From Cristatella mucedo (taxonomy: Eukaryota > Bryozoa > Phylactolaemata > Cristatellidae), in the NCBI GenBank assembly GCA_009760855.2, contig WPIO01000057.1, forward strand, positions 1,455,501-1,519,500: a stretch of 64,000 bases of DNA. The letters run 5' to 3'. Shown in pieces: positions 1 through 64,000 of the stretch (position 1 is its first letter; each line of letters starts with the position of its first letter). The position numbers and the translations under genes are program-made. The notes below the pieces were generated by a model. It saw nothing but the letters and a program-made list of their open reading frames with translations, was not told where the DNA came from and did no database searches.

Positions 1-24
1 AGCCTTGTTTAGGCAGTGCTAGAA

Positions 25-170
25 GAGCGAGGGCCTTGACGGCTATAAGCCACAGCTGGTGCCGAGCAATCCAGGATCGACATATGCAGGGGTCAAGCCA
101 ACAGCCTCGGTCGTGAGGGCAAGTACCTTTCCCTAGGGCTAAGACTCTTGATTGTGAGTAGAAGTCACTG
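25..170 (-). mobile_element. possible degenerate SINE-A relic
   Basis: Read on the minus strand, this shows the SINE-A order in a worn form: a segment like the tRNA-derived head (the reverse of CCTCGGTCGTGAGG near 106), a body segment around GGATCGA, and a GAAGAGC...GGCTATAAGCCACAG stretch like the element's 3' half. Many bases differ and no target duplication was seen. The assignment rests on the order of short blocks shared with the better copies at 5695 and 56700, so it may be wrong. Confidence 0.33.
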
Positions 171-2461
171 ATGCCCTAATGGCAGTGGGAATGTTTCGTT
201 TTTATCGTTTTGAAGCTACTTGGGTCAGTGCCAAAAAGGATGCAAGTGTTAGCTTATTCATAGGACAGTGGTCATTCTGCTATCCAAAAAATATGTTTTT
301 TAGCTGACATTATTTCTGCCTCACTGTATGCTGCATTTTGGAAACTGCTTTTTCTTCCCAGTGATCTAAATAGAATATCTGCTGGCTGTGGATATCGGCA
401 CCAGAACCATCGACAAAGTACCTCAGTTACCAGCCATGAAGCTGCCGACTGGTATAATTGGTATGACAAATTTGAAAAAATTTCATTATTTGAATGATTA
501 TGAAGAATAATAATTGATGTCTGCGTTGGGTAATTCAATTAATTTATTGGTGTAGCACAACTGTTCGCTTACGTTTGCTGAGTTGTATATATTTGTAAGC
601 ACGTAAAAAAATGACTATGTACAAGTCGGCCTTATTGTGTCAAAACACTGCCTGTTTGAATAAACGATAGGGATTTGATATTTCAGTCATGGTTGACTGA
701 GAAAGCAAACGAAAAGCCTATTGTGAAGAGTAGCATATTCGTACTTAATGCTTTACTTGCTTCAGCTATTTTTCCTACCATGTCCCGATAAGCATCATGC
801 AATGTCGCAATTGATAAATAGTTTTTAGTCTTCTTATTAAAATGCCTCGCTATCTAGTCAAGCAATTTCTATTCAAGTCAAAACTAGCGGATTTGAAAGC
901 AATGATTTTGTTGAGTTGTCTGTCTGCCGTAGCAGGTATCTGAGGACGTAGCAGGTATCTGAGGACGGAAGCAAAGGTGACACTTCATATGACACTTCGT
1001 GACACTTCGTATTTATACTATAAGGTCTTGCAGCTGCCTCGAGTTATACAGAAGTCTAATAAAGCTGGTAAAATGACTGATTGGTTATTCAAAAGCAGGA
1101 ACCTGTAACTTGCTCCGAACTAAGAGCCCGAAAGTGTCAGCAATATCAATGGCATCCAAGATATTGGATTCGATACGTATTTGGGTGACCAGTGGTGCGA
1201 GATGCACTGTCAATTTCTTGTCAAGTAAGTTTGTCACCATAGCTCGACGAATATGTTTCTGCTTTGTACCATCGGGTTCGCTGCTTTCTTGATGCAAATC
1301 TTAAGGACTCACAGCCTAATGCAAATTCGGTGAAGATAAACTAGCATGGTTCTGATATGGGAAGCATAGCAAAGGTGTACAAAGAAGAAACAAGTAAGCC
1401 TAGTCGATTCATAAAAAGCCCTACTTATAAAGCGTTGGAAGAACCTCATAGGCTATAACTAGTATTCGCTGTGGGCCTTATGCAGAGTCTTATGCTCATG
1501 GGCATGCCGACGCTGCACCTAGGACTTTGATCGCAACCTCTTACAACCTACCACATACCTGATGACGTAGGCTGACACCTACAGCTGATGCTCGCGCATA
1601 GCGTGAAGTGAAAACGGGGCACAAGTAAGAGTTGCAAGCTAAATTTGAAGTAGAACCGTGACTGCTTCCCAGAACGTAATCATGGCCTCAATCGCTAGGT
1701 TTTTAATGACCCGAGTGGCTCTCAGGCAAGGTACAATCCAGTAAGCTAGACCATGGATCCTGGGTGGCTTAACAAAATAGTCTCTTCCTACCAAGAACTC
1801 AGCAAAAGACGTGCCAGCCATTCCAAGATCTTGCTGTCTCGCCCAATGGATGAGTGAAACCTGGTCAACCGTCAGAGATCCCGGAGTCAGGCAGTCATGT
1901 GCTTTACAGATTGTGATCTCTGGGATAGGCATCTTAAGGATTCGAGACTGTGAAAGAAAAGGAACGACGCCGACTGTGAAGTCAGTCAGACATCCCTAAA
2001 TGCCACTGGTAGCACGTGGCTTCAATTTTGCCATCACCTCAAGTTCCCTTGTATTCCTGTACTTAATTACTACGGAATGCAAGTAAATCGACAGTTTAGC
2101 CAAATTGTTGTACTTTTTCTCATTATCCTGCTAGATTCCAATATTTTCGTACAGCCACTAAGAGCATATTGGTTTTCAATTAAAAAAATGGTTCAATTAG
2201 TGTTTGAGTAATAATCGACTTGCATGGCTGTTAGATAATCGACATAGTATTAGACAATCGAAAGGGAGCCGCAGGCGTAGGGTGTAGGGTTAGTTTCGCT
2301 AAATATGTAGAGCATCCAAAAAACGTTAGTCACGTGACCTGCAGTACGCCTGTCTGCTGGAGTAAGCTTTCAAAACCTCTTGCTCCTTCAGCCAACTTAT
2401 CAAGTGTCGTATCAGCGTGCTGATCAAAAGGGCTGATAGGCTGTGAGCTACAAGTCAGCTG
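171..2461. other. unassigned stretch with short tandem repeats
   Basis: No gene or known repeat is supported here apart from the short tandem repeats at 929-1010. Two minus-strand open frames (1085-1297, 70 codons; 1639-1932, 97 codons) have no clear family. The second contains a short LVGRDYF string faintly like the protease-to-RT region of BEL/Pao elements, which is not enough to call it. Confidence 0.5.
929..1010. repeat. 19-bp tandem duplication and 10-bp repeat cluster
   Basis: The 19-base unit GTAGCAGGTATCTGAGGAC occurs twice back to back (929-947, 948-966) without mismatch. About 10 bases further on, TGACACTTC(A/G) occurs three times (978-1010), the last two units directly abutting. 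Two different unit lengths so close together suggest a local slippage-prone spot. Confidence 0.85.
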
Positions 2462-3207
2462 CATGAATAACATGGCTAGGGGTGACATGCACAGGGTCAG
2501 CTTACAATGTGATTGGTGGCAGCATGATCACATAAAGGAAGAATCACAGGGACCCACTAAATGCTGTCCTAAATAGGTGTGTCTTAAAGTTCTTTTTAAA
2601 TTTTGTCAAGTCAAGGGATGTTCTTTTCCAGTGCAGATCGGCGAGAAGTGGTGTCATTTGGCAACTGGGACACTCAGGACAGACAAGCCCAGCTGCAGAG
2701 TTTTGCACGATCTGTAATCGCCTGATTGCACATGCCGGTAGGCCAGCAAGCAGCGAGTTACAGAAGTCAAGTCCGGATGTCACAAATGCATGGACCAACT
2801 TAGACGGGGTATCTTATATAAACAAGCCCGAATTTTAGCAATGTTATGGAGCTGAAAGTAGGCAGATTTAACTGTGGAGCTAATGTGGTCGTCTAACTGG
2901 AGGTCACTTTGGAATATGACACCTAGATTTTGAGCTGATTCAACGGGAGATATGATAGCAGAGCCAATTTTGAGCGTCAGGCTTTTCAATTTCTGAATCA
3001 CACTGGCTTTGCTTGTAACTAGTACGTTAGTTCTATCATCGTTTAGTTTTAGAAAATTTGCTGCCATCCATGCGCGGATGCCATCTATACATGCAGCAAG
3101 TGAGTTGAGAGAATTTGAGGTGCTCGAAGGCTGGGAGGGATCAAAGCAAAGGTGCAACTGAGTGTCATCCGCATAAAAGTGAACGCCTAGATTGTGCTTG
3201 GCAACAT
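2462..3207 (-). mobile_element. LINE-A fragment, RT C-terminal part and 3' UTR
   Basis: The minus-strand frame 2780-3157 reads LCFDPSQPSSTSNSLNSL, then AWMAANFLKLNDD and SPVESAQNLGVIFQSDLQLDDHISS, the region just after the YADD motif of L2/CR1-type reverse transcriptases. A shifted frame (2544-2798) continues with [18 protein letters not shown] and ends ...FRTAFSGSL, the family C-terminus. The 3' UTR is cut before the stem-loop and tail. The 5' end breaks off near 3207, where alignment to the copy at 45823 stops. It is not functional. Confidence 0.85.
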
Positions 3208-4263
3208 TGGACTGCTGACAGGTTGTGAGAAGCTTCGCGGGTCAAGAAAGAGCGGTACTGGCTGCACGGGACCTGTTGAATGCTGCTGGAAAGCCTTCCT
3301 TTAGGTCAACTTGAATCGCCTAATAACTACGGAGACCTACTTACCACTAATGTCCGAAGTATTGAAGGGCCACAAATGGGTTCAGATTTACTAAGGGCAG
3401 GCGTACGGTTGTTCCAACGAACCATTAAAATTTTCCATAAGTACGAATACATGATTGGATGCAGTGACATTATTACTCAAAACAAATTTAGAGCAGACGT
3501 CTCTGCAGATTACAAAAACTGAAGGCGTACATGACTCAAGTTTTTCACAGCTCCCGTACTTCTCGTACTGGAAGACCACTTTTGTAGACTTCCTTGATAG
3601 TTCCGTCTGATCGTAACAAGCTGCACAATCGACTTCTAATTGCAAGATTATTGCTATTTATCCGTAGTGCTGGTGGTTGCTTCACCGTGACCGCTACGTA
3701 CGAAGTTAAAAATATTCTGCTTACTTTGGTCGTCATTTTAACTGCAGTAGTGCCCTGGCTTTTGCCGCGGCTAGACGGCTAATTTGCATGAAAGTTTTGT
3801 AATAGGGCAGCTACAGTTTGTTCTAGAAAAGCAGTTAGAATGCCGGTTAATTCACCCTCTACCTTGATATTCAATTATAGTTAGCTAACAAAAGCTCATT
3901 ATATATGCTATTGCATTTGCAATCAGTCTTGCAGGCGCGCGACTGAAGCTCTACGTTCAATAGCCGGCATACTGTAAACGAAGGACGGTTAGGACCGAAG
4001 GAGAGAGTAGTGACCGGGTTGACCTGGAGAAGCTCGATGCAATTTCATGGAAGCCAAGCTGCTGCTGGCTATTCGAAAGAGTCCACCGACGTCACTTTAT
4101 TTTCTTCTCAGCCATATTCTTAAAACGTCAGTGGCAATTTTCTATCGCTGTAAAAAATGGTCTCGTAATAGAATTTACAACTTTCGCGTAATTCTTCACT
4201 TGAAGACGTTTCCAGTTGATGCCTAGCTAAGACCTATACTTACAAAGTTGTTATCAAAGTGGT
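3208..4263. other. unassigned stretch
   Basis: Open frames of 60-84 codons occur on both strands around 3280-3782, but they overlap each other and show no recognisable domain. I see no repeat ends or RNA gene here. Confidence 0.45.
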
Positions 4264-4372
4264 GAGCCGCGATGGCACACTAGGTAAGGCGGTTGCCTTC
4301 ACGACCTCGGTCCCGAGGTTGTGGGTTCGATTCCTGTGGTTGGCGATCCATTATTGCCACAGCAAGCGGTGA
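4264..4372 (+). mobile_element. SINE-A copy (tRNA-derived head), 3' truncated
   Basis: A polymerase III A box (TGGCACACTAG, 4273-4283) and a perfect B box (GGTTCGATTCC, 4324-4334) lie about 40 bases apart, as in a tRNA-derived promoter. The head does not fold as a functional tRNA. The body runs through GGCGATCC and AGCGGTGA, also seen at 16371 and 56700. The element then stops, and LINE-A sequence begins immediately at about 4371, inside the LINE's RT region, so the usual SINE 3' end is missing. Confidence 0.8.
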
Positions 4373-5945
4373 ATGCAGACATGGTAGAATAGTTCTGCTT
4401 GTTTTGCTCGATCTTTCGGCGGCTTTTGATACTATCGAGTCCCAAGTTCTTTTTAAGTGCCTCTCATCTCGCCTGGGCATCATTGCCACTGCACTGCAAT
4501 AGTTCAGGTCCTATGTCAATGGGAGACTCCAGAGTATTGATGTGAATCGACAAAGACCATCCGTGGAACCCCTGAAATCTGGGATACCTCAGGGAACTGG
4601 TCTTGGTCCGGTTCTTTTTACGATTTATCGTCTCATTCTTGCCGATGTGATTATAAAGCATACGCTATGCTTTCAATTCTATGCAGATGACATTCGTTAG
4701 TACCTTCGCTTTGATCCCTCCGAGCAGCACGACAATTTCTCTCAACTCCCTTGCTGCATGTATTGATGACATTCGCACATGGATGGCAGCAAACCTTTAC
4801 AAATTGAATGATGATGAAGCCAACTTACTACTTATGGGAAAACCAAGTATGATTCAGAAATTTGATTGGCTAATGTCCAAAATTGACTCTACCAGCATAT
4901 ATTTTATAGAATCTGAGCATTATCTATGTGTCATGTTCCACAGTGACCTTTTATTAGACGACCACATTAGCTCCACCGTAAAGTCTGCTTACTTTCAGCT
5001 ATATAACATTGCTAAAATTCAGGCTTTTTCAGACAGGGATACCGAATATCAGTTGTTCCTGCGTTTGTGACATCCCGCCGTGACTTCTGTAACTCACTGC
5101 ATTCCGGTCTACCGGCCCGTGCACTCTAGCACTTACAGCTGGTGCAAAAGTCTGAAGCTAGGCTTCGCTGTCATGATCTTTATAGTTGCCACATCACACC
5201 ACTTCTCGCCGACCTTCATCGGCTCTCAGTCAAGCAAAGTATTGACGTCAATTTTTTGTAACTCACTTTTAGGTTCCTTCCTTCTTTGGCTCCAGCCTAT
5301 CTCTCAGATCTACTTCCCCATCAGACCAAGCATCGTACCATCAGCTTTTCGGAGTCTAACTGTTTACGTATACCTCGTGCAAACCTCAAATCTTTTGGAG
5401 ACCGTGCCTTTAGTTCGTATGCTCGCAAAGCCTGGAGGAACTCACTCCCGACTCGTGTCGCGACATCCCCTGACTTGACCACATTTAAAAAGAAACTAAA
5501 AACGCATCAAGTTATCACAGCATTTAATGGGTCCTTATGATTGACCTTTATGTGCTTGTGAGTGCTGACACTGCGCCTGCTGTAGCCAACTATATTTGCA
5601 TGCTGAACGTGTGCAAGCCACCCCTAGCCATGATATTCTTGATGTTTATTGAGCATGCCACCACTAAGAATTCGCACCTGTTTCCTTTGCAAATACTAAC
5701 TGAGGTGACAGCCTCTTTTCTATAGAGACAGAAGAGCCTTTACGGCTGTCACCACAGCTTGCAGTCGTGAGAAACAATAGCCAACCACAGGATTCAAACA
5801 CACGACCTCGGGACCAAGGTCGTGAAACGCAACCAGTCGCCTTACCTTATGAGCCACGTAGCAAATGTAAAGCGAGCCTAGTGAGACAATTACTTCTCCG
5901 AGGGTGCTTTATCAAGTTTGTAATTATTATTATTACCATTAATCC
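4371..5945 (+). mobile_element. LINE-A copy, RT to 3' tail, interrupted by SINE-A
   Basis: This starts at the RT catalytic motif A: the frame 4293-4502 reads LLVLLDLSAAFDTIESQVLF, where the family norm is AFDTIDH. A VPQG-like motif follows with frameshifts. The frame 4681-5070 has NSLAACIDDIRTWMAANLYKLND. C-terminal motifs are split over two frames (5080-5478 and 5286-5540, ending ...TAFNGSL). The 3' UTR is interrupted at 5695-5860 by a SINE-A and resumes at 5861 with the stem-loop and a TTATTATTATTA tail ending near 5945. At motif C the expected YADDTQLY is damaged (ATGCAGATGACATTCGTTAG at 4681). The copy is dead. Confidence 0.88.
5695..5860 (-). mobile_element. SINE-A copy inserted in the LINE-A 3' UTR
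   Basis: This is a full-length minus-strand SINE-A. Its tRNA-like head is at the right side (GGATTCAAACAC and CTCGGGACC in reverse), and its 3' end (reverse of CTCTATAGAAAAGAGGCTG) is at the left. It is flanked by GCAAAT on both sides (5689-5694 and 5861-5866). LINE-A sequence continues across, CCTTTGC before and GCAAATGTAAAG after, so the SINE arrived after the LINE. Confidence 0.82.
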
Positions 5946-6116
5946 TGAGGTAAATTTCTAAGTAAACGTAAAAATCCCTGGGAACGGGCGACGATCGATT
6001 TCTTTCACGCATTTTCAAAAAGAATTAAGATAAATCAATGACTCAGAATGACTTGGTACCTGGAGAGAGATAAGAGTAAAAAAGGAAGCTTCTTGTTGTT
6101 GTGACTACCTACTGAG

Positions 6117-6385
6117 GACAGCATTTAGTGGGTCCCTGTGATTCGTCCTGTATGTGCTTAGGTGTGCTGACACTGTTGCAGGCTGCCACTAACCACATTT
6201 GCATGCTGCCCCTGTGCATGTCACTACTAACCATGTTATTCATGTTGTTTATCAAGGATGATACCACTTACCATTCTATAGCGTTTCCTTTGCAGCAAAT
6301 GTAAAGGTCCTAGAAAGAGATTGAGTTCTCTGAAGGCGCTTTATAAACGTATTATGATTGTTAATAATATTATTATTGATTCCAA
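6117..6385 (+). mobile_element. LINE-A 3' end fragment
   Basis: It begins at the last codons and stop of the LINE-A protein (GACAGCATTTAGTGGGTCC) and runs through the UTR block GTGCTTAGGTGTGCTGACACTG to the stem-loop (GTCCTAGAAAGAGATTGAG...GGCGCTTTATAA) and a TTATTATTGATT tail. It is a short 5'-truncated insertion of about 270 bp. The stem-loop has one lost pair (GGTCC for GCGCC). Confidence 0.85.
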
Positions 6386-7364
6386 ACGATAGTTTCACAA
6401 GAATGCCTAGATGGGACTGCAAATGATTTTAAGTTGAGGGTTAAGTGAGTGACACTCGCAACTCGTCGACTAGTTCGCCTCGTTCTCGTGTTACAAAAGA
6501 ACGAGAAACCCGTCAGGACGCTGCGGTAACGATCGGGCAGTTAGTTTGTGATTTTAGCTAGGACTCGGTCAAAAGATCTACTTCTAAATTGTCGTTAATT
6601 AAAATGTCGTGTATTATTAGGTGTTGATGGAACATTGAGCAAGATTTTAGAAACTAGCGTTTATATGGTCGGCCGTGGTTATTACTGACCTTATGATTAA
6701 TGGTCGCACATTTATCTTGGCAAACGTATAGCAAAGACATCCCCCAGGGTCATTCAGAACAATGCAAGGCGTACAAAGCAGGTATTTCCTTTCGCCATAG
6801 CTCTGGCTTAAAGTACGAATCCATGGAGCAAATTCAATGGAACGAAGTAAAAGCCGAAAAGATGGCTGGTGCTTTTAGCCAGGACTAAATAATTTAAGTT
6901 AGTGCCGGCAGTTTGAAGTGAGTTGGAGACTCTCAGTGCATAAGAATTGTCGGCTTGGTCATTAAAATATTTAAAACTACTACGAACAACAACTCAATGA
7001 ATTGATGCAAATGAGATGCTTGCACAGAAACACACTTGAGAAACACGAAGGTCGGTAACGTAGGCCTAATATACGTTACCTAGTACATAGAGGTTTACGT
7101 AGTAAATGAGAGTAAAACTGCTTGTAAGTGTGAGAGAGGATCTTTACCTTAGAGCAGACAAAGATCTATAGCCATTTCAATGTCGACCAAAGTGGTGAGA
7201 AAAAACGGCTACGTGTAATAAGTTCAAGATTTTACAGCCAATTCAGAGATGATCCGCTTCTAGCTACTTTTTAATGCTGTAAAAGAATCACGCCCAGCAC
7301 AGTGTAACATGAACAGTATACAAATTAATAAAAACGCAAATGGCTGATCGTAGGAGCCCAGAAA
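6386..7364. other. unassigned stretch
   Basis: No gene, RNA or repeat family is recognised. One 62-codon plus-strand frame (6700-6888) has no known motif. Confidence 0.45.
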
Positions 7365-7450
7365 ATATAATAATAATAATAATGCACTTGATAAAGCACC
7401 CTCAGAGAACTCAATCTCTCTCTTAGCGCTTCACATTTTCTGGAAAGAGA
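7365..7450 (-). mobile_element. LINE-A tail fragment
   Basis: (AATAAT)n followed by GCACTTGATAAAGCACCCTC and AGAACTCAATCTCTCTCTTAG is the reverse of the LINE-A stem-loop plus tail. Only about 85 bases remain, an extreme 5' truncation. Confidence 0.8.
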
Positions 7451-7837
7451 AAATGCTAGGAAGAACAGTTGTAGCGTTAGCGTCCTGTTTAATCTCATCA
7501 GTCAGTATAGGTAAAGAATGCTGTCTGCAGAACAGTTTAGGCTCGGGCATATATTAATCTAAAGAGGGCTCACAAAATACTTTGAGCTTGAGCACAAGCA
7601 AAGATATTCATTTTGAGTCAGAAGATGGGGTCAAACAATGCCTGGTAATTTCGGGGAATTGTTCTAAATGATAGGCTAGAGGCTGTTGCCGAAAGGAACC
7701 TAAGATGACTCATATAACTTGAAGTCTATTTGCTCGTTCATTATAAGCTAGCGAAAGACTTCTAAGATGTTATAAAATAATCCAACAGCCACAATCACAA
7801 CAGACAAGACCAGATGCAGAGTTTACGACAAAATATA

Positions 7838-8550
7838 AGTAATGTAATGTAATGTATCTCCGTCAGTAACTCCACAAAGTCATAAAGACCATGTGGGTGT
7901 TACGCAGGAGAGTTTTGTATAGCGCACTCACAGCCTAAGCGGCTTTTGGTACGCATTTGGTAGCCAACAGACTTCGTCTCACACAACCAAGAGAAAGTGG
8001 GAAGCATAGCAGAGTCAGGAGAGCAGTTGAGGTAGTGAGTAGCATAGTAGTAGCAGTTCAGGACCGCTGAAAAAGATGTGCCATAGTCGGCAGTTGGAGA
8101 GTAGTTGTCATTGCGTAAGAATTGTGGAAGCGAGTTCCACAGTCTAGGACCTGCAGAGCTAAAGCTTCTGTCGCCAACTTTCTTTAAGCGGGGGAATGGG
8201 ACAGCTAATTTATTGTCCACACAGGACCTGAGGGCGCGAACAGGCTGAAACTGATGCAGCAGTTCAGCTAGATACGAAGGAGCCAAGCCGTGGCCGGCCT
8301 TGTGGGTCAGCGTAAGAACTGCTCTGTATCCTTTGCTAAACCGGCAGCCATCCTAGCTCTTTCAGCAGAGGTGACACGTGCTCAAACCGCTGGGATTTGA
8401 AGACCAGCTTTGCAGCCATATTCATAGTCCGCTGTAGTGGCATAATAGCTTTCTTTGGCAGCCCAGCCAAAAGGGAATTACAATAATCAAGCCGAGACAG
8501 AACTAAAGAACTAGTTAAATTTTTTACCCTTTTGCACAGGTCACAGTAAA
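7838..8550 (-). mobile_element. LINE-B fragment, RT C-terminal part and 3' tail
   Basis: The left end is the LINE-B tail, three GTAAT units followed by GTATCTCCGTCAGTAACTCC. The minus-strand frame 7900-8286 reads APSYLAELLHQFQP, then VGDRSFSSAGPRLWNSLPQFLR, the C-terminal signature of L2/CR1-type RTs. The frame 8336-8563 gives [21 protein letters not shown] and PLLKELGWLPV upstream of it, in a shifted frame. The copy stops near 8550, where similarity to the copy at 34084 is lost. Confidence 0.87.
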
Positions 8551-8592
8551 TACCCAATTCCATTGGCCGTTATTGTCCAGAAGAGTGATTTG

Positions 8593-8705
8593 ATTATAAT
8601 AATAATTATAATGATACACTTAATAAACATGACCCACGCGATAAAGTGGGCTCAGATAACTCAATCTCTTTCTAGGCGCTTTACCTTTGCTGCCAAAGAA
8701 ACGCA
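8593..8705 (-). mobile_element. LINE-A tail fragment
   Basis: A TAATAATAATTATAATGATACAC run leads into the reversed stem-loop (CTCAATCTCTTTCTAGGCGC) and TTTGCTGCCAAAG. An extra GACCCACGCGATAAAGTG segment sits between tail and stem-loop compared with other copies. It lies within 45 bases of the 5' break of the LINE-B copy to its left. Confidence 0.78.
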
Positions 8706-9798
8706 ATCTATCGAAGTTGAGCAGGGAAGTAAAAAATGCAGGGAGTATACTGCTTTGGATAATACCTTTATGAAAGTAAGTGAACTTTACTGGGGACCAA
8801 TTACGATCGTTACGTACAAGTAATCTTTCAACGTTACCCGTATTAATAGATTAGGGCAGATTCTGCAGTATATACACGCTAGAAAGTCAATTTCTTAGAG
8901 AGAGCTTGCCATTGAATTGAAAGTTACTAGTCTTTTCATTCTATGTAGAAACGTCTTATAATTTAAAGGAGGATGTTAGCAATATATGCCGCCGTAAGGG
9001 AGTTAGAGTTTGATGAGCTGCAAAGCTGAGATTTATCAAAGCACAGGTACTGCTATGTATCGTTTTCATAAAAAAAAAACGTATATAGTACTTGGCGATC
9101 TCGATGGTAAGAGAGAGAGAGCGAGAGAGAGAGAGAGAGGGAAAGAGAGAGTAATTGAGAGTGAGAAAGAGAGAGGTAAATAAAGAGAGAGAAAGAGCGA
9201 GAGATGGAGAGAGAAAGAGTATACGTTGTGAGCAGAAGCAGACCAGGCTCACAACCCATACGGTACATCGTATTCGAGTGGTTCCAGTAGTAATTGCTCA
9301 TGGGAAGTTTCACACTGAGATAAGACATACAGCATTACAGAAGTAGGTCTGACGATGCCTAGGTGAGATTTGATGTGATTCGGAATGACACTGGGAATCG
9401 ATAGTATCAAACACCGCCTGCATACAAAGAATTGGAGCAGAGAAACGTGACCTTAGTCTGCATTCCTGAGAAATCTGTCATATATATCCTATGCATTTTT
9501 TACTATTTGGAGTAATTGGCGCTATAAAAGACGTGAACTTGCTGGATGAGAAAATCCTAAACAAGAAGTTCACTAGTCTGCCTGAACTTGTGACCGTGGT
9601 CAAAAGGAGAAGAGGTTTAGGTGGAATTGCGATGGTTGCTCTTGATGTATCATCTATTTCTAAATAAGCGACCTTAAAAATGCCTTTTTAAATAGCACAG
9701 TAACCAAATTTAAGATTAAGAAAATTTATAATCTTAATTATGCATGACAACAGAAGATATCTGCATAGCTGAAAAAATGCTGTCAGAAGAGAGTGTAG
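8706..9798. other. unassigned stretch around a GA microsatellite
   Basis: Apart from the purine run at 9110-9216 I see nothing that can be assigned. Frames on both strands at 8956-9346 are serine/leucine or arginine/glutamate runs forced by the microsatellite. Confidence 0.45.
9110..9216. repeat. (GA)n microsatellite, imperfect
   Basis: About 107 bases are almost entirely G and A on the plus strand, mostly GAGAGA broken by GCGAGA, GGGAAAG and TAATTGAGAGTG interruptions. A strictly polypurine strand of this length can adopt triplex structure. Confidence 0.92.
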
Positions 9799-9930
9799 AG
9801 CTGAGTTGGTCCAGCGGTTAAGGTGCTTGCCCCGACTAAGGTCAGCTGAGGTCGTGAGCTCAAGCCCTGAGGCATTGCGAAGCGCCTGTATAGAGATTTA
9901 GTTCTCTTGGGGCACTATAAAAATGAATTC
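9799..9930 (+). mobile_element. SINE-B copy with LINE-A-like 3' stem-loop
   Basis: The tRNA-like head (GGTCCAGCGGTTAAGGTGC as the A-box region, GGTCGTGAGCTCAAGCCC as a degenerate B-box region) joins a 3' half reading AAGCGCC...TAGAGATTTAGTTCTCT...GGGGCACTATA. That half has the same layout as the LINE-A terminal stem-loop. The tail runs into ATATATATA. The second good copy is at 33056 on the minus strand. LINE-A is the likely source of its reverse transcriptase. Confidence 0.78.
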
Positions 9931-10469
9931 TATATATATAATTATATATAGAGGATGCAATTTCTTCTTTCACTAGTAGATGAATATTGAGATGGTGTCG
10001 CTATTGACGTTCCTAAATGTAGACATTAAAATACTGCAAAAATTGAGGGTGTGAAATCTTGTGAGGATGCTACTTTAGGATGTCAGTGAGGGTGACTTTC
10101 GTTTAGGGATTTAATTTATGATCTTATCTATGTTGCAGAATAATAAGCTAAGTTGGTGAATAATTAGTTCACAACAAAGATAAATAGATAAGGAGATCAT
10201 CTGGGAGCTTTTAAGGCGAAGGTGAACGAGCGAAATCAGCGTTTCGGTTAAGGATAGAACAATTGCAACTGATTAGGCTAGCCTGGTAGGTAATTGAAAG
10301 ATGCAGATGATTATCGCAGGCCAGAGGACTGCATCGAACATTGGAATCCCGATTTGGTCGCAAGTGCATTTTCTGCTAGGGTGTATTCTTTATATCAGAG
10401 CCGGCTCTAGTTTAGGCAGTGTTTAGTCACTGAAAGTATGCAGGTTTGATCAATTTTAGGGACGCAAGT
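9931..10469. other. unassigned stretch
   Basis: It starts with a short AT dinucleotide run that is the tail of the SINE-B copy. Beyond that no gene or repeat family is seen. Confidence 0.45.
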
Positions 10470-11265
10470 CACGGAATCGATGCTAAATTAACAAATACTG
10501 CCTATTTTTAGCTTCATAATATAGCTAATATTCGGGCTTGTTTAGATAAAGATACCACATCTAAGTTGGTCCATGAATTCGTGACATCTCATCTCGACTT
10601 CTGCAACTTACTGCTTACTGGCCTACCAGTATGTGCAATCAGGCGGTTGCAGCCAGGCTTGTCTGTCGTGAGCCTCGCAGTTGCCACATTACTCCACTTC
10701 TCGCCGACCTGCACTGGCTACCAGTCAAGCAACGGATTGACTTTAAGGTTTTGTTGCTCACTTTTAGGTCCCTCCATTCTATGGTTCCAGCCTATCTCTC
10801 CGACATACTCCCCCATCAGCCCAAGCATCGTACCACCCGCTTTACGGAATCCAACAGTCTGCAAATACCTCGTACAAACCTTAAATCCTTTGGAGACCGT
10901 GCATTTAGTTCATATGCTCCCAAAGCCTGGAACTCCCTCCCGACCTGCATCAGAACATCCCCTGACCTGACCACATTTAAAAGGAACTTAAAAACACACC
11001 TATTTAGGACAGCATTTAGTGGGTCCTTGTAATTCGTCCTTCATGTGCTTATGCTTGCTGACACTGTGCATGCTGCCACTAACACATCTGCATGCTGACC
11101 CTGTGCATGTCACCCTAACCATGTTATTCGTTTTTTTGTCTTCAAGCATGATTTTACTTACCATTTAATTGCATTTCACTTTGAAGCAAATGAAAGCGCC
11201 TAAAAAGAGATTAAGTTCTCTGAGGGTGCTTTATCAAGTATATTAATATTATTAGTATTATCATA
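10470..11265 (+). mobile_element. LINE-A copy with cleanest C-terminus
   Basis: It begins in the segment before FVTSHLDFCN. The frame 10631-11032 reads without a break through [20 protein letters not shown], then AYLSDILPHQPKHRTTRF, FGDRAFSSYAPKAWNSLPT, and stops after FRTAFSGSL. The 3' UTR and stem-loop (AAAGCGCCTAAAAAGAGATT...GGGTGCTTTATCAAG) lead to a TTATTAGTATTATC tail. A frameshift near 10640 separates the upstream frame 10566-10970. This copy is the best local reference for the family's last 130 residues. With no RT active site it can do nothing itself. Confidence 0.9.
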
Positions 11266-12535
11266 AATATTGAGGGAGCGATTTTCCAAATTTACGGGAA
11301 GTTGAAATAGCTCCTAACTATTTATTTTGCAGTTTTCAGCGTTACGATTACCCACTAATTGGAAATTGCAGTGGGCATGTAATCATTACCTATTACAATT
11401 GACTTAGTCCTAATAGATATTTAATGATAAAATATATTTCGGTTTAAATGCAACCCATACGATCCCGTTGGCTCAGAGCTAGGCCAACAAGACTGGCGCT
11501 AAAATAATGGGATTTAATCGATCTAAAATTTACACCATACTTAAAATGCTAATCAGACTGCCAATAAATACTAATAGTCATAATCAGTCACTTTCATCAA
11601 GGAAAGACCTAATCCTGTTATTCTAGTACAAGTCAGACTTAGCACTAAGGAGAGACCCTCCTAGATCGATATTGCAGTTATTATAGTAAAATTTTGCTGC
11701 CTTCAACTACTGCTCAGAACTATAACGCCGTAATTTCAGATATTTACGCTAGTACATTTAAACGCTTACAATAAGAACATTACTCAGAACGATATTTGAA
11801 CGTAATTAACTTGCCAACTTTGTATTGGCTTAGAATGCCAGTTATCTCATTGATGTCTCATGCACTCTGGCAGCTTAGAGACTTTAAGGTTACTCATTTC
11901 GCATACAGGTGCATTCCTTATCTTGCTCGTATCCTTCAACTAAAAAGGAACAATATTCAGGCGACCGGTCATAGCCATCCACCAGGTCGGTCATAACACG
12001 GAACGCTCCAGTAGTTGAGGTTGGTTGGTTGTGCCCTAATGAGCTCTAATCTATTGAACTCGGTCCATCCAGTTCCGAGGCATGCAAATCCCTGAACGGT
12101 CAATAACGGCAGTAGTGATTCCTATTAATTGACAGTGCAATAGAAACTTTGTTGTTCGTCCTGCTTCCATTTATTAGTTTAGAATTCTCTCACTTTAAAA
12201 AACAGTTGCTGAACCTGTATATCGCAATGTTCCTCTATAATAGACTATGAATTGACAAATAAATTTCAGTTACGAACTTTAAATTTGGCCGCTGAATGAA
12301 ACATGAAATTGTGGGATTAGCAGATACTTATGGGCAGTGCTATTAGTAATAGAATATGCTTCTTTTAACTGTTTAAGATATTTGACTGATCTGAGTCACG
12401 ACTTTATCTTTTTGTACTTTGTAGGTATTGTGCCGCTACCTAAACTACTGAGGGCCGAGCAGTTGGAAAATAATGTTATGCTTAACGACAAAAAATCAAA
12501 TAATTTCAGGCGAGATCCACAAACCATTCGGGCTT
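11266..12535. other. unassigned stretch
   Basis: AT-rich DNA with no recognisable gene. Frames at 11796-11996 and 12337-12567 are short and without motifs; the second runs into a LINE-A tail. Confidence 0.45.
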
Positions 12536-12630
12536 TCTTTGCAGCAAATGTAAAGTGCCTAGAGTGAGATTGAGTTTTCTTAGGACGCTCTAAAAAGCGT
12601 ATTGTTATTATTATTATTATTGTTATTATA
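12536..12630 (+). mobile_element. LINE-A tail fragment
   Basis: CTTTGCAGCAAATGTAAAGTG, then the stem-loop (CCTAGAGTGAGATTGAGTTT...GGACGCTC) and a TATTGTTATTATTATTATTATTG tail. The apparent host junction is about 10 bases upstream of the CTTTGCAG block, so almost only the RT recognition end was inserted. Confidence 0.82.
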
Positions 12631-13007
12631 CAAATAGTGTTAGTGGTTTAAGTGCTCACGTTTGATTGCTTAAGTCCACGCCTCCCGAAAACAAGATGTA
12701 CAACCTTTTTTGGTCCATTGCAGTACTCTCTTTCGAAAACCAAAGTTCTTGCGAACTTTGTATAAGAAAAATGATAGTTCCAAAATCTGTTTAAAACAGA
12801 TCTATTTGTTATTTCAGCGTTACTCTTAGGAAATTACATACCTAGTGAAATTTAAACACTTTCGTCCTGGGACTTGGTTACCCTCCTCCCCTAGGCCGTC
12901 GGCCGCGTTAGATTTGTCGGTTGGTAGTTACAAAATTATACTACACAGTTACCATCGTAAATACCTCTTACCGTTCGTCATTGTCGATCAAATGCATTCC
13001 TATATGT

Positions 13008-13215
13008 GATTGTTGTTACTACTCTCCTGCTGCCGACTACGGCTCATCCTTTTCAGCGGTCCTGAGCTGCTACTTCCATGCTACTCACTACCCCAACTGC
13101 TCTCCTGATTCTGCTATGCTTCCCTCCTTCCCTTTGTTACGTGAGATGAAGTCTGTTGGCCACCGAATGCCTACCGAAAGCCGCTTATGCTTTGAGTGCT
13201 CTATGCAATTTATGT
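13008..13215 (+). mobile_element. LINE-B C-terminal fragment
   Basis: Within the plus frame 12921-13241, residues YYSPAADYGSSFSAVLSCYF, then HATHYPNCSPDSAMLPSFPLL and RMPTESRL match the last part of the LINE-B protein read at 32533 on the other strand. Both ends are cut: the (TTACA)n tail is missing and the piece starts inside the C-terminal domain. Confidence 0.85.
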
Positions 13216-14149
13216 TCAACAGGGACGATGCCGCTTTGTAACTCCATGCTGGTGAAGCACACGACGGGTTAACTCAAGGTTTCTTATGCAGTGCTATATG
13301 GTTAAGTTCTGCGAAATTTTCAAAATCTGCCTGTTTTGCGTCACGTACATTTTATTCATTTGATAACCTGTCTTCCTAGTAGCAACACGAAATTAACAGC
13401 GTGCCTCGCCATAGGAATCGCAATTCCATGAACATTTTTTTCCAACTGGTTTGAGCTATCTCCTTCTGTCGATGAGGCGAGATAAACAGATAGCCAATGC
13501 AGCGATCATATACGTAAAACTATGAAGCTTTAAGTCATCAGACACTGCGCCACGCTTAAATCTCGCTCTTTGTTTACGAAGTCTGATTTCACCTTGAATA
13601 TGAGCCGGAATGCCTAACACTGTTACGGCTAATAGCGGAAAAGGCAGAAATATGTAATACTTCAGTGATTCAGTTTAGTGTCTTCACCACATGAATTCCT
13701 TGCCTTTTACATGCTCAGTTTACAATTAAAACAATTCGACGGGTGATCTCTGTTCAACTTAACGTTGTATCAAGTATTAAGTGTGCAGAATTTCTCCAGG
13801 CATTTTTAGCAATCATGGAATTTTGATGCAAATTAATTAGCGTTTAGACTCATGCCACACGGATCTTTATTATATAAAGAAGGATTAAATGTCCTGCTAC
13901 TTTTGAGGCGATCATTGTGTCAGCGGATTTATGTAATTTCATGGTGTCGTACTTTGATTTTTCCCCTTTTATCCTGCTGGTTTCAAGATTCTTTCTTGCA
14001 AATTACAGTCGAATTCACTTGTAAGAATTCTCTTGAGCCAGCAAATAGGTATTCCTGAATTCGAAGTATACCTATATAAGGAGTGAGACTAATATTACTT
14101 TATGAGCCACATAATTATTTTCTTTATTACAAACACATAGAAAATGCTC
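13216..14149. other. unassigned stretch
   Basis: No gene or repeat family recognised. A 68-codon plus frame at 13852-14058 has no known motif. Confidence 0.45.
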
Positions 14150-15560
14150 GGCTGATTAGCATCAGTTGGCATCTGTTGTTCAGCAACAAATGACGTACAC
14201 CTTCTCTCAGCAACTATCGGTTCATTTGTAACTGAAAGTTATGGATTGGCGTATTTCCCCTGGCCATTGCCGTCGATTGCCGTGTGTTGCCGTCAATTGA
14301 ATTCGCACAATGAGTAAAAGTAATGCACGCACACAGGTACATAAAATAAAAATAATTAAAAAAATTACATGTTACGTAGAATGAGAGTTAAAGTTTATTG
14401 CAGCCAATATTGTCAATTTTTCACGGATTTCGCCATCGGCCCCTACCGTAGCTGTAGATTGCTCAGCATTGCTGACAGTTATAGAGCATAGCATCTTAAA
14501 AACGCCACGGTTTTAGTTGAATGCAACGGATGTTATATACAATGAAAATAATTAGGGCTTAGAGCTGCCAATTTCTCCTCAATTTGCTGTTTGGGTATAG
14601 GCCCGGCCATTTCTGTCGATTGCCATTCATCGCTCGTGAATGTACGTGTGTCATTGGTTGAAAAGATGTGATTGCATTTTAAACACATTTCAATGTTACA
14701 GGTAAGATATATTTGATCTTGGCTCAGTCAATTTCCAGTGATTTGCGATGGATCAAAATGGATTGCCGTATTTGCTCTGGCCACTGCCGTCGATTGCCAT
14801 GCATTTCGCAAAATTGAACGGTCAGAGCTGGTTGAAAGGGTTGAAAGTATGTGCATGCTCAGTAAGATTTACATGGTATGAGCACTGGAGCTTGGTGCAG
14901 CCAATTATTCGTTGATTCGGCATGGACTACATTAATAATCCCTGCAGTTGCTGCCGATTCCCCAACATTGTTGCCAATTACTGTACAAAGCAGCTCAAAA
15001 GTAACAAGTGTTCACTTTTAGCGCAAAGGAATGTGAAACGCCATGATATTTGGCCCGCCGTGCAGCCAGTTTGTAGTCGACTAGCCATGGATTGTAGAAG
15101 ATTGCTGCTTCTAGCCAAGCCGTTGCGGTAGATTGCCATGCATTTCCGGAGATTTTATGAGCACGGTAGCTTAAAATGACGTGTTTGACTTTAACTAACG
15201 TGCTTTGCAACATGCATTCCAAATTAGAGCATTGCGAAACCAATTTCAGGGCATTTTGCATCAGATTGCTGCATATTGTCGTATTGGCCCTAGACATTGC
15301 CGTCACTAGCCGGGCATAGCTGCCAAATGGTCGCGGCAATTATAGGGAAATTGTGAGATTGTACAGCAACCGAAGATTAGAGCAACATGCGATTACTATT
15401 AGAGCTTAAAGTGCATGTATTCTGGTCGTTTTGCAGTGGGTCGATGTGGATTGACGTACTGGAAGTTGCAGTTAATTGCAGTGCGTTGCTGCAGAATGGC
15501 CTAGGCAATTACAGTAAACTTATGCGAGTATACAATAACCATAGAGTAGAGCACAGTGCA
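14150..15560 (+). repeat. degenerate tandem array, period about 170 bp
   Basis: A core of the form GGCC-A-TGCCGTCGATTGCCATGCATT recurs at about 14250, 14434, 14594, 14768, 14935, 15105, 15285 and 15455. Each core is followed about 25-35 bases later by CAATTA(C/T)AG-like sequence and, in several units, by AGAGCA...TTA-GAGCTTAAA-like sequence. Spacing is 160-184 bases. Copies are heavily diverged, the best pair being the cores at 14250 and 14768. The unit length is close to one nucleosome repeat, as in many animal satellites. Frames at 14922-15608 inside it are accidental. Confidence 0.7.
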
Positions 15561-15689
15561 ATCATAATTAGAGCTTCTAGTACCCGACGTGGCTCATCGC
15601 CCTTTTGATGGGCAATCGTGGTGGGGTTAGCCACCCACTCACTCAGAGGACACCTTAGAAAATTTAGCAGTACAATTTGCTTTTAATAT

Positions 15690-15755
15690 GCACTTAAGTA
15701 GAGTAATGTAATGTAATGTATCTCCGTCAGCAACTCCGCAAAGTCATAAAGAGTA
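15690..15755 (-). mobile_element. LINE-B tail fragment
   Basis: AGTAATGTAATGTAATGTA, then TCTCCGTCAGCAACTCCGCA and AAGTCATAAAGAG is the reverse of the LINE-B terminus. Only about 65 bases were inserted. It lies between the tandem array and a Tc1/mariner-like end. Confidence 0.85.
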
Positions 15756-15769
15756 CAAGCAAAAAGTCA

Positions 15770-15938
15770 GTCTCAATGCCTATTTCTATAAGCGGAGTAT
15801 TCTTATATCCAATATTTATTTAAGCTGAGTTCCCACTGAGTAAAATTTGCAGAAAAATCTGAAACGCAGAAATGCTTTTCTTATAGGGAGAGTATTCGTA
15901 TATCCAATATTGTTATATACGGAGTTGACTGTATCTGT
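15770..15938. mobile_element. Tc1/mariner-like terminal sequence, duplicated and degraded
   Basis: The right part ends GTTATATACGGAGTTGACTG followed by TA, the usual form of a Tc1/mariner/pogo-type end (reverse reading TACAGTCAACTCCG). A block TATTCTTATATCCAATATTT at about 15790 recurs as TATTCGTATATCCAATATTG about 100 bases on, each followed by a (C/G)GAGTT motif, so two copies of the end lie in tandem. No transposase or matching left end is visible. Confidence 0.5.
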
Positions 15939-16370
15939 TTACCACGAAGCGAAAAGTACGTAGGTTGCAAGCCAAACTCTTGAGACCATATGTAAGAATA
16001 AAAAGCAGACGCTGCTGAACCGCACTAAGTGAATACAAAATCCCTGCGGTACATCCGAGCTAAATTTGCGACTGAGCAACAAGATAGTGGAAATTTCCTT
16101 TCCGAAGCTCAAACTTTGTGCTCGACAATAACTAAGACTGAATGTGATAGAAAAGGCAGCCTGTCAAGATTGAGAGCGTCGGGACTGTCTCACTAGTTAA
16201 GAAAAGGTACGTGGCAGTCCGATGCCGAAGAGTCCGGTGGCTAGCCCTCGCTCGGCAATGGAAAGCTAAGCGGTAATGATCTCATTAAGAGACCATAGCT
16301 CGGCACAGCGGGCAGCGACCCTGTAACAATCAGTTCGGCCGCTGCAGTCATCTCGGCTTCTTAACATAAC
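15939..16370. other. unassigned stretch
   Basis: It becomes GC-richer after 16200 (GCCGAAGAGTCCGGTGGC region). No open frame of note and no family assignment. Confidence 0.45.
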
Positions 16371-16535
16371 GGCTCAGTAGGTAAGGTGATTTCTTTGAAC
16401 GATCTCGGTCCTGAGGTTGCGGATTGGAATCCTGTTTTGGGCGATCCTTTATCGCAGCTGCAAGCGGCAGTGATAGACGCAAAGGCCCTTCTGTAACTAT
16501 AAAAAAGAGTGGCTGAATCAGCTATTTTTTTTAAC
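16371..16535 (+). mobile_element. SINE-A copy, full length, diverged
   Basis: CGGCTCAGTAGGTAAGGTG stands at the A-box position and GCGGATTGGAATCC at the B-box position; both are mutated compared with the copies at 4264 and 56700. The body continues through GGCGATCCTTTAT, AGCGGCAGTGATAG and AAAGGCCCTTCTGTAACTAT. The 3' end AAAAAAGAGTGGCTGAATCA, then GCTATTTTTTTT marks the tail. No clean target duplication was found. Confidence 0.75.
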
Positions 16536-16714
16536 CTGCCTAATGGTGGCCGCTGAAGCAGTGGTACCAGGCAGAGATTGGGAAGTCATTCTAGGTTTCC
16601 TCACAGATTCCGATGCAGGTGCATCGAGCAAAGCTATTCAGCAGTCGAAGGCACATATTGCGATCGATGTTACGAGAACCTTTTTTGGCTTCAGTAGGTG
16701 TGCACTCCAAAATA

Positions 16715-17075
16715 GTACCAGAGCCGACTCGGTCGCCGGTGGTGTGTGCATGAGGGCCACGTATGGTGGGCTGTGTGACGGCTGAGCCTCTGTGGATTCA
16801 ACTAGGGCTAGTAGCAACACATATATGACTAGCCGTCAGAGCAGACTTTGACCCTCGAACAATCTCATTTAACTGAGGACCAAATAGGAATGGTCCCGCT
16901 CTCACCAACCTACGGGAAGGCTCAATTGAGCTCGTCCAGAAAGTGTTGCTCTCACTACTCACACGAGTAGGTTGGCACTGAGGCTTTTGGTAAATACCCT
17001 GGGTGCGATTGACCGCCAAAGGGCTGAGGCCCTCCTCCTCTCACGATTTGGATGTGCCCTTTGAAACTCCCCAGG
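16715..17075 (+). repeat. unknown GC-richer interspersed repeat X, copy 1
   Basis: Three blocks occur in the same order and similar spacing as in 23062-23395: GAGCCGACTCGGTCGCC, then GAACAATCTCATTTAACTGA with GGACCAAAT, then CCAAAGGGCTGAGGC followed by GATGTGCCCTTTGAAACT. Between blocks the copies hardly align. No family is recognised and no long frame is conserved, so this may be an old non-coding transposon or LTR piece. Confidence 0.45.
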
Positions 17076-18414
17076 TTCAGCCTGCGTTTGCTTGCGGTTG
17101 CTGGCGATGTGCCGTGAAACCAGAGTTGCTACAGCTAAGATGCTTCCGGTGCCTTAGTTGGATGTGTTTGACATGACGGTGAGCTCACACGGTACTCGGT
17201 TCTTACTAGGAATAGTGGCCAAGCAGATGAATTTAACAACTGAAAATGAAAACTGTGCTGCCAATGAAAGGTTTTACCTCAGCCTGGATCATTAGCTTTC
17301 CTCTCAATTGTTGTAGTATAAATTTCACGCCTACTTTTGCGAATTCTAGATGCTAATATAAGTTCCGATGCCAGCTGAAGTAGTCTCATAAACTGCTAAA
17401 AACTCTAGTTTGATTTTTGCTGAGAACATTTATTGTTTATTCTGGCTTTTCATCTTAAGCGTATCGTCTAGAAAGCTTATATATTTTCCTAAACTGCTCA
17501 AATAATTCGTTTGGCTTTACTATCCTAAGATATAACAAGGAGAACTTTTCAGAAAACCCAACTACTTTGTTTAGACCTCTAAGACAAAGTAATCTCTATC
17601 TGGGTGATCGAGACCAGGACCTCTGCGATCTAATTCTTTCATTTTGATTTCGGTCATCAAGGGCGAACACTTTTATCCTTGAGCAGGAACAGGGTGCCCT
17701 TTCGACTTGCTTAGCACGAATAATTTCACATGAAAATCCCTTCAGCTATGTGCCAGCAGATGCTTTATTTGCAATTGCTAAGGCACTCTTAGCAGGGAAC
17801 TAAGTCTTAAGTCATTAAACTGAAACCCTTAGCTAACGGCACCTCAAATCACATGCAGTGAATTCAATAAATCAAGTTACAACGGCAAAGTCCGAAGAGG
17901 AAATTGCAAGTTAGAGGGAACACATGTTGATCTGAACATCGAGCATATTTACAATGCATTGATTTAGGTGAGACATACTTGCTATCATCCTGCTTGCAGT
18001 GCGAAATGAAAGTTCGCCTGCTGCACGATTCGTACTGATCTGAGGGCTCCTAGAGTTCCTAATTGAAGGGACTGTCATTGGCCGAGGAGCGGCAGGCCTT
18101 AAGAAATGGCTCTCATAATAAGCACGGCCACATGGCTTACTAAAACAAAGGGACCCTAATCGCAGCAGTTTGAGCTACTGAAGCGTCGATAGCTACCCCG
18201 ATCGCACACTTGTGCCTCTTTTGGGGTCACACTACACCTTTAACTAATGCTGATCTTGGAAAGCCGAGCGTTTTATAAAACCTAGATCTTAAAATTATTC
18301 CTTTATTTAGGAAAAATAATCGAAGGTCTTGGCTCACCAAGGAAATAGGCTCGTCGTGCAAAAAAAGGACTGATTGACTTCTAATCTTTCGATTGTTTGT
18401 CCATTAGATAGCCG
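17076..18414. other. unassigned stretch
   Basis: No gene or repeat ends recognised. Base composition falls back to AT-rich after about 17220. Confidence 0.45.
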
Positions 18415-20098
18415 ATATCAGGGAGTCCATCCCCGGGATGACCTTTATAATGCATCCCTTGATTCCTTGCAGCACCATAATTTCAACATTCGAACAGGTC
18501 AGTAGTGATCACATCCCCAAGCTCATATCCCAATCAATGAAGACAACTAGTCCTCTTGACCCTATTCCCACTGTCCTCTGCCTATTTTGCATTGTTCTGC
18601 TGCTGCCGTGCATAATAAACATCATTAATATGTCATTACCATCACGACATGTCCCGGCACCTTAAAAAAAGCTGGATTCAGGAAACTTCTCAAGAAAGTG
18701 ACACTAGACCAAGAGAACTTGAACAACTACCTCCTGATCTCCCTTCTATAATTCATATAAAAGACACTGTAACGAGTCGTAGCCAACTAGCTGAACACAT
18801 ATATTACAAATTCAAACCTTGCTATTAAGTTTCAGTCTGGCTTTAGAGATAATCACCGTACAGTCTCAGCATTGCTTCGGGTACACAACGACCTACATAG
18901 CAATGCAGACAAGGGTAGAATATCTCTGTTTGGTTTGCTCGATTTTTCGGAAGTTTTTGATACCATCAATCACTAAGCTTTTCTTGAGCACCTCTCATCT
19001 CGCCTGGCATCACTGGCACTGTTCTGAAATGGTTCAGATTATATCTCAGTGCGAGATTCCAGAATATTGATGCGAATGGCAAACATAATCCGAGGTACCT
19101 CTAAAAATGGGGTACCCCAGGGCTCACCCAGCCTTCGAGCACCTACAATTCTCTTAACTTTCTTGCAGCATGTATTGATGACATACAGACACTTAAGACA
19201 GCAAATTTCCCTTAATTATATAGCTATATCACCACATTCCTATTTATGGGCAAACCCAGTGTAATTCAGAAATTGGAAAGGCTGATGCTCAAAATTGGCT
19301 TTGCCAGCATATCTCCTGTTGAATCAGCTCGAAATCTAGGTTTCATGTTCCAAAATGACCTTTAGTTAGACGACCACATCAGCTTAACAATCAAGTCTGT
19401 CTACTTTCGGCTACGTAAAAATTCTAAAACTCAGGCTTGTTTACATAAGGATACCACATATAAGATGGACCGTGCATTTGTGGCATCGTGAATTGACTTC
19501 TGTAACTCACTTCCTGCTGGACTGCAGGCATGTGCAATCATCTAGTGGAAAACTCTGCAGCTAGGTTTGTCTGTCGTGAGCCTTGCAGTTGCCACATCTC
19601 ACCACTTCTCGCCGACCTGCACTGGCTACAAGGCAAGCAACGGATCGATTTCAAAGTTTCGTCGTTCGCTTTTCGGACTCTTAGTTTTTGGCTCCAGCCT
19701 ACCTACCAGATTTACTCCCCCAGTAGACCAAGCATCGTACTACCCGCCTATCGGAATTTATCTGTTTACTCCTACCACGTAAAAACCTCAATTCCTTTGG
19801 GAACTGTGTGTTGGCTCCCAAAGTTCGTGTGCTTCCAAAACCTGGAACTGACTTCCGAATTGGGTCATGACATTCCTCACTCGACCACATTTAAAAATAA
19901 ATAAAAAATACTCATGTTTATGACAGCATCTAGTGGGTCCTGTGATTCTGGTGCATGTCACACCTAACCATTCCATTAATGTTTTGTATCAAGCATGATA
20001 CAATTCAAAATTCGATCGTGTTTCATTTGTGCCAATGTAAAGTGCCTAGAAAAAATTAGATTCTCTGAGGTTTTTATATAACGCGTTTGATTATTATC
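18415..20098 (+). mobile_element. LINE-A copy, long but with internal deletion
   Basis: It starts upstream of the RT domain, at sequence matching CATCCCAGCGATGAAAAC of the copy at 42775. SQSMKTTSPLDPIPTVL (frame 18438-18665) is the linker before the RT, followed by a broken RT motif 1. Motif A is in a damaged frame near 18930 (CTCGATTTTTCGGAAGTTTT). At about 19122 the sequence jumps from GGGGTACCCCAGGGCTC (the VPQGS codons) straight to the CCAGCCTTCGAGCACC segment, removing the YADD motif. The C-terminal parts are in two shifted frames (19530-19904 and 19567-19782). The stem-loop and tail end near 20098. Confidence 0.87.
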
Positions 20099-20646
20099 AG
20101 TATAGTTATTACGTATCTATCTCCGTAGGAAACTAGCTAATCTTTTCGCTTGCTACTCGCCAGCAAGGAAGATAATCATAATAATAATAATGCACTCAAT
20201 AAAGCTCCCTCAGACAACTCAATACTTTATTGGCGCTTTACATTTTCTGCAAAGAGAAACGCCATAGAATCGTGAGTAATATCAGGCTTTTTAAACAACA
20301 TGAATAAAATGGCTAGGGTGACATGCACTGGGTCAGCATGCAAATGTGTTAGTGGCAGCATGCACTGTGTCAGGACGCATAAGCACACGAAGGAAGAATT
20401 ACAGGGACCTACTAAATGCTTTCCTAAATTGGTGTGGTTTTAAGTTCTTTTTAAATGTGGTCAGGTCAGGGGATGTTCTGACGCAGGTCTGGAGGGAGTT
20501 CCAGGCTTTGGGAGCATACGAACTAAATGCAGGGTCTCCAAAGGATTTGAGGTTTGTACGAGGTATTAGTAAACTGTTGGATTCCAAAAAGCGGGTGTTA
20601 CGATGCTTGGCCTGGTTGGGGACTAGATCTGAGAGATAGGCGGGAG

Positions 20647-20719
20647 TATAAAAGCAAAGTTAAACTTTGATGCGGGAATACTTTCAAAGGCTAATAGCGT
20701 GGGTGCAACATGTAATGAC
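20647..20719 (+). repeat. 73-bp dispersed unit, copy 1
   Basis: These 73 bases, from TATAAAAGCAAAGTTAAACT to GCAACATGTAATGAC, recur in inverted orientation at 30472-30544 with only about three differences. The unit is flanked by ATAGGCGGGAG on the left (20636-20646) and the same 11 bases after the adjoining inverted arm (20744-20754), as a target duplication would be. Its origin is unknown; it has no coding capacity. Confidence 0.85.
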
Positions 20720-20785
20720 CTCAATTTTAGGTCACTTCATTCTATAGGCGGGAGCCGCCATAGAATGAAGTGATCTAAAATTGAG
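20720..20785. repeat. long inverted repeat (26-bp arms plus GC stem)
   Basis: Arms 20720-20745 and 20760-20785 are reverse complements with one mismatch (C/T). Inside them GGCGG (20747-20751) pairs with CCGCC (20755-20759) around the loop GAG, with one unpaired A. The right arm is ordinary LINE-A antisense sequence (compare ATAGAATGAAGGGACC at 27000); the left arm is an inverted copy of it. Confidence 0.9.
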
Positions 20786-20885
20786 CGACCAAACATTGAA
20801 GTCGATTCGTTGCTTGACTGGGAGCCAGTGCAGGTCGGCAAGAAGTGGTGCAATTTGGCATCTGGGACGCTCACGACAGATGAGA

Positions 20886-21213
20886 TGGGATCAGAGAGTA
20901 AGTAGCAAGGTGAAAACTTATCAGAAGAAATATTTTCTCACAGCTTCATCCTCATGTTAATAACCTCATCTCTATTGATCCATTGCATTCCATCCGTGCC
21001 TAAATTCAAACTAAGCGTTATGATCTTAACTAATTGCAAGTTAATTGTAATGAATTGCATTTCAACTGCAAAGCTCACTTATGAGACTAATATAGCTATG
21101 CCCATTTTAGATTACATTTATGCTAATTTTTCTTAGCTATACTTAAACTGCTGCTGCCCTACGCAACTCATTTAAGAAATATGCCTCTAGCATTAATTAA
21201 CGTACCAGCATAC
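20886..21213. other. unassigned stretch
   Basis: AT-rich, no features recognised. Confidence 0.45.
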
Positions 21214-21415
21214 GTGATGCGCCCGAATAGAGATCAAGTTCTCTTAGAGCCCCATACAAATGAATTACACACACTCACACATGCCCACACAAACACATAC
21301 CCCATGCACATCCACACGCACACACACGCACACACACACACACACAAACACACACACATACACATACACACATGCACATATATACGTATATACACGTATA
21401 TAAAAATATATATAA

Positions 21416-21471
<56 letters not shown>
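21214..21471 (+). repeat. SINE-B/LINE tail followed by (CA)n and (TA)n microsatellite
   Basis: GCGCCCGAATAGAGATCAAG, then TTCTCTTAGAGCCCCATACA and AATGAATTA is the 3' stem-loop plus terminus of SINE-B, as at 9880-9930. It is followed directly by imperfect (CA)n (about 21268-21380) and nearly pure (TA)n (21418-21470). The frame 21181-21480 through it is a low-complexity artefact. Confidence 0.85.
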
Positions 21472-21473
<2 letters not shown>

Positions 21474-21479
21474 ACGTTA

Positions 21480-23060
21480 GTGTTTATATTCCAAATAAAA
21501 AAGATTTTTTCTGCTACAATATAAGAAAGAAAAACTGAATCCGAAACAACTAAGCAATTTCTGCTCCTTCTCCTGCTGCTATTTATCGAAATGACATTAG
21601 CCTGGGCTGTTTCAGACCAGCTAATCTTGACTATCAACCATTCAAGTATTTCTAGTTAGATTTGGTCAGGGTTGAGATAAAATGACTCCAAAACCTTTGC
21701 TTTGCCAAGATCATGGTTCATGTACAGCATAGGTAGAGTGCCAAGCAAGGGATTAGGTTTTATGAAGATTCTATGCAAGGGTATCACTATTATTATTATG
21801 CTGATGCTGACATTATGACCTACCCAGGTATTAAGACTTAAGTATGAAATCCCTCCTGGTTTTGCACGATATTAATTCAGTAAATGCTCAACGATGGACG
21901 GATGCTTCTATTTTGAGCTCGGTTAATCTCTAATGGAAATCACAGGTACTGATTATAAATGCTTCAATTCCTATCTCGGTAGCACACTCGTGAGTACTGA
22001 TGCCAGTGGGCAAAGTTCATCCGAAGAGCCTGTGAAACCCAAGGAGTTTGTACATGCTTGACTGATTTTCAGAACAAATTGTAACCCTACGAAATTCAAT
22101 TTTAAATTCCAGGGACAAGTAAGGCTTTTATTTCTATGCGTGCAATACCGAGATATGAAAAGAGAATACACTCGTTGCATGTATAGCCGACATTCGTACC
22201 AAAGAGAAACTAATTCCCAAAATATAAAGACAGTGGAAACTATTGTGACAACTAAGCCACTAGTTACAAATTTGGAAACTTTTAACTTAAAATGTTCACT
22301 ACCACCGTATGTCATCGCACATGAATAGTTTATGAGTGCCATTTACTTAACAAATTCATCAGTTACTCAGACTTCTTCTTTCAATTACCTAGTTATACTA
22401 AAACTTGACCTTCTTCAAGCAGAAAAACTTATTAATCACAATAAAATTGTGAATTATTAACATGTGCTCAAGTAATTTATACTTTTATAAATAAAAGGGT
22501 TCATCTGAATGACTTTTTAATCAGCCGTAATTTGACCGATATTTCGATGGACTGGGTTTTACTCTATGGTTACAAAAAATATGGCATGTCTTGTATTCTT
22601 TTCGAAGAAGCTCTGTGAAGAGTTTTCTTTCCACACCTTGCTGGCGGCCGAGACGGCCGCTAACGATGAGATAGCCAGCCCCACAGCCACTCTTTCTGTG
22701 GCTAACCGGCTAGGTGGCGTCCAAAGCGAATGCATGGAGCCGGCGCTGGCTTGTCGACGACAAGTAGAGCCACAGGATCTCAAAGGATCGAATTCGAAGG
22801 GCGAAGCTGGACATGACGGTCGGCGGAGCTGAGCTAGTCTGCTGAGGTACCTGTCGACTAGTCTTACCCTGCCTGGTACAGTGGCGGCCACCCAAGCACC
22901 TGATGCCGACAGAGAAGGGGCAGTCAATGATGAAGGATTTCCGGTGGGTGCTGACAGCCGCGAGACCAGCTAGGCTAGGTAGCTGTCGGCGGATAAAGTG
23001 TGATCACTGTTGTAAACCTCTATCGTTGCTGCCTTTGCAGGGAGCACTTAGCCGCCGAAT
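21480..23060. other. unassigned stretch, GC-rich after 22620
   Basis: The AT-rich part to 22560 has no features. From about 22620 composition is clearly GC-richer. Several overlapping frames of 60-122 codons occur on both strands (for example minus 22559-22927), as expected in GC-rich DNA; none shows a domain. A small perfect inverted repeat GCGGCC/GGCCGC lies near 22645. Confidence 0.45.
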
Positions 23061-23061
23061 C

Positions 23062-23395
23062 GACCGAGCCGACTCTGTCGCTAGCTGTTCACCTGTACAC
23101 TCTGCTGTTAGCAGGCGGCTTGATGGTGAGACTCGGTCGAAATGACCGACTGTTGGAGCAAGCAGCACAAAACCAGCCCTCTGAACGGATCTCATTTGAT
23201 AGAGGACCGAAGTTGAGTGGTGCTGCCACTCACTGAAAGAACGGCTTGCCCGTGCTAATTCTGAGAGCTTTGGTCCAACAACTCGCATGAGCACAGTGGC
23301 TGTCAAACGAACTCTGTAGACGATCAGCCCCCAAAGGGCTCAGGCTTCCCCGATCTTGATGCACCTTTGAAAACTGAACAAATCACACTCGAGTG
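23062..23395 (+). repeat. unknown GC-richer interspersed repeat X, copy 2
   Basis: CGAGCCGACTCTGTCGCTAG, then GAACGGATCTCATTTGATAG with AGGACCGAAGT, then CCCAAAGGGCTCAGGC with GATGCACCTTTGAAAACTG, in the same order as in copy 1 at 16715. The intervals differ by 10-20 bases between copies. Its affiliation is unknown. Confidence 0.45.
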
Positions 23396-23814
23396 CACTG
23401 TTTTACACTTGCAGTGCACCGTCCAACCGGAGTACCTGCAGGTGGATTGCTTCGGCAGCGTTGGTCGGCTGTCAGCTCTTTGCACATTAGTGTGATCGTA
23501 TGACATGAAGTTGAATTCGCCGATCGATTCACCGTGGCCATCGGGACAAGCAATCACCTCAGCTAACTGAGTCGAATAATGCTCTTGCTAAGTCGAAGCG
23601 ATCTACTGCCAGGCGACAGCCAAAGCGACGGTCCAAAAACGCATATAGACCACCTGCCATCAATACACAAGACGACTGCTCATTACTGTATCGGACTTCT
23701 GTAGAAGTTTATTCACACGGACGCCGAAGCCGGCCAGCAAGCCACAGCCATTGCTTAGCGTCCCAGTCACAACTCTCTGGCCTCGGCAAGCCCTGACCTC
23801 GTTACACCATTGCT
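23396..23814. other. unassigned GC-richer stretch
   Basis: It contains the small palindrome CTCAGCTAACTGAG (about 23557), which also occurs at about 24950 inside another GC-rich block. No gene recognised. Confidence 0.4.
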
Positions 23815-23822
23815 GCATACTG

Positions 23823-24010
23823 CAGTGGTTCTCAACCTTTCTAGTGCCACGACACTTTAATAGTTCCTTGTGTTGTGACGACCCCCAGCCAAAAAAAAAA
23901 TATTGTTTGTGAAATGTGGCAATCCGTGTTGTCCGATAGTGTTAAACGTCCTCATTGAAAAGACCATTCGACCCTCAAATGGGTCGCGACCCACAGGTTG
24001 AGAATCACTG
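23823..24010 (+). mobile_element. hAT-type MITE with SPIN-like ends
   Basis: A 188-bp element bounded by inverted ends CAGTGGTTCTCAACCT (left) and AGGTTGAGAATCACTG (right), one mismatch, with a perfect 8-bp target duplication GCATACTG (23815-23822 and 24011-24018). Internal end sequence, GTGCCACGACACTTTAATAG, then GTTGTGACGACCCCCAGCC on the left and TTCGACCCTCAAATGGGTCG, then CGACCCACAGG on the right, closely follows the SPIN (hAT) non-autonomous consensus as I remember it. The centre is short and unrelated to the longer SPIN relics I know. It has no coding capacity and would need a hAT transposase in trans. Confidence 0.9.
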
Positions 24011-24285
24011 GCATACTGGCACATACATCGGCAGCACCACCATAGAATGCACAAGGCCATAGAAACCACTGGGCCATAGATGGCTGAAGAGCAATAACAA
24101 GTTTATTAAAAAGTGGCAAACTAGGCATGACGTGTACAGCTAGGCCATAATTGCAAATGTCCCGTCATTTAAGTATCAAAGCAAAAATCTGTCCTATTCC
24201 CCTGATGTCTAGATCTGAAAAGGCTTCAAAGACCCTGAGCGGGTTGGCCAATCAACTACCTGATACTCGGTTTACATTAAGAATA

Positions 24286-25916
24286 CAGTCGTCCCTTACT
24301 ACTTTGAGCTTCAACTTTCGCGGCTTTACTCTGTCGTGGTTTAGTGAAACACGTGTATATTCATTACAAAGTTGATCGAAATAGTAAAAATGATACAGCA
24401 AGTGATCGTTTGTCTGAGTCAATTATGCACTCCTGTATTACAATTAAAATGAAAATTAATATGCACATGGAAAGCGGAAGAAGACGACGAAACACCTGTT
24501 GAAGGTAAACCAGTATGCAAAGAGTTTAAATGTCTTGTATTTTTATTACACTGAGAGACGACCTGTTACAGCATCACCTGAAGACTCTCCTACTGAAGTC
24601 GGGCCTTCAGAAGAACAGAAGCCGTGCTTTTCTTCACTGTGCTGTACATCTCTTCATCTTGTAACCGCTCAGGTGGCTCGTACCCCAGTTTTCTACCGAT
24701 GAACTGTGTGATGCAGTGCTGCAGAGCGGTTAAAACACAAGCGGCCACAAATGGGCGCCGAAAGCGACAGTTTGTTGTGGGCCGGTTAGTAGTGGTTAGG
24801 GGCCGGCGCTAGCCCTTTACACGGTGCCAACCTGACCGAGGAGTTAACTGCTTGAACTCCCGAAGCTGGTGTAAAAGGAACTATCCTATGCTGGTGTCGC
24901 TAGCGATGCAATCCCGAAGGTGGGCCGCTACAGCACCCCAAGATATGCTCAGCTAACTGAGTATCCGGCAGAACACAACAGCACAGTCTAAGTGGCACTT
25001 AGCTGTTCTTGGCCGTAGGTTCGACTATCGTGCTCTCGAAGCGTTGTCTCGTATCGACTACCAAGCTGCAGCTCCGAGCTCTGCCAGTCGTCCCATCATA
25101 TTCTCTCTCCTCTAAATTCCTGACCTCGCTAAGAGCTGCTATTTCTGCTGCAGAACATTAGTCGGTGCACATCCTGACCACACAGTCTGCACCAGGCTTC
25201 ATTCCAACTTTAGCGGATGGATCAGGAGTTGGGTCTGTACTAGGTGTTCTAGTCGACCCCACGAAGGCAAAGGCTCCCATCGTGGCTCAGCTGAGAGCTG
25301 CCCAAGTGCATACTTAATCGCATCATCATTAAACGCACTATTTTCATAGCTTGTTGTTTTCGCATAACGATTGTCTGCGTGTGCAATTAAATGAACAATA
25401 ATAGCAATAAGATATTTGAAGCGTCCAGTATGCCTTGTTTTCTCCTATTTTGTCTAATATATTTGGTAATACAAGTGTATTGGTGACTACAGGGGTGTTA
25501 TTTCATGTCAGTAGGGCTCTAATAATCCATGTGACTCGTCCTTCACGTGCTTATGCATGCTGACACTGTGCATGCTGCCACTAACCACATTTGAATGCTG
25601 ACCCTGTGCATGTCACCCCTAACCATATCATTCATATTGTTTGTTTTTCAAGCATGATTTTACTTACCATTCAATTGGATTTCCCGTTACAGCAAATATA
25701 AAGCGCCTTGAACGAGATTAAGTCCTCTGAGGACGCTTTATCAAGTGCATTATTACTATTATTAATATTAAAACCCTATTTAGAGGGTCATAAACAGGTT
25801 TTCTATGCTCTAACTATGAAAGTATTAGATTTATAAATAAAGAATCCTACTTAGCGGAAATTCACCTTTCGCGGTAGAGTCTGGAACGGATTGACCACGA
25901 TAAGCGAGGGTAAATC
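24286..25916 (+). mobile_element. Tigger/pogo-like transposon relic, interrupted
   Basis: After a TA dinucleotide (24284-24285) the left end reads CAGTCGTCCCTTACTACTTT, then GAGCTTCAACTTTCGCGGC, typical of Tigger/pogo-type Tc1/mariner elements. The right side near 25855-25910 has ACTTAGCGGAAATTCACCTT, then TCGCGG and CACGATAAGCGAGGG, the mirror-type end, after which the terminus is lost. The frame 24499-24702 (RRPVTASPEDSPTEVGPSEE) may be what is left of an acidic transposase C-terminus; no DDE core is present. A GC-rich block at about 24820-25315 looks foreign, and a LINE-A tail sits at 25512-25775. Confidence 0.7.
25512..25775 (+). mobile_element. LINE-A 3' fragment inside the Tigger-like relic
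   Basis: It begins at CCATGTGACTCGTCCTTCAC, just after the protein stop, runs through the UTR and stem-loop (AAAGCGCCTTGAACGAGATT...GGACGCTTTATCAAG) and ends ATTATTACTATTATTAATATT. The flanking DNA reads GGGCTCTAATAAT before and AAAACCCTATTTAGAGGGTC after. The uninterrupted version of the junction, GGGCTCTAATAATGTTAAAA, survives at about 26158-26177 and proves the insertion. Confidence 0.9.
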
Positions 25917-26126
25917 TTATTGGCGTTTTCCCTATACATAACATATGATGACAAGACAATTGCAGCCCCACAAAAGGCTTAATCGCAGATTGGATCGGAA
26001 GAATTCTTGACGGTTTTTGTCGTATACAAATGCCTGCGTCAAAATATTTACGAAACTTCACCAGCTACCGTTGGAAAGTAAAATTGTAACCGTAGCTGCA
26101 AAATGCGGTAGTTTGACTTGTAGTTT

Positions 26127-26250
26127 GGTGACTAAAGGGGTATTATTTTATGTCAGTAGGGCTCTAATAATGTTAAAACCGTACTTAGAGGGTCATAAAC
26201 AGGTCTTCTATGCTCTAACTACGAAACTATTAGATTTAGATTTATAAACA
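26127..26250 (+). mobile_element. second partial copy of the Tigger-like 3' region
   Basis: TGACTAAAGGGGTATTATTT, then TATGTCAGTAGGGCTCTAAT through TAGAGGGTCATAAACAGGTC to TAGATTTATAAACAAAGAA repeats the part of the relic at about 25484-25845, without the LINE insertion. It lacks the inverted end. The two copies are about 450-640 bases apart in the same orientation, so local duplication is as likely as two insertions. Confidence 0.8.
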
Positions 26251-26515
26251 AAGAAAAGAAAATACATTTGGTGCTACGGCTTAGCATTTGATCCCAAATA
26301 AAATTAGCAGAAAGCAAAGTTATTCTCCTAGAATGCTACCATATCAAATTTGGTATTATTAAACATGGAGAATTCATTGGAGTTGCTTAGATGACTAGGT
26401 ATCTTGGAGCTTGCAGCTTAAGTTACACTTTCTTACTGCACGACTTGAACAAATGCTCATTGTAACAAATCACCAACTATTTACACTTGAGCTTCAAGAC
26501 CGCCTACACAAGGAT

Positions 26516-27385
26516 CATTATAATAATAATAATAATTCACTTGATAAAGCGCCCTCAGAGAACTTAATCTCTCTCTTGGTGCTTTACATTTGCTGCAAAG
26601 TGAAATTCAATGGAATGGTAAGTAAAATCATGCTTAAAAACAAACAAAATGAATAATATGGTTAGGGGTGACATGCACAGGGTCAGCATGCAAATGTGGT
26701 TAGTGGCAGGATGCACAGTGTCAGCACGCATAAGCGCACGAAGGAATAATCACAGGGACCCGCTAAATGCTGTCATAAATAGGTGTGTTTTTAGGTTCCT
26801 TTTAAATGTGGTCAGGTCGGGGGATGTTCGGACGCAGGTCGGGAGGGAGTTCCAGGCTGTGGGAGCATACGAACTAAATGCACGGTCTCCAAAGGATTTA
26901 AGGTTTGTACGAGGTATTTCTAGACTGTTGGATTCCGAAAAGCGGGTGGTACGATGCTTGGCATGATGGGGTAGTATATCTGACAGATAGGCTGGAGCCA
27001 TAGAATGAAGGGACCTAAAAGTGAGCGACAAAACCTTGAAGTCAATCCGTTGCTTGACTGGTAGCCAGTGTAGGTCGGTGAGAAGTGGAGTAATGTGGCA
27101 ACTGCGACGCTCACGACAGACAAGTCTAGCTGCAGAGTTTTGCACCAGGTGCAATCGCCTTATCGCACATGCTGGTAGGCCAGTAAGCAGTGAGTTGCAG
27201 AAGGCGAGACGGGATGTCACGAATGCATGGACCAACTTAGATGTGGTATCTTTGTCTAAACAAGCCCGAATTTTAGCTATGTTATGAAGCTGAAAATACG
27301 TGGATTTGACTGGGGAGCTGATATGGTCGTCTTACAAAAGGTCGCTTTGAAATATGACACCTAGATTTCGATCATTCCCGATCAG
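26516..27385 (-). mobile_element. LINE-A copy with intact 161-codon C-terminal frame
   Basis: An (ATA)n-type tail and reversed stem-loop at 26516-26600, then the minus-strand frame 26750-27235: FVTSRLAFCNSLLTGLPACA, ARLVCRERRSCHITPLLTDL, SYAPTAWNSLPTCVRTSPDL, ending in a TAFSGSL C-terminus. The 5' end stops near 27385 within the NLGVIF segment. The open frame suggests a young copy. It lies about 270 bases to the right of the Tigger-like piece. Confidence 0.9.
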
Positions 27386-27676
27386 ATGATGTATTCTTGT
27401 AATTGGTTAAGATGCGAAGTAGACTACTAAAATCTGCTATCTATTCCTAGTATTCTGGCTTCATTTAGCTGAAATCAGTCTTATATTGTAGGGGCTCACG
27501 TGAAGATGATGGCGTGACGAAGGACAAAGCCACCACAGCAAATTGTGGTGGTAACGACGACGGCTGTATTGTATCATACGCAGGCAATACAAGCGTATGA
27601 GCATCCATACGGATGTAGAAGTCTTCGTGGAAGCAGCTCCGGAGTAGACAGAGGGAAGAAAAGAAAAAGAGGAGAA

Positions 27677-27679
<3 letters not shown>

Positions 27680-27725
<46 letters not shown>
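27680..27725. repeat. (AG)n microsatellite
   Basis: About 23 uninterrupted AG units, preceded by a purine-rich run AAGAAAAAGAGGAGAAAGTG. Purity is higher than in the interrupted GA run at 9110, which suggests a younger expansion. Confidence 0.95.
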
Positions 27726-27729
<4 letters not shown>

Positions 27730-27946
27730 CCTATAGGCTGACGCACAGGCAGAAAGTTCCTTTGCTGCAGGACTAGCCGGTCAGGCAACCACAGCTGACC
27801 CGTTGCAGTTACATCCAGCTTAGCCAGCTGATACTGTCCAACTGCTGCACCTAATGAGGTGGTACCTGGCCCTCTCGTTGGCCGGGCGGAGTGGTCTGAG
27901 TCCGGCTGGGGCGGAACGACATTATCATAATGTACTTGATGTGCTT

Positions 27947-27978
27947 GACATTGCGGGCGTGGTCACGCCCGCAATGTC
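27947..27978. repeat. perfect 15-bp inverted repeat, 2-base spacer
   Basis: GACATTGCGGGCGTG (27947-27961), spacer GT, then CACGCCCGCAATGTC (27964-27978), without mismatch. It could be a cruciform-forming site, a transposon-end dimer or a protein-binding palindrome. Nothing around it decides this. Confidence 0.93.
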
Positions 27979-28608
27979 GCCAGAGTTAAAGTGGAGAAAA
28001 ATATGACGGCGACCGCGTACGGCAGGTTTGGTCAGACGAAACCGGTTACTAAGCAGGCTAATCTTCGACAGACCTGCACACGCAGCCGAGACCGATGCTG
28101 GGTGATAAGGTCAAGTACCCACACTCATGCTGATCGTAACACAACACAATTTTATCGGCCGATGAGTCGCTTCACTTGAAAAATTGAGCTCATCTTCAAC
28201 ACTGCGAAAAGGCCTGACTAATCAAGTTATGGTAGTCGTTGACACCAGGGGCATAATCTATCATCGCTCTCTCAAACCTACAACTGTGTCTCTCTCATTA
28301 TTTGACTGAGAAGTTAATCGTTGCCGTCCACTGGAAGGCAAGCTCCTTTCGAAAAGCAGGCTTAAAAAGTAGTTTCTTTTAGTTCAGAGAAATTATCTTA
28401 CATCGAGCCTCACTAGGGATATCTACTCTTCGGGTAAGAATGCAAGACGATTGCTCATTTATTGCTATTTTTCTTTTGAAGTGTCTTTTTCAGCAAGAGA
28501 GATGGAATGCGAGGGTTTGATGATCTCGAGCTAACTACATGTGTCCCTGCACTTCTTTCTTAACTTGTCATCAAAAGTAGACTCGTCTCCGTTAATTAAA
28601 TCCGCTCA

Positions 28609-28875
28609 ATGTCCGCATTCAAGCTTGCCATTGACGACTACTTCAAGAAGGTCGTCTCTCAGTGTAATAAAAATACAAAACATTTAGACCCCGTGCCTAC
28701 TGGTTTACCTTTCGCGACGCTCAAATTTCTGGTACCTTGCAAAACTAACGACACAAATATACGCGTAGGCCCCTCTATTAGGCCTTCATCTTTCAAAAAA
28801 AGCTGCTTCCGAGAAAAGGAAAAAGAAACACTGAACCTAGACGTACTTAATAAGTTTCAGCCTCAATATTGAATG
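28609..28875 (+). pseudogene. old LINE relic, linker and RT motif 1
   Basis: The plus frame of 87 codons contains KKVVSQCNKNTKHLDPVPTG, matching the LDP(I/L)PT linker just before the RT of L2/CR1-type LINEs, and later SFKKSCFREKEKETLNLDVL with NKFQPQY, where LINE-A has FKKAVVRPLLKK...NYSPVS. It is more diverged than the LINE-A and LINE-B copies nearby and may be a third family. There is a deletion between the two motifs, and no 3' part follows. Confidence 0.6.
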
Positions 28876-31235
28876 AAATTAAATAATCAGGAATGGTAAA
28901 ATATTCAAAATTCAGAATGAATATAGTCAGATGAGCTCAAGTCGACCATTGGAACTTCACATAGCTAGGTATTTCTACTCATGGCTGAGATATTGAAACT
29001 CCAAGGAGACTTCATTGCCACGATTATGCTTTTTTAAAGCCTACGTAAACTAAATTTAAAAAGATTCTGTTTTATGAGGGTGCTATACAAAAATATTGTT
29101 CATTTTCTAATGATTATGTTATTATAACGACCTAAGCAGGTCATTTCATTTTAATTTCTTTAGAATGCTGGGGGTCGTCTTACTAAAATCATTCATCCCG
29201 GATGCGTTTGAAATCCTCCATAGTTCGACAAACATTTAAAAAAGACTGGGTTAGATTCTGCGGTTACTGCAACCGTCATATCGTCTCTATTCTTTGTATT
29301 TATCCCAGATTCTGGAAGTGATTAACGTTGTTGTGGAATGCTTTTTCCATACTCGTCAATCATGAAAGTTGTAGCTGAGTTTCTGAAGGCACCAGTCGAC
29401 TAAAACTGTAGCTTTTTCAAGGGCCTAGGAAAATCTGAGCATTAGCAGTGTTAAAAAATATCTGCTGCTGTTCTTTTAAACTTAACAGCATACTTTTTTC
29501 TGTTAATCGCAGTCTTTTTTAAACAATTAGAAAAAATTTCATTCTTGTAGATGAACCACTAGTGCGGACGGAATATGCAGTCTCGTGACCTGTTGCAGTC
29601 AAGATGAGTTGTGCTCCAGGCTTCTTGCAGTACTAGTTGTGCTGTAATGTCAGTGCTTGCTGCGGGGCCTCTAACGGTAGGTAGTCTTGACAAGGACACC
29701 CCTATCGTATTCATTGGTACTCTTAACCTAAGGCATAGGCGTTCTACATTGCTGCCGAGTCTCGCGCTACAACCCGTATACATGAGTGCATTAGCATCAA
29801 CGTACAACCGTGATTCCAAAGCACAAGGCTACTCCAGAATTTGGTGCATGTCAGTAGCGTGTTGACTAGCACCCCTGTGAGTGTCTTCTTGCTGCCGAAT
29901 TGGGTGCGGAATCGGTAGTCGCTAAACTCTTTCGTAAAACTACTCCTCTATTCCTTGAGGATTGTAAATTCGTCTCATTTTAGTAGTCAAAGACATTTCC
30001 ATCATTAGCAGTCCTGATCGCGAAGCTTTGAAGTCCACTGCAGTCCCATGTCCTTTTATTTGATTCTCTAGTAATTACCGCTTATTTCAGTAAAAAAATT
30101 TGACTTATTGCTCCGCCATATTGCTTAACGGCTTTGATCTTTCCGTGCTCTACCGTGTACGCTAGAACCAGAGCCCAGCTAGGAGGAGGTGCTATCACTT
30201 CCAAGATTTATGCGCCAGTAGTGGCAGCGAACTTTGGCGGAGTTATTGTGTCGCGAAATTTAGCTTCCTCGGTAGGGTAACGAGAATATGCTACGGTTTT
30301 GCAATTGTGCTGGAAGCGGGCAAAGAAATAGCAATGTTCATTAATGGCAGCCGGCGCCGGTCTATAGCACTGATATTGCGAAAATTGCCAAGAAAAAGAA
30401 GACTTATCGATTAACGCTTTACCAAATGGTTAAGTTCGCTCGAGCCATCTGTCTAAAGTTCTTATACACGGGTCATTACATGTTGCACCCACGCTATTGG
30501 CCTTTGAAGGTATTCCCGCATCAAAGTTTAACTTGGCTTTTATAATGAATACTTTGCAAAAAAATTATACAACTCGTGTAATTATTATTTTTTCTATATA
30601 AAAAAGAATACTAAAATGTGAGAAACCCTCGCGCGTAAGTGCGTTAACCTTAAGTTGCTTAGATTATGAAAATTCTAGGTAAACGTTAGTAGAGCACTAT
30701 AATGGAAATACGGCGTCAATTTACAGCAACTAATTTTATGACCCATGCGACGTAGCAGGGATCGACCGTTCGCCGTAACTCAATTGCACTGATTATTCCA
30801 AGAATTTTAGGCCCATGAAGCTCCGGGCGCAGTGCTTGCAGCTAAGAATTCTATTTATGTACTTGTATGCGATATTGTCGGTTCTAACAGTCAAAGTTTG
30901 ATAAATAAGCTTCAAAATGAGTTCAAGTTCGCCTCTAGAAGCAGAAATAAAAGTGTACTGAGCGATGCCTGCTTGTGATTAAGTAGGTTTGAAGCTGATG
31001 GAAATGCTAACCGTTTATTCAGCCGGTATGCTGCTCAATGTCTGTCGTACTGACTTCGGTTAGGCTTGAGCGCCATCTGATGTGCTCCGATCGTCGGTTG
31101 CAGGCTTAGTAAAGGAACCATAAGCTATAGTTTCACCTACTAGCTTTCTCTCAACGCGGTTTAGCTGCTTAGATTATTTAGCAGTGTTTCATATTTGCTA
31201 TATAAAAATATTAGTAATATTAATTAAAATAAATT
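28876..31235. other. unassigned stretch
   Basis: It holds a very weak LINE-tail-like segment near 29066 (AAAAGATTCTGTTTTATGAG, then GGTGCTATA) and the 73-bp inverted unit at 30472. Frames at 29559-29865 on both strands overlap each other and have no recognised domain. No other feature seen. Confidence 0.45.
30472..30544 (-). repeat. 73-bp dispersed unit, copy 2 (inverted)
   Basis: This is the reverse complement of 20647-20719, starting GTCATTACATGTTGCACCCA and ending CTTGGCTTTTATA. Sequence outside the 73 bases is unrelated to that beside copy 1, so the unit itself has defined ends. No inverted ends, tail or target duplication was noticed here. Confidence 0.85.
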
Positions 31236-31239
31236 ATAG

Positions 31240-31259
31240 ATATATATATATATATATAT
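31240..31259. repeat. (TA)n run at a LINE-A tail
   Basis: Ten TA units abut the tail side of the diverged LINE-A copy that follows, replacing the usual TTA-type tail. Confidence 0.85.
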
Positions 31260-31260
31260 C

Positions 31261-31990
31261 GCTCATAAGATAACCGAATCTCTTTCTAGGTAATTTATGT
31301 TTGCTGTAAAGAAAGCTTTATAGAATGATTGGTGGTAAGATGCACAAGTTCAGAAATCATGACCCGGTTGTGGTGATGTGGACGTTGTCGAAGACATGTA
31401 AAACATGGCTAGTATCACCTAAATGCTGTGATAACAAGATTCGCTGTTACCTTCTTTTAAATTTCGTTGAGTTAAAGCTGTCGTGAAGTCAGTAGGTAGT
31501 GAGTTCTACGAAATAGAAGAATACGAACTAATGCCACGGTCTCAAAAGATTTTATGGTTCATAAGACAAGCAAATATACGATTAGATAACAGCAGCTAGT
31601 GATACAAAATTTAACCTGGTGAGGGAGTAGTTCTGATAGTTATAAGGAAAACTAAGAGTGACTTAAACTGCGATAGATTTGCGGAAACTTGAAGTCGATA
31701 TGCTGGTCGATTGGAAGCCAGTGTAGGCCGGCAGGACGTGGTGCAATGTGACAATAACGCTCAAGACAGGATGCCTTGCCACACAGATTTGCAACAACAG
31801 TTAGCACCTAATTGCACTCGCCGGTACACCGTCAAGAAGTGAGTGGCTAAAGTCTAGACAGGTGACACGAATGTACGGAGCAATTCGCTCGAGGTAGGCT
31901 AATTTTAGCCAGTCCGCCTTTAGCAGAGTTATGACCATGAAATTAGGCATACTCGAACGAGGAGCTTACTTGGTAAACTAGTGAGAGGTA
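31261..31990 (-). mobile_element. strongly diverged LINE-A copy
   Basis: The reversed stem-loop (AACCGAATCTCTTTCTAGGT) and TTTGCTGTAAAG start it. UTR and C-terminal blocks follow in LINE-A antisense order: CACCTAAATGCTGTGATAAC, GGTCTCAAAAGATTTTATGG, TGGAAGCCAGTGTAGGCCGG, and AACTTTGGAATTGGACACTT near the 5' limit. No long frame is open. It is one of the oldest LINE-A copies here. Confidence 0.75.
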
Positions 31991-32352
31991 ACTTTGGAAT
32001 TGGACACTTAGTCGAGTTGAGTCGTTGACATTAACTAGATTTTTACCTGACCCGCAGTCGATCATGTCCTGTAGTGTTGTGTTGAAGAATTTTATTGATG
32101 ATGACATGGGCTTGAGAAGTAGGAATGAAGAGGATTTATTCATTACGACTTCGCCAAAGACAAAGTTCTTGAGATTCTGCAATTAATGGATAGTTTGAAT
32201 GCCGAGAAGGACATTCTCAGTAGATTGAAGAGGATTCACATGCGATTGCATGAGCATAGTATGGTAATATTATGAGACTATAGTGAAACCAGCCTGCCGG
32301 ATGCAGTGATGTGCTGTGCATGCATACGCAAGACAGAGTTTATTTCCTTTAA
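31991..32352. other. unassigned stretch, possible LINE continuation
   Basis: Antisense LINE-like wording (TAGTCGAGTTGAGTCGTTGA) may continue the neighbouring copy as far as about 32120, but it is too worn to claim. The rest shows nothing. Confidence 0.4.
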
Positions 32353-32532
32353 ATAATAATAACAATACATTTGATAAAGCTAGCTCAGCGAGTTCAATCT
32401 CTTCCTAGGCACTTTACATTTGCTGCACAGGAAGCACGATCGAATGGTTAGTAGTACACACTCAAAAAACAACAGCAATAACATGGATAGGAGTGACGTG
32501 CACGGGTCGGCATGCAAGTGTAGTTAGTGGTA
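32353..32532 (-). mobile_element. LINE-A 3' UTR fragment abutting LINE-B
   Basis: AATAATAATAACAATACATT, the reversed stem-loop (CTCAATCTCTTCCTAGGCAC) and UTR blocks (GGAGTGACGTGCACGGGTCG, then GCATGCAAGTGTAGTTAGTG) run up to GTAGCATG, where the LINE-B tail (TAATGTAATG) begins with no gap. Confidence 0.85.
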
Positions 32533-34083
32533 GCATGTAATGTAATGCAATGTATCTCCGTTGTAACTCAACAAAGTCATAAAGACCATGTGGGTGTTGC
32601 AAAGTAGAGTTTTGTAGAGCCCACTTACAGCCTAAGCGGCTTTCGGTACGTATTCGGTAGCCAACAGACTTCGTCTCACGCAACATAGAGAAAGTGGAAA
32701 GCATAGCAGAGTCAGGGGAGCAGTTGAGGTAGTGGGTAGAATAGAAGTAACAGCTCAGGACCGCTGAAAAGGATGAGCCATAGTCGGCAGCAGGAGAGTG
32801 GTTTTCGTTGCGTAAGAATCGTGGAAGCGAGTTCCACAGTCTAGGACCTGCAGAGCTCAAGCTTCTGTCGCCAACGGTCATTAAGCGGAGGAATGGGACA
32901 GCTAATTTATTGTCCGCACAGGACCAGAGGGCGTGTAGAGGCTGAAACGGATGCAGCAGTTCAGCTAGTTGCGAAGGAGCCAAGCCGTGGCAGGTCTTGT
33001 GGGTCAGTGTAAGAGCCTTGCTCTGAATCCGTTGGTCAACCAGCATCCATCTTAATATCATTCATTTATATTGCGCCCCAAGAGAACCTTATCACTATTC
33101 AGGCGCTTCACATATACCTCGGGGCTCCAGCCCACGACCTCAGTCAGACCTTGGTCGGGTTGAGCACCTTAACCGCTAGCTCTTTTAGCAAAGGAGACAC
33201 GTGCTCAAACTTCTGGGACTTAAATACTAGCCTTCCAGCCATATTCACAGTCAGCTGCAGCGGCCTAATTGCTTTCTTTGGTAGCCCAGCCAAAAGGGAA
33301 CTACAATACTCGAGCCGAGGCAGAACTAAGGAGCTAGGTAATTGTTTTGCTAGCCACTGTGGAAGACAGCTTTTATTCTTAGATGGGGATCGGACATGAT
33401 GGCTAGCTGTAGAAGCAGTGTTTTGAATTAAGCTTTTAAAATAGAAGCAGCTGTCAAAAATGACACCTAAATTTCGAGCAAATGGTGATGGTCGCACAAC
33501 AGCACCACCTATTAGAAGAGAAAAGTTTTAAAATCCAGCCACACGCTTAGGGTGCCCTATGAGCAGCAGTTTGGTTTAATCGTCATTTAATTTTAGGAAA
33601 TTTTCCGACATCTAGGATCGAATATCGGCAAGGCAAGCAAATAGTTTCTCAGTTGCTGCAGCAGATTCCGACAGTTTAAACGACAAATACAGGTGAGTAT
33701 AGTCAGCATAAAAGTGATATCCTATTCCATTATCCTGATCACTTTTCCCAGAGGTTGTGTATACATTTAGGACAGCAAGGGACCAAGTATTGACCCTTGA
33801 GGGACTCCACAGGTGACCCTTCTCGCATGTGAGACCTGACCTCCCCTAGACGCGGATTGAATACGACAAGACGAGTACGATTTAAACTGCGCCAGTGCAT
33901 TGTCTGCCAGACCGATCGTTGTTCTCAATCGTTCAAGCAGAACATCGTGATAAACGGTGTCGAAGGCAGCAGACAGATCTAGCAGAGCTAGGGCAGTGAC
34001 ATTGCCGTCGTCGTTGCCATGTAGAATGTCATTGTTAACACCCAGGAGAGCAGTTTCAGTGTACTGCTGCCTCTTGAATCCTG
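32533..34083 (-). mobile_element. LINE-B copy with motif A, interrupted by SINE-B
   Basis: Tail and 3' UTR lie at the left. The minus frame 32462-33061 (199 codons) holds the C-terminus (SSAGPRLWNSLPRFLRN, then SPDSAMLSTFSMLRETKSVG) and reads on into the tail. SINE-B interrupts it at about 33056-33180. Upstream, frame 33144-33497 gives LVLPRLEYCSSLLAGLPKKA. Motif C reads FYADYTHLY, with the second catalytic D lost (about 33690-33715). A VPQGS block lies near 33795, and motif A (LALLDLSAAFDTVYH) is intact at 33948-33998. It is cut at 34083 where the next LINE-B begins. Confidence 0.9.
33056..33180 (-). mobile_element. SINE-B copy inside LINE-B
   Basis: In reverse it reads GCGGTTAAGGTGCTCAACCC (head), GAGGTCGTGGGCTGGAGCCC (B-box region), then GAAGCGCCTGAATAGTGATA, AGGTTCTCTTGGGGCGCAAT and ATAAATGAATGATATT as the 3' terminus. 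LINE-B sequence on the left (CAGCATCCATC) and right (TAGCTCTTTTAGCAAAGG) is continuous in the copy at 34583, so the SINE is a later insertion. It shares AAATGAAT near its 3' end with the copy at 9799. Confidence 0.82.
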
Positions 34084-36750
34084 ATTGTAATGTAATGTAT
34101 CTCCGTCTGTAACTCCACTAAGTCATAAAGACTATGTGGGTGTTACGTAGGAGAGTGTTGTATAGCACACTCAGCCTGAGCGGTTTTCGGTACGCATTCG
34201 GTAGCAAACAGACTACGTCTCACTCAACAAAGAGAAAGTGAGAAGCATAGCAGAGTCAAGAGAGCAGTTGAGGTAGTGAGTAACGTAGAAGAAGCAGCAC
34301 AGGACCGCTGAAAAGGATGTGCCATAGTCGGCAGTAGGAGAGTAGTTGTCGTAGCGTAAGAATTGTGGAAGCGAGTTCCACACTCTTGGACCTGCAGAGC
34401 TAAAGCTTCTGTCGCCAACGGTCTTTAAGCAAAGGAATGGGACAGCTAATTTATGATCCACAGAGGACCTGAGAGGGCGAACAGGCTGAAATCTGTGCAG
34501 CAGCTCAGCTAGGTACGAAGGAGCCAAGCCGTGGCTGGCCTTGTGGGTCAGTATAGAAACTTAGCTCTGTATCCTTTGTTCAACCGGATACCATCCTAGC
34601 TCTTTCAGCAAAGGAGACACGTGCTCAAACCGCTGGGACTTGAAGGGTAGCCTTGAAGCCATATTCATAGTCCCCTGCAGTGGTCTAATTGCTTTCTTTG
34701 GCAGCCCAACCAAAAGTGAATTACAATAATCAAGCCCAGACAAAAATAAGGAGCTAGTTAAATTTTTTACAAGCCACTGTAGGAGACAGCTCCTATTCTT
34801 GGATAGGAATCGGATATGATGGCTAGCTGTAGAAGCAGTCTTCTGAATGAAGGTTTTGAAATTGAGGCAGCTGTCGAACTCAACAGCAAAGCATTTTAAT
34901 CCAGCCACACGCTTAGGGTGTCCTATGAGCAGCAGTTCGGTTTTATCACCATTTAATTTCAGGAAGTTTTTCGACATCCAGAATCGAATATCGGCAAAGC
35001 AGGCATCGAGTTTCTCAGTTGCCGCAGGAGATTTCGACGGTTTGAATGACAAATACAGCTGAGTATCGTCAGCATAGAAGGGATATCCTATTCCATAAGC
35101 CTTAATCACTTTTCCCAGAGGTTGTGTATAAATGGAGAGCAGCAAGGGACCGAGTACAGACCCTTGAGGGACTCCACAGATGATCTTTCTCGTGTCTGAG
35201 ACCTGATTAAAATATTTCTGACTTTTAATTCTTATCAATATGTTCAACCAGCTGCTTAGCAGCAATTTTTTCAAGAATCTTTGACAAGAAAGGAAGATGG
35301 GAAACTGGACGATAGTGTGCAAGTACCTCTGTGTCTATTCCAGGCTTTTTGCGAATGGATCTAACGATTGCCAATTTGAAGGATTTGGGGACGACCCCTT
35401 TTCTCACAGAAGCATTAAAAATCTTGGTTATGGCAGGGCTAACTTGATCTACCAGTTAAGACCACAGCGATAAAGTTACAGGGTCTTCAGGAGACGAGCT
35501 CTCTTTTCTAGACCTTATTAAGGTAACCACATCGCATGCAGAAACCTCAAACAATATTTTAAGGAAGATCACAGGTTGTGGAACCGCGATTTCTTTAGTC
35601 GGAGGGGGCTTAATGGAGGGGCAAATATGCATAATGCTTTCAGTAAATAAGGCTGAAGATCTTTTGGCCGATCCCTTAATATCTGGGGAGTCTGACCTCT
35701 CAGCATTGGCCAATAAAAGGTATACTGCTTTTTAAATCAGTTTGGGGTCCGACTAGCAAGAATTCAGCTTTCGGATGAAAAAAGAAGCCGTGGCTTTTAT
35801 AAGCTTTCGGGTGTAAACTTGAAGGAAGTCTTTGAAATTGACTCGATCCGAATCAGACCCGATTTTATGAAACAACGTTCAAGTTTTAGCCTAACGTGGT
35901 GCATCTTTAGGAGTTTTTTTGTGAATTGAAAGGAATCTCAGCGACTTTGAAAACGAATAGAATGAACGGGAGCCTGCTTGTCAAGAGTACTCCTGAGTGT
36001 CATGCTTATTGCATCAGTGAGGGTATCGATGCTGTCGGTCAAGTGTGAATGCAGATCAAGAAGACCTGCATCTCAAACACATTTCAAAAACTTGTCTATG
36101 TCAATAGTTTGTAAGTTACGTCGTTTGACAAGTTCGATATTACCCTGTACATACAAGAGAGCACAAACAATATACGAGACCGAACAATCGTCTAGAGGGT
36201 CAGTGGGCACACCACAAGGTCAGTGGGTAGGACATCCTGAGTGATCACGAGATCTAGAATACGACCACCGCAGTTGGTAGTATGATTAACGTGTTCAACA
36301 AAACCAAAATTCTCTAGACAGTCAAGAAATTAGGGGAACTGGCCGTTCCTAGGTTGTCAACGTGAATATTGAAGTATCCTACAATCAGTAACAGCCTGTC
36401 ATACACACATATTTTAGCGAGGAACTCTGAAAACTCCTCTATAAACAAGTTACAAGTTTAGACAGCCAGAAAGAGGCCGGTATATCACAAAAGTGTGAAC
36501 CTTTGTCTTTGATCAAGACCTGATTGCAACCGATTTAAACGATGGCCCATGAGAAAAACTGCACATCGTATAGCCAAAAAATTCGCGAACAACAATTGCA
36601 ACCCCCCACAACCTTGCCGGAACTCATAGACTGATGGAATGAGAACCCGGGTGGAGGGGTCTCAGAATTACAGCTACTGGAAGGAGGCGTCATCCAAGTT
36701 TCAGTAAGCAGAAATGCATTTAGCTTTTTGTGGAACACCTGATCGCGATA
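34084..36750 (-). mobile_element. longest LINE-B copy, endonuclease to tail
   Basis: From the 5' side (right) the endonuclease shows LNAFLLTETWM (frame 36535-36738) and a GYFNIHVDN block near 36360-36390, where the family norm is GDFN. A linker frame follows (35456-35713). RT motif 1 is FKLAIVRSIRKK...HYRPVSHLPFLSKILEK (35225-35407). The 253-codon frame 34561-35322 has VPQGSVLGPL (residues 51-60), intact FYADDTQLY (82-90) and KNFLKLNGDKTELLLIG. The C-terminus is in frame 34213-34527. The DNA between motif 1 and VPQG, which holds motif A, is deleted near 35215-35235, with a frame change. The copy is inactive. Confidence 0.92.
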
Positions 36751-37254
36751 AGTAACCCTTGGTCTTTAGCAAGCGGAAATTTAGTAGGCGGAATTTTTAT
36801 AGGCTCTCCAACGACTGGGCGACCGCAATGAAGTGGTTGTATTCACGTCGGCGCGTATGAGGCCCGGCGGACGTGGGCCCTTCGAATTTGAATTGGACCT
36901 TAGTAACGGCCGCCGGTCAACGATTCACAACGTGCTGGGCTGCGGCGGGTGGGCTACTACCGTAACAAGTACTATTCAGAGCTTTAAACGTACGGGTGGT
37001 AGGTTTGATAGCCGAGCTGTTCATAGGGCGAAACGCAGGATGCAGGAAAGTTCTCACTGACCCGCCGAAGAAGGCCTGCCGGTAGGTATCGACTAATGGC
37101 GACATCGCAAGTTATGCTAAGCAGGTCCTGTTTTGCATAGCATATCTGAGGATAACTCATAAATAGTCACAGCGAAGATGGCAGAGGAATACCCCAACGC
37201 ATCACTGAGAAATCAGGTGAAGGTCCACACCAAGCTAGGAGTTGCTGAAGCCGC
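36751..37254. other. unassigned, GC-rich from 36820
   Basis: This may include the 5' region of LINE-B, since the element ends somewhere near here. The GC-rich block 36820-37130 holds overlapping frames on both strands (plus 36833-37060) without recognisable domains. Confidence 0.4.
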
Positions 37255-37805
37255 TCTCTAGCACGGGGAGGATGCACAATATCAGCACCCATAAGCATGT
37301 GGGGACGAATCTCAGGGACCCAGTAAATTCTGAGATAAAGTAAATGCTGTGATAATAGCTGCGTTTTTAGTTTCTTTTTAATAATGGTTAGGTCAGTAGA
37401 TGTTATAGCTCAAGTCGGGAGTGGGTTCCAGGCTTTGGGAGCATTCGAACTAAAGGCACGATCTCCATAGGATTTAGTTTTGTACGTGGTCTAGGTAAGC
37501 AGTTAAACGACGAGAGTGGGTAGTACTATGCTTAGCCTGGTGGGGAAGTTAATCTGACAGGCAGGAGCCAAAGAATGAAGGGACCTAAACGTGACGGACA
37601 AAGCGTTGAAGTCGATGCGTTATTTGACTGAGAGCCAGTTCAGGTCAGTGAAAAGTGACGAGATGGGGCAACTACTTCGCTCACGACAGACAAGCACAGC
37701 TGTAAAATTTTTCACCAGCTGTAAGTCCTTCATTGCAAAGGCCAAAGACCAGTTAGCTGTGATATACGGAAGTCAAGACGGGATGTCACAAATGAACCTT
37801 ACAAT
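37255..37805 (-). mobile_element. LINE-A C-terminal and UTR fragment
   Basis: It starts in the UTR (CAGCACCCATAAGCATG; CAGGGACCCAGTAAATTCTG), lacks the stem-loop and tail, and continues in antisense through TTCCAGGCTTTGGGAGCATT, GAGCCAGTTCAGGTCAGTG and CACGACAGACAAGCACAGC to GACGGGATGTCACAAATG. Sequence 37647-37740 from its interior is duplicated 374 bases downstream. Confidence 0.85.
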
Positions 37806-38020
37806 CCAATAATCTAGTTATAAGCCCAGCCTATCTGGTTATCTGGGCATACTAAGAGCGGAAAAACTCAATAAAGGGCATTATGCCTAAAGAGCTCAAA
37901 TCTTGTTATAAATTCCGAATCAAATTACGTGTCAATTCATTTTTGACTTTTTGTCATAACTGAGGCGTTCTCTGACAGTACAGAGCTCCCGATTTTCTTC
38001 TCAGTTTGTTACTACCTTAA

Positions 38021-38114
38021 AGTGAAAAGTGACGAGATGGGGCAACTACTTCGCTCACGACAGACAAGCACAGCTGTAAAGTTTTTCACCAGCTGTAAGT
38101 CCTTCATTGCAAAG
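38021..38114. repeat. 94-bp direct duplication of LINE-A interior
   Basis: It matches 37647-37740 over all 94 bases with one difference (TGTAAAGTTT for TGTAAAATTT). Flanks differ on both sides, so it is a short separate copy in the same orientation. The near identity shows it is much younger than the LINE it came from. Confidence 0.92.
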
Positions 38115-39077
38115 TCTGTACCAATCACTCTATTCTCTTCCCCTGCACGTCAGCCGACAGACTCCTCGACGTCAGTTGACTTGATGGCATTTAAAAATAG
38201 CTAGCAGGCGTCCCTGAGACATGTCCTCAGTGCGCTTAGGCTTGTCAAAGTTGGTTGCATCATTGTTAATAGATCGACTAGCTTTCTATTACCAAAAGAA
38301 GAAGAATCGGCAATTAATTTGTTACTTCCGAGGAACCCCAAAAATATATTCTCACTAGCTACCGTTGCGGTTTCCTGGAGCAGTGATGTAGGGGGTGAAT
38401 GGTATCAAGCTTGAGCTACTGATGCTGACTTTCGGCGTTCCATGTACGTGAGATTATCTGTGCCTGCGGTAGAGCCTCTGGTCAGCCGTGCAAAAAATTG
38501 CTAGACGTATTCCCTCTCTGCTACGTTTCAGATACCACGACTGTCAATTATGCCAAATCACTACACTTCCCGAGCGGTGCCTGAACGAGTGTGGGCCACA
38601 GCAGTCCAGGACTGTTGCACCCACCCAGCAACGTAAGTACCTTGCGATCAGTGACAGGAGGACGTCTCGGTATCCGACGATGGTGGCGTCTAGCCTAGGG
38701 ACGAGCTTGAGGAAAGAAGAAGGGTCGATTCCGGCGATCTGCAGCGGCGATGCAGCGATTTCGATTGGCGCCTTGGCTCACTAAAGTAGTGACGTCAGCA
38801 GTATGGCTAGTCTCGAGGTACACATTTCTCCACCACCTGTGCCATCCGTCTTGAAAAGATGGACCAGCCTAAATTCAAAGGGTCTAAACGTCTTTCCGTG
38901 TACGGTCGACCGTCAGCTAAAAGATGCTGACAACAAAGAGGACTATCGTGGCTAGATAGCCTTGCTGGACGAAACCAGTCGAACGGCACAGCTGGTAATC
39001 GTCGGCCTGTGGAGAGCACAACCACCGTCGAAACTACCTTAGGGGAGAAGGCGATTTCATTACCAAGACCTAAGAAC
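38115..39077. other. unassigned, GC-rich 38380-39060
   Basis: The longest frame is plus 38488-38784 (98 codons; QLCQITTLPERCLNECGPQQ), with no family recognised. A minus frame 38807-39025 overlaps nothing known. This could be a relic of an unidentified coding sequence, but nothing supports a gene model. Confidence 0.4.
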
Positions 39078-39225
39078 GTTGTTGGCTACCGAATACATCC
39101 TTAAAGCTGCTTAGGCTGTGAGTGGACTACATACAACTCTTCTACATAACAATAACGTAGTCTTTGTGGCTTTTTGGAGTTACAGACATAGATACCTTGC
39201 AATATATTACATTGGAACCGAAACT
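39078..39225 (+). mobile_element. LINE-B 3' end fragment
   Basis: It starts at GTTGGCTACCGAATACATCC (the VGYR codons), continues GCTTAGGCTGTGAGTGGACT, then AACGTAGTCTTTGTGGCTTT and TTGGAGTTACAGACATAGAT, and ends in a worn (TTACA) tail, TATTACATTGG. It is the plus-strand equivalent of 32535-32670. Confidence 0.82.
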
Positions 39226-39292
39226 GCAATAGCAGAACCGCATCTTGTGGGTCGATCGGCTACAGTCTCTTAAGAGAGTGATGCCATTTCAT

Positions 39293-40140
39293 GATAATAA
39301 TAATAATACACATAATAAAGCACCCTCAGCAAACTCAATCTCTTTTTAGGCACTTTACATTGGCTGCAGAGGAAAAGCTATCGAATGGTAAGTGGTAACA
39401 TGCGTGATTAACAACAAGAATAAAATTGTTAGGGGTGACCTACAAGCGGTCAGCATGCAAGTATGGTTAGTGGCAGCATGCAACAGTGTCAGCAGGCATA
39501 AGCACATAGGCTACGAATTACAGAGATCCACTAAAAGCTGTCATAAATACGTGCGTTTTTGATTTCTTTTTCAATAAGATCACATCAGGGACGTCGTGAC
39601 GGAAGTCGGGATTGAGTTCCAGGGTTTGCGATCCTACGAACATGCTTATTGACAAATAGCGTTCCCCTAATGATCTTCGTCCGCTCCCATCATACTATTA
39701 ATTAAGCTATTTACATCAAGAGTGTAAACCATTGCAAGGCAGTGCCAGCTATGCCCAGGTGAGGCGAGAAGCGCTCAAGACAGACTTGGCAATCAATAGC
39801 ATAAATAGCTTCCGAAAGATCTAGCAAAACGAGCAGACAGACTCTACCCAAGTCTAGATTCCGAAGTAGGTCGTTATGCACCCGATGCACTGCCGAAGTG
39901 ATTCTGTGAAGTGATTAGCTCTAAAAGCAGACGGGATCTTATTAGAAAGGTTTGAAGTTTTAATATGTGATTTCAGCTGGTCAGGTACGAGTCCTTCCAC
40001 TGTTATCTATCAAAACAGTAGAACGAAGACTTAGCTCAAGTTTCTCAATATATCTTGGTCTAGTGTTGCTGCTTGGGTAGTGTCCTGACTACCACCGTTT
40101 TGAAAGTGCTCGGACATGAAATAAGACCAATAACAATATT
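39293..40140 (-). mobile_element. LINE-A copy with large internal deletion
   Basis: Tail (AATAATAATAATACAC), stem-loop, UTR and the first C-terminal block (TTGAGTTCCAGGGTTTGCG) run to about 39645. The sequence then resumes at about 39735 in the RT region: GCCCAGGTGAGGCGAGAAGC, CCGAAAGATCTAGCAAAACG (motif A in antisense) and GAAGTGATTAGCTCTAAAAG, ending near ACCACCGTTTTGAAAGTGCT and GGACATG. The part between VPQG and the C-terminal domain is missing. Confidence 0.85.
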
Positions 40141-40742
40141 GAAAGAGTTTGGCCTTCATTTGAACGAGTCACGGCCGCTCACACACAATAACCTCGTACC
40201 CGAGTGTAGACGAAGGCCACTGACCTTTGCTTACGTCGAACTGGGCGTGGCCTAATCTAGAAACCATTCCGGTAGAGTAAAGTCCGTGGTTGGCCCTCCA
40301 AAGATCGAGCACCGTATCTCGGACCGCATGCTATTTCATTTTCGGCCGAAGCTGTCTAATGGTGTGCATGTGCACTCCGACGGTCTAACAAGTTATGCAG
40401 CTAGCTGGATGCTTGACAGGTTAAGCTTGTACTTCCAGAACGGAGCCAGTGCAAAGGCGGAAGTCCAGCAGCAGATTGAGCAACTGACACGTTTGTGCAA
40501 GTTTGCTGAGTTATCTCGAGCCACTTTAGTTTGATGTGCGTAGGATTCTCCTTGTAGAATTGTCTAGTTTGCCTTATTCCATGCGAGCAAGGCAGACCAG
40601 TTAAAATCATATTTTGAAACTTTAAATATTTCTAGTTTTTAAAATCTGGTTTAATAGCTAGATATTTTAAAGATTCGGCATTGATTAGGGTGTAAAATGC
40701 CCTGCTTAGAAATTTACGCCTAGGTCCTGTTTTGGCTGGTTT
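40141..40742. other. unassigned stretch
   Basis: A plus frame at 40286-40534 (82 codons) has no recognised domain. No repeat ends seen. Confidence 0.42.
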
Positions 40743-41602
40743 AGCTTGATGCTGTAGCAGCATTTGTTACTATTGAGTACCAAGTCCTTTTTAGGGCCTC
40801 TCATCTCGCCTGGGCATCACAACCACAGCAAAAAAATGAATCAGATCATAAGTTTGTGAGATAATTCAGAGCATTAACTGTGAATGACAACGGATTATCA
40901 GAGAAACCTCTGAAATTTGGGGTACTTCAAGGCTCTGAGCTTGGTCCCATTCTTCACTCGGCTTATGTACTTCCCCCTGCCGATGTGGTTTCCAGTCACA
41001 ATCCAGGCTTTCACTTCCATGCAGGAGGAGGCTTACATAGAAGTCATGGCTAGGATTTGGGATTTTTTAAATAGGGGCAGCACATCTAAATTATTCATTG
41101 TATTCATAACATCACATGTTGACGTCTGTATGCCACTGCTTGCTGGTTTACTTAAATGTGGATTCACGGGGTAACAGCCTGTGCAAAAATCAACTGATAG
41201 GCTTCTCTGTCGAAAGCCCAACAGATGCCGCGTCAAAGTAAGTCTTTCCGACCTGCAATGGCTCGTAGTCGAACAATGCACAGACTCCCAGGTGTTTTCA
41301 CTTACTTTAGATCTCTGCATTTCTTGGGTCCAGTCTACCTATCAGATCCTCTCCCCTACCAGGCTAAACATCATACTGTTTGTTTTTTGACATCTAATCG
41401 TTTACCTATACCTTTTAGGAATTAAAATCCTTTGGAAAACATGCCTATAGTTCGTGTGGTCCCAAAGACCGTTACTCGCTACAGACCTGTGTCACAACTT
41501 CCCCTGACTAGACCACTCTACGAAAGAAACTGAAAATGCATCTATTAAGTACCTAAATTAGTTGATTCACGTGATTCGTCATTTGCGTGCTTACTTGTGC
41601 TA
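40743..41602 (+). mobile_element. LINE-A copy, RT pieces to 3' UTR, strongly worn
   Basis: It opens in the segment after motif A (ATTGAGTACCAAGTCCTTTT, then CTCATCTCGCCTGGGCATCA). VPQG is degraded to GGGGTACTTCAAGGCTCTGA, and the YADD region to CATGCAGGAGGAGGCT. A jump then leads to ACATCACATGTTGACGTCTG and the C-terminal blocks. It breaks off in the UTR at about 41602 (GTGCTTACTTGTGCTA), where the tail of the next, opposite copy begins. Confidence 0.82.
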
Positions 41603-42745
41603 ATAACAATAACAATAATACATTAGATATAGTGCTATCACGAAACTCAATCTCTTTCTAGGCACAGCACATTCGCTTAAAAGAAAGCACGGTCGAATGG
41701 TTAGTCGTAGCATGCTGAATAAACAAGAAGAATAACAAGGTTAGGGTTGACATTTGCAGCCTCTCCATGGAAGTATGGTCAGTGGCAGCATGCACAATGT
41801 CAGTTCGCTTTAGCCCATAAAGAAAAATGCACAAGAACCCAATAAATGCCGCGATAAATAGATGCATTTTTAATTTCCTTTTAAATGTGGTCAGGTCAGG
41901 AAATGCTGTGTCGCATTTCTGGTGTGAGTTCCGGGCTTTGGGAGAAAATGAACTAAATGCAGGGTCTAAAAATGACTTGATATTTGTAAAAGGTATAGGT
42001 AAAAATGAGATTCAGAAATACAGGAAGTATGCTGCTCAGCCTGGTAGGGAGTCGATCTGATAAGTACTCTGGGTATGAAGAACAAAGGGACCTATGAGTG
42101 AGGGGCAGAACCTTGAAGTCAATGCAAGGCTTGACTGGAAGCCAGAGCAGGTCGGCGAGAAGTGGTGAGATGTGGCAACTGCGATGCTCAAGACTGACAA
42201 GCCTAGCTGCAGAAATGCCTGATCGTTCTGGCCGGTAGATCAGGACACAGTGAGTTGCAGAATTCAACACTGGATGCCACAGATGCATAGATGAATTTAG
42301 GTGTAGTATCCCTCTCTAAACAAGCCACAATTATAGCAATTTTACGTAGCAGAAAGTGGATAGGCTTGACTGTGGAGGTGATGGGGTCGTCTAATCAAAG
42401 GTCGCTTTGAAACTTGACACCAAGATTTCGCGCAGATTCCATATAGAATACATGCTTGCAGAACCATGTTTGAAATTTAACGTTATTAATTTTCGAATCG
42501 GGCTAGGTTTACCTATAAATGATAAGCTGGTTTCACGATCATTAAATTTTAGAAAGTTTGCTGCCATCCATATTACGGCGTGATCTATACACGCAGAGAG
42601 AATTCGAAGTGCTAGAAGGCTGGGAGGCATCGAAACAAAGGTTTTCCTGACTGTCATCTGGACAGTTGTTAAAGCCTAGGTTTAGCCTGGAAATTACGAG
42701 GGAAAGAAGAAGACTATAATCTTTGAAAAGAACTGAACCTAGTGG
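41603..42745 (-). mobile_element. LINE-A copy, tail to RT motif C region
   Basis: Tail ATAACAATAACAATAATACA, worn stem-loop, UTR, then the C-terminal domain (AAATGTGGTCAGGTCAGGAA; frame 41953-42288 has SCHISPLLADLLWLPVKPCI), then frame 42391-42657 with CIDHAVIWMAANFLKFND. It extends to about 42745, where AGTATAAACC-like sequence marks the segment after VPQG. It meets the plus-strand copy at 41602 tail to UTR. Confidence 0.85.
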
Positions 42746-42774
42746 TCCTTACATCGTGCTAAATGCCTCTAACT

Positions 42775-44915
42775 ATATTTGAATGCTGACCCCATGGATG
42801 TCTACTGTAGGTCATACCAATCGATCATAGCAGAGGCCAAATCTAGCTTCTATAAAAACATTGTTGAATCACAGATGCACAATCCAAAAATGCTGATGTC
42901 GACGATAAGCCATCTCCTCAACAGCTCACAGGTTAGCTCCTTACCTGATGATCCTTGTGATGATCTAGCCGATCACTTCTCTAGAATCTTTGTGCAAAAG
43001 ATAGACAAGATCAGGGAATACATCCCAGCGATGAAAACATCTCCACTGGAATGTTGTTCCCCGATTCCTGGCTGCACCTAACTGTCTAAATTTAAGCAGG
43101 TCACTAGTGATCTAGTCCTGAAGCTCGTATCTCAATCAAGGAAGACAAAAAGTCCTCTGGACCTTATTCCCACTGTCCTGCTCATACGTTGCATTGATCT
43201 GCTGCTGCCATACATAACTAACATCCTTAATATGTCATTAGCCTCAGGTCAAATCCCAGCACCTTTAAAAAAGCTGTAGTCAGGCCACTTCTCAAGAAAT
43301 CAACACTCGACAAAGAGAACTTAAGCAACTACCGCCAGTCTCCCTTCTATTATTCCTCTCAAAGACACTGGAACGGGTCGTAGCGGACCAGCTAAACTCA
43401 CATTATTGAAACCTCACACCTTGCTAGTAAGTTCCAGTGTGGCTTTAGAGGTAATCACTCCACAGAGTCAGCATTGCTTAGGGTATGCAACGACCTACTT
43501 AGGAATGCAGACATGGGTAGAGTGTCTCTGCTTGTTTTGCTCGATCTTTCGGCAGATTTGGATACCGTCGATCACAAAGTTCTTCTAGAGCTCCTCTCAT
43601 CTCGCCTGGGCATCACTGGCACTGCTCCCCAGTAGTTCAGGTCCTATCTCAGTGGGAGACTCCAGAGTATTGACGTGAATGGACAAAGATCATCTGAGGT
43701 ACCTCCGAAATATAAGGTACCTCAAGCTCCGTGCTAGGTCTTGTTTTTTTCACGGTTTACGGTTTACACTCTCCATCTTGCTGATGTGATTGCCAAGCGC
43801 AATCTAGGCTTTCACTTCTGAGCGGTTGACACTCAGTTGTACCTTTGCTTTGATCCCTCCCAGCCTTCGAACACCTCGAATTCTTTCAACTCACTTGTTG
43901 CTTGTAGTGATGACATCCGCACATGGATGGCAGTAGATTTTCTAAAACTAAATGTCGATAAAACTAACTTACTAGTTATGATCAAACCCAGTGTCATTCA
44001 CAAATCGGAAAGGCTGAAGCTCAACATTGGCTCTGCCAGCATATCTCCAGTTGAGTCAGCTCGAAATATAGGTGTCATATTCCAAAGCGACCTCTCGTTA
44101 GACGACCGAATCAGCTCCAGAGTCAAATCTGCCTATTTTCAGCTCCATAACATTGCTAAAATTCCCGCTTGCTTAGATAAGGATACCACGTCCACGTTGG
44201 TCCATGCATTCGTGACATTCCGTCTCGACTTCTGCAACTCACTGCTCACTGGCCTACTGGCATGTGCGATCAGGCGATTGCAGCTGGTGCAAAACTCTGC
44301 AGCTAGGCTTGTCTGTCGTGAGCGTCGCAGTTGCCACATTACTCCACTTCTCGCCGACCTGCACTGGCTACAAGTCAAGCAACGGATTGACTTCAAGGTT
44401 TTGTCGCTCACTTTTAGGTCTCTTCATTCTATGGCTCCAGCCTATCTTTCAGAGATACTACCCCATCAGGCAAAGCATCATACCACTCGCTTTTCGGAAT
44501 CCAACAGTCTAGAAATACCTCGTACAAACCTTAAATCCTTTGGAGACCGTGCATGTAGCTCGTATGCTCCCACAGCCTGGAACTCCCTCCCGACCTGCAT
44601 CAGAACATCCCCTGACCTGACCACATTTAAAAGGAACTTAAAAACATACCTATTTAGGACAGCATTTAGTGGGTCCTTGTGATTCGTCCTCGATGTGCTT
44701 ATGCGTGCTGACACTGTGCATGCTGCCACTAACACATCTGCATGCTGACCCAGTGCATGTAACCCCTAACCATGTTATTCATTTTGTTTGTTTTTCAAGC
44801 ATGATTTTACTTACTATTCTATTGCGTATCACTTTGCAGCAAATGTAAAGCGCCTCGAAAAAGATTGAGTTCTCTGAGGGCACTTTATCAAGTGCAATAT
44901 TATTATTATTATTAT
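42775..44915 (+). mobile_element. longest plus-strand LINE-A copy
   Basis: The 5' frame 42779-43081 holds the linker YCRSYQSIIAEAKSSFYKNI, SQMHNPKMLMSTISHLLNSS and LADHFSRIFVQKIDKI. RT motif 1 (AAAAAAGCTGTAGTCAGGCC) is frameshifted at 43262. Motif A reads LLDLSADLDTVDH (frame around 43540). Motif C is destroyed: the YADD codons at 43816-43832 now contain TGA. The last 281 codons (43837-44682) are open, from LCFDPSQPSNTSNSFNSL to an FRTAFSGSL end. UTR, stem-loop (44847-44890) and an ATTATTATTATTATCATC tail complete it. Confidence 0.92.
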
Positions 44916-45534
44916 CATCATTATTATCAAGCAGGCCGCTTACGGTGGATGGATGCACTGGGAAGTCCACATGGCATTTACCAGCGGAGGTAAGTATGTT
45001 CTGTCAGTTTTAGATGCTCTGAAGTTCCAAATACTCCGAAGTTAGACTGAGTCATCGCCGGTGTACACATATAATCTAATACTGGTATACCGGTATTAGA
45101 GCAAGCTTATTCGTGGCTATGATATCAATAAGTAGCTGACAAACACTTTATATTTCTTGAGAGTCACGTGCAGTTTCGAGGACGGTGAACATTGAAGATA
45201 TCCTTTATTCAGAGAAAAGAAACGGGCATGCCGTTCATGCAATAACGACTGCGAATTAACAGGTTACGTTTGATGCCTTCAAGTAGCTGACCTTTCTGCC
45301 TGAAAATGCAATAGGAGGCGCATTTTTAGATTTCATATAACCAAGCGTTGGGCTCAGGTAGGAGCATCCTAATAAAACCTGCTGATGCAGGATATTTTAT
45401 TTCTTTTTATGCTAAGAAGGATGGCAGATTAAGGTCTGTGCTATTGTAATATGCAATTCATGCTACTTAAAAAAATTTCTGTCGCATTAGGAGGTCTCAC
45501 TTGTCATCGCATTACGGATGGGAACAGTTTTACT
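44916..45534. other. unassigned stretch
   Basis: A short inverted repeat ATACCGGTAT lies near 45090, with the related TACTGGTATA beside it. Otherwise no feature seen. Confidence 0.42.
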
Positions 45535-45822
45535 GTAATGGAATGTAATGTATTTCCGTCTGTTACTCCAAAAAGCCACAAAGTGTATGTGGTTGTTAGA
45601 TTGGAGAGTTTGCATATTGCACTCACAGCTGAAACCACTTTCGGCACGCGTTCGTTAGCCAACTGACTTCATCTCACACTCAACAAAGAAAACGTGGGAA
45701 GTATGGCAGAGTCAGGAGAGCAGTTCAGATAGCGAGTAGCACAGAAGTAGGTGCTCAGAACCGCTGGAACGGATGAGCTGTAGTCGGCAGCAGGAGAGTA
45801 GTTGCCGTTGTATAAGAATTGT
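45535..45822 (-). mobile_element. LINE-B, 3' part of a split copy
   Basis: A worn tail (AATGGAATGTAATGTATTTC), UTR and last C-terminal codons, up to GCCGTTGTATAAGAATTG. The next expected codons (GTGGAAGCGAGTT) are found not here but at 48831, beyond the LINE-A insertion. Confidence 0.88.
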
Positions 45823-48800
45823 AATAATAATAATAAAAAGAATAATGCACTTGATAAAGCGCCCTCAGAGAACTCAATCTTTCTCTAGGCGCTTTACATT
45901 TTCTGCAAAGGGTAATGCAAATGAATAGTGAGAAATATCAAGCATGATAAACGAACAAATGAATAACCTGATTAGGGGTGACATGCACAGGGTCAGCATG
46001 CCTCATGCAAATGTGGTAAGTGGCAGCATGCACAGTGTCAGCACGCATTAGCACATGAAGAAAGAATCACAGGGACCCACTAAATGCTGTCCTAAATAGG
46101 TGTTTTTTAGTTCTTTTTAAATGTGGTCAGGTCAAGGGATATTCTGATGCAGGTCGGGAAATAGTTCCAGGCTTTGGGAGCATACGAACTAAATGCACGG
46201 TCTCCAAAGGATTTGAGGTTTGTACGAGGTATTTGTAAACTGTCGGATTCCGAAAAGCGGGGTATGATGCTTGGCCTGATAGATAGGCTGGAGCTAAAGA
46301 ATGATGTGACCTAAAAGTGAGCGACAAAACTTTAAAGTCGATTAGTTGCTTGACTGGTAGCCAGTGCAGGTCGGTGAGAAGTGGTGTAATGTGGCAACTG
46401 CGACGCTCACGACGGACAAGTAGAGTTTTGCACCGGCTGCAATCGCCTAATCGCACATGCTGGTAGGCCAGTAAGCAGTGAGTTTCAGAAGTCGAGAGGG
46501 GATGTCACGGATGCATGGACCAACGTGGCTGTGGTATGCTTATCTAAACAAGCCCAAATTTTAGCAATGTTATGAAGCTGAAAATAGGCAGATTTGACTC
46601 TGGAGCTGATGTGGTCGTCTAACGAGAGGTCGTTTTGGAATATGACACCTAGATTTCGAGCTGATTCAACTGGAGATATGCTGGCAGAGCCAATGTTGAG
46701 CTTCAGCCTTTCCAATTTGTGAATGACACTGGGTTTGCCCATAACTAGTAAGTTAGTTTTACCATCATTTAGTTTAAGAAAATTTACTGCCATCCATGTG
46801 CAGATGTCATCACTACATGCAGCAAGTGAGTTGAGAGAATTTGAGGTGCTCGAAAGCTGGGAGGGATCAAAGCAAATGTACAACTGAGTGTCATCCCCAT
46901 AGAAGTTAAAGCCTAGATTGTGCTTGGCAATCACATCAGCAAGAGGGAGAGTATAAACCGTGATAGGAACCAGACCTAGCACGGAGCCCTGAGGTACCCC
47001 ATATTTCAGAGGTACCTCAGATGATCTTTGTCCATTCACGTCAATACTCTGGAGTCTCCCACTGAGATAGGACTTGAACAACTGCAGAGCAGCGCTAGTG
47101 ATGCCCAGGCGAGATGTGAGGTGCTCCAGAAGAACTTTTGTGATCGATGGTATTAAAAGCTGCCGAAAAATCGAGAAAACAAGCAGAAACACTCCACCCA
47201 TGTCTGCATTCCTAAATAGATCGTTGTATAACCTAAGCAATGCTGACTCTGTGGAGTGATTAGCTCTAAAGCCAGACTGAAACTTACTAGCAAGGTGTGA
47301 GGTTTCGATATACGAGTTCAGCTGGTACACGATGACCCGTTCCAGTGTCTTTGATAGGATTAGTTGAAGGGAGACTGGGCTGTAGTTTTTTAAGCTCTCT
47401 TTTTCGAGTGTCGCTTTCTTTAGAAGTGGCCTGACTACAGCTTTTTTGAAAGTTACTGGGACATGACCTGAGGCTAATGACATATTAATGCTGTTAGTTA
47501 TGCATGGCAGCAGCAGATCACTGCAACTTACGAGCAGGACAGTAGGAATTAGGTCCAGAGGACTTGTCGTTTCTTTGATTCAGATACTAACCCCAGGACT
47601 AGATCACTAGTGACCGGCTTAAATGTAGACAGTGATGTGCGGCCAGGAATTGGGGAATAGCATTCTAGTGGAAATCTTGTCATCGCAGGAATAAATTATC
47701 TGATCTTGTCTATCTTTTGCACAAAGAATCGAGAGAAGCGATCGGCTAGATCGTTGCAAGGATCATCAGGTGAGGAGCGCTCGAGGAGATGGTTGATCAT
47801 CGACATCAGCACTTTTGGATTGTGCATCTGCGATTCAAGTATTTCTTTATTGAAGCTGGACTCGGCATTTGCTAGGATCGATTGGTACGACCCACAGTAG
47901 TCTTCGTATGCTTGTCGTCGGCCAGTCTGTCCAGATGTTTGGTATGCTTTTTCAAGCATTTGCTTAGTAGACCTGGCTAGTTTATTGTCTGTGGTAAACC
48001 ATAGGCCGTCTGGGCGGGGGCGAACAGTGTGCTTTGTCAGACGCGAAAACTCGTCGAGCGTGTCAGCTAGTGTCGTGTTGTAGCTATCTACCTATGATGA
48101 CAGATCAGAGGGAGGACTGAGCAGCAGAGGCGAAGCCGATATTCTCGCCTCGCACGGACAGCATCGGTTTCAAGGGTCTTGAGGTTTTGCGATTCACCGG
48201 TTATTTTAGAGGAGGAGGTGGGCACACACTATAGATTGAAGGAGATCTGCATGTGGTCAGATAATCAGAATTTGGTAATAATTAGTGATGATTTGGTAAT
48301 AATTGGTGGTAATACGTGCGGTTGTATGAGAAATTCTGGTCGAGTGTGTTACCCTTGATGTGAGTATGGCCATGAACATGAGCCACAAGAGACAATGAGT
48401 GAGTCATTGCACGAAATTCGGTGCTGATAGCGTCAGATAGATTATCAAAGTGAACGTTGAAATCACCCATAACGAGGAAAGATCGATTTCTTGCACACAG
48501 AATCGAAATGAGATCGGAGAAATCTGAGATAAAGGAGGATTTGGTACCTGGTGGGCGATAGACTACTGGCACTATCGGTAGCTTCTTTTCGAATGAGACC
48601 AAGGCAATTGATTCAAAAGACTGCTTCGAGGGTACTGCAAATGGCTTGAAGTTGAATTTCGAGCGCGCGATAATAGCAGCTCCGCCTCCAGTTTTGATTG
48701 ATCTAGTGGTGTGGAAGAACGAGAAACCAGATTGAGTAGCGTCTTCAATTGTCGTTCAGTTTATCGATTTTAGCAAATTTTCAGTTAGGGCGAGCAGTTC

Positions 48801-48827
48801 GATACTATTTTCAGTCGATACCACTTT
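45823..48827 (-). mobile_element. longest LINE-A copy, endonuclease to tail, nested in LINE-B
   Basis: From the 5' side (right) an endonuclease begins ELLALTENLLKS (about 48740-48790) with GGGAAIIARS. The frame 48282-48602 has VYRPPGTKSSF (residues 14-24) and GDFNVHFD (46-53). A linker frame lies at 47696-47959. The RT frame 46485-47483 (332 codons) has NYSPVSL (33-39), VPQGSVLG (163-170) and FYGDDTQLY (194-202), with G for the usual A. The stretch around residues 97-115 is out of frame: the correct reading FLDFSAAFNTID lies in another frame, so motif A is frameshifted. The C-terminus is at 46127-46456. Stem-loop and TAATAATAATAATAAAAAG tail are present. About 3.0 kb. Confidence 0.93.
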
Positions 48828-49500
48828 CAATTGTGGAAGCGAGTTTTACAGGCTAGAACCTGCAGGGCTAAAGCTTGTGTTGCCGATGGTCTTTAAGTGA
48901 AGTAATGAAACAGCTAAGTTATTGTCCATACAGGACCTAAGGGCGCGAGAACGCTGAAACTGGCGCAACAGTTCAGCTAGGTATCTAGGAGCCAAGCCAT
49001 GGTGGGCCTCGTGGGTCAGCATAAGAAGTTGGCTCTGTATCCATCGATCAAAGGGCATTCATCCTAGCTCTTTTAGCAAAGGAACACTTGGTCAAACCTC
49101 TGGGATTTGCAAACTAGCCTAGCATCCATATTCAGAGCCATTTTCCGTGACCTAGAAGCTTTTTCCGATAGCCCAGCCAAAAGGGAATTACAATAATCAA
49201 GACGAAACATAATTCATGAACTAGTTAAATTTTTAGCAAGCCACCGAGGAAAACAGATCCTATTCCTAGATAGGGATCGGACGTGATAGCCATAGGTAGA
49301 AGCAGTCTTTTGAATTAAAGTTTTAAAATTTAGGCAGCTGTCAAAAACGAAACAGACATTTTGAGCACGCGGTGAAGGTCACACGACAGCACTACCTATT
49401 AGAAGAGCTTAAGGTGTCTGTCGCTTAGGGTGTACTGTGAGCAGCAGCTCAGTTTTATAGTCGTTTAGTTTCAAGAAATTTTCTGTCACTCACTTTCGAT
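48828..49500 (-). mobile_element. LINE-B, 5' part of the split copy
   Basis: It resumes at AATTGTGGAAGCGAGTTTTA and continues through CCTGCAGGGCTAAAGCTTGT, TCAAGACGAAACATAATTCA and TTTATAGTCGTTTAGTTTCA, fading at about 49500 in the FLKLN segment after motif C. The frame 48846-49058 (HHGLAPRYLAELLRQFQR) is the best open piece. AATTG is shared with the left half at 45818-45822 as a possible target duplication. Confidence 0.87.
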
Positions 49501-51647
49501 CATTAATTTCATCATCCTTCTGCAAGGGAAAGTCACTGCATATTGTAAGCTTAGCAAACTAATACTACTCACTATGGTTGATAAGGACTTGTTTTCAAAA
49601 AAGCTAGTTTTTAATCTTTGATATAAATTATATTTTTGAGATGCTACCAAATTATAAGTACTAACACCTGCCCTCTTCCAAACTATTAGTGAGCTGGCTG
49701 AGCAAGCCTTCCGGGAGGAAGTAAAAAATATTGGCTGGTACCAGTTTCTATAACTAAGATTACTGAGTTAGTAGTATAAATAATAGTATCTTTAGAAATT
49801 AAACTACCAGGAACCAAAGGTATTTGAATAATTGAAAAATGAGAATTATGGTTTTTAACTGAAATCTAAAGGAAACATTCAATTCACGAAATTTTAACGG
49901 CTTGGTAAGAAACGACTGCTTCCATTCACGAGAACAGGCGAAACTCAATATTAGGCAAAAGATAAGCGCTCGATATTCACGATATCCAGGTCAATCTAAT
50001 CTTAGTTAGAACACGGAGAATGTATGTTTTTTTGACACGCTGTCATTTTGGTGAGATACTTACTTCCGTTCACGTCAAGTTTCTGGCTTCATAATCTAAA
50101 ATGTCTAAATATTGCCGAGCTTTCAAGACATGTAGTTCCTTTACCAGTGGCTGATATTACCTTGGGATTGCGGACTAAACTGCTCAATTAAAACAAAGCA
50201 ATTTTAACATGAGTAAAGGTGCCACGTCTTTTCTCTACCTGAGAAAGTGCCCGATTCTTTTTTGTTAACCATTTCAAAAAATTAATACCTAAAATTGTCT
50301 TTTAATGTGAGCGATTTATTAGCTCTCAGAAAGTGTAGTTTATACCTTGCTTAAATGCAAGAGCTACACTGGCAGCCATTTTTTTTACTTTAATTCAGAT
50401 TGCTCAAGAGGCTTTCGATAGATTCCTCTATCACCTAGGTACTTTAAAATCCATTTTAAACTTAAATGATTTAATTTAATTCCAAAATTTATACTCATGA
50501 TTTTTTGTAATTTTGACTCAGCTAGATACAAAATAACTAATCACGATATTAAGTCTTCAAATAAATGCCTTACTCGCGGTAATTTGGTTACCTTTCTCCT
50601 AATTGCACTCCAAACCTTCCCATGTCTCGTTAAATTTTAAAACTTCTCCTGCTATACATTGTTCAACTCTTTCGATTTTTGCAAAAGATGTGTATGACAT
50701 TGGAACTTAGAGACCAGTACTTCCTGAAGGAGACCAGCTTTCGCCCTATGTTTTCCAGCTTTATGTTTGGCAGACAGTATCGTCTGTCGTAATAAATAGT
50801 GCACTGACATGATGCTATAAGAGCCTGTCTGCTAGTAGCACGTGGTTCAGACTGAGTTTTGGGTGTGGCAGTGGTATGCATGCACACCCATGCAAGCTGA
50901 TCCAGTGGTGGCACGAGTCTAGCTGTTGTTGGGTGAAGTTTCGTTCGATTAACGTGTCATTGTCACACTTGAAGCCGGCACTGCTTGCGTTTGCAGGATA
51001 CCTTTTGCCTAGTGTAGGAGTGCTGCTCATGCACAAATGTGTGCGTGTGTTTGTGTGTTTGCATGCATGCCATGCATTGCAAAAAGTGAGCACATCAGCT
51101 TGAAGAGGTTAAACTGTGCAGTGAAGGAGCAGAAGTTCTGAAAGCTCTTTCAGACATAAGTGTAGACAATTACCGTTCGAGAAACCCTAAAACAATGGCA
51201 GCTCTTTAAACAATGACAGCCCCACTGGAAACTGGCTCTGCATTACGCATGCACTCTATTGGGCCATGCATGCTATGCACCAGTTCACTATTTACTAGTG
51301 CACTGTTCCTGCACTTGCATCCAACTACAAAAAGTGCATGCAGACGTGCTTGTCTTGGGTGCTCTGTAGCCTTGATCTGACATTGCTGACCACAATTATA
51401 TCATATTGCGTAAAGTTAAGTAGGAAAAGTAAGCGGCTTAGAAGCTCTTATAGACTAGTGCCTTCTAAAAAGTCGTTGTTGCCTCCCTAATCTGAGGCTT
51501 ACGACTGCTGCCTATTTAGACCTACCTAAGAAATTTTGTACATATATTCACTACTTATCTTCATATGTGACTCAGCCACAAAGCCACAAAGAAAAGTGGC
51601 CATTAAGCAGAAGAGCATTGCGTAGCTCAGCCCGATTACTATAGCCC
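49501..51647. other. unassigned AT-rich stretch with GCATGC cluster
   Basis: No gene or transposon recognised. GCATGC hexamers cluster between about 50876 and 51340 (ATGCATGCACACC, GCATGCATGCCATGCATTGC, CGCATGCAC, CATGCATGC, GTGCATGCAG). Overlapping frames at 50663-51103 come from that GC-richer part. Confidence 0.45.
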
Positions 51648-52065
51648 ACCTTCGATTGTTTACCTATACCTCATGCAAACCTCAAATTCTGCAGAGACCT
51701 CACCCTTAGTTCGCATGCTTACAAAGCATGGAACTTACACCCAAATTTCATCACTACATGGTCTGACTTCACCGAATTTAAAAAGAAACTAAAATGCATC
51801 TATTTATCACAACATTTAGTGGTTTCCTAGTGATTTGTTCCTAATGTGCATATGCGTGCTGACACCGTGCGTGCTGCCACTAACTAAACTTACATGCTGA
51901 CCCAGTCCATGGCATGCCTAACAGTACTAGTCTTGTTGTTTATTGAGTACACTACCACTAATCATTCGATCTTGCTTCCTTTGCTGCAATTGTAAAGTGC
52001 CTAGAAAGAGATTGAGTTTTTTGACGGCTCTATATAACTTTTATTATAATTCTTAATATTATAAT
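51648..52065 (+). mobile_element. LINE-A C-terminus and 3' end fragment
   Basis: It opens at CGATTGTTTACCTATACCTC (the segment before NLKSFGDRAFS), with a worn reading through ACAAAGCATGGAAC, the stop region AACATTTAGTGGTTTCC, the UTR and stem-loop (AAAGTGCCTAGAAAGAGATT...GACGGCTCTATATAA) and a TTATTATAATTCTTAATATT tail. Confidence 0.85.
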
Positions 52066-54782
52066 ACGCCAAGCAATTCATTTAAAAAGAGCTCAAAATT
52101 ACTATGTAAAGTCATGAAGTACTAACAACAGTCGCAGCCCAGAAAAGATCAGAAGTAGACACGTAGTGTATTTTCACTGCTCCTCTAACATGCTCGTCTA
52201 CTAATATAAAAAGGTAGATACAACGTTCTGGTTAGCAGCAGCCTTTTTCTCATTCTCACATACGACTATGCAGTCAATCTTCTCAAATGGTAAACAATGG
52301 TAAACAAAGTTTTCAGGTTTCGAGCGTGCAGAGCTTTAACCGTAGCACTTACCTGTATTTTCAGTCATTTTTTTGTCGTTTACACTTTCTAGATAAACAG
52401 TAGCAGGTTTAGTCCTACCTCTGTCACAAGTGTAAGTTATTTCCGGTCATATCGCAACGTCAGGTTTTTTACCGACAGATTTTAGGGTTCCCTGAGACTG
52501 CTTAGATAAAGATTTTCAAATTTTCCTTAAAAATGAACATGCGAGTTTATTCAGGGTATCCGTTCTTTTCTAGAACATTCTTTCTTAGGCTTCACAGCTG
52601 CTAAGCCTGCCTTGTAAATTCTTCAGAGTCTCAAATTATTCAGAATTTCCATAATCTTGGTTGCAAACTCTTTATGAATATGCCTATTAATTTGCTGGCT
52701 TTGCATGAAAATAGGTAACAATGCACCTGATAAATCGTCTTTAGAATTTTGAACGATTATAGGGCAGCAATATGAGCAGTGATTGATCCGACAGTGAAAT
52801 CAGCACACATTGCCATTATGTGAAAAAAAGCAACATTTAGATTTATTAAACACTTATGAACAGTAGTCGCGAGCGAGCAATGGAAATGGTGTAAGACGAG
52901 TGCTAAGGTTCTTTAGAAATTCTGTCTCATCCATCATTCTTGCGTATGAAAGAATAAGCGGCTGCCACGTCCACAAAGAACTTTATGCAAAATGCTGTGC
53001 ATGTAAACCGCTGGTCCCAGCCACCGCAGGGAGGATATCGGTGGAAGTGCAAAAATACTAATCATGGATGGTCATTTGTAGGTGCAGCATAAATGCACGC
53101 AAATCTGGCACTTATAACGTAACATGGAGGCAAAGAAAGCACCGGATCAGGAAAAAAGGTTTACATTCGAGCCTTGATATACAAACTTTACCTTGAACAT
53201 GATTAACATGCAAGACAACTATGCTTTGCTTAAGATAAGTAGCTCTCGGTTCATAGTAACTTGAACCTTTGAGCACCACTGCTATTGCACAAACGGCCTG
53301 AGTAACATATAGATTCAGAGTCAGTACCTGGGTATTAGACCAGGAGTTAGGAGCTCGCTATCGGGATCAAGGTAGTGGTTTAAAATATGGGCAATCGTTT
53401 GTAAGTTGCTACACCTATTGATTAGAGCCGTCAAGATTATTTTTGGGCAATATAAATGAGGCTGGTAAACCAACTAACTAATTATAATTACCTAAATGTA
53501 GGTTGTGATATAGCTGGCTCAGCATTAGGTTAGTTCGTCAACCAGCAATATATAAATACCAAGCAATCATAGAAAGGCTGATTTAGGCAACTTACCGTTG
53601 CACTATTGCCCTTCAGTAAGGCGATATTGGTTCTTATTTTCAAGAGCATTTTCGATATAAGGAATATTACTGTTACTTTATTTTAGTGACAGATTTTATG
53701 TAACGGAATAACAGCATCACCAGTTGTAGAGCCATTATGTTTGCCTAGAAAGCAAGCGAGGCAAGATATTTTCGTATCAGGCAAGACTGGCTACATTTCA
53801 TCGTAGGTGGGGCTGGACAAGCAATACAATTACAAACAGTAAATAAAATTCAAAGTATACTAAGAAATTGCTCATCCATAGAAATCAATAGGCATTTTTG
53901 TTTTTAGTGGCTGTCAGTGTGTTTCGGGACACTGGGTAGCTCAGGTCACTGCAATGCTGTCGGTTGAAGCCAATGCACCTGCTGCACAACTCCAGCTCTG
54001 CTGTATGCATCCTCTTCACCGCGTGTCTCTTCCTAATTCCGACAGCAGCGCAACCCATGAACAGAGTGATGGTATGCAGCTAGAAAAATGCTAGAGAAAA
54101 TGACCCAATGCTCATTATTTTGCATGCAGCACTATCAGCCAATCGTACCAGGAAAAGCACACAGAAAAGCCATCAGGCTACGTTTAATGCAGCGATCTAT
54201 TGATATCTCATTATATCTATTTACTGATAAATTGATTCTGTTGATTGATATATATTTCGATGTGATATCTATTGATTGATTGAGCGACAGACTCGTGTGC
54301 AGCTCAACTTAAGCTGCTCGTGCTGAGGGCTCTGAATCATCACCTACTTTTTGATCTTTACTCCTATAAAGTGACTGTGATCTAGCCCAAACCAAATTTT
54401 ATGAGATCTTCGTAACTTTTACAATAATTTAACGTATAGAATATTCGCTAATGTTGTCAGCTAGTCCCAGCTACAAGTCAAAGGCAGACATCCAAGCTCG
54501 CAATTGCAGTTTAGTTGTCAACCTCGTAAATCACAATTGCATGGCATTGCAGCATCCATTGGTACAGGGTCCCGGATGGTTCTGACGAAAATGATAGTAT
54601 GTATATTTCATAATTAAATTACAGGTTACCACGATAGATCTATGCTCAATTTAAGCTACTACCGACAAAAGGGAAAAAGAAGTAATAAGCACCAAAAACT
54701 ATCAAAATTTTCTGAGACTGGTTTAACGTTAGCATGTCCCTCACTTATCGTACAGGGGTGTGGTGATTGTAAAGGGTGGTTA
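52066..54782. other. unassigned AT-rich stretch
   Basis: A 10-base tandem AATGGTAAAC occurs twice near 52286. A TTGATTGAT-type low-complexity patch lies at 54195-54290. No gene, RNA or transposon ends seen. Confidence 0.45.
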
Positions 54783-54980
54783 ATGATAATGATAATATAT
54801 TTTTGCATCTTAATCAAAACTTGATCTATTTCTAGACATTTCAAATATGCCGGAAAAGCAAGCATGGTCGCATGGTTAATGCTAGCATTCTCAATGTCCA
54901 CAAGCATAACAGGGCTAGAGGAGACAAGCAAAGGGGTCAGCATGCAAACACAGTTAGCCGTAGCATGCACAACCGTCGAT
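54783..54980 (-). mobile_element. diverged LINE-A 3' UTR fragment
   Basis: AATGATAATGATAATATATT marks the tail; the stem-loop is reduced to ACTTGATCTATTTCTAGACA. The UTR blocks AAGCATGGTCGCATGGTTAA, GGGGTCAGCATGCAAACACA and GTTAGCCGTAGCATGCACAA follow the order seen at 39290-39500. Frames crossing it (54659-54970, 54864-55094) are accidental. Confidence 0.75.
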
Positions 54981-56699
54981 CAGGATTATGATGGAGCTTC
55001 AAACATGTCCAGCGAATTTAACGACCAGAAAAAATTGTACGTTGAAGAGGAAAACCTGATGCTATTCAGGTCTACTGTTAAGGGCATCATCTGAGCTTGC
55101 TGATTTCGGTAACAGCCAAGTTCATCTAATTGATGAACTGCTTCTTCGCCAACGCCCAGTCCCTGTCTATGTTGATGTTTTCATGCTTTAGAATTTCTTC
55201 AAGCTACACAATCAAAACAGTCAATGAAATTTCTGCCAAGGGGAGTGACTATAATGGGAATAATGATACCTTCGTTCAAAAAGTGCCTGTTCAGATGCCA
55301 TGTAAACGCTCTGGCATTAGAAAGCTGCTGAATCGCAGGCCTTAATTGCTGAAGCTGAAGCAGATCGGCAAGACCTAGTTATACTATGGAGTGAACGCTC
55401 TCCTTGCCATCATGCATATGTACGGCCATTTTCAGATGGCACTTGCAGAAATTGCAGCAGATGCGACCATTAAGAATCGTACTGCTCAGGCGACATGGTT
55501 TCGGGCGCAGGTCAGCATTTTAGACTTCATGTTGATGGTGTTTCTCAATACAAAGATGCTGGAGCTGACTCGAGATCTTTCTGAGATGCTGCAGCTGCGT
55601 TGCCAATACCTCAGTAATGCAGAAGCCCGGGTTGCTCCCTCTATTCTCCAGCTCAGGCACACAAAGAAGCATTAAGTTGCTCCACTCGAATTATAGAAGA
55701 CTTGCTTGTGGCCTAGGCCACTAACTTGGTCAGATTCTCAGCAAAGCTTGAGGGATAAAACGCTGAACAGTTTGAGACAATGCTAAGCATAGAAAACGAG
55801 GGGGTTCTCTATTAGCAGGCAGCTTCTACCAAATGACCTCATTCTCTGTTTATGGTCACCCAGTCGAATCCAGGGCTCTTTACTTTTGATCATACACAAT
55901 TCACTCATCTTAGCAACAGCATGTGCATCTAGAAATTAAATCTAGGACCGACAATCGGAACATATATTCCTTTGGTGATAAGCTGATTTTGAATTATAAA
56001 GAGCAATTGTAGACTGGGACGTTGAATAGACTTTAGACTGAGAAGCCTAATCGCAAGTTTCGGACCACATGCTGTACTAATATTTAGTTCCTTGGACTTA
56101 ACACAGTGATGGTGCTCCTACTTCACGATTTTTGTTAGAAAGCAAGTTTCCTGCAACGGGAAATCTTATAAAGCCTGGCTTTACCGAAGTACAACATATG
56201 ACCTGGCAGATTATTCTAATCTTTCCATTTCACTAACCACAAGATCAGCTCATACCTGTTTAAAAAACTGATTCTGTAAGTCATAAAGGAATGGAAAGCT
56301 TTTGGGTCACAATTTAAGCATGCAGGAAATGCTTCCAAAATAGAACGACGTGAATGTTACGGCAGCTCCGTTCTGCTCAAAGAGTAAACATTCATATTGG
56401 ACGTTACTCAGTAGCCAGAGCACAAGTACCATTGAATATCAAGGTGAAGATGTTGTTAAGGGTGACCAGTTTAATTACTGGAAGAATATTTTGGCTTTAT
56501 ATAAGTATGGGTGAGATTTTTCTAGCTAAATACCTTTACAAAAAAATTCGTGATACTCCATTGTCCGAGTCAGTATTTCAAGCAGCATGCCAACTGAGAG
56601 AACTTGACCTGCTAACTGCAAGGAGAGATCAAGTGATGGGAGATACTGCCGATTAAAAAAACTATAATAGTTATTAGGGGTAGAATTAAAAAGGAGAAT
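54981..56699. other. unassigned, with a possible coding relic at 54990-55675
   Basis: Three plus-strand frames in tandem (to 55094, 55130-55345, 55391-55675) have protein-like composition; the last has MALAEIAADATIKNRTAQAT, then LDFMLMVFLNTKMLELTRDL and SEMLQLRCQYL. They may be one broken gene, perhaps a transposase, but no domain is recognised. A 100-codon frame at 56354-56656 is equally unassigned. Confidence 0.3.
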
Positions 56700-56866
56700 G
56701 ATGGCTCACTAGGTCAGGTGGTTGTTTATCACTATCTCGATCCCGACCGAGGTCTCTGGTTCAAATCCTTCGCTGGGCGACCCTTTATTGGTGCTGCAAC
56801 CAGCGGTGATAGCCAAAATTACTCTTCTGCCTCTATAAAAAAGAGGATGTTAGATCAGCTAGTATT
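56700..56866 (+). mobile_element. SINE-A copy, full length
   Basis: A box TGGCTCACTAG (56702-56712) and B box GGTTCAAATCC (56758-56768) match the polymerase III consensus fully. The body has GGGCGACCCTTTATTGGTGC, then AGCGGTGATAGCC. The 3' end is CTCTATAAAAAAGAGGATGT, then TAGATCAGCTAGTATTT. It is the best-preserved member and a good reference for the family. It lies about 100 bases before the hAT element. Confidence 0.87.
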
Positions 56867-57315
56867 TACAATTATAGCAAGCACCTTACAGGATTCTCCG
56901 GGCTACAGTAGAGTACATTCAGAGGTCGGCAATCTCCGGCCTTTAGGCCAGATATGGCCTAGCTCAGGGGTGTCCAACATGTGGCCCGCGGGCCACAACC
57001 CGGCCCGCCGAGGTCTTCTATGCGGCCCGCATAGTTTTCCCAAAAATATTTGTCACTCCAGGTTTTTCGTTAATTTTTAGTCATTTCAAACGGCGATATG
57101 AGGCGCTGTGATGTACCTCACGCGCGCGTGAAGCGTGAAGGTGTCCGAATGGCTATTTTCGCGTGAAGGTAAAAAAATCAATTTATTTTGCTAGCCTTCA
57201 TGTGAACATTTTGGCGTGAAGGGGTAATATATTTGTGCTACAGCGGCGCCATTACGAGCACATTTATAACGCTTCCGCAAGTGGAATTAACTGTTTCACA
57301 CTGTGGATAGAAAAA

Positions 57316-59272
57316 ATGAGCCGTTTCTCAGCTGCTGCTGCACGAACTGGAATCAGTCAGGTAGGTTTTTCTAAAGACGCGTATTGCTCTACTTACTTAC
57401 TAATACCAAGATATTGCTGTCATAAAATATAAATTAATCAATTCGTAACTGATCTGTTTTTTTTCTTTCACAGAGAAAAATGGCAGCGAATGTGAATACT
57501 AGCAAAAAACAAAAAATTGACGCAGAAGGAAGACTTTTCAAAGCATCTTGGACTGTAGACTTATTTGTAATAGAATGCTTCGGTAGGATAATGTGCCTAA
57601 TATGCCAAGAAAAAATTGCCGTTGCAAAGGAGTACAATGTTAAGCGACATTTTCAACAAAGCATGGCGAAAGGTACAACAGCCGGACTGGTCAACTTCGA
57701 ATTGATCCCGTGAACTCGTTGAAACAGAGCGTCATCGGACAGCTGTCATTGTTTGCAGCAGTCAGCAACAATTCTGAGGCTTCAACCAAAGTAAGTTTTT
57801 TAATAGCTGAAGCTATTGCTAAGCGGGGGAAAGCATTTTCCGATGGTGAATTTGTTAAGAAATGCCTCAGGCTGTTTACTGGTGTGGCCTGTCCAGAAAA
57901 GAAGTCAGAAGTAGAGAAAGTCAGTCTTTTTCATCAAACAGTTGCGAGAAGAGTTGACAAGATCGCATCCAACATAGAAGAAAGTCTCACTAAAAGACTT
58001 GCTGAATGCGAATTTTATTCTCTTGCGCTCGACGAAAGCACAGACAATAGCGATGTGGCTCAACTGTCGGTGTTTGTATGTGGAATAACAGGAAAGTTTG
58101 TCATTATCGAAGAACTGTTGGATATATGTTCAATGAAAGGCACTAAAACAGGGAGGGATACTTTGGATCAGGTTAAGAGGGTCCTCACAAAATTTAATCT
58201 TCCTGAAACTAAATTGATTGGTTTAACCACAGACGGAGCCCCTTCAATGACAGGTAGACACAATTGATTTGTATCTTTAAAGGTAAAATTAGTACGTCAC
58301 AGAATTGTCAGTCATCACTGCATCATCCATCAAGAACAGCTATGTGCAAAGGTCTTGAGCTTGCAACATGTAATGGACAATGTAGTTTCAACAGTCAATG
58401 TGATAAGGTCTCGTGAGTTAAACCACAGAAAATTTCAGGCTTTCCTTGAAGAGTTGGGATCAGATCATTGTGATGTTATTTATTTCTGCCAAGTCCGTTG
58501 GCTAAGTAGGGAAAACACGTTAGCCAGGTTTTGGTCACTTCGGGATGAAATAAAAACATTTATGACAGAAAAGGGACAAGATGTTGGCTTCCGCGATGAC
58601 CAGCAGTGGTTGAATGACTTGGCTTTTTTGGTGGACACGACCAAACATCTTGCAGATCTTAATGTCAAACTCCAAGGTAAGGATCAACTGATCCATAAAA
58701 TGTATGAGTGTGTTGTCGCGTTTGTGCAAAAGCTTAAACTTTTCCGGAAACACTTAGATCAGAAGAAGCGGTTACATTTCACAAAACTAGCAATAAGATC
58801 GCCTGAAACGCTGGCTCATATGAAGTACTCCACTCTTGTTAGCAAACTTGTTGATGAATTCGAAGAGAGGTTTCAGGATTTCGAACAACATGCGGATGAC
58901 ATAAACATGATTAGTAATCCATTTAATATCGATTCCTCTGATGCACCTGATGAATTTCAACTCGAGCTAATTGAGATTCATAATGACAGCAATTTAAAAA
59001 CTGCTTATGATCAGCATGACCTTGTAACCTTTTACAAGCAGTATGTTTCATCAGAGTCTTTTCCAAACCTAGCGAAACATGCTCGCAGGTATATTGCACT
59101 TTTTGGCAGCACATATTGCTGTGAACAGCTTTTCTCCAGACTGAAAAATGTGAAAACAAAGACTCGATCCGTTCTCACAGATGAACATTTATCAGGAATC
59201 CTTAGAATTGCCACATCCACTGTTGCAGCAGATGTCGACTTTTTATGCAAACAGATACAAATATCTCATTGA
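57316..59272 (+). pseudogene. hAT transposase, BED finger type, two disabling changes
   Basis: The likely start is ATG 57316 (MSRFSAAAARTGISQ), spliced at 57361/57473 to RKMAANVN. A BED-type finger has CLIC and an H-x4-H at 57600-57670. A one-base loss in the T-run at about 57649-57653 shifts the frame. The frame then runs on through INSLKQ-like sequence to LALDEST (D at about 58031) and TTDGAPSMTG (D at about 58232). At 58265 a TGA interrupts, apparently from GGA in the usual HNGFV motif. Reading continues through FVSLK, HHCIIHQEQLCAK and QVRWLSREN to the dimerisation region LFGSTYCCEQLFSRLK (catalytic E at 59123-59125), ending at 59272. It resembles GTF2IRD2/ZBED5-like hAT proteins. AATAAA lies at 59396. 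Confidence 0.93.
57361..57473 (+). other. probable small intron in the hAT transposase
   Basis: CAG|GTAGGT at the 5' site, a pyrimidine-rich TGTTTTTTTTCTTTCACAG 3' site ending at 57473, and a TAACTGA branch-like sequence about 27 bases upstream of it. Splicing joins the exon ending GISQ to RKMAAN in phase 0. The first exon cannot be checked against family proteins here, so translation could instead start at ATG 57480. Confidence 0.6.
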
Positions 59273-59679
59273 TGCCTGCAGTGCAGAAGACATTGAATAC
59301 CTGCGGCATTTAATTAATCCGAAGACATTAATATTATGTGAGTCCTTGTCATATAATTTTATAAGTTTTATAAGTTTCTGTCTTCATGTTATTAAAATAA
59401 AAATCCAAAAGTAAAAGATTGGCCATATTATCTATCGAATTATTTTTCAGGACATATGATTACATTTTTATTATTTATTTTTTTAATTATAATTATGCTA
59501 AAAAATACTATTGTATTGCGGTTTATTTATTAAGGACAATAGTAATAGTCATACTAAATTACGATCTTATTTTCTAATTCGGTCAACTACGCCAATTTAC
59601 ATGTGGCCCCCCCCCGACCTTTTAAATTTTTGAAATGTGGCCCCCCAACGCAAAAAGGTTGGACACCTCTGGCCTAGCT

Positions 59680-60959
59680 AGTACTCCTGTCCGGCCTAAC
59701 GCCCCTAATTACTTATTATTGGATCCTGCCTAATACAGTTATTACGTTTTCAACTAGCAATGGAGGCCTTACAGGGGTTTTGAGCCTGAATGTTAGAATA
59801 ACGAGGTATTATTGCAGTGGGTGCATTCCGAAAGGGGGAAAGACCAGCCGGAAAATGGTAATCATGCGACCATGTAATCCAGGGGTCGTCAGAGGTTTCG
59901 GACTACTGCACCATTTCACGAGGTCGAGAAGGCGCACTAGGCCAGGAGAAACAACGCCCACTCTCCAGGGCCAACCGGAGGGAGCTTGGCCAGACGAACA
60001 AACCGTCGCAACAGACGCACAGATGATTATTTTAGTAATTATTCTGAGACTTAAACGTTAAGTTGCATTGATGCATGTCCAGAAATCTCACTCTTGCCAT
60101 TTTATTTAAGTAAATTTAACTAAGCTTGTCGTGAATACATCCATTGCTAAATTGGGTACATGTAACTGACTTGTACCATATTTCTACCAAATAGTTTTCG
60201 CTTTTGTTTTCCTTGTGTGACTTTCAGTATTTGACATTGCTGCCCTCTGGGCAATAATTCTGAGCCACTCACTCCTTAACGTGCTGTCAAATGAAGTGCT
60301 TCTTAAAGTCAAATTACCTCTATATGTCCCCAAACTCTTCTAAATTTGCGAAAAATGTTCAAGGTTTAAAATGACTTAAAATTAGATTCATCCCTTCAAT
60401 CTGAAGCAGTTAATTTGTAGGCAAAGCCAGAGTTCATTTGAAAACAAACGGACTTTCAATAAAATAGGCGTATCTAAGAGTATTGAAAAACATGACGATT
60501 GTCGTTTTGATGAAATATGGTTGTCTTAAAAGTTTTCCGAACCAATTTTTTCATGCCTTTGTTACAAGCTATCTTAACTTTTGCAACTGCATACCTCTAA
60601 GTTCTCGTTGCCCATTCAAAATAAGTCTTAATCAACAGCCGGACGGTTCAACGTCCTAATGAGCTTCACTGGCTTTTCAGCATAATCAAGTGACTCAATT
60701 AGAATCGAGTCGTTTTATTTTTGTTCTTTTAAGTATAAAAATATAGTTAATTGCACATAATTTATTGTGGTGTGTGACTTAGGCTTCCCTTGTGCAACCA
60801 GCTCGTCTTGCCTAAATGTTTTGGCCCTAAATACTTTACTTTACTTACTACTAAATATATGGAGCTGGATCCTTTATTGTCTCTGTAACGTCGTAGAAAT
60901 ACTCATTCTCAAACTTGCTTATGTAAGATTACATAGCCAATAAATACAAATAAGACACC
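59680..60959. other. unassigned stretch
   Basis: The first about 20 bases belong with the sequence left of the hAT insertion (GGCCTAGCTAGTACTCC). A 93-codon plus frame at 59780-60061 sits in a GC-richer block and has no known domain. No other feature seen. Confidence 0.42.
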
Positions 60960-61790
60960 AATCTGTAACGCCGAAGGCTCGGCGGAGTAGGCGTAACCTG
61001 CCGCTTACCTAGCTGCGAAATCTACCGCAGTTCGGTGGGCGCTGACGCCCAATAAGCAGGCCGCCACGAAACGAGTGTTTCCGGAGCTGACCTACTTACC
61101 ACTACTAAAGGGGATCGTGTCCGTGGCGTGAATTGAAAAGCGAGACACACATTGGATATTTTACTGAGCTTTATTCGCATGCGTACAAAGTCGCTGAGCG
61201 TCTAGCTCAGTTTTATCTCCACACTTCTGACAACCTGTCAACAGCACAAGCACTCTTTCGGAGGGAATACGTCCTCGCACTTAGGCTACCTAAGTCTATT
61301 GTGGCAAACGACCCAAATAAGAGGGATTAGCCCCAACCGGAGCCTAGACCCTGACCGGAGAACTGGGGCTCCGCTTCCACCGTGAAGGCAGGAATACCAC
61401 CCATACTACACCGAACTACTTCTAGTTCGCATCGGCAACTCCCTATGCAGGGACCATGCACGCACACACACAAAACATAAAATGCGAGCACGGACGCTAT
61501 ACGACCGTATTCGGTGGGGGCCACAAAATTCTCCTGATGTTGACTTGCTCCTTTTCTTTGTTCGCTGTCGTGGACAGCCTAATCGCTTCCATCGTTCAAA
61601 GTGCCACCTACCACTCGGTCAAACCATTGTCCGCTGGCTATCCGCAGCGGCAACCTTTTGACTGCATCGCCCTACCATTGAGAAACTGGCCGTGACACAA
61701 GGGCTGACAAGCCAGCCGACATCAATCAACCGCTCCTGCGGGAACAGGATTCTACAGCCATTGAGCCACGCTGGTGCTGCGCTACAAGTC
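60960..61790. other. GC-rich block with small hairpins, unassigned
   Basis: It begins TGTAACGCCGAAGGCTCGGC, where CGCCGA and TCGGCG can pair around AGGC. A second hairpin TGGGCG-CTGA-CGCCCA lies near 61037. TGTAAC is a common LTR start, but no CA-ended partner, primer site or gag/pol frame was found. Frames at 61133-61901 overlap on both strands and show no domain. Confidence 0.35.
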
Positions 61791-64000
61791 TCTGTATACA
61801 CTTGCAGCCTTATACTAAAAAAGGGATTCTTGATTAATATTACTCAGTATAAATCGGAATTTATTGCATTTGCATATGCAATAACTAATTCAACCGCTTA
61901 GTTTCAAGCCGTCACAGGGCTCCTAAAAAACCTTCCTCCCGAAGGCGTTATTTAAAAAGGATCACTTAAAGATTAAGATATCATCAATAATTATTAATGT
62001 AGATGACAGGTCAGTGAAAGGCAATTTAGTTAGAAGTGAGCATACTATTGCAGGTATAAGGATCCAAGATCAAGTTTAAAATTAAGCAAAGGCCATAATA
62101 AATCTACTACTTAGTGCATCTAAATTTCCTTAAACACCTAGATGCTTACAATAACTCTAGTTATAAGTCTAAAATATTTGGATTAAAATCATGTTTATTA
62201 CATCCAGAAAATACCGTACAATAGGGATGCCAGATAGCACACTGAAACGGCATATACAGAGCAATCCTGTAGTAAGAGAAAGTAAAAGTGAAAAATCGCT
62301 GCAAATTGAAAACTCTGTCGAATTTAGGAATTACGTGAACAATATCTTAATTTACTCTTGCATACATGAAGTGAAATTTGTCAATGTTTTTCGTATCTGT
62401 TGCAGTCAGGACTTGCAGATACCAATTCAGTAAAGTACTATTTACACGTTATTGCAGCATAAGCTTCTCAATATTTTCCTTTAAGTAGAAACATAAACCA
62501 AGTTTAAGCCATGGTTGTGGTGAAAGATCTCAGCTTGCATAAATTTGATTAGGCACCATATCATGATCTGAAAGATCGCTCATTGCAATAGGCTTTCTGC
62601 TTCTGGGATTACTGTCAATCGAGTTATTCTCTCCAATCTGAAACAGTTAAAATACCTGAAGTTAAATATTAAGCAGTTGTTATCATTATGAAGTAGCCAT
62701 AAATGACGTGCATCGACACATGCAGTGAAGTCAGCTGTTCAAAATATGATCAAGAGAAAACTGGAATAATGTAACTGAGAAAGGCAGGACGCATAACCAC
62801 TATTGTTGATGACTTTCTTGAGTTCATATTACCATCTTAAACCAATGACGATGATTTAATTTTGTACGACCTATACAATAAGTTTCTGTCCGGTAGGTCC
62901 ATATTTTCTTGCCATCTGGAAGCTATAGCAAAAGCTACTAGGTTCCCGCTCAATTATGTAAATAAGGCCATGAAATTGGCTAGACTTTACTGCCCATGAA
63001 AAGAAGTAAGCCTGATCTTTTTTCCTATTTTAATAAAAAACCTGTTGCAGACAGATCTGTATTATTTTCGTGTGGCATATATGAGACGGTATTTCTTATT
63101 AAAAATATTTTGAAAAATTAAAAACTTGGAGAATTTTGTTTTCAGTCCAAGTGTGTGAAACATAGATCAGTTCAGTGAGCTGTTTTTTGATAACCTAAGT
63201 TTATGGGCTAGAGTCCCGTGACATATGTGAGAGGCCAGAATAAAAATTCCGTTCTATCATGCACTAAATGAATGAAATATATAGTTAAGGATCTTGGCAG
63301 GATTAATATCTTTCATTTCTCGAAGTGCAAAATTGAAAAGCTTTCGAAAAGACTATGGTTACGGTATTTTAGTACTGTCCATAAGCTGTTTAAATGCACA
63401 AACTTTAAAGGAAGGTTTTCGTTGAAATTCTCTGCAAACTTTTGTGAACAGTCTGACGTGTCAAGAAATCATAAGGGATATGAAAAACTTAAAAAGTGAA
63501 AAATATGTGTTAGTTTGCACGCCTCTAGGATATAAAGAGTATTAGGATATAATGAGTTGTATTAACTACCCGTGCTATCTAATACTATTGCTATCACCAG
63601 CAAGCTCAAGAGTGAAGAATAGTCAATTAGTCAGTATAAAATACTTTGGTAATTGAGTTGATGTACCATGTTATTATTGGATGTTACAACATGTAATGTA
63701 CAAGTCTGTCTAAAGCTACAGGTATGACGTCTAAATTACACCTTTGAAGGGATATTTATCGTACACCTATTGCGGGGCAACAGGCTTATTTTATTCTCTA
63801 CTGAATTCCGGAGACAAGCTCTTTGCCAATGGATTATGCAGCCGCAAAATAAAATCGCTTAAAAATAAAAGGTAAAACAATTGAGCTTTTACGGAATATA
63901 GTATTCAATACGATTTAAAATAACAAATTTTCTAGGCTGTCCATGGCATCCCAGAAGCCTCTAATCCTGCTCTACGATTCTGAAAGGTTTGGGCCGAGTA
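61791..64000. other. unassigned AT-rich stretch
   Basis: No gene, RNA, transposon end or tandem repeat recognised. Frames of 75-80 codons (62191-62433, 63272-63499) lack motifs. Confidence 0.45.

What the first reader, a model, noticed from the sequence alone, without database searches (positions are those of the whole stretch)
23823..24010. SPIN-like hAT MITE: possible trace of horizontal transfer
The sequence shows exact element bounds, 16-bp inverted ends with one mismatch and a perfect 8-bp target duplication. SPIN elements are known for horizontal spread among tetrapods, a triatomine bug, a pond snail and a flatworm. The similarity extends beyond the inverted ends into the first 60 or so bases, including GACGACCCCCAGCC and GGGTCGCGACCCACAGG. 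If the host is an invertebrate, this adds a lineage or strengthens a known one. The short centre looks like a distinct deletion derivative.
Basis: partly seen in the sequence, partly recalled or inferred. Interest (0 to 1): 0.72.

Follow-up and report, generated by a model that had tools for sequence, protein, structure and literature searches.

The report
SPIN-like jumping-gene fossil in invertebrate DNA
A 188-base, gene-less jumping element of the hAT/Buster type, resembling the SPIN elements known from tetrapods and some invertebrates, sits in what looks like invertebrate DNA; it is a real but fairly ordinary find, and whether it arrived by transfer between species could not be tested here.

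Summary
In detail: 23823-24010 (188 bp), 15/16 inverted ends, exact 8-bp duplication GCATACTG; 0 of 1,580 shuffled windows gave such a combination. [quoted passage not shown] Similarity to SPIN goes past the ends: against a SPIN consensus recalled from memory, 56/64 on the left and 69/88 on the right; the centre shows none. As a check on recall, a published rat primer matches element bases 5-29 at 22/22 with a 3-base gap; two other rodent primers match at the expected places, but only just above shuffles, and one does not match. CpG observed/expected of 0.75 suggests an invertebrate host, not identified. A second hAT with a broken transposase lies at 56965-59671 and is probably not the parent. 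Horizontal transfer was not tested: all 18 host-genome searches did not complete and no second copy lies in the window. Divergence of 12-22% does not by itself suggest a recent transfer. SPIN-like elements in invertebrates are in print. Verdict: new member of a known kind.

The parts
23815..23822 (.). left target-site duplication GCATACTG (NNNTANNN form)
   Evidence: exact direct repeat with 24011-24018; Buster form from passages of PMC3517528 and PMC3499496
23823..24010 (+). 188-bp non-autonomous hAT element (MITE), SPIN-type
   Evidence: No frame of 120 or more residues overlaps it; three stop-to-stop frames of 81-93 residues run across it and its flanks and were not searched
23823..23838 (+). 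left terminal inverted repeat CAGTGGTTCTCAACCT
   Evidence: 15/16 complementary to the right arm
23839..23886 (+). left subterminal block (element 17-64), 40/48 identical to the recalled SPIN_NA consensus, gap columns left out; rat primers match at element 5-29 and 47-67
23887..23922 (+). centre (element 65-100) with a run of ten A at 23891-23900
   Evidence: bounds approximate; the stretch tested, element 71-110, scores no better than shuffles against the recalled consensus (275 of 1000 reach the score)
23923..23994 (+). right subterminal block (element 101-172), 55/72 identical to the recalled SPIN_NA consensus, with the 14-bp palindrome TGGGTCGCGACCCA at 23980-23993
23995..24010 (+). right terminal inverted repeat AGGTTGAGAATCACTG
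24011..24018 (.). right target-site duplication GCATACTG

Best explanation
The sequence is one decayed copy of a miniature, gene-less hAT transposon of the Buster family, closest among the things compared to the SPIN/URR1-type MITEs (the name URR1 is recalled). Shown here: exact ends, inverted repeats, an 8-bp duplication of NNNTANNN form, and similarity to SPIN-type sequence in both subterminal blocks. Inferred: a Buster/SPIN-type transposase made elsewhere in the genome bound the inverted ends and the subterminal sequence, cut the element out and pasted it into a TA-centred 8-bp target, which was duplicated on repair. The element derives from a longer parent by internal deletion, keeping the ends needed for mobility. 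The copy has since gathered point changes and is probably immobile. The host is most likely an invertebrate animal. Whether the family came by descent or by transfer is undecided.
For: Ends, TIRs and TSD; none in 1,580 shuffles. TSD GCATACTG has TA at its centre, as in the Buster family, which includes SPIN (passages of PMC3517528, PMC3499496). The interior alone (element 17-172) scores 105 against the recalled consensus, shuffle maximum 37 in 1,000; the 5' block (17-70) and 3' block (111-172) each exceed all 1,000 shuffles. Differences are 7 transitions and 1 transversion in 64 sites on the left, 12 and 7 in 88 on the right. Published rat Avpr1b primer 7-R matches element 5-29 at 22/22 with one 3-base gap (score 38, maximum 23 in 40 shuffles); rat 8-F 16/21 at 47-67 (22 against 20) and mouse Kcnq1ot1 R 15/20 at 110-128 (18 against 16), both on the minus strand and in the expected place. 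The two ends match the recalled SPIN ends at 14-16 of 16, the four Buster1/Buster2 ends compared at 11-12 of 15-16, and Mar at 6-7 of 11. Host CpG o/e 0.75.
Against: Five published primers agree with it at 18/20, 18/20, 20/22, 18/21 and 19/20, but three of them were found by searching for strings of the element or of that consensus, so part of their agreement is by construction; only Ate1 R2 and Avpr1b 8-F were neighbours not searched for. Of six recalled strings searched, two were found in print. Two primers match the element only just above the maximum of 40 shuffles, and mouse Ate1 R2 does not match it above shuffles at its expected place (score 8, shuffle maximum 14; 10/20 ungapped). One copy only. 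PMC4298943 reports that the Buster elements it compared resemble each other over about 106 bp of their ends, so a sister Buster family is possible.
Confidence: 0.78

Rival explanations
1. A MITE of a sister Buster family, native to the host lineage and inherited vertically, whose ends resemble SPIN because Buster ends are conserved.
For: PMC4298943: similarity among Buster elements extends about 106 bp into the ends. Divergence from the recalled SPIN consensus is 12-22%, against identity of up to about 98.1% quoted for Rhodnius and mammal copies in PMC11614815. A second Buster-type hAT lies in the same window.
Against: The ends match the recalled SPIN ends (14-16 of 16) better than the Buster1/Buster2 ends compared (11-12 of 15-16); order and content of the inner blocks follow the recalled SPIN and the rat primers.
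Confidence: 0.3
2. A horizontal arrival of SPIN in this host lineage, as reported for Rhodnius. (Not exclusive of the best explanation: it adds the route of arrival.)
For: A SPIN-like hAT is published for Biomphalaria (about 1,000 copies) and SPIN for Rhodnius. The host of this window looks like an invertebrate (CpG o/e 0.75).
Against: One copy, 12-22% from the recalled consensus. No copy count, divergence profile or host identity: the genome search was unanswered in all 18 tries.
Confidence: 0.25
3. The autonomous partner is the hAT element at 56965-59671 in the same window, and the MITE is its deletion derivative.
For: Same Buster-type TSD form (GCCTAGCT) and a transposase relic.
Against: Comparing the outer 100 bases of the MITE with the outer 200 of that element, the best local matches are 9-21 bases long: two lie in the first 31 bases of the ends, two are short inner matches of 9 and 10 bases; no shuffle control was run.
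Confidence: 0.03
4. Chance arrangement of repeats.
For: Exact 8-bp repeats with weakly matching ends are common: the 10-of-16 scan gives 12 hits in the window and about 3.5 per shuffle.
Against: 0 of 1,580 shuffles reach 14/16 ends plus an 8-bp duplication; interior similarity to SPIN-type sequence.
Confidence: 0.01

Closest known systems
SPIN_NA (SPACE INVADERS) MITEs; rodent repeats of the same type (URR1, name recalled)
   Same: Ends at 14-16 of 16 against the recalled consensus, same order of subterminal blocks, 8-bp TA-centred duplication; rat primer 7-R matches past the end.
   Different: 188 bp against 223 bp recalled; centre unrelated; 12-22% different in the aligned blocks. One copy seen.
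SPIN-like hAT of the snail Biomphalaria glabrata (PMC5440852)
   Same: A SPIN-like hAT in an invertebrate, reported at about 1,000 copies (passage only).
Buster1 and Buster2 (PMC4298943)
   Same: Buster family; short non-autonomous copies; Buster1 has TGGGTCGCG repeats near its ends, and TGGGTCGCG occurs here at 23980-23988.
   Different: The four of their ends that I compared match here at 11-12 of 15-16 bases.
The second hAT in this window, 56965-59671
   Same: Buster-type TSD form and hAT ends.
   Different: 2.7 kb with a transposase relic; subterminal sequence without long similarity.

Membership tests
hAT superfamily | 8-bp target-site duplication | tested here: met
   GCATACTG on both sides, exact
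hAT superfamily | short terminal inverted repeats (5-27 bp) and length under 4 kb, per PMC3517528 | tested here: met
   16 bp, one mismatch; 188 bp (definition)
hAT superfamily | mobilised by a hAT transposase | not testable with these tools
   non-autonomous element; the host genome could not be searched
Buster family | TSD consensus NNNTANNN | tested here: met
   GCA-TA-CTG; a single insertion, and a central TA is expected by chance at roughly 1 in 15 (own estimate from the base and TA frequencies)
Buster family | transposase placed in the Buster clade | not testable with these tools
   no parent element known
SPIN | SPIN terminal sequence | tested here: met
   left end 15 and 16 of 16, right end 14 and 15 of 16, against the two recalled SPIN ends; recalled, not a database sequence
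SPIN | subterminal similarity beyond the TIR | tested here: met
   recalled consensus: 40/48 left, 55/72 right; published rat primer 7-R strong, two further primers just above shuffles, one not
SPIN | very high identity to SPIN of distant hosts, the sign of transfer | tested here: inconclusive
   one copy only, 78-88% to a recalled consensus; no family consensus for the host
MITE | short, non-coding, TIRs and TSD | tested here: met
   no frame of 120 or more residues overlaps it
MITE | many similar copies in the genome | not tested
   no other in the window; the genome search unanswered in 18 tries

The most novel reading that the evidence does not exclude
SPIN entered an invertebrate lineage not yet recorded as a host, and this copy belongs to a distinct deletion derivative that multiplied there, so that its copies could date the transfer. 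(The host being unidentified, no literature search could test the word new.)
Probability: 0.25. Interest if true: 0.5.

Novelty: new member of a known kind. Interest (0 to 1): 0.27.

Why it matters
SPIN is a well-known case of DNA passing between distantly related animals. Each further host, once identified and dated, narrows the possible carriers. This copy gives a usable probe: its ends, its centre and a TA-centred target duplication. Alone it shows only that a SPIN-type element once moved in this lineage.

Tried and rejected
Chance: rejected. The in-window hAT at 56965-59671 as parent: disfavoured on subterminal sequence. Other copies in the window: besides the element itself, its own palindrome and its own ends, only matches of 11-22 bases at E 0.39 or more; the 13-base match at 29167-29179 showed no further similarity by eye (sequence printed). 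Public collections: an exact 24-mer found 0 in IMG/VR and 0 in GTDB genomes; an 18-mer gave one IMG/VR locus, L001; a 20-mer gave one GTDB locus, L002, and one IMG/VR locus, L003. The match is 19 or 20 bases in each and I take all three as chance. A degenerate 25-mer gave 0 in IMG/VR. blastn against phages and plasmids: no match. These are microbial and viral collections, so the negatives say little about animals. No Rfam match at gathering level and no tRNA in the window. Host identification failed: among 86 frames of 75 or more residues outside the window's repeats, read by eye, I recognised no host gene. Pfam was run on 10 ORFs and 10 (two the same): above cut-off were RVT_1 (two ORFs), Exo_endo_phos and Dimer_Tnp_hAT; DUF4371 and a few others were below it. 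NCBIfam on 4 ORFs: one group II RT match at 28 bits against a cut-off of 300. PDB: one match at E 0.84. The single-strand fold z-score of -2.14 is what inverted ends would give and was not used.

Primer check, what was dropped: one search reported 30 papers holding short strings of the element, 29 listed; I opened three (PMC2767504, PMC11247941, PMC4676835). One search found 3 papers holding 2 of 6 recalled strings; I opened one (PMC6221546). The rest were not looked at. A mouse sequence in PMC11247941 with a partial likeness was not scored. That these primers lie in SPIN-type repeats is my inference.

Papers: passages only for PMC5440852, PMC11614815, PMC3517528, PMC8721813, PMC3499496, PMC2767504, PMC11247941, PMC3606216, PMC3621081, PMC11008031, PMC5791352, PMC6221546, PMC4676835 and PMC4054807 (the last calls its 385 turtle SPIN elements hAT-Charlie, unlike the Buster placement in PMC3499496); passages and part 1 of section 5 for PMC4298943. 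Two primary SPIN papers (PMC2579371, PMC3350315) are not held. SPIN in Lymnaea and a flatworm is from the finding and recall, not from a call.

Full report
What is there. At 23823-24010 lies a 188-bp element with ends CAGTGGTTCTCAACCT and AGGTTGAGAATCACTG, complementary at 15 of 16 positions, flanked by GCATACTG on both sides. Among first-order Markov shuffles of the window, 0 of 60 and 0 of 1,580 contained an exact 8-bp repeat around 16-nt ends with 14 or more matches, for inner lengths of 60-1500 bp.

What it is. An 8-bp duplication and short inverted ends are hAT features (PMC3517528 passages). The duplication is GCA-TA-CTG, the NNNTANNN form given for the Buster family in PMC3517528 and for TcBuster in PMC3499496; the latter lists SPIN in that family. 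One insertion cannot establish a preference: by my own estimate a central TA is expected by chance about once in fifteen. No frame of 120 or more residues overlaps the element; three stop-to-stop frames of 81-93 residues run across it and its flanks and were not searched.

Is it SPIN. No Dfam or Repbase sequence is available here, so I used a SPIN_NA consensus recalled from memory (223 bases). In reverse complement, the left 64 bases agree at 56 and the right 88 at 69, gap columns left out. Element bases 71-110 show nothing above shuffles (275 of 1,000 reach the score). The interior without the 16-bp ends scores 105, against a maximum of 37 in 1,000 shuffles.

Check on the recall. Because recall after reading the element could be circular, I looked for printed sequence. 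Searches for short strings of the element (30 papers, 3 opened) and of the recalled consensus (3 papers, 1 opened, 2 of 6 strings found) led to five rodent primers in papers not about transposons. They agree with the recalled consensus at 18/20, 18/20, 20/22, 18/21 and 19/20. For three of them part of that agreement is by construction, since they were found by those strings; mouse Ate1 R2 and rat Avpr1b 8-F were neighbours not searched for. Against the element, with 40 shuffles per primer: rat Avpr1b 7-R matches bases 5-29 at 22/22 with a 3-base gap, 13 bases beyond the inverted end (score 38, shuffle maximum 23); mouse Ate1 R1 matches the right end at 18/20 (30 against 19); rat 8-F 16/21 at bases 47-67 (22 against 20) and mouse Kcnq1ot1 R 15/20 at bases 110-128 (18 against 16) lie in the expected place and orientation but only just above shuffles; mouse Ate1 R2 does not match (8 at its expected place, 13 as best elsewhere, maximum 14; 10/20 ungapped). 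Similarity to SPIN-type sequence is therefore not confined to the ends. A caution: PMC4298943 reports that the Buster elements it compared share about 106 bp of their ends, so a sister family remains possible.

How it works (inferred). A Buster/SPIN-type transposase from elsewhere would have bound the ends and the subterminal sequence (here including the palindrome TGGGTCGCGACCCA, 23980-23993), excised the element and inserted it at a TA-centred site. Six of nine CpG sites of the recalled consensus remain and three have become TG or CA; differences are 7 transitions to 1 transversion on the left and 12 to 7 on the right. This looks like a decayed copy.

Host. CpG observed/expected is 0.75 for the window, 0.63-0.86 in 8-kb pieces. 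Vertebrate genomes are usually near 0.2-0.3 (recalled), so an invertebrate animal is likely. Reverse transcriptase and endonuclease pieces and many diverged repeat pairs fit an animal genome. I could not name the host.

Horizontal transfer. Not tested. All 18 attempts to search the host genome did not complete, no other copy lies in the window, and the collections searched are microbial and viral. SPIN-like elements in invertebrates are in print: a hAT of about 1,000 copies with significant identity to SPIN in Biomphalaria glabrata (PMC5440852 passage), and SPIN, OC1, hAT1 and ET elements in Rhodnius sharing up to about 98.1% identity with those of opossums, squirrel monkeys and bats (PMC11614815 passage). 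The copy here is 12-22% from the recalled consensus, which by itself suggests an old copy or a related lineage rather than a recent arrival.

Surroundings. At 56965-59671 there is a second hAT element with ends CAGGGGTGTCCAAC and CAGAGGTGTCCAAC (13/14) and an exact duplication GCCTAGCT, again TA-centred. It carries a transposase relic with a hAT dimerisation domain above cut-off and DUF4371 below it, interrupted by one in-frame stop at 58265-58267 and a change of frame near 57.65-57.71 kb. Its left end resembles Buster2 of a bat (CAGGGGTGGCCAACCT). In the outer 100 bases of the MITE against the outer 200 of this element, the best matches are 9-21 bases long, so it is probably not the parent.

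Verdict. A real SPIN-type Buster MITE in probable invertebrate DNA: a new member of a known kind. The proposed transfer story is open.

Noticed in passing
window 56957-59679: A second, nearly full-length hAT element of Buster type (56965-59671) with an exact 8-bp duplication GCCTAGCT, ends like Buster2, and a transposase relic broken by one stop and a change of frame.
   Followed up: partly
window 2462-6377, 10492-11275, 18385-20880, 41045-47900 and others: About 21.8 kb of the window lies in repeats similar to other parts of the window; the pairs listed (first 120 only) are 65-96% alike. Reverse transcriptase (34561-35334, 46485-47579) and endonuclease (48282-48755) pieces look L2-like by recall.
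   Followed up: partly
window 24286-24360: A stretch (CAGTCGTCCCTTACTACTTTGAGC...TTTCGCGGC...) that by eye and recall resembles the end of a pogo/Tigger-type element, about 275 bp right of the MITE (sequence).
   Followed up: no
window 24040-24089: Three near-copies of a 17-base unit beginning CCATAGA just downstream of the MITE.
   Followed up: no
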